This document shows positions 1 to 64,000 of a stretch of 64,000 nucleotides of DNA, piece by piece. Below the pieces are notes generated by a model. That model did not search any database and was not told the DNA's origin. It saw nothing but the letters and a program-made list of their open reading frames with translations. The first letter of the stretch is position 1; every line of letters begins with the position of its first letter. Origin of the DNA: Rusavskia elegans (lineage: Eukaryota > Ascomycota > Lecanoromycetes > Teloschistales > Teloschistaceae); contig SAUG01000085.1 of assembly GCA_011316305.1 (NCBI GenBank), forward strand, positions 339,705 to 403,704, given 5' to 3'. The position numbers and the translations under genes were made by a program.

Positions 1-545
1 GATCACCAGGATTGCACACCCTCTCGTACCTCTGTGCCGCAAACTCTGAGCCCAGCAGGGTTTTTTACTGGGAGGAAGGGAGGAAAGGAGGTGGTAACAC
101 CCGGATGAGTAAGCACTGTGCCCCTTCTCAGAATGTCCTAGCGCTGTCGATCGACAAAGGTCCTGGCGGAAAAGCCTTGGAACAACTGCAACACCAGGAA
201 CAACAAGCCTCGGCCGCCGAGTCTTATTAGAAGAGTAACGCTCTTAGATATGAAGCTTCAGTAGACTGTTGGACTTCTGGAAAATAAGCATCTTCCCCCT
301 CGGCATCGGAGACTCAGCCTCAAAGGATCGTCTTGGCATCCACACCACACCTGCACATAGGTGCACACACCATACGGCGAGCAAACTAACGTGCCGACTC
401 AGCTCTCTCAGCCTGATCGAGCCTGCGGTGACATTTATATTTGGGTACCTAAGCAGAGTTAATGAAACTCTACATTGACATCTACCGTCCATTCGCTGGC
501 CTTATGTCCGCTCGAGATTTGTGTTGACGTTGATGTTAGATACTC
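1..545. other. 5' flank, no gene seen
   Basis: No convincing coding region on either strand; open frames here are short and lack family motifs or splice structure. The right part should contain the promoter and leader of the P450 gene. A TATA-like TTATATTT lies about 105 bases before its ATG, but nothing proves that it is used. Confidence 0.5.
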
Positions 546-2257
546 ATGGATTCACGAAGTCTTGACTCGCTTGGCGGCATCCCTCAACTCCTCTTGGGTG
601 GTCTCATACTGGGAGCTTCTTACTACATGGTTCTCCTCTCGAGGAAATACCAGGCACGTAAGAGTCTTATCCAACTGCATGGTTGCAAACCACCCTCACA
701 ATACCCAGTCTGGGATCCTTTCTTTGGCATCGATGTGATCTATGATGCCATCCGCGCCGCCAAGCGCAAGACCTTCTTGACCGAGAAGATATCTCACTAC
801 AACACCTATGGCAATACCCACTCATCGAGGCTGACCACCTATCCTATGATCAGTACTATTGAGCCCGAGAACATCAAGACCATTCTGTCGACACACTTCA
901 AAGACTTTGTCATCGGCTCACCGAGGCGCAGAGCATTCGGGCCCATCGTTGCGAACAGCGTCTTGGTCGCTGATGGTGTCGCATGGGAGCATGCCAGAGC
1001 CTTTCTCCGACCAAGCTTCGCAAGAAGCCAGGTCGGCGACTTGACCACCTTGGAAGCTCATGTCAAGAATTTAATTGACGCCATACCCATGGATGGATCA
1101 ACCGTTGATCTGGCGGAACTTTTTCTTCGCTTTACCGCTGACGTGACCACTGACTTTATATTTGGCGAGTCGATCCTGTCTCTACCGCATCCGGAGTCCT
1201 TTGGTCGAGACCTGACCGACGCCTGTCGCATCGGCCAGCTCGGAGCCGAGCGTCGATTTCGTCTTGGCATCTTTGCAAATCTGGTACCTCAAAGCGAATT
1301 CTATCGAGCAGTCGGGAAGGTGCATATTTATATGGAAGCCCACGTCGACAAAGCCATAGGACGCCGCCACTCGGAAGCTCAGGATGTCAAGAGTGAGAAA
1401 ATGGACAGCGGCAGATACATCTTCCTCAACGAGCTGGCTAAGATGACAGACGACAGATTGGTGCTGCGGGACCAACTCCTAGGAATATTTCTGGCAGGTC
1501 GTGACACCACGGCTGCCCTCTTGACAAACTTATTCTTCGTCCTGGCCCGAAATCCGAAGGTATGGGAGCGACTGCACGAGGAAATCAAGTCTCTCAATGG
1601 AGAGAAGCCAACTTTGGATGAGCTCAAAGGGCTCAAATACCTGAGCTTTTGCTTGAACGAGAGTAAGTATACCGTAGTCGATCTGGTCCAATCTTATGTT
1701 AAGACTCCCGTCTCTTTAGCCCTCCGATTGTACCCAATAGTGCAAGGGACCTCCCGCGTTGCAACTAAGGACGTTATCCTTCCGCTCGGTGGCGGAGAAG
1801 ATGGCAAATCGCCTATCTTCGTCAGAGCCGGCACCCTCGTAGTATTCCATTTTGTCGCACTTCATGTGCGCAAAGATCTTTGGGGCGAGGATGCAGACGA
1901 CTTTCGGCCAGAGCGTTGGCTGGATGAGAAAACCTCGTGGGTTAGTAAAAACCCATCGTACCCTATTCAAAACCAGACCGGCTGACACGACGGTAATAGA
2001 ACTTTCTACCTTTTGGTGGAGGACCGCGTAATTGCATTGGACGTAAGCGATCTCATGCGTCTCAATATGGCAGTGGACTGAATACGATTGCTGACTTTGC
2101 ATCAGAACAGTTTGCCTTGACGGAAGCTTCCTACACAGCTGCCCGGCTGTTGCAGGAGTTCTCCGGGATTGAAAGCAGAGATTCGCAACCGTGGACGGAG
2201 AGTATGGGTGCGACTGTCACCTCCGCAAATGGCGCTAAAGTGTCATTGGCGAGGTGA
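546..2257 (+). CDS. Cytochrome P450 (microsomal, CYP52-clan-like)
   Basis: Haem-thiolate monooxygenase, about 510 residues in four exons: 546-1662, 1720-1940, 2000-2042, 2106-2257. All three introns (57, 59 and 63 bp) have GT..AG ends and rejoin the frame exactly. An N-terminal hydrophobic segment (residues about 13-35) is the usual ER anchor. Visible landmarks are the I-helix AGRDTTA near residue 317, the ExxR motif in NETLRLYP (E372, R375), FRPERW at 434-439, and the haem loop FGGGPRNCIG with ligand Cys458. The full length and all motifs suggest an intact enzyme. The overall pattern recalls CYP52/CYP63-type fatty-acid or alkane hydroxylases, but the subfamily and substrate are inference. 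It shares its strand with the membrane-protein gene and the NRPS-like reductase downstream, so a tailoring role in a small metabolite cluster is possible. Confidence 0.93.
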
Positions 2258-3840
2258 TATACTGGCCCTGGCATCACCACTCAAGTGGACAAAAGCAAGG
2301 GCCCTTCTATTGCCCACTTGCCTATGAAAACCATGCTTTTGTACTAAAGACGAACGGAATCCAGCTGTGGTGCCCCGAGCAGAGGGATGCATACTCCAAT
2401 GTTGAATTTACTGATCCGGTTGTCATCATCGCGTAAAGTGTGTGTCCGCCGTCGAGCCAGACCAAGTTGTGTACCGTTCTTACCCACGCTGCAAGAATGC
2501 TCCACTGAATCCAGACTTAATCCAGACTTGATCCGGACTTTTGGAAGTGATACAAGCCATGCGACGGTGAATGGAATTCAGACGAATCTGACATCAGAGG
2601 AGGTCCAGATGTAACGCCAGTTGTTGTGCGCACAGAGGCCAGTAGACATACGTGGACCGCAGAAAAGAATCCCCAGACATGAATACAACGTGGTGTCCAT
2701 GTGCAAGAGTAAAAAGGGTCATGATCGGATGCCAGCGTCGGATCTCGCCTATGCAATACGTACACTGGCTTGTGTTATGGAGACCCACTATCGACCCTAA
2801 CACAGATGCTGTATTCCCCGAGATCTTACCTGCATCATTATCCAGACTTGCTTACCAGGACTTTTTAAGGACTAGCTTTGTTATACCAGATCCACAACGG
2901 CTCTAGCCAGCGGCGAGAAGCCAATGACGGCTTTGTGGATATCTGTAGGCTGACACGAAGACGAGTGTTTGCGCAGTCTCTTGATCACACGAAAAACCCT
3001 CTTCTAAAAAGAGTTGTACAACGCAAAATCTGCTATGATGCTGGTTCGATGCTGCTTTCGAAAAAGAGCATGCCTTCAGCTCAACTCATGCAGCATGCAT
3101 GATATGCATCGGCCCTTTGGCTGGTAGTGTAGGGGTGATTGGCCTGCATATCCCGGCATCGATCGGTGCTGGACGCAGGCTGTCCAACCAGATGGATGAT
3201 GAGAAGGATTGCTCATGAGAATTCTGAATAGCTACAAGAGTACTAACGCGCTGGTTGGTCAAATTAGCAAGAAGCAAGCTTGAAGCGCCTTACCCAATGC
3301 GGTAAGAAACCCGCGAGCCCGCTAAACCTAAAGTGAACTCCGTGTCTGCTGGAGTCCCTCGGTCGTGTCTTCTGTTTCATCTAAGACCCTCGCCGCCCTC
3401 TCGAGAAGTGTAGAACAAGACGAGCGAGGTATGTTGCTTGTCTCATTCATCATGACTGCCACTTCTCTACAAGGTGGGTGGTAGAGTACTTCCCATTGTT
3501 ACAAATTTTATCTCGAGAGGTACCTGCCGATGCAGCCAATGAGCGACAAAGAGGTGCAGGTCAGACAATGCAAGAACGTGGCGGGGAGATTTGAGGTCAG
3601 ACCATTCGTTGTCGCCGGCCTCACCAGATAATCCAATCTCCGGCACTTCTTTCGACGAGGTGGCCCTCGGCATTGGATCATCAGTTTCCTGCTCGGAAGG
3701 TGGCACGGTCTTTGGGGTAATCCCTTCGTGTTGCCAGCCAGCAGACAGTACTCCATGATGCATGATAAATACCCCAAGCATCTGTCTCCGACGCCCGAGC
3801 ATTTGTCCTGTCCGTCATCAAGTGACCTGATGTTGAAACA
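2258..3840. other. Intergenic, no gene seen
   Basis: About 1.6 kb between the P450 and the seven-helix protein. Open frames are short and without motifs. A tiny 11-bp tandem trimer (AATCCAGACTT, the last unit diverged) lies near 2508-2541, with a similar AtCCAGACTT near 2840. Nothing else stands out. Confidence 0.5.
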
Positions 3841-5162
3841 ATGCCCGGCTCGGAGGAATACAAAATCAAGAATCTCATCGCTACAATCGTTCTATGCACC
3901 ACTCTATCCACCCTCTCTTTCATAGGCCGCTTATGGGGCCGATCACTCTCGGCCGTGAGACTGGGCTGGGACGATTTCTTCATGGCTTCAGCCGTGGTAT
4001 GTATGCTTCATTTGCTGCCCCTCCGCTCGTCCGTGTTGTTTCTGAAGGCGCAAACGGGCCTTCATCGCTGATGCTGCTGCAGTTCGGCGGCTGGGCAGTT
4101 TCAGCCGACAACGTCGTTGGTGGGTCCCTGCTCTCGACCAGAAGCTTGATCGGTTATCCAATGAGGCGGAGCGACAGGTCTACGCTTCGGTTCTGGTCGC
4201 CATGAAAAAGATCTTTCCCCGTCTGACGTCAAGAACTGGACAATCGTAAGTCATGCTGGCTAGACATGCAGCGACATGGATCGAAGTTAAGCCATCCCCA
4301 AGACATTCTACGCTTTCATTTTTCTCCAAAATGCAACCACCACGGTCTTGAAACTAGCTATCCTTGGTCTTTACCGCCGTATTTTCGCCACCAGGGGCTT
4401 TCACCGCGCCATCAATGTGGTGACTGCAATCATATTGGCAAATAGCCTGGGATTGATAATCGCAGAAAGCCTCTACTGCGTGCCCGCTGCTCACATCTGG
4501 GATCCTTCAATACCGGGGAAATGCATCAACCGCGTTGTCTACCTCACGCTGGGATCTTCTTCCCTATTGATAACGGATCTGGTTCTGTACTTGATGCCCC
4601 TACCCGTGATTTGGAAGCTGCACATGACAACGAAGCGCAAATTCCAATTGACATTTGTCTTCGTGCTAGGTGGCTTGTATGTTCTCCCAATGATGAATGC
4701 TTCGCTTGGCCGAACGACTGGAGAGCTAACGAAAGAAGTAGCACTTGCATCACTCGTGTCCTGCAGATCATAGCCACGTCCCGTCTCGATTTCGACGACA
4801 TCACTTGGTCGAACGTCTATGTGGCAATATGGAATTTGGTTGAAGTCCATATAGGCTGTGTGACGGCTAATGTCCCTATCATGGCCCCACTCGTCAATCG
4901 CTACAGCACTGCCATTCCTCGCCTGTGCAAAAACGAAATACCAGGACCGATCCCGAAAAGCCAAGCGGGTAACGGATATGGTTTCCGGCGTATGGAAGAA
5001 CATGCTTGCGGGATAGCGGTGGAAGAGGGTGCGTTAGCACCTAGGATTGGAAAGGGACAGCAGCTGTCGGAGGAGGAGCTTGAGATGACCGGCCTGGGCG
5101 CACAGGGAATTTTAGTCACAACGGATGTCGAGCAGAATTCGTACCCAAAGCAACCGCTGTAG
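3841..5162 (+). CDS. Pth11/SAT4-type rhodopsin-like integral membrane protein
   Basis: Likely 352-residue multi-helix plasma-membrane protein of the fungal rhodopsin-like (Pth11-related, SAT4) family. Five exons restore one frame: 3841-3996, 4083-4119, 4178-4245, 4303-4676, 4739-5162. Family landmarks are the GWDD motif (residues 42-45) after the first helix, a GSGRH loop, the segment KNWTI-TFYAFIFLQNATT leading into LAILGLYRRIF, and a cysteine-bearing loop (SLYCVPAAHIWDP) before later helices. The tail after about residue 270 is hydrophilic and carries no known domain. Members are sensors or transporters of unknown ligand, and some sit in metabolite clusters. The 37-bp exon 2 and its flanking introns are the least certain part of the model. 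The same-strand position just before the NRPS-like gene suggests, but does not prove, a functional link. Confidence 0.8.
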
Positions 5163-5585
5163 TAAGAGAGGGGTGGTTGACAAGGCGTTACAATACAACA
5201 TAACAGGGGTACGCATTCTCGAAGCTGCAGCAAGCACGATGGTGCAACCACTTCTCCCGCGATCCGAAGACGAGGCTCAAGATCGCTCAGGACCCAACCA
5301 TTATCACCCTGCTGATACGGATAAGATCGGCTTTGATGCCGGGGCTCGTGCAGTTTTGGGCAGACAGGCTGCATAATCGAAGCCCATGACTGCAGTGTCA
5401 TGCATTTCACTGCTGTAGCACAGCACCCCACTTGACCCCTCTCCCGTATTCGTAACTGGTTCACATTAAAGTGTTGATGGCGCCTGCCGTTGTGAAGGCA
5501 GCTGGATCTGCCATTCTCTTGGCTGAAGCCTCGAGCCTGTTCACCAACCTCATCAAGTGTGTCCAGGACAAAAATCTCACCCGCC
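5163..5585. other. Intergenic spacer before the NRPS-like gene
   Basis: About 420 bp that should carry the promoter and leader of the downstream reductase gene. No reading frame here shows a family motif. An open frame overlapping the spacer has no ATG in a good context until CCGCCATGG at 5581-5589. Confidence 0.5.
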
Positions 5586-8500
5586 ATGGCTGCGATGCCA
5601 CAAGTCCTCGCTGCCTCCGTACCGACGAAAGAAGCCGGAGCAAGCAGCAATCCTCCGGTCGACTTCTCTCACTTCCAGCTGCTCCACGATGTATTTACCA
5701 TCCGTTCGGCGGATCCAATCCAAGTCCCTCTGTTGGCTTTTCCTAGATCCCGAGCTGATGACTTCGAATACTTTACGGGCAAGGATCTGGACAGATTTAC
5801 ATCCAACGCAGCTGGATTCTACGCGCGTGCGAAGATATCCACGGTATGTCCAACGACTCTAGCCTAATGGCTTGGTGTTCTGGCGTTTGCAGTCGCCATG
5901 GGAGGATTCAGCTCACAAAGAATTGTTTGCTCCTCTCCTACAGACACCTGCTCGAACTGTAGCTCTTCTAGGCCCCACGAACCTCGACTGGGTCGTTTCC
6001 CTTTTCGGACTCTCAAAAGCTGGATTCACCATCATGACATTGTCTCCCCGGTTGTCATACCAGGCTATCGTCAACCTAATGCAAGAGACGGAATGTCGCT
6101 GTCTGGTCTACTACGCCTCACCGCAATTGCGCCCCGTGATGGACCAGGTACAACTGGCGATGGGTGTGACCACACTTCCAATGATGTCCAGGCTTGACTA
6201 CGATGTCTCAAATGAGAACTCGCGCCCGTTCGTTAGGGAGTTCGATGTGTCGGAGGAAAAGGAACGTTACGCTGCCATCATGCACTCTTCGGGATCGACA
6301 GGCTTGCCCAAACCAATATACTGCAAGCATACCCGCTTTACCCAGCCATATGAGACTGGGCCGGGCGATCGAGATCTGTTCACGCTACCCCTGTTAGTCA
6401 AGTCTGCACTATCCTCTGTACGAAACTTGTGCGAAACATCTCTAATCTCGGTCGTGGACGTTAGATACCACGCATTCGCATTCCAGGTCTCTTTCGGCCA
6501 CATGTACCAGCGCAAGACGGTATTCTTCTTAAACGAGAATCTACCAATGACGTGTGAAACAATCGCGCTCGCCATACAACAAGCCAAACCCTCCACCTTG
6601 GGTGCTGTCCCGTACATATTGAAGATTCTGGGCGAGCGACAGTCTGGAGTTGATGCTTTGCGGAGTTGCGATCAAGTTATATTCACAGGGAGTCAATGTC
6701 CTGACGAACTGGGCGACTTCTTGGTAGAACAAGGTGTCAACCTCGCAACTTTCATGGGATCGTAAGATACCTCCGTTCCTGTGCAGTAAAAGGCTTACCA
6801 TCCAAGGCACCGGCTGATGATGAGCGATGCACAGGTCAGAATGCGGTTACATTGGTTCGTCGCTCGGTCGACACATGGATGACAAGGCGTGGAACTACAT
6901 CCGAGTTCCGCCGCCATTAATGAAACATATATGGCCGAAGCCTATTGCCACAGATGCATTCGAGTTTGTCTTTCTAAGAGAGCATCCGTCCCGGACAGTA
7001 GCTAACTCAGATGACCCCCCGGACTCATTCCATTCGAAGGATCTTTTCGAGCCACACAAAAGCCTCCCCGCAGCCTGGAAATACCTTGGTCGTCTAGATG
7101 ATCGCATCACCTTGATAAACGGTGAAAAGGTCCTCCCACTACCAATTGAAGGCCGCATCCGGAAATCAGCTCTTGTGAAGGAGGCTGTCGTTTTTGGGGT
7201 TGGAAAATCTATACCAGGGCTGTTGCTCTTCCGCGCCGAAGCCGCTAGAGGCCTACCGGACGAAACCTTCGTCTCAAGCGTGTGGCCAGAGATCGAGACC
7301 GCAAATGCAGCTGCGGAAGGATTTTCCCAAATCAGTAGGAACATGGTGGTACCTATGCCCTATGGTATTGAGATTCCTACCACCGACAAAGGTTCCATCA
7401 TCCGTGCTCGGCTTTACGACTCATACCAGAGGGAAATTTCTCACGCTTACGCTTCGCTTGAGGGCTATTCTGGTGGCACGATGAAGCTGAGCTTGCACGA
7501 CATGACGGAATACCTGATACAGCTTGCTCGAAAGGTCGTTGGGCCACAAGTCACAAATTCTTCCGATGATCTCTTCACTCTGGGTATGAATAGCCTACAG
7601 GCTATCCAGATGCGAGGCAACATTGTGCGAGATCTAGACCTCGGCGGTAATATCGTTAAACTCGGTCAAAACGTTGTATTTGAGCAGGGAAATCTGGAAA
7701 ACCTCGCAAGATATCTCGATAACCTACGCCTCAACGTTGACATGGTCGCAGAAAAGCCGGTCAAGGCCATGGAGAGGCTAATCTCGAAATTCTCGGTCAT
7801 CCCAGAACGTCGTTCAGGCAGGGCTGAGCCTCCGGAGAAACATTTAGTTGTGAGTTGCCAGTGGCACAGCGCTGCACAATCGCTAATCAAAAATTCAGGC
7901 TCTGACCGGCGCCACTGGAGGGCTGGGTGCTCATATTTTGGCCCAATTACTCGAAAGACCCAACGTAAGCAAAGTTTACTGTCTGATAAGGGGCCCTGAT
8001 GGTTCTGAACGGCTCCAACGAACCTTCGAGCGTCTTCAACTCACCAATCACTCCAAAGAAAAGATTTCTATCTTGACAAGTGAACTCAGCGCGCCCAAGC
8101 TTGGCCTCGATGATGCATCTTATACAAGTCTTCTTCCTCAAATAACTCACGTCATTCATTGCGCATGGCCGGTAAATTTCCAGCTTGCCTTGACGGCTTT
8201 CGAGCCCTCGATTCAAGGCCTACAAAACCTCCTCCAGTTGTCTTTGGATGTTGCATTCGCAACGCCAGCCCGTTTTCTCTTCTGCTCTTCTATCGCGGCA
8301 GCGTCAGGAAGCCCACCGGGCGCTTTAATACCTGAAGCACCTATTCATGACCTTGCACAAGCCTCGGACACAGGATACGGGCAGTCCAAGCTTGTGAGTG
8401 AGCGCATCGTGCAAGCGGCCGTGTTGGATGCTGGCGCCAACGCGGTTGTCCTGAGGATAGGGCAGGTTGTGGGAGGTATGAAGTCTGGATGGTGGAACGA

Positions 8501-9116
8501 TAAAGAGATGGTACCGATGATCATCAGGAGTGCCTTGACAATGGGGGTGTTACCAGAAGTCATGGAGACCTGTGAGTGGCTGCCAGTGGATACAGCTGCT
8601 CGTGGCATCATCCAAATTGCCGGTCTTGAACCGGATGTTGAACTTTCAACGGACTGGACAGCAGAACATAACGATAGGCTGGAAATACCGACCAACCAGC
8701 CGCTCCTTGCGCCAGCCCACCCTAGATTAGTCTACAACCTCATTTCGCCGCACGCCTTCTCCTGGACGAAGGATCTACTGCCTGCGCTCTCCAAAGCCGG
8801 TATTTCATTCAGACCAATTTCGCTGGCAACATGGATATACCAGCTCCGCAACCTGTCATTGACAGAGACAGGCGACGCGACCAACTCAGCAGCCGCTGCA
8901 GACCCATATCGAAACCCTGCGATCAAGCTCGTTGATTTCATTGAAAAGAGTTTTCAGACAGAGGATCCTGCTCGAGAATCTGAAATCAAGTTCGAATCGA
9001 AGGAGACACAGGGAGTTGCGCCTGCGTTGCGGCATGCTCCCATGGTGATCGAAAGTGGACTGTTGGCAAAGATGGTAAAGGCTTGGTTGCAGAGGTGGAC
9101 GACAGTGGAGTATTGA
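5586..9116 (+). CDS. NRPS-like carboxylic acid reductase (A-T-R domains)
   Basis: Single-module NRPS-like enzyme of about 1095 residues that should adenylate a carboxylic acid, load it on a phosphopantetheine carrier and release it reductively as aldehyde or alcohol. Exons: 5586-5843, 5893-6392, 6465-6761, 6835-7849, 7899-9116. The start was chosen at a strong context, CCGCCATGG. The adenylation domain shows SSGSTGLPKP near 218-227, the LPLYHAFAF motif created by splicing at 6393-6464, and MGSSECG across the next junction. The carrier site is FTLGMNSLQ with Ser605. The C-terminal thioester reductase shows TGATGGLG from residue 693 for NAD(P)H binding, and the short-chain-dehydrogenase catalytic pair in YGQSK (Tyr850, Lys854). 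There is no condensation domain. Length and order fit fungal A-T-R reductases; the substrate is unknown. Intron 6393-6464 is a multiple of three, so retaining it would keep the frame open. Confidence 0.93.
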
Positions 9117-9611
9117 CGACAAGACGGACGGTCAATGTACACACCTGGCGGCTGATATTGTAATAATGGTCGAGACCGAGCATTTTGGCCTTGTTGATGA
9201 GGGACGACTGCTTAAATTTGATGTCATTATTGCTTCTCCTCACATACATTGACCACACTCCAGGATGACGGAGCGGTTTCTGAACTGGCTGTAGTTCTTG
9301 CTTGTTAGGATTCAGGGGCTTTCCGAGACGAGCATTCTTCTGGCAGACAACCAAACCGGGCCAAGGCAAGCGAGAGTGATAGAGGGACCGTATGGGGATA
9401 GATTAGCCGGTGTGGTTGAAGATCCGATACTATGCTGTAGTATCTCCAAAAAAAAAAAAAAAAAAAAAAGATCATCAACAATGGTGAACATTCAGTCACA
9501 CAGATTAGTATTAGCCCGGCATACCAGCAGGGCTGTGTGTGGGTTTTTCGATGATCATATAAGCCTCGACTTGTCTTAATCCGCCCTTCCGTTACTTCGC
9601 CGTGTCATGCT
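9117..9611. other. Intergenic with a 22-base poly-A tract
   Basis: 3' flank of the NRPS-like gene. An uninterrupted run of 22 A occupies 9448-9469. No retroelement sequence is visible beside it, so it may be a simple slippage tract. No gene seen. Confidence 0.6.
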
Positions 9612-11345
9612 CTAAAATAACCCTTTCCTTTCCATCAATGAGATTGGCTCGTTATACTGCACCACCTTCCCCTCGTACAATACCAGGGTCTTGTCGAATT
9701 CAACGACCTTCCTTATTCGGCGCGTCACCACCAGTCATGTGCTATCACTGAATCGTTCCCGTATACTTCATTGGATAAGCGTATCCGCTGTTCTGTCTAT
9801 GCTTGATGTGGCTTCGTCCACAATGATGATTTTACATCTCGTGACGAGCGCGTGAGCGAGGCAGAGAAGCTGCCGCAGACTTGAGAGAGGTTGTGCCCGT
9901 CTGTTGTATTGGGAAAGGATAGAGCGCTGAAGGGCGTCATGGCTTGTATTGTGTCAAGTAGATTTGGGCTCAATAGTAATATGCACCTCGGAAAGGGCAC
10001 TGCTTAGCTCCGAGTCTGTGTATTCTTCGAAGGGATCCAAGTTTGAATGGATGGTGCCGGAGAAGAGTATAGTGTCTTGAGGTATTTTGGCCAAGCGGTT
10101 ACGGACGGAGAACTTTCTATTTTTCCCTGGAGATGTCGGTTCTATCGATTAGTATTCGGCTACCTGTGGCTTCGAGAAAGCAGATTAGCGCTAAATGGGG
10201 ATTCTGCGGCGATATTTGCGGTCCGTTGACGGACTTGGCTGAAAAGGAAACACAGCCCGTTCGCTAGATTCTCATCCGTCGTATTGATGTCTGCCGTGCA
10301 TGGATTGAGTGACCTGCTGGTGTGGTGTCGAGCCATATGTCTGAAGCACGAAGGATAGCAATGTCAAGATCTTCGAACAGCACTCGGGAAGCCATGATGG
10401 AGCCTGCGGGGACAGAGAAGGACTCGACCACGAGGCGGAAACCAATAACGACCGGAAAAAAGCAGGAGTAGACGTCGTGTTTGGCATGGTGGGAAAGGGG
10501 AAACGATCAAAACATAGAGACCACGTCGGACTTACCCCTCTAAAATGGAAGCCATATTTCCAGTACGGTGAGTAGACTTACAGCCGTCATATAAGGCCGT
10601 CCCTTCAACGATGATTATTCTTTATATGTCCTTAACTTGACCGATCCAAATTCCCGATTTCCGATCTCAACGAACCTTCGCGGCTGGCAGACCCTTCCCA
10701 TCTCAGTATTCTGTGAAACGCCAATATCAATCTTTGGTGTCTGTCAATATTCTTCCTTTAGCGGTGATTCCTGTTGAGGGTGGTCATGAAAATAAGCCCG
10801 CCAAATGGGCTGCTCGGCGTTGACGTTCCTTGTGTTGTTTCTGGATTCATCCCAAGCGGTCTTTTGACGTCGAGTAGAACCTGGCAAGTACTGCACCTGC
10901 TCCACATTTCCGTCAACCAACATGATATGTCAGCTCGCCAGGGAGATGTGAAGGTCGCTGTGTTTCATCGCGAGGATCTAAGCCGGAGCTTCGCTGAATT
11001 GACTGCATAGTGTACTGTCAAGAAATTGACGGCCTACATGGACGTCAAGGGCGTTGGAAATATCATCCAAACCCAGCGCTGGAGTGTATTAACCGGGTAA
11101 ACCATACGTACCACTTACGCCAACCGCTAAGTTCAACGCCGCTGATTCCCAATATTAGTGAGGTCTGCATCCGGCACCACCGGCAGGGTTTGGGAGCTCT
11201 TTCGTCTTGGTATATACTGCGAGTACTCTTGCGTATTACGCATCCTGGGAGGAGGAGCCGACGAGAATGTTGTTTTTGATCCAGTCGTTCTCGATCCAGG
11301 GTACTTGACCAACGAAAGTGGTGGCCGCAGGGATAATCCAATTCT
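9612..11345 (-). pseudogene. ABCC (MRP-type) multidrug transporter pseudogene
   Basis: Decayed remnant of a full-size ABC-C exporter on the minus strand. Pieces appear in the right order but in different frames. About 11260-11325 encodes an NBD1 Q-loop region (GQVPWIENDWIKNNILVG), followed at about 11080-11150 by a signature-like SGVELSGW and at about 11000-11060 by an ISNALDVHVGRQFLD Walker-B/D-loop piece. About 10290-10430 encodes the second membrane domain start (MASRVLFEDL..AILRA..WLDTTPAG). About 10010-10090 gives the NBD2 Q-loop [23 protein letters not shown]. About 9800-9890 gives the signature region RQLLCLAHAL and Walker B IIIVDEATSSID, and 9612-9720 the C-terminus VVEFDKTLVLYEGKVVQYNE. 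Frameshifts, several stops and missing Walker A motifs show it is dead. It may be the lost exporter of the adjacent NRPS-like/P450 locus, which is inference. Confidence 0.85.
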
Positions 11346-11778
11346 GGAGTGTGAAACTGCTGTTGCATGTTTTTGAAGCATACCTTGGACATTTGATTAG
11401 GCTTGAATTATTCTCAATTTCCCTGTCAACTGAAGCTAGCAGAACGCGATCAATTCATCTCTTCACATGCGCTGACGGTGTAGCTATTTGATCCGACCTG
11501 CTCGGGCGCCAGTATTTTATTTCACCTTCTCCGTATACCTTAACATCTGGGTTTTAGTGAGGCTTTTGAGAATGGAATAGCATTGAGGTCCTCGGAGTGA
11601 GTTTTTCGTGGTTCAAGCCCTAGCCCTGTGTAATTCTCGATCCAGCATGGGCTATGCTGACGAATCACTCGAGGAGAAGCAAATCCAGGTGGCAAAACTA
11701 AGACCATTACGGTGACTACTTGCGAAGAGAATATGAACTAGGTAAAGAGCCAAACCGACATAGAGAGATTACCCCCCC
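11346..11778. other. Intergenic, no gene seen
   Basis: Between the ABC remnant and the tRNA. The first membrane domain and the Walker A of NBD1 of the transporter would be expected here but were not found, so the remnant seems truncated at its 5' side. No other gene seen. Confidence 0.45.
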
Positions 11779-11788
11779 AAAAAAAAAA
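11779..11788 (-). terminator. Pol III terminator of tRNA-Ser
   Basis: Ten A on the plus strand, hence ten T on the tRNA strand, starting 13 bases after the 3' end of the tRNA. A T-run of this length is the standard RNA polymerase III stop. Confidence 0.75.
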
Positions 11789-11800
11789 CACTGATGTTTC

Positions 11801-11843
11801 GTCGTCGAGAGGATTCGAACCTCTGCTCCCGAAGGAAATTGAT

Positions 11844-11874
<31 letters not shown>

Positions 11875-11880
11875 AACGAC
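11801..11880 (-). tRNA. tRNA-Ser (AGA)
   Basis: Minus-strand class II tRNA of 80 nt. The acceptor stem pairs GTCGTTG with CGACGAC (one G-T pair). The A box is TGGCCGAGCGG and the B box GGTTCGAATCC. The anticodon arm has a stem ATTGA/TCAAT closing the loop CTAGAAA, which gives anticodon AGA for serine. The long variable arm (around TTCCTTCGGGAG) is typical of tRNA-Ser. No intron. The CCA end is not encoded, as expected in eukaryotes. Confidence 0.97.
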
Positions 11881-12348
11881 ATGAATGACTCAAATTTTTA
11901 AATGTTGATTATATTGATTGTACTCAAAGATTCGGATTGATGCTCAGCAACACACACCTTCACGCTGGCTCTGGTATATGTCTATTTTCTACCAATACGA
12001 CTTACCAAGATGCCCTATGACAAAGCTTTCACATCATACACGGAATGTTCGGAGAAGCGCTTGGTGCAGATATATGGACAAACCTCCCACCCCTTCAAAG
12101 ATAAAGAGAATCGCATACTGAAAGTCAATTGCTGGGAATGCGAGACTTCAAGTAATTGTTCTTATCTGGAAAAGCTCAAGGGTCCTCTGAGTCAAGGAAA
12201 AAAGGCCGATAGGCTACAGAAGTAGGAAGCGGAGCTTTGTTCAGGCAATGATAGGAATAACCTAGTATCTTCCCATCCCAAAGAGATGCACTAGAGCAGA
12301 AAAATATTGCTGCAGCCAGCACAGGAAAATAAGTTCGGCGTATCTCAG
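11881..12348. other. Flank upstream of the hypothetical gene, possible lost exon
   Basis: Short open frames on the plus strand (for example 12010-12225) might contain an upstream exon of the next gene, but no splice pair joins them convincingly. No signal peptide exon was found. Confidence 0.35.
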
Positions 12349-13469
12349 ACACGATAAAATGGTCCGCTCAGTCATTCGCCATCAGTCTCTCACAAGCGCC
12401 AGGAGTTGGGAGACCAATGTGGCCCAGTGGAACCGATGGAACCAAGATTTACCAAATCGGTCAGCTACAAGAGAAAGCCAGCGATGTCACGGAGGCGCTG
12501 AGCAATCGGCTAGACCAGGCACTGGGTCTACTCATGACTGATCCAGTCACATGCGCCGCCTTTGCGGATAACGGAAGGTACTGCAATAACGATCCACCCT
12601 TGGATCCAAATGAGATCAAGAATGACCTAGCGCTCTCCCTCCAAATCTATCTTACCTCGGAGTCGCTGCACAAAAACGGCTGGTATGCTGTCCCGTTGGG
12701 TATTACAACCAAGGAAGAGTATGACAATCGTCCACATCCTACGTGTCCCCATCCACGTGGTGTCTGCCCAGGCGAAAATGAATATCTCAACATCTATTGG
12801 AGTCCGGAGTCTGGAAGACAATATAAGTTGGGACAACATAGCCGAGAAATGTCCCTAGCAGCAGTAATCAAGAGAACCCAGGAATGGGCCAATCTACCGC
12901 TGTTGTTCGACGGATCTTACAACTGTACTATAAACGGACAACGAGACAACCCAGAGTTGGTTCACGTCAACTACGACGGTACCCTGGATATCTCCTGTAT
13001 ATCTCAACTCCCAGTCCTGAGACAGTGTCGAACACCATGCCCGGAATACGAACCAGATGGCTCTTGTCGTTTCCCGACCGTCGAGAATTGCCATCAAGTC
13101 TCGGCAACCGCGTCAGTTCGCCAAGGCTCAAACGATGATATTCGCCGACAGAGAATAGCGTCTCGCCCCGATAATCGGCCCCAGTCGGAGATCGATGCTG
13201 ATTACCCTATTAACGGCCCGACCTCCTCATGACATTCAAAAAGGCGGTATGACTACCCAGATGCGTTGATAGGCTTTGGCGGAGGTGTTTTTGCATGGAT
13301 GGAACTGCTTTGGGAAGTTCGTCTTGTGAGCATTTTCGGCGTTTTATATCAAGAAACTGTTTAGGGCCTCATACTGCTGTGGCCAGTGGGTGTTATCTAC
13401 TTTCCAGTATATCATATCGGGACCCTTTTTTGTTCAGATTTGGACTGCGGTTTCAACGTGGAGCATTGA
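12349..13469 (+). pseudogene. Hypothetical protein, probably a broken gene with C-terminal membrane part
   Basis: Unrecognised protein. The frame is open from a likely splice acceptor (CTCAG ending at 12348) through ATG 12417 to a TGA at 13230-13232, about 290 codons. It is cysteine-containing and hydrophilic, with segments such as IYWSPESGRQYKLG and PTCPHPRGVCPGENEY. The same frame continues beyond the TGA with plausible protein (RRYDYPDALIGFGGGVFAWM), meets a TAG at 13362, and goes on with a hydrophobic stretch (GLILLWPVGVIYFPVYHIG) to a TGA at 13467. These two stops could derive from CGA and CAG by C-to-T change. I therefore read it as a nonsense-mutated gene that once ended in membrane segments. 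Alternatively the product ends at 13232, or an unseen intron removes the stops. The 5' end is missing or lies in unidentified upstream exons. Confidence 0.5.
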
Positions 13470-13531
13470 AGAGAATACATTACCTGACAGGCATAATTGA
13501 TGTTCATTGTTCTGTTGTGCTTTGAACTTAC

Positions 13532-13782
13532 CGTGGAATGGGCACAAGATTCATACCCACACCCTTGCTGATCTCGGTTTCCGTGTTGTAGACGGAGCCT
13601 CCAGTCTTTCTATCGATTCTCCCTGAACAAGCCGAGGTCCTGCCTACTCCCCCCACATTGATTGCTTCAGGCTTCACAAAGACACTCCGAAAGTGATCCG
13701 AGAAACCTGACAGTTCATCGGTGTCTCCTTTGTGCCTTGAGACAGAGAGCTTGCCAATGCTATCGAGAAAAGGCCTGTAAGC
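13532..13782 (-). other. Exon-like open frame, unassigned
   Basis: Minus-strand open segment of about 84 codons with protein-like composition (AYRPFLDSIGKLSVSRHKGD at its start). It is bounded by a splice acceptor (GTCCAG) at its upstream edge and a donor (GTAAGT) at its lower edge. A GTAAGT also lies about 60 bp upstream, at 13842-13837. No partner exon could be joined in frame and no family was recognised. It may be a relic of a larger gene or an exon of an untranslated or alternative transcript. Confidence 0.3.
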
Positions 13783-13846
13783 CTGGACATAAGCGCAGGA
13801 GATCAATTTACTTCTTTATATCGGAAACTGTACAAACTTACTCTCC

Positions 13847-14452
13847 CTAAACTGTATTGGTACCCCCTATCCCATCTTGGTCAACCTCGACCCTCCCACT
13901 TTCATCCCCCACCCAAACCCATCCCTGCCCCCTCGTACTCATCTGGAACTGCCACCACACTTCATTCATCCCTTCCTCCTTGATCACATCCACAGCTCGA
14001 AATGCACCGTCTTGCCCCGCCTGTCTCATCTTTCGGTATACTTGCATAATATCACTTGTAAGTATATCCCCTAAACCTAGTTCTGTTGCCGGGCGAGGGT
14101 CAGGTAGGTAGTGCGGCCGCGCCCATTGGCCCCATTCGAGGGCTCTGGGACGGGAGCTTAGGAGAATGGCTCGGCGGTCCGGGAGGGGCGAGGGATTGGC
14201 AAAGAAGAGGCGGACATCAACAAGGCCAAGAGTTGTACGTAACGGGCCGCGGGTGGAGGTGCATTCGATGCGATTGAGCTGGGCGCCGGGGTAGGCTGCT
14301 TGGATGCCACCGACAGCGCGGGCGATGTGGAGGCGGAAGGTTATGGCGTTTGCGATGGGGTCGGCGGCGTTGATTGGGAGTGTAAATGGGCTGGATACTG
14401 AGAGGGAGAAGAGGAGGAGGAAGGTCATGATAAGTGACCGATACGGATACAT
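13847..14452 (-). CDS. Small secreted hypothetical protein
   Basis: Intron-free frame of 201 codons starting MYPYRSLIMTFLLLF; the second Met (residue 9) could also be the start. An N-terminal hydrophobic stretch ending near SSPFTLPINAA fits a cleaved signal peptide. The mature part has only one cysteine (in NRIECTSTRG), is moderately basic, and has a tryptophan-rich C-terminal region (NEVWWQFQM, QGWVWVGDESG). I do not recognise the family. Sequence composition is normal, and no RIP-like stops are seen. The neighbours give no functional hint. Confidence 0.65.
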   Translation of the reverse strand: MYPYRSLIMTFLLLFSLSVSSPFTLPINAADPIANAITFRLHIARAVGGIQAAYPGAQLNRIECTSTRGPLRTTLGLVDVRLFFANPSPLPDRRAILLSSRPRALEWGQWARPHYLPDPRPATELGLGDILTSDIMQVYRKMRQAGQDGAFRAVDVIKEEGMNEVWWQFQMSTRGQGWVWVGDESGRVEVDQDGIGGTNTV

Positions 14453-15855
14453 GGTTGGTGGTTGGAAATTTCCGCCACGGCGTGGGTTGAAATGGAGAAT
14501 TTGGATGGGAGATGCATAGGAATAATATATCCGATGCGGGACAGCGCATGCAGTCTTCGGTGCATCTCATGGGAGAAGCGCAAAAACTCTAGGGCAAAAG
14601 AGTTTGTATGCCTCGTATCCACATGGGAAGTGACGTGATCTAGCACGCTCTATGCGCTTGCGCTGCTAGCTTGGTAAAATAAAGAGCCCTAGGCGGCTCA
14701 AATACCGAGTCGAGAGTGCAAATTTGCTTGAAATGACAGAGAAAAGAGTAGATCACTAAGGAAACAGATGATATCAGTCCGGAGTCAAAATTAGTATACA
14801 ATGGTTTCGCTACAGGATCCAACGTACAAAAGGCCCAGCGACCGATGCAAGATGTCATGGTCTTGAGTGACTAACCTACTATAGCTACCCCAAGTACTAT
14901 CAAGCGGTTGGCACAATGGGATATGTAAACAAAATAAGCCTCGAGCAGAAGGTCTGACAACACGGCTTTGAGTCCGCCAAGTGGTCACAGTGACAGTGGT
15001 ATTAGAGATGATGGCGCTGAGATCTGCTCTGTTGTCATAATTACCATACGTTGTTAAAGGCGATTTGGTGGTGTGGTTGAAAGTAGGGCGTTTTGGAGCC
15101 AGAGTGAAAGGTCGAGGTCCATAGCAATACACTCGAGTTGGCTTTAGTACGGCTTGGGGAAGACGAACGAAAGGTCTGATCCCATAAGTCATACAATGAT
15201 GAGAGGGAGAAGTGCGGTAGTGTAGACTGTTCTGTTTTTATAGACATAGCAGGTATCAGCAAGACGAAGCCCACTACAACAGTGGGTTGAAAGGTCAAAT
15301 GTCTGGACTGCACGTGGCCAAAGGGTCGGAATGATAACAGCTTTTCCACACAGCTCTGGAGTACTCTACAACAGTTTTATCATCCACAATAAGTAGCCCG
15401 CGTGCAATGTCTCGATACGGCTTGGTCCTTCATGACGTCAGAGCTTCTCGTTGCATGGCGCAGCATCAGCGCGACACGTGGGCCAGGACCCACTGAGCGT
15501 TTCACCAGCTCGGGGCTATGCCTCTTTCGCCATAGTGGGCATCCGTCCAGAAGCTTGGCAGCTCTACTCATCTACCCCTGAATCGGGTGCCCCGCTGAAG
15601 TTTGTTTGGCAGTGATACTTTAGCCACTCGACACCAAACAAATAGCTCGACCACTTATTCATTATACATAAAAAATCATTTGGTGTGTTGCTGTTCATGG
15701 TCATTGCAGTACAGTGATGAAGACCCTATCGGATTTGGAAGCGCCCCACCAAGATCGGACCCTGTAATCTTACTAAAGATAGACTCGATGTTACAGGCAG
15801 CCACGAAGGAGCTGACAATTTTCTTTTGCTTCCTCAACTTACAGTACATTCAGTC
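14453..15855. other. Intergenic, no gene seen
   Basis: Divergent promoter region between the secreted protein (minus) and the mannosyltransferase (plus). Minus-strand open frames at 14791-15192 and 15041-15349 lack motifs and overlap each other in different phases, so I did not call them. Confidence 0.45.
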
Positions 15856-16866
15856 ATGGAGAAGCTCTCCCTCACATCCCTCGCCGCCAGTTCTGTCCAT
15901 GATATGCGCCGCTTCCTATGCTGCCGTCCCGACCGTGTCCTCATGTTCCTCTGTCTCTTCGCCATCTTGATCTTCCTCCGCTCTAACGCCTCTCCCGCAA
16001 ATCTTCATCTTGTTCTCAAACCCACCAACCCCGAACCCTTAATCCCCGCCCAAGTATGGCAACCCTACACCACCGTTGGACCCCGGAATACAAACACCAC
16101 TCACCAAAATGCCCTCAAAGCGACAAAAATTGCTGCCAACCTAGCAGCGACTTGGTTCCCTGTTGATGGGGACTGGCGCTACCAATTTATCGGCACGGAA
16201 TTCGGCGCACAATTCGTCAAAGAGCATTTTAACGACCAACAGGACGTTGTAGACGTCTACACTTCCCTCCGTGTGCCGGTCATGGCGTCAGACTTCCTTC
16301 GCTATTTACTGCTAGCTGGAGAGGGAGGTGTGTATGCGGATAGCGACGTGGAAATGATCAAACCCTTACAAGATTGGGTGCCTGTGCCTTACCGCAACGT
16401 AACACGCGCCATGTTCGGCATTGAAAAAGACCACCCTGCGGAAGATGAACCTGATGGTTGGAGTTTTCGCTTTGTACAACACACCCTGATCACCGCTAAG
16501 GCGCACCCAATAATGATAAACATGGTGCGCAACATCACCAACAAAATGCTGGAACTCTCCCACGAGAAATACACAACGATATCACAACTTGAGCTCCATG
16601 ATAGAGATGTGGTCAGAATCACGGGACCCAGAGGCTTTAAAGATGTGGTCTTTGAGCATTTGTCAAGAGAGGTGGGGGAGAGTATCGGATGGAGGAATGT
16701 TACAAAGATTACGGAGCCGAAGTTGTTTGGAGATACGCTGATTGTGCCGATCAACTTCTTCGCAGCAGGACAGCAACATTCGGGGAGTGATGGGGCAAGT
16801 CCGGATAAAAGGGTTCAGCATTATTGGACAGGGACTTGGAGGCACTGGGAGGATTCAATGAAGTGA
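15856..16866 (+). CDS. Och1-like alpha-mannosyltransferase (GT32, DXD sugar-binding)
   Basis: Intron-free gene for a 336-residue type II Golgi membrane protein. A short cytosolic N-terminus is followed by a signal anchor (VLMFLCLFAILIFL, residues about 29-42) and a luminal catalytic domain. The family landmark is DFLRYLLLAGEGGVYADSD, in which the metal-binding DXD is Asp162-Ser-Asp164. The initiation-specific alpha-1,6-mannosyltransferase Och1 and its paralogues add the first outer-chain mannose to N-glycans, and this could be one of them. Further Och1-type features are the hydrophobic residue block before the DXD and a late H-YWTGTW segment near the C-terminus. Filamentous fungi have several Och1-like paralogues, so the exact acceptor is uncertain. 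The upstream in-frame stretch lacks ATG, so 15856 is the start. Confidence 0.85.
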   Translation: MEKLSLTSLAASSVHDMRRFLCCRPDRVLMFLCLFAILIFLRSNASPANLHLVLKPTNPEPLIPAQVWQPYTTVGPRNTNTTHQNALKATKIAANLAATWFPVDGDWRYQFIGTEFGAQFVKEHFNDQQDVVDVYTSLRVPVMASDFLRYLLLAGEGGVYADSDVEMIKPLQDWVPVPYRNVTRAMFGIEKDHPAEDEPDGWSFRFVQHTLITAKAHPIMINMVRNITNKMLELSHEKYTTISQLELHDRDVVRITGPRGFKDVVFEHLSREVGESIGWRNVTKITEPKLFGDTLIVPINFFAAGQQHSGSDGASPDKRVQHYWTGTWRHWEDSMK

Positions 16867-18167
16867 TTCGAGGAGAATCATGAGTATATGGCTTGGAAGT
16901 TTCTGGGCTCGACCCCGAATTTCTCCAAAGTCCTCCAGCAATCAGGGATCAGACGGTCCTGCCGTATTATCTCCCAATTGGTATCTTGGTTGTGCGGTCT
17001 ACCCTTGCCACATCAAGTTATCGGTCGATCTCTTGTCCTTCACCTGGTTGCGGACAAAATACTCTCGGCGGCCGAAGCGTTGGTAGATTCAATTAGTCCA
17101 ACACGCGACGTAAAGGGTCCGTCCTCTCTGTCCCTTGATGTCCTGATATCAGGTCCCAAAGCTTCTCTGCGATATCAAAGGCTTTCTCCACTCTTCCTGT
17201 GGTTGGCAAGGGCATTAGTAAAATAGCACAAAAATTCAAGTCGGCGTTTTTTGGGTTGCTTAGTAAGAGCTTACCGTGAGGATAGTTTGATTATTTTCTA
17301 ATTGGTTCGGCGCTGAAACTTGGTCCAGGGTGAGGACAGTCAATCAAGTCTTGCGCTTGCTATCGCCTCTTCCCATATCTCCTCGCTGTTGTAAAAATAC
17401 ATGAGTTTACAAACCCTAACCCCAAGCGTGGGCGCAAGTCACGTTCAATAACTCTGCGGTATGGCTCACAAAAGACGAAAAGTCACTGGGCATCTTTCTT
17501 GCATTTGAGACGTAATGTGCGACAAGGGACACATTCGAACCGCTTCAAGAAAACGACACTCAGCCCAACCGCCAGTAATTCTCCCCTGAATTTCGGGTTA
17601 TATTAGAAAATGAAGCTTTCCTTTTCTCGGACTCTTTTGGGCAGTTCCGTATCTTTCCTCTCCATATTCGCTTTCGCGTATAGCGAGACTCTGCCCCAGC
17701 TCAAAGTGCCAACGAATATTGGCACAGAAATCCTGTAGAGTACTTAGCGTCCTTAAAACTCCCCTTACCCTCTCCAATGGTTCTTAAACGAAGGCGTCAT
17801 TGCCCGCAATCGCATAGATAGATGAGTAATTGGAGCCGCTGGGCTGTGTTATGTCTGTATTAGATGTGCCTGTCTTCTATAGTCAGAGGAAGAGAAGCTT
17901 AATCTCTGGTCACGGATTGCAATTGAGAAGATAGGAGAATTGAGCAAGATCGTGAATGGGCACATAGTACCATAGATCTAAAAGACGGGCAGACTTGCAG
18001 AAACAATCCGAGTTCTTCGCATATGAGATGAGCACCAGCGCCATGTCCAGATATATAAACCTTTCATCCCACTCCGTCCGTCCTGCCAGCAAGACGGTGA
18101 TGATCACACAACAGGTCTTCATCGAAGCGGGAAGCAAAATCGCCCCCGACGATTGCTACGTCTGCCA
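16867..18167. other. Intergenic, no gene seen
   Basis: Three-prime flanks of two convergent genes. Short frames near 16888-17226 and 17910-18137 have no motif. Normal base composition. Confidence 0.5.
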
Positions 18168-19194
18168 CTAGTCGTCATCCCCATCATCGGCTTCTTCTTC
18201 GGCATCCTCCTGTGCCTCTTCTGCATCCTCCTGAGCTTCCTCCACATCCTCTGGGTCTGCCGGCTCAGGCTGTTGTCCCCCCTGAGCCGGGCCGCAGTCG
18301 CCGTCCCTCTTTTGGTTACCCTGTCCACTGTACATGGCGTTGGCTCTTTCAATGTCGGTGGATGAGGGTTTCATATTCTTCTTGAAGGAGGTGTTGGGGT
18401 CCGCTTTGGTACCCAGTACCGTTTTCCGATGTCCAATCAATGGCTTTTTGGCCCCAGCGCCACCGGGGTAGTGCATGATGGAGTCTTCATCGTACGCGTC
18501 GCTGGAGCTACAGAGGTTGGATTGTCCGTAGGGAATAAACTCCATAGAAGACCACCCTTCGCGTGCGGCTACACCGAGGTCCGTGCAGAAGCCTTCCTTT
18601 TCTTTATCCTCGGAGTAGTCTTGTAGGTTCTTGCCTAGTCGGAGGTCAGGGAGTGTTGCCCAGAGATCTTGGAAAGCAAGAAAGGAGGAGCTTACAGTTG
18701 AAGACTACGTGGTCATTACGATCAAAGCGTTGATGCTCGTGGATAAAGCCGAGGGCATGCCCCAGCTCGTGAGCCATGTTTGTGTTCTTGTCGAGGAAAC
18801 CGTAGGAATCGCCGTCGCCGAACACCATACGCGCGCCACCTGAGAATCCAACCCTGGTCACCGCTTTGGGGTCGCTGCTGACCTCGATGGTCAAAACGTC
18901 ATTGTCTCCCCCATCTGGTGTCTCGACGAGGTCGATGTTGGCTTTGTCGAGTCCGTTGTCCGTCCATAGCTTCCAGCCTGCTTTCACAATGTCTTTCAGT
19001 TTCTCCTTGGAGTCGTCATTCTTGAACTTGTATTTCAGCTGGTGACCCGGCCAGAATTGAGGACCGCCGGCTGCGGGGTTGATGGTGAACCATCTCTTGT
19101 TAAGATTCGAGTTTGGTAGACCAGGAGCCGCCAGCGTTCCAGGGAGATTCCAAACTAAGGCCGTATAAGCGAAGAGGCAGACGCTGCGATACAT
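18168..19194 (-). CDS. Secreted astacin-type zinc metalloprotease (M12A)
   Basis: Two-exon gene (18696-19194 and 18168-18634 on the minus strand; 61-bp intron) for about 321 residues. A signal peptide ends near GTLAAPG, and a short propeptide with NLNKRW gives a possible Kex2 site. The zinc site is HELGHALGFIHEHQRFDR from residue 142: the ligands are His142, His146 and His152 with catalytic Glu143, matching the astacin HExxHxxGxxHExxR pattern. The Met-turn SIMHYPGG (Met220) is present in exon 2. Splicing produces VFNCKNLQDY, as expected after the zinc motif in astacins. The C-terminus carries an unusual acidic tail of about 40 residues with repeated EAQEDAEE units, which is not part of the catalytic domain. 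It should degrade extracellular protein; the substrate is unknown. Confidence 0.93.
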
Positions 19195-20514
19195 GATGTA
19201 AGATAGATAGGTTAATGAGGTTGATTTAAATCCTAACCAGAGGATTAACTTTGATATGATCTGAAGACGACAAGTGGGACAGATTATTGTTGATGTTGAT
19301 ACAGAATTAACAAGGCGGACCGCGGGCTTTATATGCTATTTCATCGTAACCCAACGACTGCTTGAAGTATAGCAGTGTTGTACATTCAGAGACGTGATAG
19401 GTCAGCGATCGTTCCACATCCTTCGATATCTCTACGGCACACTGTTATGCTTACGAACTCGACGTTGCATGGCGTTATGTTGGGGATTGGTGTTATGTTG
19501 GCGATTGGGGTTATGTTGGGGTTTCATGCTCTCGAGAACGCCAAGGCAGCCAATAGCCAGCAGACGAATGACTGACTGACTGTGTTGAGTGTATATCGCT
19601 TCGACAGAATGTTAATGAGCCTCTCAGGCTCGTAGATGTTTCTTCTGGCCGATTCAACGGGACGATGCGCTCATTGATGATACAGCGTTGTAGAGAAGCC
19701 AGAGAAAAGAAAAGCTGTGAGTCGCGACCATGATCCATTTTCCCCCGGTCAGCTAATTGGACTATGACATCATGAAACAGCATACAACAGAGACTGAGAA
19801 CAAACAGGAGCGAGGCGAAGTCTCGCAAACAAGTTTCAGATGCTAAGGGGAGTTGACGTGGGCCGGGTTGACAGTGACGATGATAAAGCAATTGTGGACG
19901 TTTTTGGAACCGGATGCGGCACCCAGAAACAACAGGTAAACGATTAGTACTACCTGGAACAAAAGACAGCAGCCCTGGGGTTGGATGATGACAGGTTCCA
20001 TTGCCATAGAAAAACGTTGAAAGAATGTTGGCTGGTTCACATGGGTCGCAGTCAGCAGAGTAAGCTCCGAGGCAGGATGGTGAAACGGACTATGATAGTT
20101 GTGACGCGGTGAACAGTAGGAAAAGAAATTGATGAGGTGGCTGGAGTTGTTGGATGCTAAAAATAAGATGCGGCTGATGCTGCGCCATCCAACATCGCCA
20201 GATGCCGCCAATACAACATAGCCATCAAGATATCCACTCACGTTGCAGATCCAGCCTCGTGCGATTGAAAGTCTGTATGGACTTCACCCCGGATTTCTGC
20301 TCTTCCTCTATCACAGAAGGCACAAGATTCAACCCCGTCTCCAGAGCCAACTGGCGCTATCAGAACAATGTCAATCTTTTCCCGAAGCAATGTTGAACAA
20401 ATGGTGGTGATGAAACAGAGCTATTGGATTACCATTCCTGGAGATTGAAAGATATTACCTTCCCAAGCCAAGGGTTTCACAAAGTATCTCATCACGAACT
20501 CAGCCATCTATCGT
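19195..20514. other. Intergenic, with an 18-bp minisatellite
   Basis: No convincing gene. Three imperfect copies of an 18-bp unit (GTTATGTTGGGGATTGGT) lie at 19474-19527. Minus-strand frames at 19511-19891 and 19843-20241 lack motifs. Confidence 0.5.
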
Positions 20515-22187
20515 TCAAGTCATCTTCTGTTCAGGAAAGTCGTAAGTAACTCTGGTGTAGCCGATGACGTCCTCGATAGTCTCGTCGGTGAATTTGAGAT
20601 CCTCCTCAACCGGTACAGTATCCTTGATTTTCAAAATCATCACTGGGAGTGCAATGACCAAGCTACCCGCGAGTAAAACCCAGCATGAAGCGAAAAGATT
20701 CATATATGGTGGCGGACTGTTCTGCAACCCATCCAAACGCCAGATGATAGCTGCGCCTGCTGATTGAATCCCCTTGTAGAAGCCTGCGAAGTTGGCTAGC
20801 TTGCGGCTGTTGTTGGTGATGGCGCCCATAAACCTGCATTGTATAAGCGGCGTTCATCAGTCATGCACACGAAAGGCTACTTACCAGTACACACATGTCT
20901 GCCATACGGCATCGTAGAAACCATAGGAGATGTACAAGAACATGGGCCCAATGTACCCACTCGATGTCCAGTCATAAAGCTGATGCCCCTCCAGGGCTAC
21001 GTCCTCACGGGTATATTTCCTCTGAAATGCATACCCTCCACCCCAGATGATGAAGGTGAGGGCGCATAGAGAAGCCCAGGCAGCTTTGGCCCTTGTGGTT
21101 CTTCTGACGTTCGGGTAATCGAGTGCAAAGCCAAAGATCAACGCCCCAAACATCTGAGCCAGCCAGTAAGGAGTACCGTTAAGCGCACCAGTACGCGTAT
21201 TAAATTGCGCAGCATTGACGTCGTTGTACTGATAGGTGTAGAACCAATTCGATGCAAAGAACATAGGGAAAAGGAGTATAACGTAGGGATCGGTCCGTAA
21301 TGTCTCCCAAAGGCCGAGAATCTCCGTCTTCCATGTTGGGTGTTTCATAAGGATGATCCTGGATCCATCGCGACGAACGACGTCCTTAGCATCCACCAGT
21401 GTCCATGCAAGGCAAGCTCCAAGGAAGGTAAGAATCAGGAAGCCAACATAAGTGTTGTCCTTGACAGTCTCGCCGCCTCGTTCGTGAATGTTGAGGCCAA
21501 GGCCAACCTGCAATTGTGATTAGATTGCTAAGCGGCATTCTCAACAGCTTCAGCTCACCAGGCTTCCGATAACAGCGCCCAGATTGAAAATCATCCAGAA
21601 CCACGAGATGTAGCGGCCTTTCAGGTTTTCTGGTGGATAGGACATCATGATCGCGCCTTGGGCGGACCAGAGTATGCCTGCACAGCATCCAAGCAAGAAG
21701 CCAGAGAAGACGGTATAGCCTAAATTGTGGGTGTGATTGTAGCATAGGAAAGAGCTGATATAGATGCAATATCCAAGACCACCAAAGGATAGGGCAAATC
21801 TGATACCGAGAGTGTTGGTAACGGTGCCAGCAAAGAAACCAACGACGGAGAAAGTGGCGTAAAGAGCGGAGTTGGCAGCTGTACTGGCATAGATGTCCTT
21901 ATCACGCTGCCCTGAACCACCGAAACCATTAAGTGCATTGAACATTCCTTCCCATTATTAGCGGCGTTCAAAGAAACGTCGAGCTCCGTGGCCTCACCTG
22001 GGCATAGGAAGCATACAAATGAGACCAAGATCAACTGCGATTCTGGGGACGCATACCAAGGAAGCCTGAAAGGTCCGAGTCTTAGTGATCTATACTTCCA
22101 TCCTTCAAGTAGTCCATGTCCACTTGAGAGCGTGCTGTTAGCTGGAAAGTCCGTATACGCTGCGGTTGGACCTTTCCTGGCCGCCAT
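20515..22187 (-). CDS. UNC93-like major-facilitator membrane protein
   Basis: Four-exon gene on the minus strand: 21998-22187, 21559-21947, 20885-21507, 20515-20833, with introns of 50-51 bp. The product of about 506 residues has about eleven or twelve hydrophobic helices. The fungal UNC93/DUF895 pattern is visible: SFVCFLCPGMFNALNGFGGSG in helix 1, a YPPENLKGRYISWFW loop, and ASNWFYTYQYNDVNAAQFN in the second half. Family members are multipass proteins related to MFS transporters, with ion-channel regulator or transporter roles in animals. The substrate in fungi is unknown. The start is MAARKG at 22187; an open frame extends further upstream but lacks family similarity. The C-terminal tail is hydrophilic and cytosolic by expectation. 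Confidence 0.88.
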
Positions 22188-23057
22188 GGATTTTGGAACA
22201 AATTCTTGATCAATTTCTGATGTGAGAAATGAATCTTCCCGCACTTGGTAGCAACGGGTGCTTTGCAGCAACTTCAAGATAAGCTGTAAAAGATTTGAAG
22301 AAGACCGCGTTGAATTGAGGGATCGAGTGGGGAATAATAATAAGAATCTCTCAACGTTTCCGATAAAAGCCACAAATTCTGGTCGGGGCATATGAGTGGA
22401 TGGTATGGATCATGGCGCACCCTCGTATCCTTACTTGTTTGTGCTGGCTGTTCAGCGGGGAAGGCTGCCTCAGCCTGCTTTCAGCCTCGTCGACAACCTC
22501 TTTTGATGTAAAACTTTAACTCGTTTGTTTTGCAAGAAACCGACATGAAAGTGGTACCATTCGATTCTCCAGGCTCTTGCGAGTGTCGCAGTCTCAATAT
22601 AAAAGTGTGTCATTGAAGTACTCAGGATATATCATTGACTTTACCTTTGGGTAAGTCTGTCAGCGTTGGCCCCCATGTCTCGAGCCCAATTCTGATACCG
22701 ACTTGCATAAGCCTAAAAGCCACATTATTGACGGTCATCGCCCAATGAGTTTACTGATTATTATTAGAGCAGTCTTTGTCCAACTTGGAGCCTTGCGGTT
22801 TACACTTGGGTAAGAGCTGCTCTGGCCCAAAAATTCGACTTCCAAGGTGTATTCAGTTGGTTATGGGAATCACGGCACAGTGTACAAGGCTGTAACGAGC
22901 TAATGCTGCAAAACATCTAAGAAACCCCTCTTTTGTTGAGGGCAACGATTGCTGGCCTTCGACGCTTCCGCAATCCGAGTCTACCTGGTAGGAGATGCTG
23001 TATGTATTACCAAGTTAGACTATTCTCTGACAACAGCCTGCCCACATTTAGGCAGCT
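22188..23057. other. Divergent intergenic region
   Basis: About 870 bp between the UNC93-like gene (minus) and the TPR/ankyrin gene (plus); presumably holds both promoters. No gene or strong repeat seen. Confidence 0.5.
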
Positions 23058-25760
23058 ATGGTATCATCTCTTCCTACGATAGGGAGCGCAGCCTCTGCTG
23101 TCCTTACACTAAGGGAAGCCGCCTCGAGGCTGGGAATTTCCATCTCGAAGCTCGATCAGGACAACCAAATTGTCGACAGCAAGATCAAAATTCTCGCAGA
23201 GCATGTTAATTTGCTTTGCAATAGTTGCGACATTGTATACGCCGGTGTGGACGAAGTGGTAAAAAGAAGCGAGAGAGACTCGCCTCCACCTCTCGGTACC
23301 GATACCAGCGTATGGCGCTGTCTTACAGCGCAATTGGAGGAGACCAATCATACAATACGGGAGGCGAATTTGTTCATCCAGAGTATTGGAGAGGAGAGGT
23401 TCGACTACATTGGTCAAGCGCAACGTTGGAGCATTCTAGAGAAAACCCAGGACCAAATCCCGAAGATCACGACGAAGGTTCGTAGACACGAAGAAAATCT
23501 GAATAACACACTGACTCTGATCAACACGTGAGTTTTGTTTCTGTTACTGTGTTGCAGGGTTAATCACATACACAGAATACTTACATCCAATGCACCAGGT
23601 AGGGTTGACGGAGGCTTTGACCAAGCATTGCAAAAGTTGCAAGATATGTTTGGTAGACTACAGACGTCATCACCTTCCGATGCATCGGCGGTTAACTCCA
23701 ATGTTGAGGCCACTCTAGTGCAATGTGCGCGTGAACTCATCGTCGAGTGTACGGCTCTGTACAGGTCGAACCCAGCGGAGGAATATTCCATTGAAAGTCA
23801 AGGGGCAAAGACTAGTAACATTCGTGTAGCCGAATGGGTCAGCACTCTTGAGTCAATACGTCGGGCCCATCGATTGTCGGATTCCTCAGATCCTGTTTCC
23901 AAGGTTCCTTTGAGTGGCTCTTTGGGCGAAGAGGCGCACACGGTCGGCACAAGCATGACTTCTGGCCAACAGAGTTTCCCGGAACATGACGTTGTCAGTA
24001 AAGAGGGAGATGACTCTGACGATGATCTAGAGACAGATCTTGCAAAAGTAGCGTTCGGCACCGGCACAAGGGCTTTCGAAGCGCAAGATTGGGAGGAAGC
24101 CAACTCTTTTTTTCAAGAAGCCTTGCAGATACTGCAGCAGCTATCAAAACAGAAACGAGGATTCTGTGACATCTTCGATCTACAATACAAACTTGCTGTA
24201 TGTGCGTATCACCTGCAAGAACCTTCGGACGCCGAACAAGTTTTGAGAAGTCTGGTCCATCAATCAGGGAGATCTGATGAACAGCGTGGACAGATTTGCG
24301 ATGCGACGCACCTGCTTTCGTGTTTGTATATTCGCATGGGCCAAATTGACCGTGCGCGATCTGAATGCGAGAAAGCTCTACAGGGGCGGAGACGGCTATT
24401 GGGCAAGGGGAGTGACGCCGCATTGGAGTCAACGGCTCTTTTGGCACACATCTCTGGTCTGCTCAAAAGCCGGGCTCGAGCTCAATCATATCTTGCCATG
24501 ATACCAGAAGCACGTAGAGAGACCATCCTGGGCGTTGTCGAGAAGTCGTTGGGCACGACGGTGGAACAGCCTAGCCTTTGGTCATTGTTGACTGGATCGA
24601 TCGTCAGCACTCCAGATATGGATGCACCACGCCTGCAGAGCGGACTTTCCCCGGTCTCTCTCATGTTACCTACGCGTGATAATCGTCGAGGTTCCAATTC
24701 TACAACATCACAATCATCTGCCACTGGTCCCTGGCTACCAAACCAGCGCGCCCCATCAAGTGGATTGAGATCGGAAGATTTGCAGTCCGTTACAGTGACG
24801 TCCCTTGCCTCGGCAGAGGAGAAACGGGAATTGGGCGCCATGGATAAGAAGGGTGCAAGTGATGACTTTTCTGCGAGATCGGAAACATTTAGCCCGGCAG
24901 CTCTGAGCCTGAACGAGCCTCCAGAGGTAAACAAGAACCTTGAGGGCAAACATCTGTCTCGGAAAGAAATACTTGATAAAATCGGATGTCATCCGAAAGA
25001 CCGGATCGAAGAGGCTGTTTGTGACGGTGATTATTCAGCGTTTGTCATTGTTCTTAACAAGAAGAAGAACGTTTGGCGGTCCAAATTTCGGAAGCACGTT
25101 CGTCCAGAACGCGTAACAGCACTTCATTTCGCCGCACTCTTCGGCGAGACTGCCATGGCACAGCGGCTCCTTGCTTCAAGCTTCAACGTCAACGAAATTC
25201 CGTTTGGGTACTCAACAAATCTGACGCCCTTGAAGTTCGCTATCGGCGCTCGACAAGTCGACATGGTTGATTTCCTAATTATAAATGGCGCTAGGCCGTC
25301 TGGCGTAGAGTCTTGGTCAAGTCTAGCTGGACAGTTGATGAACCGTTCATGGTTGATGAAAACCATGTCGGAGACTGAGCGAGAATGTGTTCCGGGCCAG
25401 ATGATTGCGATTTTGAAAATTTTACTCAAGCAGGGGTGGAACGTGAATGTACCCTTCGATGCTACGGGCGTTACGATACTACATCAAGCTGTGGCTTTCT
25501 GGACAGGGTCATATAGGTGGGATATGAACCTGCGGGCTTCTATGACTTCCTTTCTATGCGAATGGGGTGCGGATTCTTATCAGCCGAGTAGGGACGGTAA
25601 GACGCCCTATGCAGTCGCTTTGGCTTCTGGCCATCAGGACTTGTTGCTGATCCTGGACGAACACTCAAGAAGGAAAGAACTAGGTGATGGGCGACCAGAG
25701 CCTGTGGAGCTTTCAAGTGAGCCTGTGGAGCTTTCAAGTGAGCCTGCCAACGTGGTGTGA
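23058..25760 (+). CDS. STAND-type N-terminal domain protein with TPR and ankyrin repeats
   Basis: Large cytosolic protein of about 884 residues; exons 23058-23527 and 23576-25760. The 5' splice site is GTGAGT. An acceptor at 23557 would also keep frame but makes a 30-bp intron, so I prefer 23575 (48 bp). The first ~130 residues (MVSSLPTIGSAASAVLTLRE onward, helical) resemble the fungal N-terminal domain seen on STAND/NLR-like proteins. Residues about 305-440 form TPR-like helical pairs (RAFEAQDWEEANSFFQEAL, CLYIRMGQIDRARSECEKAL). After a serine-rich linker, residues about 660-860 contain ankyrin repeats (VTALHFAALFGETAMAQRLL, VTILHQAVAF, GKTPYAVALASGHQDLLLIL). No NACHT or NB-ARC Walker motif is visible between them, so it lacks the switch of a classical NLR. 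The C-terminus has a 21-bp tandem duplication (25698-25739, EPVELSS twice). Function is unknown, perhaps a scaffold or a non-self-recognition accessory. Confidence 0.8.
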
Positions 25761-26600
25761 GCGGTAGCGACGATGGTCGTGATTTGCTAGGCCTCAATGA
25801 CCTATGTCCTAGCTCTATCGGACTCCCCGTTATCCATCCGCATCATCACTGTGGAGTTCATTTATATTTCTTTGTCAGGTGCCGCTTGCGTTGGCTCTGC
25901 AAAACCCTGGGTCAACGTGACTGCTCGGATCTGGAGCAGAGACCAATCGATTGAACATCTACAAGGACAAAGCCAGACCAAGGCCGCAAGCAAGGATACG
26001 GCGAAGAGACAAAGAATGGTGCTAGTGTGAGGAATGGTGGATTCTCAGCACTAAAATAGGATTCAAAAATGGGCACGGTAGTCGAGAATTGGAATTTCCT
26101 TAGTCTACTGTTTTGCGGAGGCTCCTAGGATACCCAGCAGGACAGCGCGACACGGTTTTCGAATCGATACATTCATGAAAGCTTTCAGCGTTCAGTTTTA
26201 CACGACCTAACAGACGTGGCCCTTTGTTAGTACTGGATTTGGATCATCGTCCTCTTCGGCGTTAGCTTGCTCTTCGAGGCAGTCTTCTTGATTTGGATAT
26301 AATCGGGCGCGCCGTGGAATTCACGAAACTTTCAAAGGGCATTGCGGATGAAGTCTGCTGCTGAATACCATGCCGGATACTTTGCAACATACAACCGTTG
26401 GGGCGGTGGGCGTAGGCTGACTGTGATAGTTCGTCTTGACTTTAAAGCGATAGCTGTTGCCGAGTGAAGCATGTAGATTTCGCGGAGAGGCGGATAGGCG
26501 CCGACATGTTGTCGTCGTTGGTACACGCCTCTTATACGGCAATAACAAGCGAGATCAATATATATACGCCGGGGTCTCTCGGAAACGTATTAATCGAACG
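25761..26600. other. Gene-free transition to the AT-rich block
   Basis: Normal composition until about 26.55 kb, then an abrupt shift to AT-rich DNA with loss of CpA and TpG. No gene seen. Confidence 0.6.
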
Positions 26601-27371
26601 TAGTATACTAGCCGATGTATTATTACAGATATCTACCTTAATTCTATAAAATTTCCATATCTAATTGTAACAACTCTTTTTTTTATACTACAATAGAGTT
26701 TATTTTTAGTTTTTACGCAGACACGCGAAATCACTTCCATCCGAACCTATTAATTTATATTATATATCAATCACTGGTTTAAATAATATAATTCTTGTAT
26801 TAAAAGATTTTATACTAGTATTTTAAAAGATATTCTATCGTAAAATCTATTATTACTATTTTGCGTAATACAACGTTTTATATATTCGACATTTTTAATA
26901 TATTATTACTTTCTTTTATTTTTATTTAAATTCTTTTAATTTGGTTATATATATATTATATGTTATTTTAATTTTTTTTTCGGAATAGAACTTTCGTAAT
27001 TCAACGTTTTAAACTATTTCAGTAAAAATTAATTCAATTTAAACTAGACTGGCTACTTTAGATCGGGTTTCTATCGGTATTTTAGAAATCCGACTCGAAT
27101 TTTAGCGAATCGATTCGACCCGATCTACTAAATAGTTTAGGTCGGTTTCCAATATTAGAACTAAAAATTAAATCGAATTATAAAATAGAAACCGATAAAA
27201 ATTCGATTCGATCTACAAAATCTTCTATATATAATATAATATTAAAATTAATCTATTAGTTTATTAATTAGTTAATTTTATAAAAAAGTATTATATTTAG
27301 ATAATATATTTAGTCTAACTACGACTTTTCTAGCTAGTATAGTTAATTAATTAAAAGTTTTCTAAATAGAT

Positions 27372-28729
27372 TAGATTGGCCGTCGGGTCGGATTTCGAAC
27401 TCGAGTTAACTAACCCGATCCGACCCGAATCGGGTTAGGAAATTCTACGATTCGATCCGAATCGAATTTCGGATCGGATTATATAATCCGATTCGATCTA
27501 ACTAATCTACTAAGCCTATATAACTCGTATAACTCTAGTATAAAAATTATACGAACTATTTAGAAAAACTCTAATTAATTAACTACGCTAGCTAGAAAGA
27601 TTCTAGTTCGATTAAATATATTAATTACAGTATATTAATTATATAATTTAGTTAATTTGTTTTGGTTTTGGTATCCGGTAAACCAATGGTTCGGTAAATA
27701 AATCAAGCGTTGATATACCAATATTAAATATACAGTAGTAGAATTTGTACCCTAGTTTAATTAACGTAAATAACGGTTCCTTAGAATTTTAATTTAAATT
27801 TGCTTAGTAATATAACGTATCCTTTTACCGATAATTTAACTAACGTAGAATCTTTATAGATAAATATATCTCGCAGTTATCGTTTCTTTTTTTTCTTTTA
27901 CTAGTAATATAAGCCCTATAATACTATACCCTCGCAAGTAATACGATTTACTAAAGCCCTTTACGTATATATATACTCTCGTAATAGCTATACCGTAGCT
28001 AAACTAGTCGATAGTACCTTTATCCGTAATAACTATATCTACCCGCGCGGACGTCGACTATCTTATAGTAGCTAGAGCAAGCTATTCTAACTTCGATAAA
28101 AATAGCCTCTTTACCGCCCTTGAAACGCGCTATCCGACCTCTCTACCCCTCTTTAACCTAATCGATCGGGTAAAGCTTCTAGCTGTAGTAACTAGCGTAT
28201 TAGCTAGCGACCGTCTTACGGCTAGCGACCCTTTTAAAGCTACGCGGGCTAAAGAGTACCTTAATAGCTTAGCAGAACGTTTAGGTACGGGTTGTACGAT
28301 AAATGTGGCCGAGGCGACGAATGGCGGAGGATTCGTGATCGCGAATAAAGAAGGAAATAGTCAAATAGAAGTAATTGACTGCGCTGTAAATCTTTCTTGC
28401 TTGACGAATATACCTTTAGCTGTAAAAATTTCTTTGCACGTAAAATACAACAATCGTTGCCGTATATAACGTTGATGAAGCTTATATATATATATGAAAA
28501 CTCAATATAACTCCAGACAGAAGCTTCCCCGGGAGAATTAATTATATAATATAGTTAATTATATAATATATATTATATTTAAATATTAATAAAGGTTTAG
28601 CGGCTATTCGGGTTCGATTTAGATTCGACCCGGACCCGACCGTTTAGCGAGTTAAACCGGTTCGACCCGCTAAAATCGGGTCGGGTTTACGACGGTTCGA
28701 CGGAAACCCGACTCGAAGTAGCCAGTCTA
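27372..28729 (-). repeat. Short inverted-terminal element, copy 2 (nested, itself interrupted)
   Basis: Opposite-orientation copy inserted into copy 1. It begins TAGATTGGCCGTCGGG and ends GAAGTAGCCAGTCTA. It matches the intact copy at 37629-38084 on both sides (TTCGAACTCGAGTTAACTAA on the left, GGTTTAGCGG..CCCGACTCGAAGTAG on the right). An approximately 0.88-kb repeat interrupts it. TA at both junctions suggests insertion at a TA dinucleotide. Confidence 0.7.
27657..28535 (+). repeat. 0.9-kb dispersed repeat, copy A
   Basis: Begins TTTTGGTATCCGGTAAACC and ends near CTCAATATAACTCCAGACAG. Copies with the same order of blocks (an ACTAGTAATATAA box, a TACCCTCGCAAGTA box, a GACGTCGACTATC box, a late CAATCGTTGCCGTATATAA box) lie at 29830-31325 and 39258-40350. 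This copy keeps some CpA/TpG and is less mutated. It may be a solo LTR or a non-autonomous element. No protein is recognisable. Confidence 0.6.
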
Positions 28730-29829
28730 AAATGGATAGTTATAATTTTTATACTAGAATAATATTTTTATATTAGAGTTTAGTAGATTTAACGGTTTTA
28801 ACGTATTAAATCCGAGTTTCTAGGTTCGATCCGAAATCGAATCGGATTAAATTCTAGAATAATCCGATCCGACTCGGTTCGATATCTAGAAAAGTCGGAA
28901 CCGACTCGGATCGGATCGGTTCCTTTAACTAAAAATTAAAACCCGATCCGACGGCCAATCTAATTTAAACCGAAAGAAACCATCGGATTATAAAAAAATC
29001 GTTAACTTTTAAATATTAGAATATTCGTTCCGTAACTAGATATTATATTCTCGTACGCTGTTCTATATTAGATATTGATAGCTATTTATATAATTGAAAG
29101 TTCTAATAAATAGAATTAGATAAAATTTTATAATCTGCTTTTAATAGCGATACTAGTCGATATTTCCCCGAAAACGATCTTTTTTTTATATTACGGCGTC
29201 GCCGGCTTTTTTATATATTTTAATTATCGACTTTTTAACCGACGACTATTTATATTAACTAATTGTATTCATTTCTCTAAAAGATCTTCGTAATAGAAAT
29301 CGTTTCTATTATCTAAATCGACAGTAACAGTATTTTTTTTAAATTTCTTTATTGAAGATAATATACGGTTTTTGGCGATATATAATATAAAATTTCTAGA
29401 ATTTAAATTTTCTAAATACTTTAAATCGAGATTCAATATTGTTAGAATAATAGATTTCGACTTCTATAAATATGATTTATATTTATTTTCGACGTTTTCC
29501 GGCGCGAATTATTATTTTATCGTAAAAGATAATCTAATATTCCTCGGCGCGTAATTCGTCTATTTATTTTATTCAATAGTTCGGGCGTTATTTCTGTTAG
29601 CCATATATTTAATTAAAGTTTAATACGAGTCGAAAATCCGCTGTCTTTCACTCGGAAAAATACGTTGTCAATTATTAATAAAAAAGCGTCGAATTCGATT
29701 TCCCGAGTGATTATAATCCAGTTTTTACGCTATTAATATTTATTCTTTATTATCTAGCGAATCAAGCGTTTAGAATCGCGAGACGATATAATAAAAATCC
29801 ATCGTGATATAATTTTACTATATAGATTT

Positions 29830-31325
29830 TATTTATTTATTTAGATTTTATTATTCGATAAATTAATGGTTCGATAGATAATAAAACGCTAGTATACTAG
29901 TATCGAATATACGGTAATGGAATTTATATTATAATTTAAATAACGTAAATAAAGATTTTTAAAAATTTTAAACTTAATTTACTTAGTAATATAACCTATT
30001 TTTCTGTCGATAATTTAACGTAGAAGTTTTTATAGCTAAATATATCTCGCAGTTATCGCTTCTTTTTCTTTCTTTACTAGTAATATAAATTCTATAATAC
30101 TATATTCTCGCAAGTACTAAAAACCACAAAAATCTTTTACTTATATATATATATTCTCGTAATAGCTATAGTTGCAAGTTAAATTAGACGGTAGTATCTT
30201 TTTATATCCGTAATAACTATATATACTTCCGCGGACGTCGAAAATATTATTATAGCTAGAGTAATTTATATCGATTATAATAAAATTCTCTTTTTTATTA
30301 TCTTTAAAACGTACTATTCGATCTTCTATCTTTCTTTAGTCTAATCGACTAGATTAAACTTTTAACTATAGTAGTTAATATACTTGCTAGCGACTTTCTT
30401 AAAACTACGCGGGCTAAAGAATATTTTAATAATTTAACGAAATAATTAGAAATAGATTATATGATATTTATAGTCGAGACAATAACTATAGATAAATATA
30501 TCGTAGTATAGTAATAAATATAGCGGAAAAATTAGAAATTGATAATTACCTATAATTAGATTAGCTATTTCGGTACGGATTTCTATCGGTATTTCGGAAA
30601 TCTAATCCGAATTTTAGTAAATCGGTTTAATCCGACCTACTAAATAGTTTAAGTCGATTTCTAATATTAGAACCGAAAGTCGGATCGAATTATAAAATAG
30701 AAATTAATAGAAATCTAATCCGACCTATTTAATATTCATTATAAAATATAATATTATAATTAATTAATTGATTAATATTATATTAAATCAATATATTTGG
30801 ATAATTTGTTTTGATAATATATTTAATCTAACTAGACTTTTCTTAGCTAGCGTAGATAATTAACTAGAGTTTCTTTTATATAAATAAATGTAACTTTTAT
30901 ACTAGAATTATACTTTTATACCAAAGTTTTACTTTTATTCTAGAATTCTACTTTTATACCAAAGTTATACTTTTATACTAGAATTTAACGATTTTAACGG
31001 GTCGAATCTTAGAAAAACCCGACCTGATTCGGATTAGATCGAATAATTTCTTAACCCGACGGCCAGTCTATTTATAACGTCGAGAGAAAACTAGATATAT
31101 AGTATTGAAATATAGTAGAAAATTCGTAATCGAATAAAAAAGAAAATAGTTAAATAGAAATAATTAGCCGCGTTATAAACTTTATCTGACGAATATATCT
31201 TTAGCTATAAAAGATTTACTATACGTAAAATATAATAATCGTTGTCGTATATAATATATATAAAATATATGTTTATATATAATTAACAATCCAATATAAT
31301 TCCAAATAAAAATTTTTCAAAAAAA
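29830..31325 (+). repeat. 0.9-kb dispersed repeat, copy B (interrupted)
   Basis: Strongly RIP-mutated copy of the 0.9-kb repeat: start near GATTTTATTATTCGATAAA, end near CAATCCAATATAATTCCAAA. It is interrupted at 30557-31070 by a short inverted-terminal element. Confidence 0.6.
30557..31070 (+). repeat. Short inverted-terminal element, copy 3
   Basis: About 514 bp, from TAGATTAGCTATTTCGG to CGACGGCCAGTCTA. Uninterrupted, and therefore the reference for copy 1. It contains an internal run of about 20-bp TTTTATACTAGAAT/TTTTATACCAAAGT repeats near 30892-30985. Confidence 0.7.
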
Positions 31326-32050
31326 TTACTATATGGACAAAAATTTATATAACGAGGTTATTATCTAAATATCATCTAAATAAGTCGCTGAAATTACGTG
31401 ACTTATCTATTTAAATATATTTATCTATTATAATTAATATAGCGTTTATAGATATTAGCTTTTTTTATATATTTCAGCAATTTTATAGATTTGACTTTTT
31501 GTATTTTTTAATCAATTACTATTTTATATCTATATCTACTTGTTTATCAAAAGATTTTAGAAATAAAAGAATCAATATTTTCTTTTTCAGCTTTTTCGAC
31601 GTGTTTTTCAAATTTTCGTACGATTCCTTTATTACAACTATAGCGTATATCGATATATTTATAAACTTTATTATTATATTAATATTTAACTTCACGAATA
31701 TCGTTGAATTTGATCTATAAAAGATTTTTATCGCCTTTTTATTTAACAATAATAATAAGGTATTTAATTAAAAAACGCGAAAATTAATGAAATTTTTCGC
31801 GTTTTCGATATAATTCCGTATATAAATCTAAATATAAAACTCTATTATAAAATATCGAACAATATCGTTTTATTTTGTTTAATAAACTTTCGGTTATTAA
31901 ACTATCAATCTATATATAGTATATTCAAAGCTATTATCTAAATATAATCTTGAAATACTAAATATATATTATTAGAAACAATCGCGGAATCGAAACTTTT
32001 TTGATTTCAACAATATTTTACGTATCTATTCTTTTATTATATATTTAATT

Positions 32051-32168
32051 GTGGTCTGGATGGCGCAGTAGTAACGCTGCATGACTTGGAGGCCTAACGA
32101 ATCCGCGTTCCATTTCGGAATTAGCGGAGTTAATCCAGCGGGTCGGAGGTTCGAATCCCTCGAAGGCT
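32051..32168 (+). other. tRNA-like Pol III locus (pseudo-tRNA or intron-containing tRNA)
   Basis: A consensus A box TGGCGCAGTAG (32061-32071) and a perfect B box GGTTCGAATCC (32148-32158) lie 76 bp apart, wider than in an intronless tRNA. Between them is a hairpin that pairs TCCGC with GCGGA and TTCC with GGAA. A possible anticodon loop with TGG (proline) sits at CTTGGAG, but acceptor and anticodon stems do not pair well, so a normal cloverleaf is not shown. A T6 stretch follows. Unlike its surroundings the locus keeps many CpA and TpG, so it escaped RIP. It could be a tRNA pseudogene, a tRNA with a long intron, or the head of a SINE. Confidence 0.45.
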
Positions 32169-32182
32169 AACTAATATTTGAG

Positions 32183-32188
32183 TTTTTT
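32183..32188 (+). terminator. Possible Pol III terminator
   Basis: TTTTTT about 15 bases after the tRNA-like unit. In this AT-rich block T-runs are common, so the assignment depends on the tRNA-like locus being real. Confidence 0.35.
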
Positions 32189-33750
32189 CTATCGATCCTA
32201 ATCGATTTTTATACAGAGTTTTTATATAGAAGGCTTATATAGTAGATCGTCTCGGTCTAGCCCGATAAATCGAAGTAAATTAAATTAATTAAAGTCAAAT
32301 AGATTACGGTTTCCCTCTAGATTTTAATCCAGATCTAATTCCTTCGAGAATCTTAAATTCGAATTTTCGATAAAATACTTAAATACTAAATAATTACGTA
32401 ATCTAATCGAATTAGCGCCTCTAGCGTTAGATTCGTAAAAGACTAAAATTGAAATTCGAATGATTAATCGTATATATATATATATATATTTAATTGTACT
32501 ATAATATATTATTTATAAACGTTTTTAAAAAAAAATTAAAATACAGTAAATAATAGTTTTAAATAAATATAAAGTAATATCAATTTAAATACGATAGTAG
32601 AAAAGATATCTATTTAATAAATAACTTAAAATTAAAAATATCGTTTATTTGTATTATTACGTTTTTTACTAAAAATCGGAATTTATAAAAGTCGGTTTTT
32701 TTTATCTACTATAAAGGTTAGAACGACATCGACGAAAATATTTAAAAATATAACTTGATATAAATATAATTAAATCATAAAAAAATATCGACTTTCTATA
32801 ATATAAAATAAAAAAAGTAGTAAATATTTTGATTTGGCTAATAGAGATTTTTCGTTAAAATTAAACGTAGATTTAAATAGAAATAGAAGATATAATAAAG
32901 TAAATTAGAAAGTTTCTAGAATTTAATCTTTAAAATTAAACGAGATTTATAGTAGTAAAAAAATATTTAATATTTAAAATTGAAACCTATTAGTAAATAA
33001 AATACGGGCTATCAATACAGACTAATAATAACTACGAATATCAAATCTAAAAACTGAAAATTTACGAATATAAACTAATAATATAAATTCTATTATAGAT
33101 ATATCGAAAATTAAAAAAAAAAATGAATTTTATTAAAAGTATATCTATAATTTTTGTAAATTGAAAAATTTTTAATTAAATTTAGTCTGGAGGCTAGAGA
33201 TACGTATAGTTAACAGCGGTTTCGAAAGCGAATTTTGATTTAATTTTAACTATATTTTACGTATCTATCTACTTTATATTAAGTTATTTTCTATTACAAT
33301 TTTGTTATAAATCTTTTTTCTACTAATATAATATAGTATTTATCTTTTTTATTTGTTTAATAATTTCTATATTGCTAATAAAAAGGAAAATTTAAACGAA
33401 AAGGTTTTTATTTTTATTTTTTGTAATTCGAGTCTAGATCGACGCTATAAATAATTATTAATGAATATTTCAAAAAATTTCTTCGGTATAATTAGATAAT
33501 AAATCTTTTATTTTATTTTTTTGTTTCAATAAAATATATATAGACGTTATTTATAGATATACGATATCGAATATATAATAGATTAATATTTTTATTAAAT
33601 AATAAAAAAAAGTATATAGAAAATAAAAGTTTAGAAAATAGTAGTAGTCGCTAAATCTAGTAACTAATTTTTTTCTATCAAGAATTTAACCGTATAGAAT
33701 AAACACGGAGTATTTCGCAAGACTTTATCTTGAATATTTTTATTAATTAT

Positions 33751-34239
33751 ATAAGGCCACCAAATAGCGATTCCTCTTTATATTCATACAATGACGAACA
33801 CCGAGTCTGCGATTCCTCATCGCGACATGCTTAGTACTACCATATCTAGATAGCGCTCAGGCCTGCTCCCTCGGCTCTTCAGCCTAATATACAAGAAACC
33901 TCTTTTGTCGCATATCTTTATTCCACTATTTTACCTCCATTGCTTGAACCTTTTGTCAAAGAGAGTTGGGCAAAAATGTTTTTACTTGGTTGCAGACCAA
34001 TCAATCCCCGGATATAAGTTCCACCAGGGATAATCAATCAATACAAATCTCGCCGAGGCCTAGAGAGGGGCTATACCCGTGCGCCTTGTAACGCTTGGAT
34101 ACCGACCAATATCGACCATGCGATAGCGCTAACCGACACTCTAGCCGTAAGCGCAAGATATATTTCGAAGAGAGCCCGAGTCAATCCCTTCGTTTTTACT
34201 TCGTATCTGGCTGCGCCATAGCACCATCATCCCACGATA
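33751..34239. other. Left part of GC island 1, no gene seen
   Basis: Composition returns to normal at about 33.75 kb. It probably holds the promoter, and possibly an unseen first exon, of the next gene. A frame at 34095-34349 overlaps the gene in another phase and shows no motif. Confidence 0.45.
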
Positions 34240-35309
34240 ATGGCCTTGGTTCAAAGCAACGTCACGAATATACTTGCAAGCCTCTTCGACAATGCTACTG
34301 CCATCGGTGCCATCCCTCCAATGGACCTTGGTCGTGCCGTCTGCAATGATTTCTATGGCAGCTTCCCAGATCCCGATGACTGCCTAGACGCTATACAAAA
34401 GCTACCGTCAGGTTCTGAAAAAATCCCCTACACAGTCATTGGTCGTGGCACCGGTCCTCATCGACTGCCACAATCGCGGCAGACAGGTAAGCTATCATGG
34501 CGACCTATTGCTCGTGACGCTGCGTCTTCTGATGGTCTATATTGTGTAGGCAATTGCATGATCCAAGTCGAACTTGCCGGTCAACGGTTGCCAATTACGT
34601 TTCCAGCTGTGCCGAATGTGCTTCGCCAAATGGCGACTTATCTCGTGAACGCCTGCACCAAGGGAAGATCTCACATGGGCGGATTCATCACGGGTAGTCT
34701 GGAGCCTATGGCGCAGTGGCTCGAATCGGCTGGAGGCGAATTGGATAGACCAATGCGTAAGTTTATCCCCCGTTCACCTACGCAACCTTGGAGAGCTAGA
34801 TCTATTCCGTTACAATCTACATTCCTAACCTTTCTCTGAATTTCATAGCAACTTCGACCGCCTACCTCACCCTTTCTCTCTCGAACCCGCACCTCGAATA
34901 CTTCTCACCGGGCAACTACGACCCTACAATGGCTACGATCTTTGCGCTTTCCCTAGAAGAAACCATGAAGGCGCCCATATCATCCTCGATGGCAGTCAAG
35001 TTACAAGCTAGAGAAAATCGCCTCCTAAGGCAGAAGAGGAGGATGACGCCGAGAGGGAGAAGAATTTCGTGGTGGGCTGACCCTGGCCCCGTGTCACCGT
35101 TGAGAATGGCGGCGGCACCAGAGAATGCAACTGAGGATGCGCTACAGGGGCCCGGTGGGTTGGCAGCTGTAGTAGACTCGGGGACTTCGCGAGGGTCCGG
35201 GAGCACGGATGAGAATAGGACCATCGATACGGCAAGGAGGTCGAAGGGTAGGAAAAGAGGTGGAGTAGGGACTGAGGAATCGCTGCATCGAGAGGACGCT
35301 GGACTGTAA
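34240..35309 (+). CDS. Hypothetical protein in GC island 1
   Basis: Likely three-exon gene (34240-34486, 34550-34756, 34849-35309) of about 304 residues. Both introns have clear ends (GTAAGC..GTAG, GTAAGT..CATAG) and keep the frame. The first, at 63 bp, removes an atypical insert and joins QSRQTG to NCMIQVELAG. The N-terminal two thirds contains conserved-looking segments (AVCNDFYGSFPDPDDCLDAI, IQVELAGQRLPITFP, CTKGRSHMGGFITG) of a kind common in uncharacterised fungal extracellular proteins. The C-terminal region is basic and low in order. The called start lacks a signal peptide, so an upstream exon may be missing. No family assigned. It stands alone between two RIP blocks. Confidence 0.6.
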
Positions 35310-35640
35310 TGAGCATCGAGGATCAGTGATTGGGGAGGAACCGAGATCTGCTCAGACTCAGTGATGAACATGATTAGTATCAAAGTTACCCGGCTCAATC
35401 TACCGCTTCACACTGTAGAGCTATGGAGTCCCAACGAATTCTGCTTTGGGGCATCCTGTCCATACTGCAGATTCTTCCTTGGGAACATGAATCTCTGGTC
35501 GCACTGGAACCCATGATCCATGGTTCTGTGAGCTCCAGCGCAGGAGCGAGAATTTGCATGAGAATAAGTGTATTATATGATCTAGGAAGCAGGAGAAGAG
35601 AAAGTCTATAAATAGCTGAATAGTGCGTGTAATAAGTATA
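35310..35640. other. Right edge of GC island 1
   Basis: Normal composition that decays into AT-rich DNA at about 35.64 kb. No gene seen. Confidence 0.55.
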
Positions 35641-35855
35641 CGCTGGGCCTAAAAAACTAACGTTAGCTATAATAAAAAAAATATACAACTTTAGAAATCC
35701 GTTTTCTATCGCGTATTCCAGAGATATTTCCGTATTTATTATAAATACCATATAAATATTAATCTTTATATCTTTATTATAAATACAGAAGCGTGCTTTT
35801 AGAAACGCGATAGCATTTAGTACAGCACTGGACTTTCTATCACGTTTCGACAGGT

Positions 35856-36224
35856 TAGATTGGCCGGTTCGAGTCGGATTTCCGTCGAACCGTCGGATAC
35901 CCGACCCGATTTTAGTAACCCGATCCGGACCCGATCCGATTATATTATATATTTAATATATTATTATATTAATATTTTAATAAAAGTAATATATCTAGAT
36001 AATATATTTAGTTCTACTACGGATTGTCTAGCTGGCGTAGTTAATTAATTAGAAATTTTTTAGTAAATTCGTATAAAAGTTATATAAGCTTTATATTTTT
36101 ATACCAGGGTTTAGCGCCAAGATCTAGTCTTGGCGGATCGAATCGGGTTACGATTTAGGACCCGAAATCCGGTCGGGTCGGGTTGGCCAACCCGGATTCG
36201 AAACCCGATCCGACGGTCAGTCTA
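35856..36224 (+). repeat. Short inverted-terminal element, copy 4
   Basis: About 369 bp, from TAGATTGGCCGGTTCGAG to CGATCCGACGGTCAGTCTA; the two ends are inverted matches. The AT-rich core with CTAGCTGGCGTAGTTAATTA is shared with copies 1 and 3. It keeps more CpA/TpG than its surroundings. Confidence 0.75.
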
Positions 36225-37082
36225 CGACAGGTAAAGATATATAAAGTAGTTTCAGTATTAATAGTAAAGATTATTTAGTAGTTTTAGTAAATAAATATAC
36301 CAAAAACAGATAATCCAATAATTATAGTAGATAAATATATTAATAATAGATTATTTAGTAGTTTTAGTAAATATATATATTAAAAATGGATTTATTTAGT
36401 AGTTTTAATAGATAAATATTTTAAATAAAAGAGATTTTTATTATTTATATAGATTTCGAACTCGATATCTTTATAGTTTATAGTTAATTTATTAGTGTTC
36501 GCTATATACTATTCTAGTAATTAAAACTGATATATTTTTATCTAATTATTTATTAATTATCCGTTATATCGTGAGTTTACAGATATATTAATAAAATTAA
36601 CCTTTTTTGAAAATATCAAAACTTTCAAATAATACTATAATATTGTTCACTTTATATTAATCTTTTTTCTACTATAATAAATCGATTTAATTTGAAAATA
36701 TTGATAAAAACGATAGACCGAAGATATAGATATCTATTTCTATATATATTTGAATATCAAAATATATTACTATTAAATTTCAATAATATCTAACGTTATA
36801 TAAAATAATCGAATTATAATATATAATCAAAAATAATATAAAGAAATTTACTTTATTTAAATCAATTTTTTTAATTTCGAATATAAATAGAAACTAGAAA
36901 TAATATAAAATTAAAGCTGACCTTTTTATAAAAATTTTTATTTAAAATTTTTTAATAATTTTTTGTGATTTTATATTAAATTTCAACCGTATATATATAA
37001 AAGCCAAAATTCTAAAATATTTTAGCTATGAATTTCTACTATTTTATTTTATAATATTTAATAGTATTACGTCTATAACTAT

Positions 37083-37455
37083 ATAAAAGTACTAGCGCCG
37101 GATTGATTGATCTAAAAGATTAACTAGCGTAGAGTCGCGCTAGCTATAAAAGCCGTTTTTATAAGCCGATACTAAATATCTGCAGCTATTTTCGACTATA
37201 GCGGCTATTTTTATCTATATATATCGCTTTTTATTTCTATTAGATAGCTTCCTTCGTTAGTTATTAATATAATTACTAAATACCGCTCTATTCTTCTCTT
37301 ATAATTATCTATATAACGAAGACGCCTTATAATATTAAAATCTTACTTCTACGGCTATATAGAACTAGTTTTAATAATCTATATTAGGATTTCTTTACTA
37401 TTTAGTAGTTCGGACTACGCCTATAGCTATAGCTAGATTTAAGCGTAACGCCTAT
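37083..37455 (+). repeat. 0.38-kb dispersed repeat, copy A
   Basis: Shares a continuous order of blocks with 41174-41552, including TAGCG-TAG-GTCGCGCTAG (an imperfect palindrome), ATAAAAGCCG, ATCGCTTTTTATTTCTATTA and TTAGTAGTTCGGACTACG. No coding content recognisable after RIP. Confidence 0.65.
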
Positions 37456-37628
37456 TAATGAATAGAAATACTATAATTTTACGATTTACTATATTAGTTT
37501 CGTTATCCCGCTTTATAGATCGGATCGATATTATTAATATAGCTATATCTAGTATCTATAAAGGAAATAAAAGATTTTTAAAGATATAGTTTATCTAGAT
37601 AAATATCTACCTCGTATTATATCCGAAC

Positions 37629-38084
37629 TAGATTGGCCGTCGGATCGAATTTCGAACCCGAGTTAACTAATCCGACCCGATCCGAATCGGGTTAGAAAAT
37701 TCTATAGTTTAATTTAAATCGAATTTCGAATCGGATTATATAATCCGATCCGATCCGATTAATCTACTAAATCTATATAACTCGTATAACTCTAGTATAA
37801 AAATTATATAAATTATTTGATAAAAATTCTAATTAATTAATTATCTCAGCTAGAAAAGTTCTAGTTAGATGAATTATATTATCTGAAAAATATTAATTAT
37901 ATACTATAGTAAATAATATAATATATATTATATTTAATTATTAATAAAAATTTAGTAGATATCCGAGTTCGACCCGGGTTTAACCCGGACTCGATCGTTT
38001 AGTAAATCGAACCGGTTCAACCTACTAAAATCGGGTCGGGTTCCCGACGGTTCGACGGGAACTCGACCCGAAATAGTTAGTCTA
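37629..38084 (-). repeat. Short inverted-terminal element, copy 5
   Basis: Uninterrupted copy of about 456 bp, from TAGATTGGCCGTCGGATCG to CGAAATAGTTAGTCTA. It is the reference that identifies the nested copy 2. Both ends carry CCCGATCCGA-type motifs. Confidence 0.75.
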
Positions 38085-39257
38085 ATTCGAATTAGTTTTT
38101 AAACGAAACGATTAAAATTCTATTTATAATATTATTTCCAGTAAAAATATCCTTTAATCAAATATAGTTCTATATAGAGGACTATTTCAATAATCCGGAA
38201 AACGAAAGAAAAAATAAAATATTCTAGATCTTTTATAGCTTTAGAAATCTAGCTATAATAATAAAAAAGACCTTCGAAAATAATAATAAAAATAGAATAA
38301 TAGAAAAGAAACTAATAGTTTTAAAATAGTAGAAGTCGATAGCTATTTATATTATTTAATTTAGGATATTTATTTATTAAACTAACTAGAGAGATTTAAC
38401 TCTAAAAGTTTATTTTTCTAAAAAGGATTCTATTTGAAAATTAAAAAAACTATAATAGCGATTAAAGAATCTAATTCGCTAGTAGTATTTATCGAACTAG
38501 CGACTAGAAAATAAAAAATAATAGCTTTTATAAATAGAAAGAAAGAAAGTAAAATTACTAGAAAATTATATAAGGAAATTATAGAATATATTTTATAATA
38601 TTCTATAGAATAAAATCGGATTAAAGATATAAACATTGAAATAAAAAATAAATTTATTAAAGTTTCTATTTTTATAATAATTATAAATCTAAAAAAATAT
38701 ATCGTTCTAGATAATAAATAAAAAAAATTAATTTCGGGAATATCAATATAGAAATGTTATATAGAAAAAATAATAGAATTATAGATAATATATTTTCTCG
38801 CGTATAAAAACCTTTGATATAAGGAGTTCGATTTTATATCGGGAATGGACTACAAATAAATACGCGATTTAAATATTGAATTTAAGAAAAAAAACGATAT
38901 ATATAAAACTAATATCTAGAAAAAATATAAATACCTACTATAGAAGTTAGCTAATAGATATAATAAAACCTAAAAATTAATTAAAAATTATAGATAAACT
39001 ATTTCTAAAAAATCTAAAAAAGAAAATATAATTATATACTAAATTAAAGTTTTGATATAAAATAAAAAATTCTAGATAAAAATCTATATATATAATTTAA
39101 AAATAAAAATTTTAGCTATTTTCTATTATTACCGTCTTAGAATAAAATAATAGCTAAAAAATAAAAATTAACGGAAATAATAAAAGATTCGGAAATAATA
39201 TATAATATCAAAATCTAATTCGGAATTAGAAAAAATATAGATTTTATTTTTTATTTA

Positions 39258-40350
39258 TTTTTTTGGTATTCGGTTAACCGTCGATTCCGTAAGCAATTCA
39301 CTTCAGTATTATTACGCTAGCGTTAGAAATACGTTATAAAAACTAATACTCTAATCTAATTAATTTAAACCAAAAAATTATATAAAATTAATTCTAATCT
39401 ATTCCGTAATACGCTCGTAGTCAAACTTTTATAGTTTATTTAAAATAGTAGTAGAATTTTCGTATATATATATACTTTATAGTCGTTTCTTTTTTATTTC
39501 CTTTTACTAGTATCTGTAACTACTACGGACTGATTTAATTTATACTATCGTATCTGAAATACGTATTTTCCGTAATAGCCTAGGCTATAGACTAATATAT
39601 ATAGAACCTTTACTAATACTATAACTACGAATATATTTTTCTAATTTAAAGAAATAGAGCTTAAAATTGCCGAATTCGAGCTATTCGATTACGTCGACCG
39701 AATTTTCGTTAGTCCGTCTACTATAACGGACTTCGAATTCTAAGATTCGGTAGTCTTAAATATAATACTAAAACTTTATATTTCGAATCTACCCGAGTTA
39801 TATAGCTTTAGTAACCGTATTAGATTTCTAGTAAAAGCTCTTATCCTATTAGATTTCGAGTAGGAATCTAAACTAGTAGTTAAACTAGCAGTTAAACTAG
39901 CAGTCGTCGAGTATCTAGATAGATTAATAGGCCGTCTAGATTCGGGTACGACTATAGACGAAAACGAAGTAGTATAGATAAAAGATAGTATTACCGCCTG
40001 GTAGATAGTCTTGAAAGCTATATTAGTAGCTTATAATCGTACGTATTTCGAAATAGTATAAGGGAATCCAGAAGGCCGCTCGCTCTTCCGTATATATAGA
40101 ACGATATTTATTTCTGGAATTGCGTAAAAGACTGCGAGTAATAAAAGGTATATTTATATAAGTAAGGAATTGTAATTTAATAAAGGATATAATAGAATAA
40201 AAACGATCAACGCTGTAAATTTTAGTTGACTTTTAACTGCGAAAATTCTTTACTATACAAGCAATAACTATTGTTGCCGTATAAAAACTACGGTAATAAA
40301 ACGAATATATATAATAATTCAATTATAACCCCGGACAGAGACCCTATAAA
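39258..40350 (+). repeat. 0.9-kb dispersed repeat, copy C
   Basis: Begins TTTTTTGGTATTCGGTTAACC and ends near AATTCAATTATAACCCCGGA. It has the same block order as the copies at 27657 and 29830 but is longer (about 1.09 kb). Moderately mutated. Confidence 0.55.
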
Positions 40351-41173
40351 AGGGGAAAAATAATTATTAAAAATTTATTTTTAGATATTCTTTTATACGC
40401 TTATAGTTTCTATCGAATAAAAGAAATTAAATTTTCTAAAAAATTAATCGAAAATTTTTAAATCTAATCTAAGTATTAATTTATCGGACGCTTTATACGC
40501 GGCTAATATATAAAAATCGGAAGAATAAAATATAATCGAATTATTAAATTTATTAAAATAAGATAAAATATATTATTTCTAAATAATAAATTCACTTTTA
40601 TATTTTTTAAAAATATGATAACATCTAATAAAATATTTTTATTTTCTAAAAAGTCGACGAAATTCCGACTTTTAAATAAAATAATAATTATAAATTACTT
40701 TTTTAGAGTTTAGAAAGAATTCTATATAAAAATAAACTTTTATATACTTTTTAACGATGTTTTTAATATTAGAATAAAGTTTATTTTTTTTTATTTTTAA
40801 GACGACGCCCTGAATACTAATAGTTAGAAAAGAAATAGAAAAAAGGGATCAAAAAACGTTTACGTAGTATTAGAAATTGAAAGGTTACAGAATTTCTAAA
40901 TACAAATACACTCGCTATAAATATTACTTTTAACTTTTATTTTATATTTTTTTAAAAGACTATAAGTATATAAACTATAATGGAAAGGTATAGTAATATC
41001 TTTTCACTAAACTCGACAGAAGGATTTTATTTAGTTTTATTTTCGAAAATATATAATATAAAGATTAAAATAGAAAAAAAAAATTAAAAAAATAGGAATA
41101 GATTTAATATACTATATAGAATAAATAAATACTCTAGATAAAAAACGGTATAGAAATAACCGTATTATAGTTA

Positions 41174-41552
41174 TAATTATATAAAAGTAAAAAAGCCGGA
41201 TTAGTTAATCTAAAGAACAAACTAGCGTAGAATCGCGCTAGTTATAAAAGCCGCTTTTATAAACCGTTATTAAATATTTACGGTTACCTTCGGCTATAGT
41301 AGCTATTTTTATCTATAAAAATCGCTTTTTATTTCTATTAAATAGCTTTTTTCGTTAGTTATTAATATAATTATTTAATACCGTTCCGATCTTTTTTTAT
41401 AATTATCTATATAACGAAAACGTTTCGTAATTTCGAAATATTATTTCTATAGCTATATTGAACTATATTTAATAATCTATACTAGGATTGTTTTACTATT
41501 TAGTAGCTTGGACTACGTCTACGGCTATAGCTAGGTTTAAACGTAACGTCTT
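41174..41552 (+). repeat. 0.38-kb dispersed repeat, copy B
   Basis: Second copy of the repeat at 37083-37455, with RIP-type C-to-T and G-to-A differences between the two. Confidence 0.65.
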
Positions 41553-42570
41553 TTAAAATATAGGAACTTTATATTATTACGAATATAGTATTATCTTCTA
41601 ATTAATTTATAGCTATATTAAAAAAGTTTATACGTACGGATAAATAAATAAAAAAAAGTTAATAAACGATAACTACGAGGTATATTTATTTATAAAAGTT
41701 TTTATATTAAATTATCGATAGAAAAATATATTATATTTCTATATAACTTTAAATTGAAATTTTAGAAAATCGTTATTTATATCAATTGAACTAAAATATT
41801 TATTTTATTATAGTATATTTAATATTAATATATTTATATTTGATTTATTTTACGAACTCTCGGTTGCTCGGGCACTAAAGTCGAAATAAATTTACTAAAT
41901 ATAAAATAATTAAAAAGTTAGAATTTCGCTAAAATTATTTACGAAAATGCGTACAAGATTGATTTTTTAGATTGTAATTATCTGATTGATCAATTCGGGT
42001 ACGCTATATTCAATATAGGAAAATTATAACCATAGAACATTTTAGTGATTTTTATAGATTATTTTAGTTTAATGATAAAATAGAATGCGCGGATTATAAA
42101 CTCTAGATATTTATCGATTTTACATCGTCGCAGATTTATTTCTCTATTATTACAGAATGAATCTAATAAATTCTATAATTTATACTTTTTAGAATCCAGA
42201 AAAAAGATAGTAGTAGTATTTTTCGGAACGGAATATAGAAATTTCCGATTCGAATCCGATTCGAACGGGATTTTCTAAAAATAGTAATTTTTGGAATAAA
42301 TTCTAGAAAATCTAATATAGACGTTAAAACAGTATATTTATATACTTTAGCTTTTTTATATATAAAAATACTAGAAAATTCAATTTACGCTAATTTTACG
42401 TCTATACTAGCGCGGTAACTCATTGATTCGTCTCTTATATAGAATGAACCCGCGAAAACCCGTTATATCCTAATCTGTCTATATCTTAACCCGGAGATAT
42501 CCTAACCCGGTTCGGGTCTGGTCGGAGATTCTAGAACCCGACCCGATCCAACCCGTTCCGAGGTCTAAGT

Positions 42571-44089
42571 GGTAGTAGCTATATATGCCTGCAAAGGCTT
42601 TAAATTGTTGCGAGACTAAGGTTATTACGAAGGATTATTGCGCTCCGAAGACACAACGACTCAGCAGTAACATGCGCAGCCACGGGACTATCTCGCTTAG
42701 CGAGGTGCCGACGGTGGAGAGCGCCAATTGACGTTCATTTTGTGGCGACGCTGCTTGCATAAAGTAAACATAGGATCAGAGACTGTCTTTGCACCCATTG
42801 GTGGAAGCAACAGCCTTGTCCAGGGTCCATGTTGGTAAGTTCGTGCCTGCTGAGGACTTTTCGGAAGAACTTTTCTCCACGGAAATAGATACGGGCAACT
42901 AGGAACGACGACACTGGGGTATCACCATCGCAATTTGGTAAATTCAGACATGACGATAAGGTTTCGTACTAAGGCGACACGAAGACTAAGCTTCGAGCTG
43001 CAAGCCTGCAACGCCTCCCCTGACATTTGACCTCCACTCCTGCAAGAACTTTACAAGGGACAAAACTTAGGAGACCGTTCAGTGATCGACGCCTAATAAC
43101 TTGGCGGTGTGTTACTGTGTGTCAGACGGCCATCAGCGCTAACTTTCGAAAGCTTTAGCTACTCCGGGAACCATGGTCACAGAGTGATCCCTCAAGTGGC
43201 TAATCTTCTGGCCTATCTAAGGGCCGGTCTAGACTTCCTCGTTGTAGTCAGGAGAAAGTTCGAATGTCACTCTTTGAATTCAATGCTCGTCACAGTTGCT
43301 CTTTTCCTCTGCTTAGGCGCTTCGTCTGATCCATACTCAGAGCCGACGGTTTATAAATGGAGTCCCAAGGCGGATATAAGAAGATGCAAGTGCCCCATTA
43401 CAAAGAAGCGGCATAAGTAGATCTTGCACCGCATTATATCCTCCAGGATTACGTTTATTCAACGCAACGGCCCAAGATAGGGTACCACCCTTCTAGCAGG
43501 CCCTTGGTAAGGCGAATGGCCTAAAGGGCTAAGATCAAAATGAAGACCGCCAACTTCCAGTGTAGGTTGGAAATGCTCGTACTCTATTTGTTACGTCATT
43601 ACGGTCAGCCTCACCAAATAGCTCGAGTCCCCATTGAACATCATGGCGCATCAACTGCAAGACCGAGGTTGATTTACCCTGAAGCGATGCCCTTCGGTTG
43701 CATCTCGCGTTAGAAGCAGAAAAGCGAATAATTGTGGGACTAATTACTGCCGCTGCATCTGCATCTTGCATCTTTTACGCAATAGCCTCAACCGACGACA
43801 GGCGGAAAAGACGAGCTTGCTTGACGATTCGCAGGGTACTGGCAGCCAGCCCCTCGACAGTCGCTCCATGTTATAAACGTTTGGTATCAAACATCTCTAG
43901 GCACTGGTTGATGGATCAGGATCTAGTTTACGGAGCATGACGTCGAGCTGTACAGACCAAAATCATCTATAAAGATTGTTCTCGTCTCGTCCAAAGAACC
44001 AATACACTCCGACCTAGCCTCTACCCAAAAATTCTCAGACTCATCAATCAGTCATCCTAGCCTGGAAATCCCTCTTCCAATCCATCAAC
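42571..44089. other. Left part of GC island 2, no certain gene
   Basis: Normal composition. Open frames at 43109-43420 (with a hydrophobic MLVTVALFLCLGASS start inside) and 43535-43940 show no family motif or clear splice structure. They could be relics of genes, but nothing supports a firm call. Confidence 0.4.
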
Positions 44090-44815
44090 ATGCGTTTCCT
44101 TCCATTCACTACCCTGGCCCTAGCCAGCTCCTACATCAGCCCATCATTCGCAGCACCTACACAAGAGCATGCCCTTGTCGAGCGCCAGGGTCCAGCTGAC
44201 TCACCAGCCGCTCTCGCCATGATCCAGCAGCTCTACACGGATGTCAAACAATACACAGCCGTAATCAGTCCGTCATCTCGTTCCTCCATCGTCAAGCGCC
44301 GTCATTGCTAAATGACATGTCCCCTAGACTCGACCGCCGCTAGCATGAGCAGGAACAACAAGCGCGAGAACAGGGCCGATTCCACCGAAACCTTCCGTAC
44401 AAATATCGCTTCCATCAACAAGCTTGTCGTCAAGACAACCTCTAACATCAAGAAGCTTGGAAAGCGCGACTTGGAGTCGTCCACTGCCCTTGCTGAAAGG
44501 CAACTTCCTCCGCCCGATCCTGCTGCTGCTCTCGCGGCTGCATTGGCTATGTTACTGATGGAGATCGGAGGTGCCTTGAACATGGTAATTGCGGCATTGG
44601 GCTTGTGTGAGTACTATTCTGTTCACGAAAGATTCTGGAGACTGACAAACGATTCAGCTGCTACTCTTGCCTTATTGGGACCGCTAGTTGAAAGTCTGAG
44701 TATGCTGATTACATCCTTGTTACCTGTGGTAACCAATTTATTGGCCCTACTTGGAGCATTGCTCAACGGTGTCTTGGGAGGCTTGAGCTTGCTACTTGCA
44801 GGCCTCCTTTTGTGA
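44090..44815 (+). CDS. Small secreted protein with leucine-rich hydrophobic C-terminus (effector-like setting)
   Basis: Predicted 204-residue protein; exons 44090-44267, 44328-44606, 44658-44815. A clear signal peptide (MRFLPFTTLALASSYISPSF) ends near AAPTQ. Intron 1 (60 bp, donor GTCCGT, branch-like GCTAAAT, acceptor CCCTAG) removes an in-frame TAA at 44309 and joins QYTAVI to NSTAASM. Intron 2 (GTGAGT..ATTCAG, 51 bp) joins AALGL to SATLALLG. The middle is helical and basic with dibasic LGKRDLE and LVERQ/LAERQ sites that Kex2-type proteases might cut. The last ~55 residues are almost entirely hydrophobic, rich in Leu, Ala and Gly. No cysteines are seen in the mature chain. The layout loosely recalls hydrophobic-surface-binding (HsbA-like) proteins, but I do not assign the family. 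It is isolated between RIP blocks, where effector genes of plant pathogens are often found. Confidence 0.65.
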
Positions 44816-45110
44816 GGAACCTGCATCTTGCATGGTTCTCATGACACAAGATGTTGTGCAGTCAAACCAAACATCGAGCTTCTTTTCCTTATCAGCCCAG
44901 ATTTTGACTATTCCCTGTCGTTCAAGAAAAAACCAAGACGCAAACATACATAGTCGTTGTTTTCGCACATTTAAAGTGTTTGTTCATTGCAGTACTTGTA
45001 GTTAGGTTTGCCGCAATCAATGTTGTTTGTCTTTGAGACAAGCTCTATCAGTAACGTGAGAGAAAAACCACCTAACAGTAATAAGGAGTGGAATTTGTAC
45101 AAATTCCAGT
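44816..45110. other. Right edge of GC island 2 with an 18-bp palindrome
   Basis: 3' flank of the secreted-protein gene. The perfect palindrome GGAATTTGTACAAATTCC occupies 45090-45107, exactly where composition switches to RIP-type DNA. TTCCAGTCGG directly follows and recurs near 45166. Confidence 0.6.
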
Positions 45111-47332
45111 CGGGGGTATATTCCTATTAGCTGTATAAACCTTAGTTATCTCCTATCTCTATTAGATTCCAGTCGGTTTCCTCGTCTATTTCTATTCTAT
45201 ATATAAGGCTTTTTAACGTTCTATAATTACGTATAAAGTTTTAAAACTTTAATAGATATATTCGAATACCGTTATAAATAGATAATTTAAACCGGTATCG
45301 GATATATTATTAGAGGTTCTTTATCTATATATAACGTAGGTTAATTATAAACTTTAGTCCTATAGCCTATATTCTAGATTTTTAATTTCGTTAATAAAAA
45401 TCTATTATCTAATTACGGTTATATATAAAGGTAATACTATTCTAGATATATAAATAATTCTATTAACTCTTTTAAATCTAGCTTTTTTATCGATTATAAA
45501 TATAGTATTTAGCGATTTATAAAATCTATAATAGTATCTACTATAGTAGAAATAGAAGTAATCGGATTAGTATATAATACTTCTATATAGATAATAATTT
45601 ATATATAATACAGCTATTATTTCTTTCGGACTAGAATTAAATACTATCTATAAAAGCTATATATAACTAAAGGTCCAGTATTAAAAGCTATATATAAAGA
45701 AATTAAAAATTTAGAAGTTACTATTACGTCTACAACTTTATAGAAATACTCTGAAAGATTGGCTAGACAAGCGAATCCAATTATCTATAGCCGCCCGTAG
45801 CCGCTATAGCCGTTCTTCTTAGTAGAACTCTTAGTAGAACTTTTAGTAGGCGGCTACCTATCGGTTACTACGGCTACTTTTAATATATATATTGTTTATT
45901 ACTCCTATAGATAGCTTCTTTTTTTAATTATTTGTTATAAACCATTTGAACTGCTTGGAATTTATATAGAGTTCAGTGGATATAGAAGTACTGGCCGATG
46001 GTACCGGTTGACTAATACGCTGACTAAGTCCCGTTAACCGCGGCTTATTAGCTCTACGAGATTCGTTGTCTAATTAGGCCTAGCGTTTAGCTTTATCCGT
46101 TTATTTATAGAACAACTTTTTATCTATATAGAAATATTAAACTATTATTATTATTATAAATCGATCTATAATAATTAATAATAATAAAAAGTTTGTTTAT
46201 AGATACTATATAATATATATATAGCGTTTATAAATACTAATTCCTATTTATAAATACTTCTAATACCAGTAACGTTATTCGTATTATCGGAGATACTAAC
46301 TATTTTAATTAAATATACTTTTTTAGCAGTATTTACTAATTAATTACCGTTTTTTACTAATTATACCTTATATATTTAGCTACGATAGGAACTAAACGGC
46401 TTTTTAATTAAATTCTAATTAGTTAAAATATCGATAGACGAGCTATTCCTATTTTTTAACTATACTACTATCCTTTTTAGATACTAGCTCGTCGAATTTA
46501 TAGATAAAACCGGTTCTAGATACGCTATTAACTAGTATTAAAATATACTAGACTCGTAAAACTTCGTATATAATAATTATAGCGATTTTAGATTCCCGAA
46601 GACCGAAGCAAATAATACTATAGGCGCTAAAATAAGATTATTTTCCCGGCTATCTCGATCGTTTAAATAGATCGATAAATAGTTAGATAACGGAATAGTA
46701 GTACGAGCTGCTATTAAACGCTTTAGAAAGAATATAACAGAGTTCCGGAACGACCCTATATATATACGAGCTATTATAAATTATTAAATCTCTATTAAAA
46801 GTAAAAAAAAGGAAGATATAATCGATAAAACTCTAGCGGACTTTTCTACTTTATTTAAATCGGGTATAATCCGGAAACTAAATATAACGCGAGATTATAG
46901 CTCGGACCCGGTAGTAATATAATTTTTTAAAAAACTAGAAAAATAGAATATCGTAATCTAAATAGAATTTATAGAACTTCGTTAATAGAATTAATAGAAG
47001 ATAAAAATATTTTTACTATTATCTAAATTTTCTGCGTTTTTTACTAGAGCCGATAAATATAAAAAGTTCGTCGTAGATAATACTAGCTATCTCTACTCTT
47101 TCTATAATAATAAATCCGCCGAAATCGGGCTTTATATCGAATATATAGATAAAAATATCTCTTTCCGCGACGTCTATATTTTTACCGAACGAGTTAAAGA
47201 TATTTATTACTAGATTAAATATTAAGGTTAAACAGAACCTATAGATATATCTTCGCGGTAAAGTTCTATAATAGTATTCTAACGAACTTTCGGATATAGA
47301 AAAGGAATATTTAATAAAAGATCTCGATATTA
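45111..47332. repeat. AT-rich RIP-mutated segment before the subtelomeric array
   Basis: TpA-rich, CpA/TpG-poor. It includes a short less-mutated patch at about 45950-46080 (ACTGGCCGATGGTACCGG) and an AGTAGAACTCTTAGTAGAAC repeat near 45820-45855. A decayed transposon is likely, but no transposase motif can be read. Confidence 0.6.
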
Positions 47333-50300
47333 TACGGTGCGGAGGGTTAGAGTTAAGCGGGCATCCTATAGGATTTAATTAAAATCGGTCGGTCGTACTA
47401 TATATTAATATCGTCCTATTAATACTGTTCCGGTACGAAAGTTCTATAGAATTATTTTATAATAAACCTCTAGCTTTTAAAATAAAAATAATTATAATAG
47501 TTCGTAGTATATCTAACTATATAGTCGCTGTTAGTTTTAATATTCGTCTAAAACCTGCTTCCTACCGTTTCCCGCTACTACCGCTAGTATAATTATTATT
47601 TAGGGCGAGAGAAGATTTAATTATCTAATTAATTACCGGGAAGATTTAATTATCTAATTAATCTAATAGTAATCTATATAGTTATCTATATATATATATA
47701 TTAAGAAGATTTAAAAGTAGTAATTAATTAGCTAAAGGTCTTACCCTTTACTTTTCTATAAAACGGTAGATTCTATACGAATTTCCTATTTCTATTCTAT
47801 ATTCCTTCTATTCTATTTTTACTAGCTCTTTTTTAAGTTTAGCGAAGCTATTACTAGCCTACCTAACCCTTAATATAGATTATAGATAACTTCCCGCTGC
47901 CGTTAAACGGGAACGTAATACTATATAATAAAGATAGTAGTATATAAAATAGTAGGCCGTTTATTAATAATCTAAAATTCCAGGTACTATCTAATTCTAT
48001 TTTTTATTACTATAAAATCTATTATAGGCCTCTCTTCTATTATAGTACTATTAACGATCTATCTAGGCGGCTATCTCTTATTTAAATAAGTAAAAAAGCC
48101 TACTAGCTCTATAATAAGTCCCTAATAAAAGTTAAAGTATACTAGCCTATAATCCGTTCTATATATTAAAAAGGACCTATCCTTCCCGATAAAATACTAG
48201 TTCCCTACTTTTACCGCCTAATCTAGATATCGAATATTAAAGTAATAGGTTTTCTTATTTCCTATTCGTTACTTCGTACTTATAATTAAAACCTAACTTA
48301 CGTATTTTCTAATAATATTAGTAATAGTCCTTTCCCGTTATATAATAATAGCCGATTTTTTATATCGCGTAAATTAGATATCTATTCCTCCTTTTTCTCT
48401 ATTAGAACCGCTTTACGATACTTTTTACCGGTTAACCTCTTTTATAATTTCGAAGTCTAGCGTTAAGTACTTCTACCGGAACGTAATATATCTATCTAAC
48501 TACCTAAAATACTTTAAAATAGGCCTAAAAAATACTAAATAGAAAAAGAAAAGAAAAAAGCGGCTAAAAATTATAAAATAATATTTAAAATAAAAAAAGC
48601 CTTAAATTAAGAATTTTAGATAGTTTTATCTACCGCCTTTATTCTTTCTATTCCTTTTACCGAAGCCCTAAAGGTATCTATTAGTACGTACTATAATTCT
48701 AAATAGACCTTTATAGTTTTAGGACTACGTCGTACCCCGTTTAAATTCTATATCGATTCTAGAATATAACTCTAAAGCTATATATAATTATATCTTCGAA
48801 GCTAATAGTTTAATTAGAACCTTTTTCTAGTAATAGATTAGTCCGGTATAGAAAGCTCTAGGGGTTTATTCTACCTATAGTAGAACTATAACTTAAACGT
48901 TCGATTTTACTATCTATTTTTACCTTTTTTTCTACCGTTATTCTATTCTATAGAGTCGAAAATCGCTTCCCTAATAATAATATACTTTACTAGATTAATA
49001 TTCTATATCGACTACTAAGCGATAAGCGTCCTTTATTTCGCTTTACCGGTAATATATTAATTTTTACTTTTCCTATTAGAATTTCCTACTCGATAAATAT
49101 AGCCTAATATAGAGAAAGACGCTTATATAAAGGGTTATAAACTATATTTCCGGTATAAATTAAAGATCCTATTCCCGTAAATAGTATTCGAACTCTATCC
49201 GTCTCCGGTAACAATTTAGGTACTAAACCGATCCTTTATATACCTTTAAATAATAGACCTGGACTTCTACTATAGCTATCTAATACCTTACTGTTACTAT
49301 CCTTCTATAGCGTACTAGTAAAGGATAATAATATTCTTTATTCTATAGAACTACTAGCCGTACCGCTTCTATTACCGCCGTAATAACTATAGCCTATAGA
49401 ATTTAAATAGGCTAATAAAATCTTTATAACAGCTTTTCGACGCTTATATAATTATAGTAAACCTTCTTTCTATCTCTATCTATTATTAGATCGCTAACCG
49501 ATATTCTAGCTAGCTACTATTCCGACCTTCTACCTAATATTTAGAGCTTTAGCGAACTTGCTATATATTAAAAATCGTTTAGTTTCTAGAAAGCTTTATC
49601 TACTCTATTTCTCCTATTTTTATACTATTTAGTAATATTACGGCGTAATAATTCTACTTACCCGGATTTCTATAATATTAATTAGTACGTTTTCTTTACT
49701 AGAAAGTCTATTCTACCCTCCTTTAATATTAGCTGTAGCGAGAAGGCTTTACTTAAATAACTTATAATAGAAAAGTAAAACAACTTTTAGATCTATACTA
49801 CTATTAATATCGATAATATTATCCTCGCTTTTATAATTCTAGTAGTTTACTTCTATCTATTTTACTAGTACTTCTATCCGCCTTTCTATTAATATATTAT
49901 ATAGAACCCGCGCTTTATAATCTATAGCTATAGTATTTATAAATTTAAATAACTATATATTAGCTTTAGTTCTACTAACCGAAGGCGAAGCTTTAAAACC
50001 TATATATATTTCTCTAATATAATATAAATAGAATAGGATACTATCTATATAGATTATAATCTTTAATTAGGCTAGATAGATTTAATTATCTTTTCTACTA
50101 TTCGATTAACCTGCCCTAAATATATATCCGCCTGCTATTTTTAAAGTTTTAAAGCCGCCTATACTAATATATCCGTTAACTAGAAGCTATATTTCTTTAG
50201 ATTATTAGCTCCTATAGATATCTACTACTCTATCCCGGCTAACTATCTCGACCCTTTATAGGTAGAAGTAATAAAGCGCGCTAATACTATATAGGAGTTT

Positions 50301-50605
50301 AAAAAGCTTTTCTTTATTCTATCGGCTTATAATTTAAAGGCTAATATTATATATAATTCGCTATAGAAAGCTCGAAGCGCTATAAAGTAGATACTAGCTT
50401 ACTAATATAATATATCTAAGGAAATCGTTCCTCCTAATAAGTCCTATCTCGATTTCGGTTTCGATAATTTTATTAAAACTTATAATAGAACTCCCTATTC
50501 TAGTATTACCCTGCTTTATAATATATACTACTTTTAAATTTAAAAGGATTATTTCCAGAATCTAGACGAAAGGCCTATAGACTTTAAAGTATCGATTTAT
50601 CTATA
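47333..50605 (+). repeat. Subtelomeric 6-kb repeat, copy 1 (3'-truncated)
   Basis: First unit of a head-to-tail array. It starts at TACGGTGCGGAGGGTTAGAG (its telomere-like part slightly mutated) and matches copies 2 and 3 base block by base block. It stops after about 3.27 kb, at the equivalent of about 59.9 kb in copy 3, where copy 2 begins abruptly. Heavily RIP-mutated. Confidence 0.85.
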
Positions 50606-53600
50606 TTGTACGGTGCGGAGGGTTAGGGTTAGGCGGGTATCCTATAGGACTTGGTTAAAATCGGTCGGTTATACCGTATATTAATATTATCCTATTAATA
50701 CTATTCCGGTATAAAAGTTCTATAGAATTATTTTATAATAAATCTCTAGTTTTTAGAACTAAAATAATCGTAATAGTTTATAGTATATCTAACTATATAG
50801 TCGCTATTAGTTTTAATATTCGTCTAAAACCTGTTTCCCGCTGCTTTCCGCCGCTACCGCTAGTATAATTATTATTTAGGACGAAGGAAGATTTAATTAT
50901 CTAATTAATCGCCGGGAAAATTTAATTATCTAATTAATCTAATAGTAATCTATATAGTTATCCGTATATATACGCGTTAAAAAGATTTAAAAGTAGTAAT
51001 TAATTAGCTAAAGGTTTTACCTTTTACTTTTCTATAAGGCGGCAGGTTCTACGTAAATTTCCTATTTCTACCCTTGTTCCTTCTATTCTATCTTTACTAG
51101 CTCCTTTTTAAATTTAGCGAAGCTATTACTAGCCTACCTAACCTTTAATATAGATTATAGATAACTCCCCGCTACCGTTAAATAGGAATATAATACTATA
51201 TAATAAAAATAGTAGCGTATAAAGTAGTAGGCCGTTCGTTAATAATCTAAAATTCTAGGTACTACCTAGTTCTGTTTTTTATTACTATAAAGCCTGCTAT
51301 AGGCTTTTCTTTTACTATAGTACTATTAACGATCTATCTAGACGGCTATTTCTTATTTAAATAGGTAAAAAAGCCCGCTAGCTCTATAATAAGTCCCTAA
51401 TAAAAGTTAAAGCGTACTAGCCTATAATCCGTTCTATATACCGGGAGGGACCTATTATTTCTAATAGAATATTAGTTCCCTGCTTTTACTACCTAATCTA
51501 AATATCGAATATTAAAGTAACGGGTTTTTCTACTTCCTATTTATTATTTTATATTTATAATTAAAACCTAATTTATATATTTTCTAGTAATATTAGTAAC
51601 GGTCCTTTCCTGTTATATAATAATAGCCGACTTTTTATATCCTTACGTCGCGTAAGTTAGATACTTATTCCTTCTTTTTTTCTATCGGAACCGCCTAATA
51701 ATACTTTTTACTAGTTAATTCCCTTTATAATTTCGAGGTCTAGTACTAAGTACTTCTACCGGAGCGTAATATATCTATCTAACTACCTAAAATACTTCGA
51801 GGTAGACCTAAAAAATACTAGATAGAGGAAGAGAAAAAGGAAGCGGCTAAAAGTTATAAAATAATATTTAAAATAAAGAAAGCTTTAAACTAAAAATCTT
51901 AAGTAGTTCCGGCTACTGCCCTCGCTCTTTCTATTCTTTCTACTAAGGCCCCGAAGGTATCTATTAGTACGTACTACGGTACTAAATAGACCTTCGTAGT
52001 CCTAGAACTATATTATACCCCGTTTAAATTCTATATCGACTCTAGAATATAATTCTAGAGTTATATATCGAAGCTAATAGTTTAATTAGAACCTTCTTTT
52101 AGTAATAGATTAGTCCGGTATAGAAAGTCCTAGAGGCTTATTCTACCTACGGTAGAACTATAATCTAAACCTTTAATTTTACTATCTATTTTTACTTTTT
52201 TTTCTATTATTATTCTATCCTATAGAATCGAAGATCGCTTCCCTAATAATAATATACTTTACTAGGTTAATATTCTATACCGACTACTAAATAATAAGTA
52301 TTTTTTATTTCGCCTCGCCGGTAATATATTAATTCTTATCCTTCCTATTAGAGTTTCCTACTTAATAAATATAGCCCGATATAGGGGAAGACGTTTATAT
52401 AAAGGGTTATAAACTACGTTTCTAGTATAAATTAAGGATCCTATTTCTATAAACGGTATTCGAGCCCTATCTGTTTCCGGCAGCGATTTAAGTATTAAAT
52501 AGATTCCTTATATACCTTTAGATAATAGACCTAGACTTCTACTATAGCTATCTAATACTTTACTACGGTAATAACTATAGCCTATAGAGTTATTACTACT
52601 ATAATAACTATAGTTAGTACTATCTATATTACCGCCGCTATAACTACGGCCTATAGAGTTTAAATAAGCTAATAAAATCTTTACGACAGTCTTTTAATAT
52701 TTATATAATTATAGTAAACCTTTTTTCTATTTCTATCTATTATTAGATCGCTAATAGATATTCTAGCTAGCTACCGCCCCGACTTTCTATCTAATACTCG
52801 GAGCTTCGGCGAACTCGCTACGTATTAAAGATTATTTAGTCTCTAGAAAGCTTTATCTATTTTATTTCTCTTACCTTTATACCGTTTAGTAATATTATAG
52901 CGTAACGATTCTACTTACCCGGATTTCTATAATATTAATTAACGCGCTTTCCTTGCTAGGGAGTCTATCTTACCTTCCTTTAATATTAGCTATAGCGAGA
53001 AGGCTTTACTCGAATAACTTATAATAAAAGAATAAAACGATTTTTAGATCTATACTACTACTAATATCGATAGTATTATTTTTACTCCTATAATTTTAGC
53101 GGTCTACTTCTATCTATTTTACTAGTATTTCTACCTGCTTTTCTATTAATATATTATATAGAACCCGTGTTTTATAATCTATAGCTATAGTATTTATAAA
53201 TTTAAATAACTATATATTAGCTTTAGTTCTGCCGATTAAAGGCGAAGTTTTAATACTTATATATATTTTCCTAATATTATACGAATAGAATAGAATACTA
53301 TTTATATAGATTATAATCTTTAATTAGTTTAGATAGATTTAATTATTTTTCCTACCGTTTAATTAACCTGTCCTAAGTATATATCCGCCTGCTATTTTTA
53401 AAGTTTTAAAGCTGCCTATACTAGTATATTTACTAACTAGGAGCTATATTTTTTTAGATTATTAGCTCCTATAGATATCTACTATCCTATTCCGGCTAAC
53501 TACTTCGACCCTTTATAGATAGAAGTAGTTAGGCGCGCTAATACTACGTAGGAGTTTAAAAGGCTTTTTTTTATCCTATCGGCCTATAATTTAAAGGCTA

Positions 53601-56600
53601 ATATTATATACGATTCGCTATAGAAAACCTAAGGCGCTATAGAGTAGATACTAGCTTACTAATATAATATATCTAAGGAGATCATTCCTCCTAATAAATT
53701 CTACCTTAATTTCGGCTTCGATAATTTTATTAAAATTTATAGTAGAGCTCCCTATTCTAGTATTACCCTGCTTCGTAATATATACTGTTTCTAAGCTTAG
53801 AAGAATTATTTCTAGAATCTATATAAAGGGCCTATAGGCCTTAAAATATTAACTTACCTATTCTATTTTATTTAAAACCTCGGCTCTATATCTATAGAGC
53901 TAACTATATCTAACCTTTTCTATTATAAGAGTTTTATAGCTTACTATAAATTATATAATACTATTAAAGATCTTTTAGTTATATTATTTAAAGATATCTA
54001 TCCTTTTAGTAGTCGCGAATTTAAAGCCTTTACTTTTAAATAAACTAAATAGGATAATTAGGCCGCGAATAACTTTATTTATAATAGATAATATGCCGTA
54101 GCGTGCTTCTAATAACGTACTAATAGCTTTAAAGATTACCTAGATTTACTTTTTAATTAACTTTTTTCCTATAATCGCTAGATTTAAGCCTTTTTATATA
54201 TTAAAGGCCGTCTTAATAAATATTTTAAGCAGGCGTACAAGAAGGATATCTACTATAGAGTATAGGATAAGTACCGGGTTAGTTTTACTCTTTTCTGAAT
54301 ATTAGATTTAAATTAATAGCCGGATATAGTTTCTATTTAGCTATTATATTTTCTATCGGATATATCGCGGAACCTTTTATCTAGGCCGGGTCTAATATAG
54401 CTTTAGAACTATATTTCTAACTTCTCTATAGAATTCTATTAACTATATATTTTTATTTCTACCCGGGATATTATTACTTTTATCTCGACTTTTTTAAATA
54501 TTTAACTTCTCCTCTTTAAAGTATTAGCGGTATAATCTATACCGGTAGCCGGTCTATCTCTAGCTTCGCGGGAAAAATAAAGAGCTAATAGAAATATATT
54601 TTATATTACTATTAATACTATACGTTTTACTATAGAAAGAACCGAACCGGCGTAATATCTTTCCTTTATAAAAAAGAAGTAGTAGACGAAATAGGTACGC
54701 GTAGTTACTACTTTAGAAAAAGATAATATAAAAATAGATACCGACCCTATTTATATAACTAGATTTAGCTTATAATACTAAGCGATAATAGACTGGTATA
54801 GTATTATTTTTTTTTTTCTAGATATAATTTTCTAGTAGGGTATTTTTTCTTTCGATACTCAAATTATCTACTAATTAGGTATTAAAAATAGGCTTTAGTA
54901 GAAGTTTAAAGGTATATATAATATCGCTAGGATCTATATAAAGTAAGACCGGTTCTTTATTTTTTTCTAAGCCCGCTTTTATTCCTAGATAGACGAAGCT
55001 TAGGTAGTACCTTCCTTTAACTATACTACCTTACTTTAGTATTATTACTATAAATCTATTTAACTCGCTGTATACTTTATACTTGTCGATTATAATAAAT
55101 ATATTATCTATAAACTAATTAACCGGATAGTAGACGATATAATCGATACCGAATAGTAGGCCGAAGAAGTTATAAAAGCGCCTAAACTATAAACTCTAAA
55201 GTAGTAGTTTTATACGCTTTAGTTTAATAAGAAGTAAAACCGCTAGTATAGAACTCTTATAGTCTAGATCTTGAAAGAGACTCGAGCGCTATATCTAAAG
55301 CGCTTAACTAAACGGAAATAGTTAGGCTTTAAACTATTAACTTTCCCCGCTATATAATAATTTCTAGGAGGTAGATTTCCTTATATTACTCTCGTTTATT
55401 AGTCTTTTAAGTCTAATAATTCCTATTTTAGCTAGTATTTTAAATCCGGCTTATAGAAAGATCGGCTATAGACCCTTTTCGCGTAGGATAACTATAAAGA
55501 TTACTATAAATAGAAATAGAAATATATATCTTTTTAAATCTTAATCCGTAAGCTCTATAGATACCTTATTAATATAGGAGGTACTAAATATAGTTTAACC
55601 TTTTTATAAAAGATATTTTATATTACTTCTACTATTCTATATACTATTCTTTAATTTAACTATAATAATCTGGCTATAATAATCTCCGCGAAATAAGTAT
55701 ATAGTATAGGGAGAGCCTAAAAGATCCGAAGCCTTTTTAAAATAGCTCGGACCGGATAGTATTTAGCTAGAATTCTAGTTAACTAGGCCGATAACGTAGA
55801 ATATATATAACGCGGCGATAGAAGGAACTAGAAAAAACTTAGCGATATTATTAGAACCGGCAGTTTTAAGACTATCTTATAGAATATTCTAGAGCAGGTT
55901 TTCCTATTCGAACTATATCTATTTAATAATTATAGTACCTTCGGTATACTAGATTTAATATTTTCCGATTATCTCTATATTTTCTACTAAGAGCTAGATT
56001 AGCTAGCCGTCGTAGTAGAAGCCTAAGAGACGAGTTTTAATAACGATAATCTAGCCGATAATCCCGAGTTTCTTAACTACGATAGAAGTAAAAATTAGAC
56101 CTGGTTTAGTTATAATAGATTACTAGATTATAGTCTACGGTAAGTAACTAGCGCCGATATTAATAATATAATTCTAGAACTATACCTATTAATAATATAA
56201 TCCTAGAATTACGTCCTTTAGACCTAGCGGTTTACTAAATACTCCGATATAAAAAGATCTAATTAGGTCGAAAGAAGATAACTTTCGCCGGTAGAAAGGA
56301 ATACTAAGATAGGTTACCTATAGATATATCTATAAGGTATTTTTACGTTGTTCTACTATTTATCTACTTAACTAATAACTACGGATTTTATAGATTCGGA
56401 AATCGATACTTCTCGCTAGATATACCTAGACTATAGTTTATTCCGGACGAGCTTTTTCTTTAATTCTATAAGGGCTGGACGTAATCCTAGAATAATAAAA
56501 GCCTTAATATTATAAGGACTGGATATAATTCTAGGATAATAAAAGAGCGCTAGTCCTAATATATTTACTATATATTATATATTAATACGCTCCTCTAGTA

Positions 56601-56650
56601 AAGTAGTTTACTTTTACTTTATTTTACTACCTATTTTCGCTTTAGAAATA
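50606..56650 (+). repeat. Subtelomeric 6-kb repeat, copy 2 (full length)
   Basis: A 6045-bp unit from TTGTACGGTGCGG to CGCTTTAGAAATA, directly followed by copy 3 in the same orientation. It begins with two telomere-type repeats (GGGTTAGGGTTAGG at 50619-50632). The right end has a tandem motif (AGGGCTGGACGTAATCCTAG twice). Strong RIP. Confidence 0.9.
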
Positions 56651-59600
56651 TTGTACGGTGCGGAGGGTCAGGGTTAGGCGGGTATCCTGTAGGACTTGGT
56701 TAAAATCGGTCGGTCGCACCGTATATTAATATCGTCCTATTAATACCGTTCCGGTACGAAAGTTCTATAGAATTATCTTACGATAAACCTCTAGCTTTTA
56801 GAACTAAAATAATTATAATAGTTCGTAGTATATCTAACTATATAGTTGCTATTAGTTTTAATATTTATCTAAAACCTGCTTCCCGCCGCTTCCTACCGCT
56901 ACTGCTAGTATAATTATCGCTTAGGGTAAGAAAAGATTTAATTATCTAATTAATCGCCGGGAAGATTTAATTATCTAATTAATCTAATAGTAACCTATAT
57001 AGTTATCCGTATATATACGCGTTAAGAAGATTTAAAAGTAGTAATTAATTAGCTAAAGGTCTTACCCCTTACTTTTTTATAAGGCGGTAGGTTCTGTATA
57101 AATTTCCTATTTCTACCTTCGTTCCTTCTATTCTATTTTTACTAGCTCCTTTTTAAGTTTAGCGAAGCTATTATTAGCCTACCTAACCCTTAATATAGGT
57201 TATAGATAATTCCCCGCTGCTGTTAAACGGGAACGTAATATTATATAATAAAAACGGTAGTATATAAAGTAGTAGGCCGTTCGTTAATAATCTAAAACTC
57301 TAGGTACTATCTAGTTCTATTCTTTATTACTATAAAGCCTACTATAGGCCTCTTTTCTACTGCAGTACTATTAACGATTTATCTAGGCGGCTATCTCTTA
57401 TTTAAATAGGTAAAAAAGCCCGCTAGCTCTATAATAAGTCTTTAATAAAAGTTAAAGCGTACCAGCCTATAATCCGCTCTATATACCGGGGGGGACCTAT
57501 TATTCCCGATAGAATACTAGTTCCCTGCTTTTACCGCCTAATCTAGACGTTAAATATTAGGGTAACAGGTTTTCCTATTTCCTATTCGTTGCTTCGTACT
57601 CGTAATTAAAACCTAACTTACGTATTCCCTAGTAATATTAGTAACGGTCCTTTCCTGTTATATAATAATAGCCGACTTCTTACGTCCTTACGTCGCGTAA
57701 GTTAGATACCTATTCTTCCTTTCTCTCTATCGGAACCGCCTAACGATACTTTTTACCGGTTAACCCTTTTCGTAATTTCGAGGTCTAGCGCTGAATACTT
57801 CTACCGGAGCGTAATACGTCTATCTAACTACCTAAAATACCTCGAAGCAGGCCTAAAAAGTACTAGACGGAGGAAGAGAGGAAGGAAGCGGCTAAAGGTT
57901 ATAAAGTAATATTTAAAGTAAAGAAGGCCTCGAATTAAGAATCTTAGGTAGTTCCGGCTGCTGCCCTCGTTCCTCCTATTCCTTCTACCGAAGCCCCGAA
58001 GGTATCTATTAGTATATACTATAGTACTAAGTAGACCTTCGTAGTCCTAGGACTACGTTATACCCCGTTTAAATTCTATATTAACTCTAGGATATAACCC
58101 TAGGGCTACGTATCGAAGCTAATAGCTTAATTAGAACCTTCCTCTAGCGATAGATTAGTCCGGTATAGAAAGCCCTAGGGGCTTATTCTACCTACGGCAG
58201 AACTATAACCTAAACCTTCGATTTCGCTATCTATTTCTACCTTTCCTTCTATTGTTGTCCTACCCTATAGAATCGAAGATCGCCTCCCTAATAACGATAT
58301 ACTTTACTAGGTTAATATCCTATACCGACTACCGAGCGATAAGCGTCCCTTACCTCGCTTCGCCGGTAATATATTAACTTTTACCTTTTCTATTAGAGTT
58401 CCCTACTCGATAAATATAGCCCGATATAGGGGAGGACGCTTATATAAAGGGTTATAAACTACGTCTCCGGTATAAGTTAAAGATCCTGCTCCCGTAAACG
58501 GCGTTTAAGCCCTGTCCGTCTCCGGCAGCGACTTAGGTACTAAATAGATTCCTTATATACCCTTAGATAATAGACCTAGACTTCTGCTATAGCTATCTAA
58601 TACCTTACCGCGGTAATAACTACAGCCTATAGAGTTATTACTACCGTAATAACTACGGTTAGTACCGCCTATATTACCGCCGCTATAACTACGGCCTATA
58701 GAGTTTAAATAGGCTAATAAAATCTTTATAACGGCCTCTCGACGTTTATATAATTATAGTAAGCCTTCTTCCTACCTCTATCTATCGTTAGATCGCTAAT
58801 AGATACTCTAGCTAGCTACCGCCCCGACCTTCTACCTAACGCTCGGAGCTTCGGCGAACTCGCTGCGTATTAGAGATCGTTTAGTCTCTAGAAAGCTTCG
58901 TCTATTCTATTCCTCCCGCCTTTATACCGTTTAGTAATATTATAGCGTAATAATCCTGCTTACCCGGATTTCCGTAATATTAATTAGCGCGTTCTCCTCG
59001 CTAGGAAGTCTATCCTACCCTCCTTTAACGTTAGCTGTAGCGAGAAGGCTTTACTTAAACGACTTATAATAGAAGAGTAAGACGACCTTTAGATCCGTAC
59101 TACTACTAATATCGATAATATTATCCTCGCTCCTATAATTCTAGCGGTCTACCTCTATCTATTTTACTAGTACTTCTGCCCGCCTTTCCGTTAACGTATT
59201 ATATAGAACCCGCGCTTTACGATCTATAGCTATAGTATTTATAAGCTTAAATAACTATATATTAGCTTTAGTTCTGCCGACCGAGGGCGAAGCTTTAATA
59301 CCTATATATATTTCCCTAATATAATACGAACGGAATAGGATACTACCTATATAGGTTATAATCTTTAATTAGGCTGGATAGACTTAATCGTCTTTCCTGC
59401 TATTCGATTAACCTGCCCTAAATATATATCCGCCTACTATTTTTAAAGTTTTAAAGCCGCCCGTACTAGTATATCCGCTAACTAGGAGCTATATTTCTTT
59501 AGATTATTAGCTCCTATAGATATCTACTACTCTATCCCGGCTAACTACTTTAACCCTTTATAGGTAGAAGTAGTAAGGCGCGCTAATACTACGTAGGAGT

Positions 59601-62600
59601 TTAAAAGGCTTTTCTTCGTCCTATCGGCCTATAACTTAAAGGCTAATATTATATATAATTCGCTATAGGAAGCCCGAAGCGCTATAGAGTAGATACTAGC
59701 TTACTAATATAATATATCTAAGGAGATCGTTCTTCCTAATAAGTTCTACCTCGACTTCGGCTTTAATAATTTTATTAAAACTTATAGTAGAGCTTTCTAT
59801 TCTGGTATTACCCTGCTTCGTAATATATACTGCCTCTAAGCTTAGAAGGATTATTTCCAGAATCTAGACGAAGGGCCTGCAGGCCTTAAGGTATCGACCT
59901 ACCCGTTCTATCTTACTCGAGACCTCGGCTCTATATCTATAGAGCTAACTATATCTAACCCCTTCCGTCGCGAGAGTTTTATAGTTTACTATAAATCCTA
60001 TAATACTATTAAAGATTTTTTAGTTATACTACTTAAGGATATCTATCCTTTTAGTAATCGCGAACTTAAAGCCTTCGCTTTTAAATAAGCCGAATAGGAC
60101 GATTAGGCCGCGAATAACCTAATTCGTAATAGGTAATATACCGCGGCGTGCTTCTAATAACGTACTAATAGCTTCGAAGATTATCTAGATCTATCCTTTA
60201 GCTAACCTTTTTCCTATAATCGCTAGGTTTAAGCCTTTTTATATATTAAAGGCCGTCTTAACGAATACTTTAAGTAGGCGTATAAGAAGGATATCTACTA
60301 TAGGGTACGGGATAAGTACCGGGTTAGCTTTACTCTTTTCCGAGTATTAGACTTAAGCTAATAGCCGGATATAGCTCCTGTTCGGCTATTACGTCTCCTA
60401 TCTAATATATCGCGGAACCCTTTATTTAGGCCGGGTCTAATATAGCCCTAGGACTATATTTCTAACCTTTCCGTAGAGTTCTATCGACCGTATACCCTCG
60501 TCTCTACCCGGGATATTATCGCCTTTATCTCGACTTTTCTAAATACTTAACTTTTCCTCTTCGAAATATTAGCGGTATAACCTATACCGGTAGCCGGTCT
60601 ATCCCTAGCTTTACGGGAAGAGTAAAGAGCTAATAGGAGTATACTTTATATCGCTATTAATACTATACGTCTTACTATAGGGGGAACCGAACCGGCGTAA
60701 TATCCTTCTTTTATAAAAAAGGAATAGTAGACGAAACGGGTACGCGTAGTCCCTACTTTAGAAGAGGATAATATAGAAGCAGACGCCGACCCTGTTTACG
60801 TAACCAGACTTAGCTTATAATACTAAGCGATAATAGACCGGTATAGTATCGTCTCTTATCTTCCGGATATAATTTTCTAGTAGGGTATTCCTTCTTTCGA
60901 CGCTCGAATTATCTACTAATTAGGTATTAGAAACGGGCTTTAGCAGAAGTTTAAAGGTATACGTAATATCGCTAGGATCCGTATAAAGTAAAACCGGTTT
61001 TTCGCTCTTTTCTAAGCCCGCTTTTATTCCTAGGTAGACGAAGCTTAGGTAGTACCCTCCTCTAATCGTACTACCTTACTTTAGTATCGTCGCTATAAAT
61101 TTATTTAACTCGCCGTATACCTCGTACTCGTCGACTATAATAAATATATTATCTATAAGCTGGTTAACCGGATAGCGGACGATATAGTTAATACCGAGTA
61201 GTAGGCCGAGGAAGTCGTAAAGGCGCCTAAACTATAAACTCTAAAGCAACAGCTCTATACGCTTTAGCTTAATAAGGAGTAAAACCGCTAGTATAGAATT
61301 CTTATAGCCTAGGTCCGGAAAGAGACTCGAGAGCTATATCTAGAGCGCTTAACCGAACGGGAACGGTTAGGCTTTAAGCTATTAACTTTCCCCGCCGTAT
61401 AACGATTCCTAGGAGGGATATTTCCTTATATTACTTTCGCTCGCCAGTCCCCTAAATCTAATAATTCCTACTTTAGCCAGTATTTTAAATCCGGTTTATA
61501 GAGAGATCGGCTGTAGGCCCTTTTTACGTAGGATAACTATAAAGATCGCCGGGAACGGAAGTAGGAATACGCGTTTTTCCGGGTCTTAATCCGCAAGCTC
61601 TATAGATACCTTATTAACGCCGGAGGTACCGAGTATAGCTTAACCTTTTTATAATAGATACCTTATATTGCCTCTACTATCCTATATACTATCCCTTAGT
61701 TTAACTATAACGATCTAGCTATAATAATCTCCGCGAAATAAGTATATAGTATAAAGAAAGCCTAAGAGATCTGAAGCTTTTCTAGAATAGCTCGGACCGG
61801 ATAGTACTTAGCCAGGATTCTAGTTAACTAGGCCGATAACGTAGAACGTACGCGACGCGGCGATAGAAGGAACTAGAAAAAACTTAGCGATATCGTTAGG
61901 ACCGGTAGTCTAGAAACTACCTTATAGAATATTCTAGGGCGGGTCTTTCTACTCGAGTTATATCTACTTAATAATTATAGTACCCTCGGTATACCAGATT
62001 TAATATTCTCCGATCGTCTCTACGTTTTCTACTAGGAGCTAGATTAGCTAGCCGTCGCAGCAGAGGCTTAAGAGGCGAGGTTTAACGATAACGATAATCC
62101 AGCCGATAATCCCGAGCTTCTCGACTACGACGGAAGTAAGAATTAGATCTGGCTTAGTTATAATAGATTACTAGATTATAGTCCGCGGTAAGTAACCAGC
62201 GCCGATATTAATAACGTAACCCTAGGACTATACCTGTTAATAATATAATCCTAGGACTACGTCCTTTAGATCTAGCGGTTTACTAAATACTCCGATATAA
62301 AAAGATCTAACTAGGTCGAGGGAAGATAACCTTCGCTAGTAGGGAGGAATACTAAGGTAGGTTACCTATAGATATAGGTATAAGGTATTTTTACGTCGTC
62401 CTACTATTTATCTACTTAACTAATAACTGCAGACCTTATAGACTCGGAAACCAATACTTCTCGCTAGATATATATAGACTATAGTTTATTCCGGACGAGC
62501 TTCTTCCTTAATCCTATAAGGGCTGGATATAATCTTAGGATAACTAAAGCCTTAATACTATAAAGGCTAGACGTAATCCTAGGATAATAAAAGAGCGCTA

Positions 62601-62699
62601 GTCCTAATATATTTACTATATATTATATATTTAATACGCTCCTCTAGTAAAGCAGTTTATCTTTACCTTACTCTACCACCTGTTTTCGCTTTAGAAATA
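56651..62699 (+). repeat. Subtelomeric 6-kb repeat, copy 3 (full length, least mutated)
   Basis: A 6049-bp unit with the same ends as copy 2. It keeps more CG-rich codons and more CpA/TpG than copies 1 and 2. Near the start TACGGTGCG (56654-56662) is repeated in inverted form as CGCACCGTA (56715-56723), so the telomere-like stretch lies in the loop of a potential hairpin; one telomere-like unit here reads GGTCAGGG. Most of the unit could once have been coding. No reverse transcriptase, transposase, helicase or recombinase signature could be recognised by eye. Confidence 0.9.
59342..62350 (+). pseudogene. RIP-inactivated long reading frame of the 6-kb repeat, unidentified
   Basis: One phase can be followed for about 1000 codons without an indel. 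It is interrupted by many TAG/TAA codons that would be CAG/CAA before C-to-T change. TGA is rare everywhere because TpG is depleted, so stop type alone is weak evidence. Better support is the charged, protein-like composition of this phase: for example VRKETRELYLERLTERERLG near 61315-61375, RRERKQEYAFFRVLIRKLYR near 61550-61610, and YKKDIYYRVRDKYRVSFTLF near 60280-60340. An additional upstream phase at about 57860-58560 looks Pro/Ser-rich and coding too. Family unknown. The same frame is present, more damaged, in copies 1 and 2. Confidence 0.5.
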
Positions 62700-63300
62700 A
62701 AACCTATTAAATATCTGCGCGTTACTCGCGTCTATTAGCATATTACTCGGCTATTATTAATATATAAATACTTTTTATCTTCTACCTTACTTTTCTTTTT
62801 CTTATATATTATACTTAGTACTACCTGCTCGTATATTTCTATTTCTTTTTCGATTATAACCTCGTTAGTACGTTCTTCTACTCTTTAATATAGCTCTAGG
62901 GTTACGATCTACTCTATAGCGTTAGATATAAGCTATATTTTATAGCTTCCGAGTACTCGAATTACTATATTTAATACTAACTCTACCGCGGCTTTCGGTT
63001 AATTTACCTTAGTTTAGTCGCAGCGAGTTATTATCCTAGGATTACGTCTAGCCCTTATTACTTATTATCCTAGGATTATATCCAGCCCTAATTATACTAA
63101 TTTATTCCGACAGTCTATATCCCCGACCCCTAAAACTATATAGTCCTTTTCCCTTCTCTAGGTACAGTTACCCTACGGTCTCTAAAATACCCCTTTTAAG
63201 GTATCCAGCTCGTACTAGAACGTAGTCCTAGGTCTATATAGTACTATTAAAGGAAAAGAAAAGAATACGGACTATACGAGCTAGGCTATTAATACCCGCT
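62700..63300. other. Subtelomeric segment between array and telomere-capped frame
   Basis: Partly RIP-mutated. Two copies of TATCCTAGGATTA..TAGCCC/CAGCCC at about 63033-63095 are inverted relative to the GGCTGGA..TAATC(C/T)TAGGATA pair at about 62520-62585 near the end of copy 3. No gene readable. Confidence 0.5.
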
Positions 63301-63939
63301 GGACCTAGGAAGACTACTACTCTAAATCTATTAGTAGACGTAAGCCTAGCTTTAGCCGAACTACTACTGCCTAAGGATCTACTACAGTTCCTCGACGGTA
63401 TTCGGGTTATTCTTCCTAAAGAAAGCGGACTAGATCTCGTAGGCAGCGACGTCTCGCTATACGGGTATCTCGGCCTCGCTAATACCAGCGAACTAAGGGA
63501 GCTCTATAGCTATCTAAGCGTACTACTAGACAGACTTACTACTATCGTTAAAGAAGGATACTAGAAAGAATAAATAGGGAAGGAGCTAGCGAAAACGCAG
63601 ATTAAAGTTAGTAAACTATTTAGCTATATTTCCTAGCAGAACGAGATCGATATTAGCGGTTTTAATCCTACCTCCTATACGTAGCTATTACCCGTCGAAA
63701 GGAGTACTTTTTATACGACCTATCGACCTTTCCTATACTGGATCAAGACGCTATACGATATCCTGACGAGTAGCCGAGGCCTGGATATCTCGACGCGTGC
63801 CCCCGAGGGCGATCCGGCTTACCGGGATAAAGAGCACTTCTACTGGGCTTACGCCTCCGAGGATTGGCATCGAGTCTATTACCTGGTCAAGAACTGGCTC
63901 AAGAAGTCGACTAAAAAGGCGGCACGTTCGGGAAGTTAG
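63301..63939 (+). pseudogene. Truncated reading frame ending inside the telomere
   Basis: A single phase of about 212 codons. Four internal stops (TAG 63562, TAA 63571, TAG 63634, TAG 63682) are all explained by RIP of CAG/CAA. From 63685 on it is open, with normal codons and almost no RIP; the last part reads YRDKEHFYWAYASEDWHRVY. The final codons GGA AGT are followed by TAG at 63937-63939, contributed by the first TTAGGG repeat. The gene was therefore cut and capped by telomere repeats, or this is the end of a telomere-linked element. Family not recognised. Confidence 0.6.
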
Positions 63940-64000
63940 GGTTAGGGTTAGGGTTAGGGTTAGGGTTAGGGTTAGGGTTAGGGTTAGGGTTAGGGTTAGG
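63936..64000 (+). repeat. Telomere, TTAGGG repeats
   Basis: Perfect TTAGGG repeats, ten full units plus five bases, running to the window edge. The G-rich strand reads 5'->3' toward the right, as expected for the right end of a chromosome. Confidence 0.98.

Follow-up and report, generated by a model that had tools for sequence, protein, structure and literature searches.

Head-to-tail copies of a probable telomere-associated element of at least 15 kb at contig ends of Rusavskia elegans

The genome of Rusavskia elegans contains a repeated element which we read, with a probability of roughly two in three, as a telomere-associated mobile element of at least 15 kb, joined to chromosome ends without telomere repeats. 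Its fixed inner end, the varied sequences to which this end is joined, the variable telomere side, the single orientation, the location at ends and the mixture of subfamilies within arrays together favour repeated attachment. The window, that is the whole stretch of 64,000 nucleotides that was analysed, corresponds to positions 339705-403704 of contig C205, in an assembly of 44.16 Mb and 217 contigs, and carries one of the arrays.

Self-comparison of the window revealed three copies in the same direction, beginning at 47328/47329, 50604/50605 and 56650, and a repeat search in the 40-64 kb region recovered the same three-copy families. The pairwise alignments comprise 6067 columns at 86.3% identity, 3279 at 85.1% and 3294 at 84.5%, and bear out the abutting, same-direction units proposed in a sequence-only reading; mutually, the copies are 13.6 to 14.8% different. 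Copy 1 (47329..50604, plus strand; GC ~28%) spans element positions 1 to ~3276 and, as had been claimed, is cut exactly where copy 2 starts; copy 2 (50605..56649, plus strand) spans positions 1 to ~6047 and is cut by the start of copy 3. The latter (56650..63934, plus strand), which has the lowest load of RIP-like changes among the three, spans positions 1 to 7285 and is directly followed by the terminal telomere (63935..64000, plus strand; 11 copies of the 6-base repeat). The array is thus real, but it is part of a larger element, and both its boundaries and its unit had to be corrected. The left edge lies at 47328/47329 rather than at 47333; the right edge, previously set at 62699, moves to 63934, as the match between copies 3 and 2 stops at 62699 because copy 2 is cut there, whereas the homology of copy 3 with other contig ends goes on to the telomere. 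Indeed, the 20 further genomic matches of region 63100-63930 are all on contigs bearing an element start, and the copy on contig C90 can be aligned with copy 3 as far as the telomere; these findings indicate that copy 3 itself reaches the telomere. The 6.05-kb stretch taken as the repeat unit is a truncated piece, 15.04 kb being carried on another contig (C44).

A 601-base query from the proximal part of the element gave 35 matches in the genome (all 35 candidates scored), and a search with the start region identified at least 37 true starts on 24 contigs; this number is a lower bound, since 40 of the 55 candidates were scored, and three of the 40 hits match only the 51-base tail of a preceding copy. 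All 37 starts are directed at a contig end no more than 33.4 kb away. For 25 of them, on 17 contigs, the end pointed to bears telomere repeats; the other 12, on 7 contigs, face ends without telomere repeats, which are possibly not chromosome ends. On two short contigs the opposite end is the nearer one (C120, and C115 for its inner start), but telomere repeats are present at the end toward which the start is directed. Telomere repeats were placed on at least 30 contig ends (28 ends plus C91 and C115, with 3 of the 166 telomere matches unplaced), and the element is found on 17 of them. The expectation that copies would lie at ends, have one start and point outward was largely confirmed, and the proposal of a telomere-associated element is probably right, given the 37 starts that run outward from one common start to a nearby contig end.

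The element family is at least 15 kb long. When eight contig ends were aligned pairwise, common sequence extended to 15.04 kb from the start in C44, and C115 and C120 have sequence in common for about 0.3 kb more; no common far end was found among the contig ends compared. The number of matches falls with distance from the start, the 37 starts being followed by 25 main matches for the 5.4-6.05 kb part (besides 7 short inverted ones), 21 for the 6.45-7.28 kb part and 17, two of them partial, for the 9.3-10.5 kb part, which is the helicase region; the matches so counted all lie on start-bearing contigs. The 13.4-14.6 kb part has 12 main matches on start-bearing contigs, together with 11 short ones. 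Partial relatives of this part, 75 to 82% identical, occur on two contigs without starts (C213:96623-97265 and C151:40003-40894; three partial matches). In C15 the same part sits only 5.4 kb from the start, so that most of the element middle is missing there. The final 1.2 kb of C120 is AT-rich and has many matches at no more than 78% (40 of 260 candidates scored). An AT-rich repeat within the window (32501-33303) is 69% related, on the opposite strand, to the ~14.8-15.6 kb part of the C120 copy.

The inner junction was read in 36 of the 37 starts, C98 being left out. By best match these starts fall into one common register, with 49 to 64 of 65 bases, and the first bases are ATT(G/A)TA in 34 of them, C15 and C90 deviating. 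The fixed terminus begins ATTGTACGGTGCGGAGGGTCAGGG and faces away from the contig end; the terminus of copy 1 with its preceding base (47328..47362, plus strand) reads TATTATACGGTGCGGAGGGTTAGAGTTAAGCGGGC. The 150-base flanks of the 36 starts are mostly unrelated to one another, apart from two similar pairs (C45b/C45c and C12b/C58y) and a few others that share 17 to 34 AT-rich bases. A telomere unit was found within 34 bases before the start in none of the 36, which speaks against an insertion into telomere repeats of the MoTeR/FoTeR/SART type, and within 150 bases in a single case (C114a, 148 bases away). Ten flanks are the inside of an earlier copy, at nine different points; in C58a, ~24 bases of other sequence lie between the earlier copy and the terminus. 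At the eight copy-copy joins that were mapped, the last base ahead of the terminus agrees with the interrupted copy, five times exactly and three times allowing a transition, and 0 to 2 identical bases are shared; joins with different break points were mapped on five contigs.

In the less mutated copies, the string GGGTCAGGGTTAGG lies 15 bases from the terminus. It agrees with the telomere repeat at 13 of 14 positions, the best match in the 5.96 kb of copy C11, on which the score was computed; copy 3 has the identical string, contained in its terminus (56649..56683, plus strand, including the preceding base). In 100 first-order Markov shuffles, windows matching the telomere to this degree averaged 0.02. 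The sequence-only reading had given GGAGGGTTAGGGTTAGGCGG, containing two telomere-type units, as the start of every copy; this is correct for copy 2 (terminus and preceding base at 50604..50638, plus strand), the sole window start with two consecutive TTAGGG-type units, but copy 1 starts with GGAGGGTTAGAGTTAAGCGG and copy 3 with GGAGGGTCAGGGTTAGGCGG. The double unit is mostly a product of mutation, a perfect TTAGGG pair being present in 3 of the 36 starts, although GGGTCAGGGTTAGG is still telomere-like. One C-to-T change in TCAGGG is enough to derive a perfect pair from GGGTCAGGGTTAGG, and thus the pair of copy 2 is no proof of a telomere seam. Telomere-seeded recombination via perfect TTAGGG pairs was considered and found unsupported, owing to their presence in so few starts. 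An Rfam search at E <= 5 on a 6.3-kb stretch of C11 gave no ribozyme match at the fixed end, and the terminus folds no better than shuffled sequences.

On the distal side, copies are mostly limited by telomere repeats or by the start of the next copy. Of the 17 telomere-bearing element ends, a base-by-base comparison covered 14 and could place 13, whose telomere repeats begin at 13 different points of the element, from ~1.7 to 14.3 kb. The element has, in this way, a fixed centromere-side end, with 36 starts in one register, and a variable telomere-side end, with 13 plus 8 varied joins. The ends of C196 and C120 extend past the element references, and the final sequence of C94 and C98 has no match to them. 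The C94 end finishes in another element, with an RVT_1 match containing 4 stops (C94:58579-59061) about 150 bases from the telomere repeats. Two copies of C45 (a and b, with starts at 24417 and 18540) have a common end point, at element position ~5885, a sign of a later duplication inside this array.

The claim that no known domain is visible holds for the window, since its copies end short of the helicase, but longer copies give weak SNF2 and Helicase_C matches. A six-frame Pfam scan (E <= 1) of the 14.6-kb copy C92 detected SNF2-rel_dom (E 0.017 and 0.012) and Helicase_C (E 0.0078), in order, between ~8.1 and 10.6 kb and on the strand reading toward the telomere, with no other match on either strand. 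The second part of the helicase could be aligned without indels in eight copies, of which three matched SNF2-rel and two Helicase_C at E <= 0.1, with a best E of 0.00096; both domains are under the Pfam cut-offs in the copy shown. Across copies the weak matches range from E 0.0035 to 0.017 for SNF2-rel and from E 0.00096 to 0.0078 for Helicase_C. A genome search with SNF2-rel gave 33 matches, one of which lies in the element (C116), above the cut-off and with 8 stops. C92 also contains, in order, the strings LADEIGLGKT, IGTPILN and XAGARVIKIG, which may correspond to SNF2/helicase motifs. Within the window, copy 3 has a 110-codon stop-free piece (63232..63564, plus strand) and, in the same frame, an 83-codon one (63685..63933, plus strand) cut by the telomere; in C92 the frame of the first piece, with interspersed stops, continues to the Walker-A-like LADEIGLGKT. 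This upstream part of the helicase frame has no Pfam match of its own in the window, the helicase region gave no hits against PDB profiles, and protein searches with it returned no homologs. A count of positions at which every copy has a stop codon, made in order to recognise frames, gave many in each frame. The weak matches suggest that an SNF2-type helicase frame, in broken form, is present in the longer copies beyond the window.

The first 5.96 kb of C11, the least mutated copy, gave no domain (six-frame Pfam, E <= 1), and neither did the last 2.4 kb of C120, the only stretch beyond 15.3 kb that was scanned. An RT was found neither in the 14.6 kb of C92 nor in the 5.96 kb of C11, by a scan that a Penelope-type enzyme could escape. 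RVT_1 is represented in the genome by at least 150 hits, the number obtained from scoring 150 of 422 candidates; many contain 5 to 9 stops, and hence an RT of a common type in C92 should have been seen. Both C12 and C94 have an RVT_1 hit on the contig-end side of an element start; the offsets and relative strands of these two hits differ, and they are taken for parts of other elements. Starships, Cryptons and Helitrons have as hallmark a tyrosine recombinase or a Rep/Pif1 helicase; no Pfam match to such enzymes was found on either strand of C92 or C11, where heavy mutation limits the sensitivity. DEAD and RecQ likewise gave no match, the weak SNF2-rel and Helicase_C matches being the only ones in this heavily mutated sequence. 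An enzyme that could carry out the attachment, whether integrase, recombinase or RT, was not detected in the scanned copies, which counts against the attachment model.

Among 13 aligned copies nearly all differences are transitions, with 637 transitions versus 0 transversions between C92 and copy 3, and 1893 versus 4 between C44 and C92; transversions affect 0 to 1.05% of sites among the pairs listed. CpA and TpG are strongly depleted (index 0.04 to 0.17), as RIP would give, and only 35 to 54% of the between-copy transitions are in a CpA/TpG context. Three subfamilies can be defined by 53 shared transversion sites, and the window array is composed, from inside outward, of subfamilies I, II and III. 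Within it, copies 1 and 2 are separated by 29 transversions, copies 2 and 3 by 22 and copies 1 and 3 by 25, while the closest relatives are C115b for copy 1 (3 transversions), C58b for copy 2 (4) and C92 for copy 3 (0). Since each copy is most closely related to one on a different contig, local tandem duplication is an unlikely origin for the window array and was rejected (13 of the 37 starts aligned). C90 is a mosaic of subfamilies II and III, with the switch within ~3.2 to 4.1 kb of the element. As the differences are almost entirely transitions, the subfamilies based on transversions may serve to reconstruct, array by array, in what order events took place.

The RIP load of the window copies, over the first 3.3 kb, is 0.465, 0.427 and 0.198 going outward. 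An outward drop was observed in 7 of 10 adjacent pairs from six arrays, on the basis of 3.3 kb in C205, C33, C115 and C58 a>b and of 600 bases in the others; the load rises in C114, C58 y>a and C45 b>c, and the C33 pair falls over 3.3 kb but is level in the 600-base region (0.387 and 0.388). The outward fall was considered as a clock and is only partly supported in this role. At the tips, the pooled load is 0.33 in the last 150 bases versus ~0.40 further in (11 of 12 tips with data), a weak indication that the tip is protected from RIP. The last part of copy 3 (63635-63934) is almost without RIP-like change, the derived state being present at ~0 of 69 and 1 of 54 variable sites.

Overall, we favour attachment to uncapped ends, which fits the data better than block recombination or nested insertion. 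A chromosome end that has lost its telomere would receive a new copy, attached by its fixed terminus, the acceptor being an earlier copy, broken at its end, or some other DNA; the tip would then erode, until it is healed by telomerase or receives another copy, and RIP would mutate the copies after attachment. Within this model, there is nearly an even chance that the chromosome end primes the reverse transcription of an RNA, antisense to the helicase frame, whose 3' end would bear the telomere-like stretch in the manner of Terminons; a serious candidate, at somewhat under even odds, is that an extrachromosomal copy, made of DNA and having a single defined end, is joined to the chromosome. It is conceivable, if rather doubtful, that the element is a DNA-level counterpart of HeT-A, encoding a helicase but no RT of its own, with a programmed end that is joined to uncapped ends and healed by telomerase.

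An unlikely explanation is that of an ordinary subtelomeric block of the Y'/TLH type, which recombination or break-induced replication would have spread between ends, possibly at times when telomeres failed, and in which the common start would be a shared block edge. Subtelomeric repeats with a helicase are known from several fungi (PMC5576322, PMC4522978, PMC3017866, in the passages cited), and in P. oryzae foxtail strains the 4-kb repeat is described as forming tandem arrays, variously truncated and tied to telomere failure (PMC8381367); signs of recombination are present here too, in the C90 mosaic and in the common end of C45 a and b. However, homologous invasion should join copies at a matching internal position, whereas the broken copies, interrupted at different points, are joined to position 1 of the next one with 0 to 2 shared bases; furthermore, the flanks are mostly unrelated and without a nearby telomere unit. 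Still less probable is an ordinary transposon inserting repeatedly into itself in subtelomeres, its distal remnants being lost by terminal deletion. This would account for mapped inner copies that are cut at the next start and for the 13 tips cut inside the last copy, and C15, C213 and C151 hold distal pieces that are unexplained; random insertion, however, would not direct 37 of 37 starts outward, no resumed remnant was seen, the 25 matches of the 5.4-6.05 kb part and the 17 of the helicase region are all on start-bearing contigs, and no matching second end is known. An assembly artefact is very improbable: although the assembly is in 217 contigs, several of which stop inside the element, the divergence of the window copies and their subfamily-specific transversions make false joining unlikely, and break points vary on five contigs.

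End-attached head-to-tail arrays are so far known for a few retroelements. In HeT-A arrays, each incoming copy is attached to the eroded tip of the preceding one. HeT-A, TART and TAHRE of Drosophila, as described in the passages cited here, share with the present element the head-to-tail layout, the single orientation, the fixed centromere-side end and the eroding other end, but they are non-LTR retrotransposons with the poly(A) toward the centromere, and they replace telomerase (PMC5537684); in the present case no RT was detected, and TTAGGG repeats are present at the ends. The bdelloid Terminons/Athena are likewise described as large, with extra genes, head-to-tail arrays, telomere-side truncation and a telomere-complementary stretch near the centromere-side end; unlike the element parts scanned here, they have an RT and, beside the telomere-complementary stretch, a hammerhead ribozyme (PMC6431247). 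As both RT and ribozyme were sought and not found, membership in the HeT-A or Terminon retroelements is not claimed.

Among fungi, the parallel with Y' and Magnaporthe (MoTeR) elements drawn in the sequence-only reading stands for the layout and fails at the junctions, where the 36 starts are without a telomere unit within 34 bases, while amplified MoTeR copies are reported to be separated by telomere tracts (PMC8381367). The P. oryzae 4-kb repeat, MoTeR and the F. oxysporum FoTeR are also found at chromosome ends as tandem and truncated copies, but in the accounts cited they encode an RT and have telomere sequence between or beside the copies (PMC8381367, PMC12857005); the subtelomeric non-LTR family 4 of Zymoseptoria tritici similarly differs in its RT and in the telomere repeats at one end (PMC4522978). 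DHX_G198 of Colletotrichum higginsianum resembles the present element in its length (11.3-18.5 kb), helicase, location at chromosome ends, single orientation and internal TTAGGG; in the description cited, however, full-length copies of DHX_G198 and its derivatives are single at each end, in contrast to the truncated head-to-tail copies found here, and its helicase C and DEAD domains are called RecQ-like, with DUF3505, instead of the SNF2-type matches (PMC5576322). RIP-mutated helicase repeats are shared with X3X3R8 and X26 of Parastagonospora nodorum; X3X3R8 is Rad5/SNF2-like and described as a gene cluster, and X26 is subtelomeric and of RecQ type, unlike the SNF2-type matches (PMC3017866, as far as cited). 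A description of the present element was not found in the literature searched, which consisted mostly of titles and abstract openings, with few subscription journals. Fungal end-attached arrays with an SNF2-type helicase and no detected RT, beside ordinary telomeres, would record the rescue of uncapped ends.

Apart from the array, the window holds in a row, at 540-9116, a Cytochrome P450 (540-1985), an AMP-binding piece and a NAD_binding_4 (reductase-type) piece, which together resemble a small biosynthetic cluster that includes a carboxylic-acid-reductase-like enzyme. The P450 piece shares 89% identity with a protein from a Rusavskia elegans genome, and a protein of Xanthoria aureola, likewise in the Teloschistaceae, ranks lower among the matches; by this single gene, the DNA would come from a lichen-forming fungus in or close to this family. 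A tRNA gene is located at 11800-11880 on the minus strand, and region 27042-41913 is AT-rich, with several direct and inverted repeat pairs.
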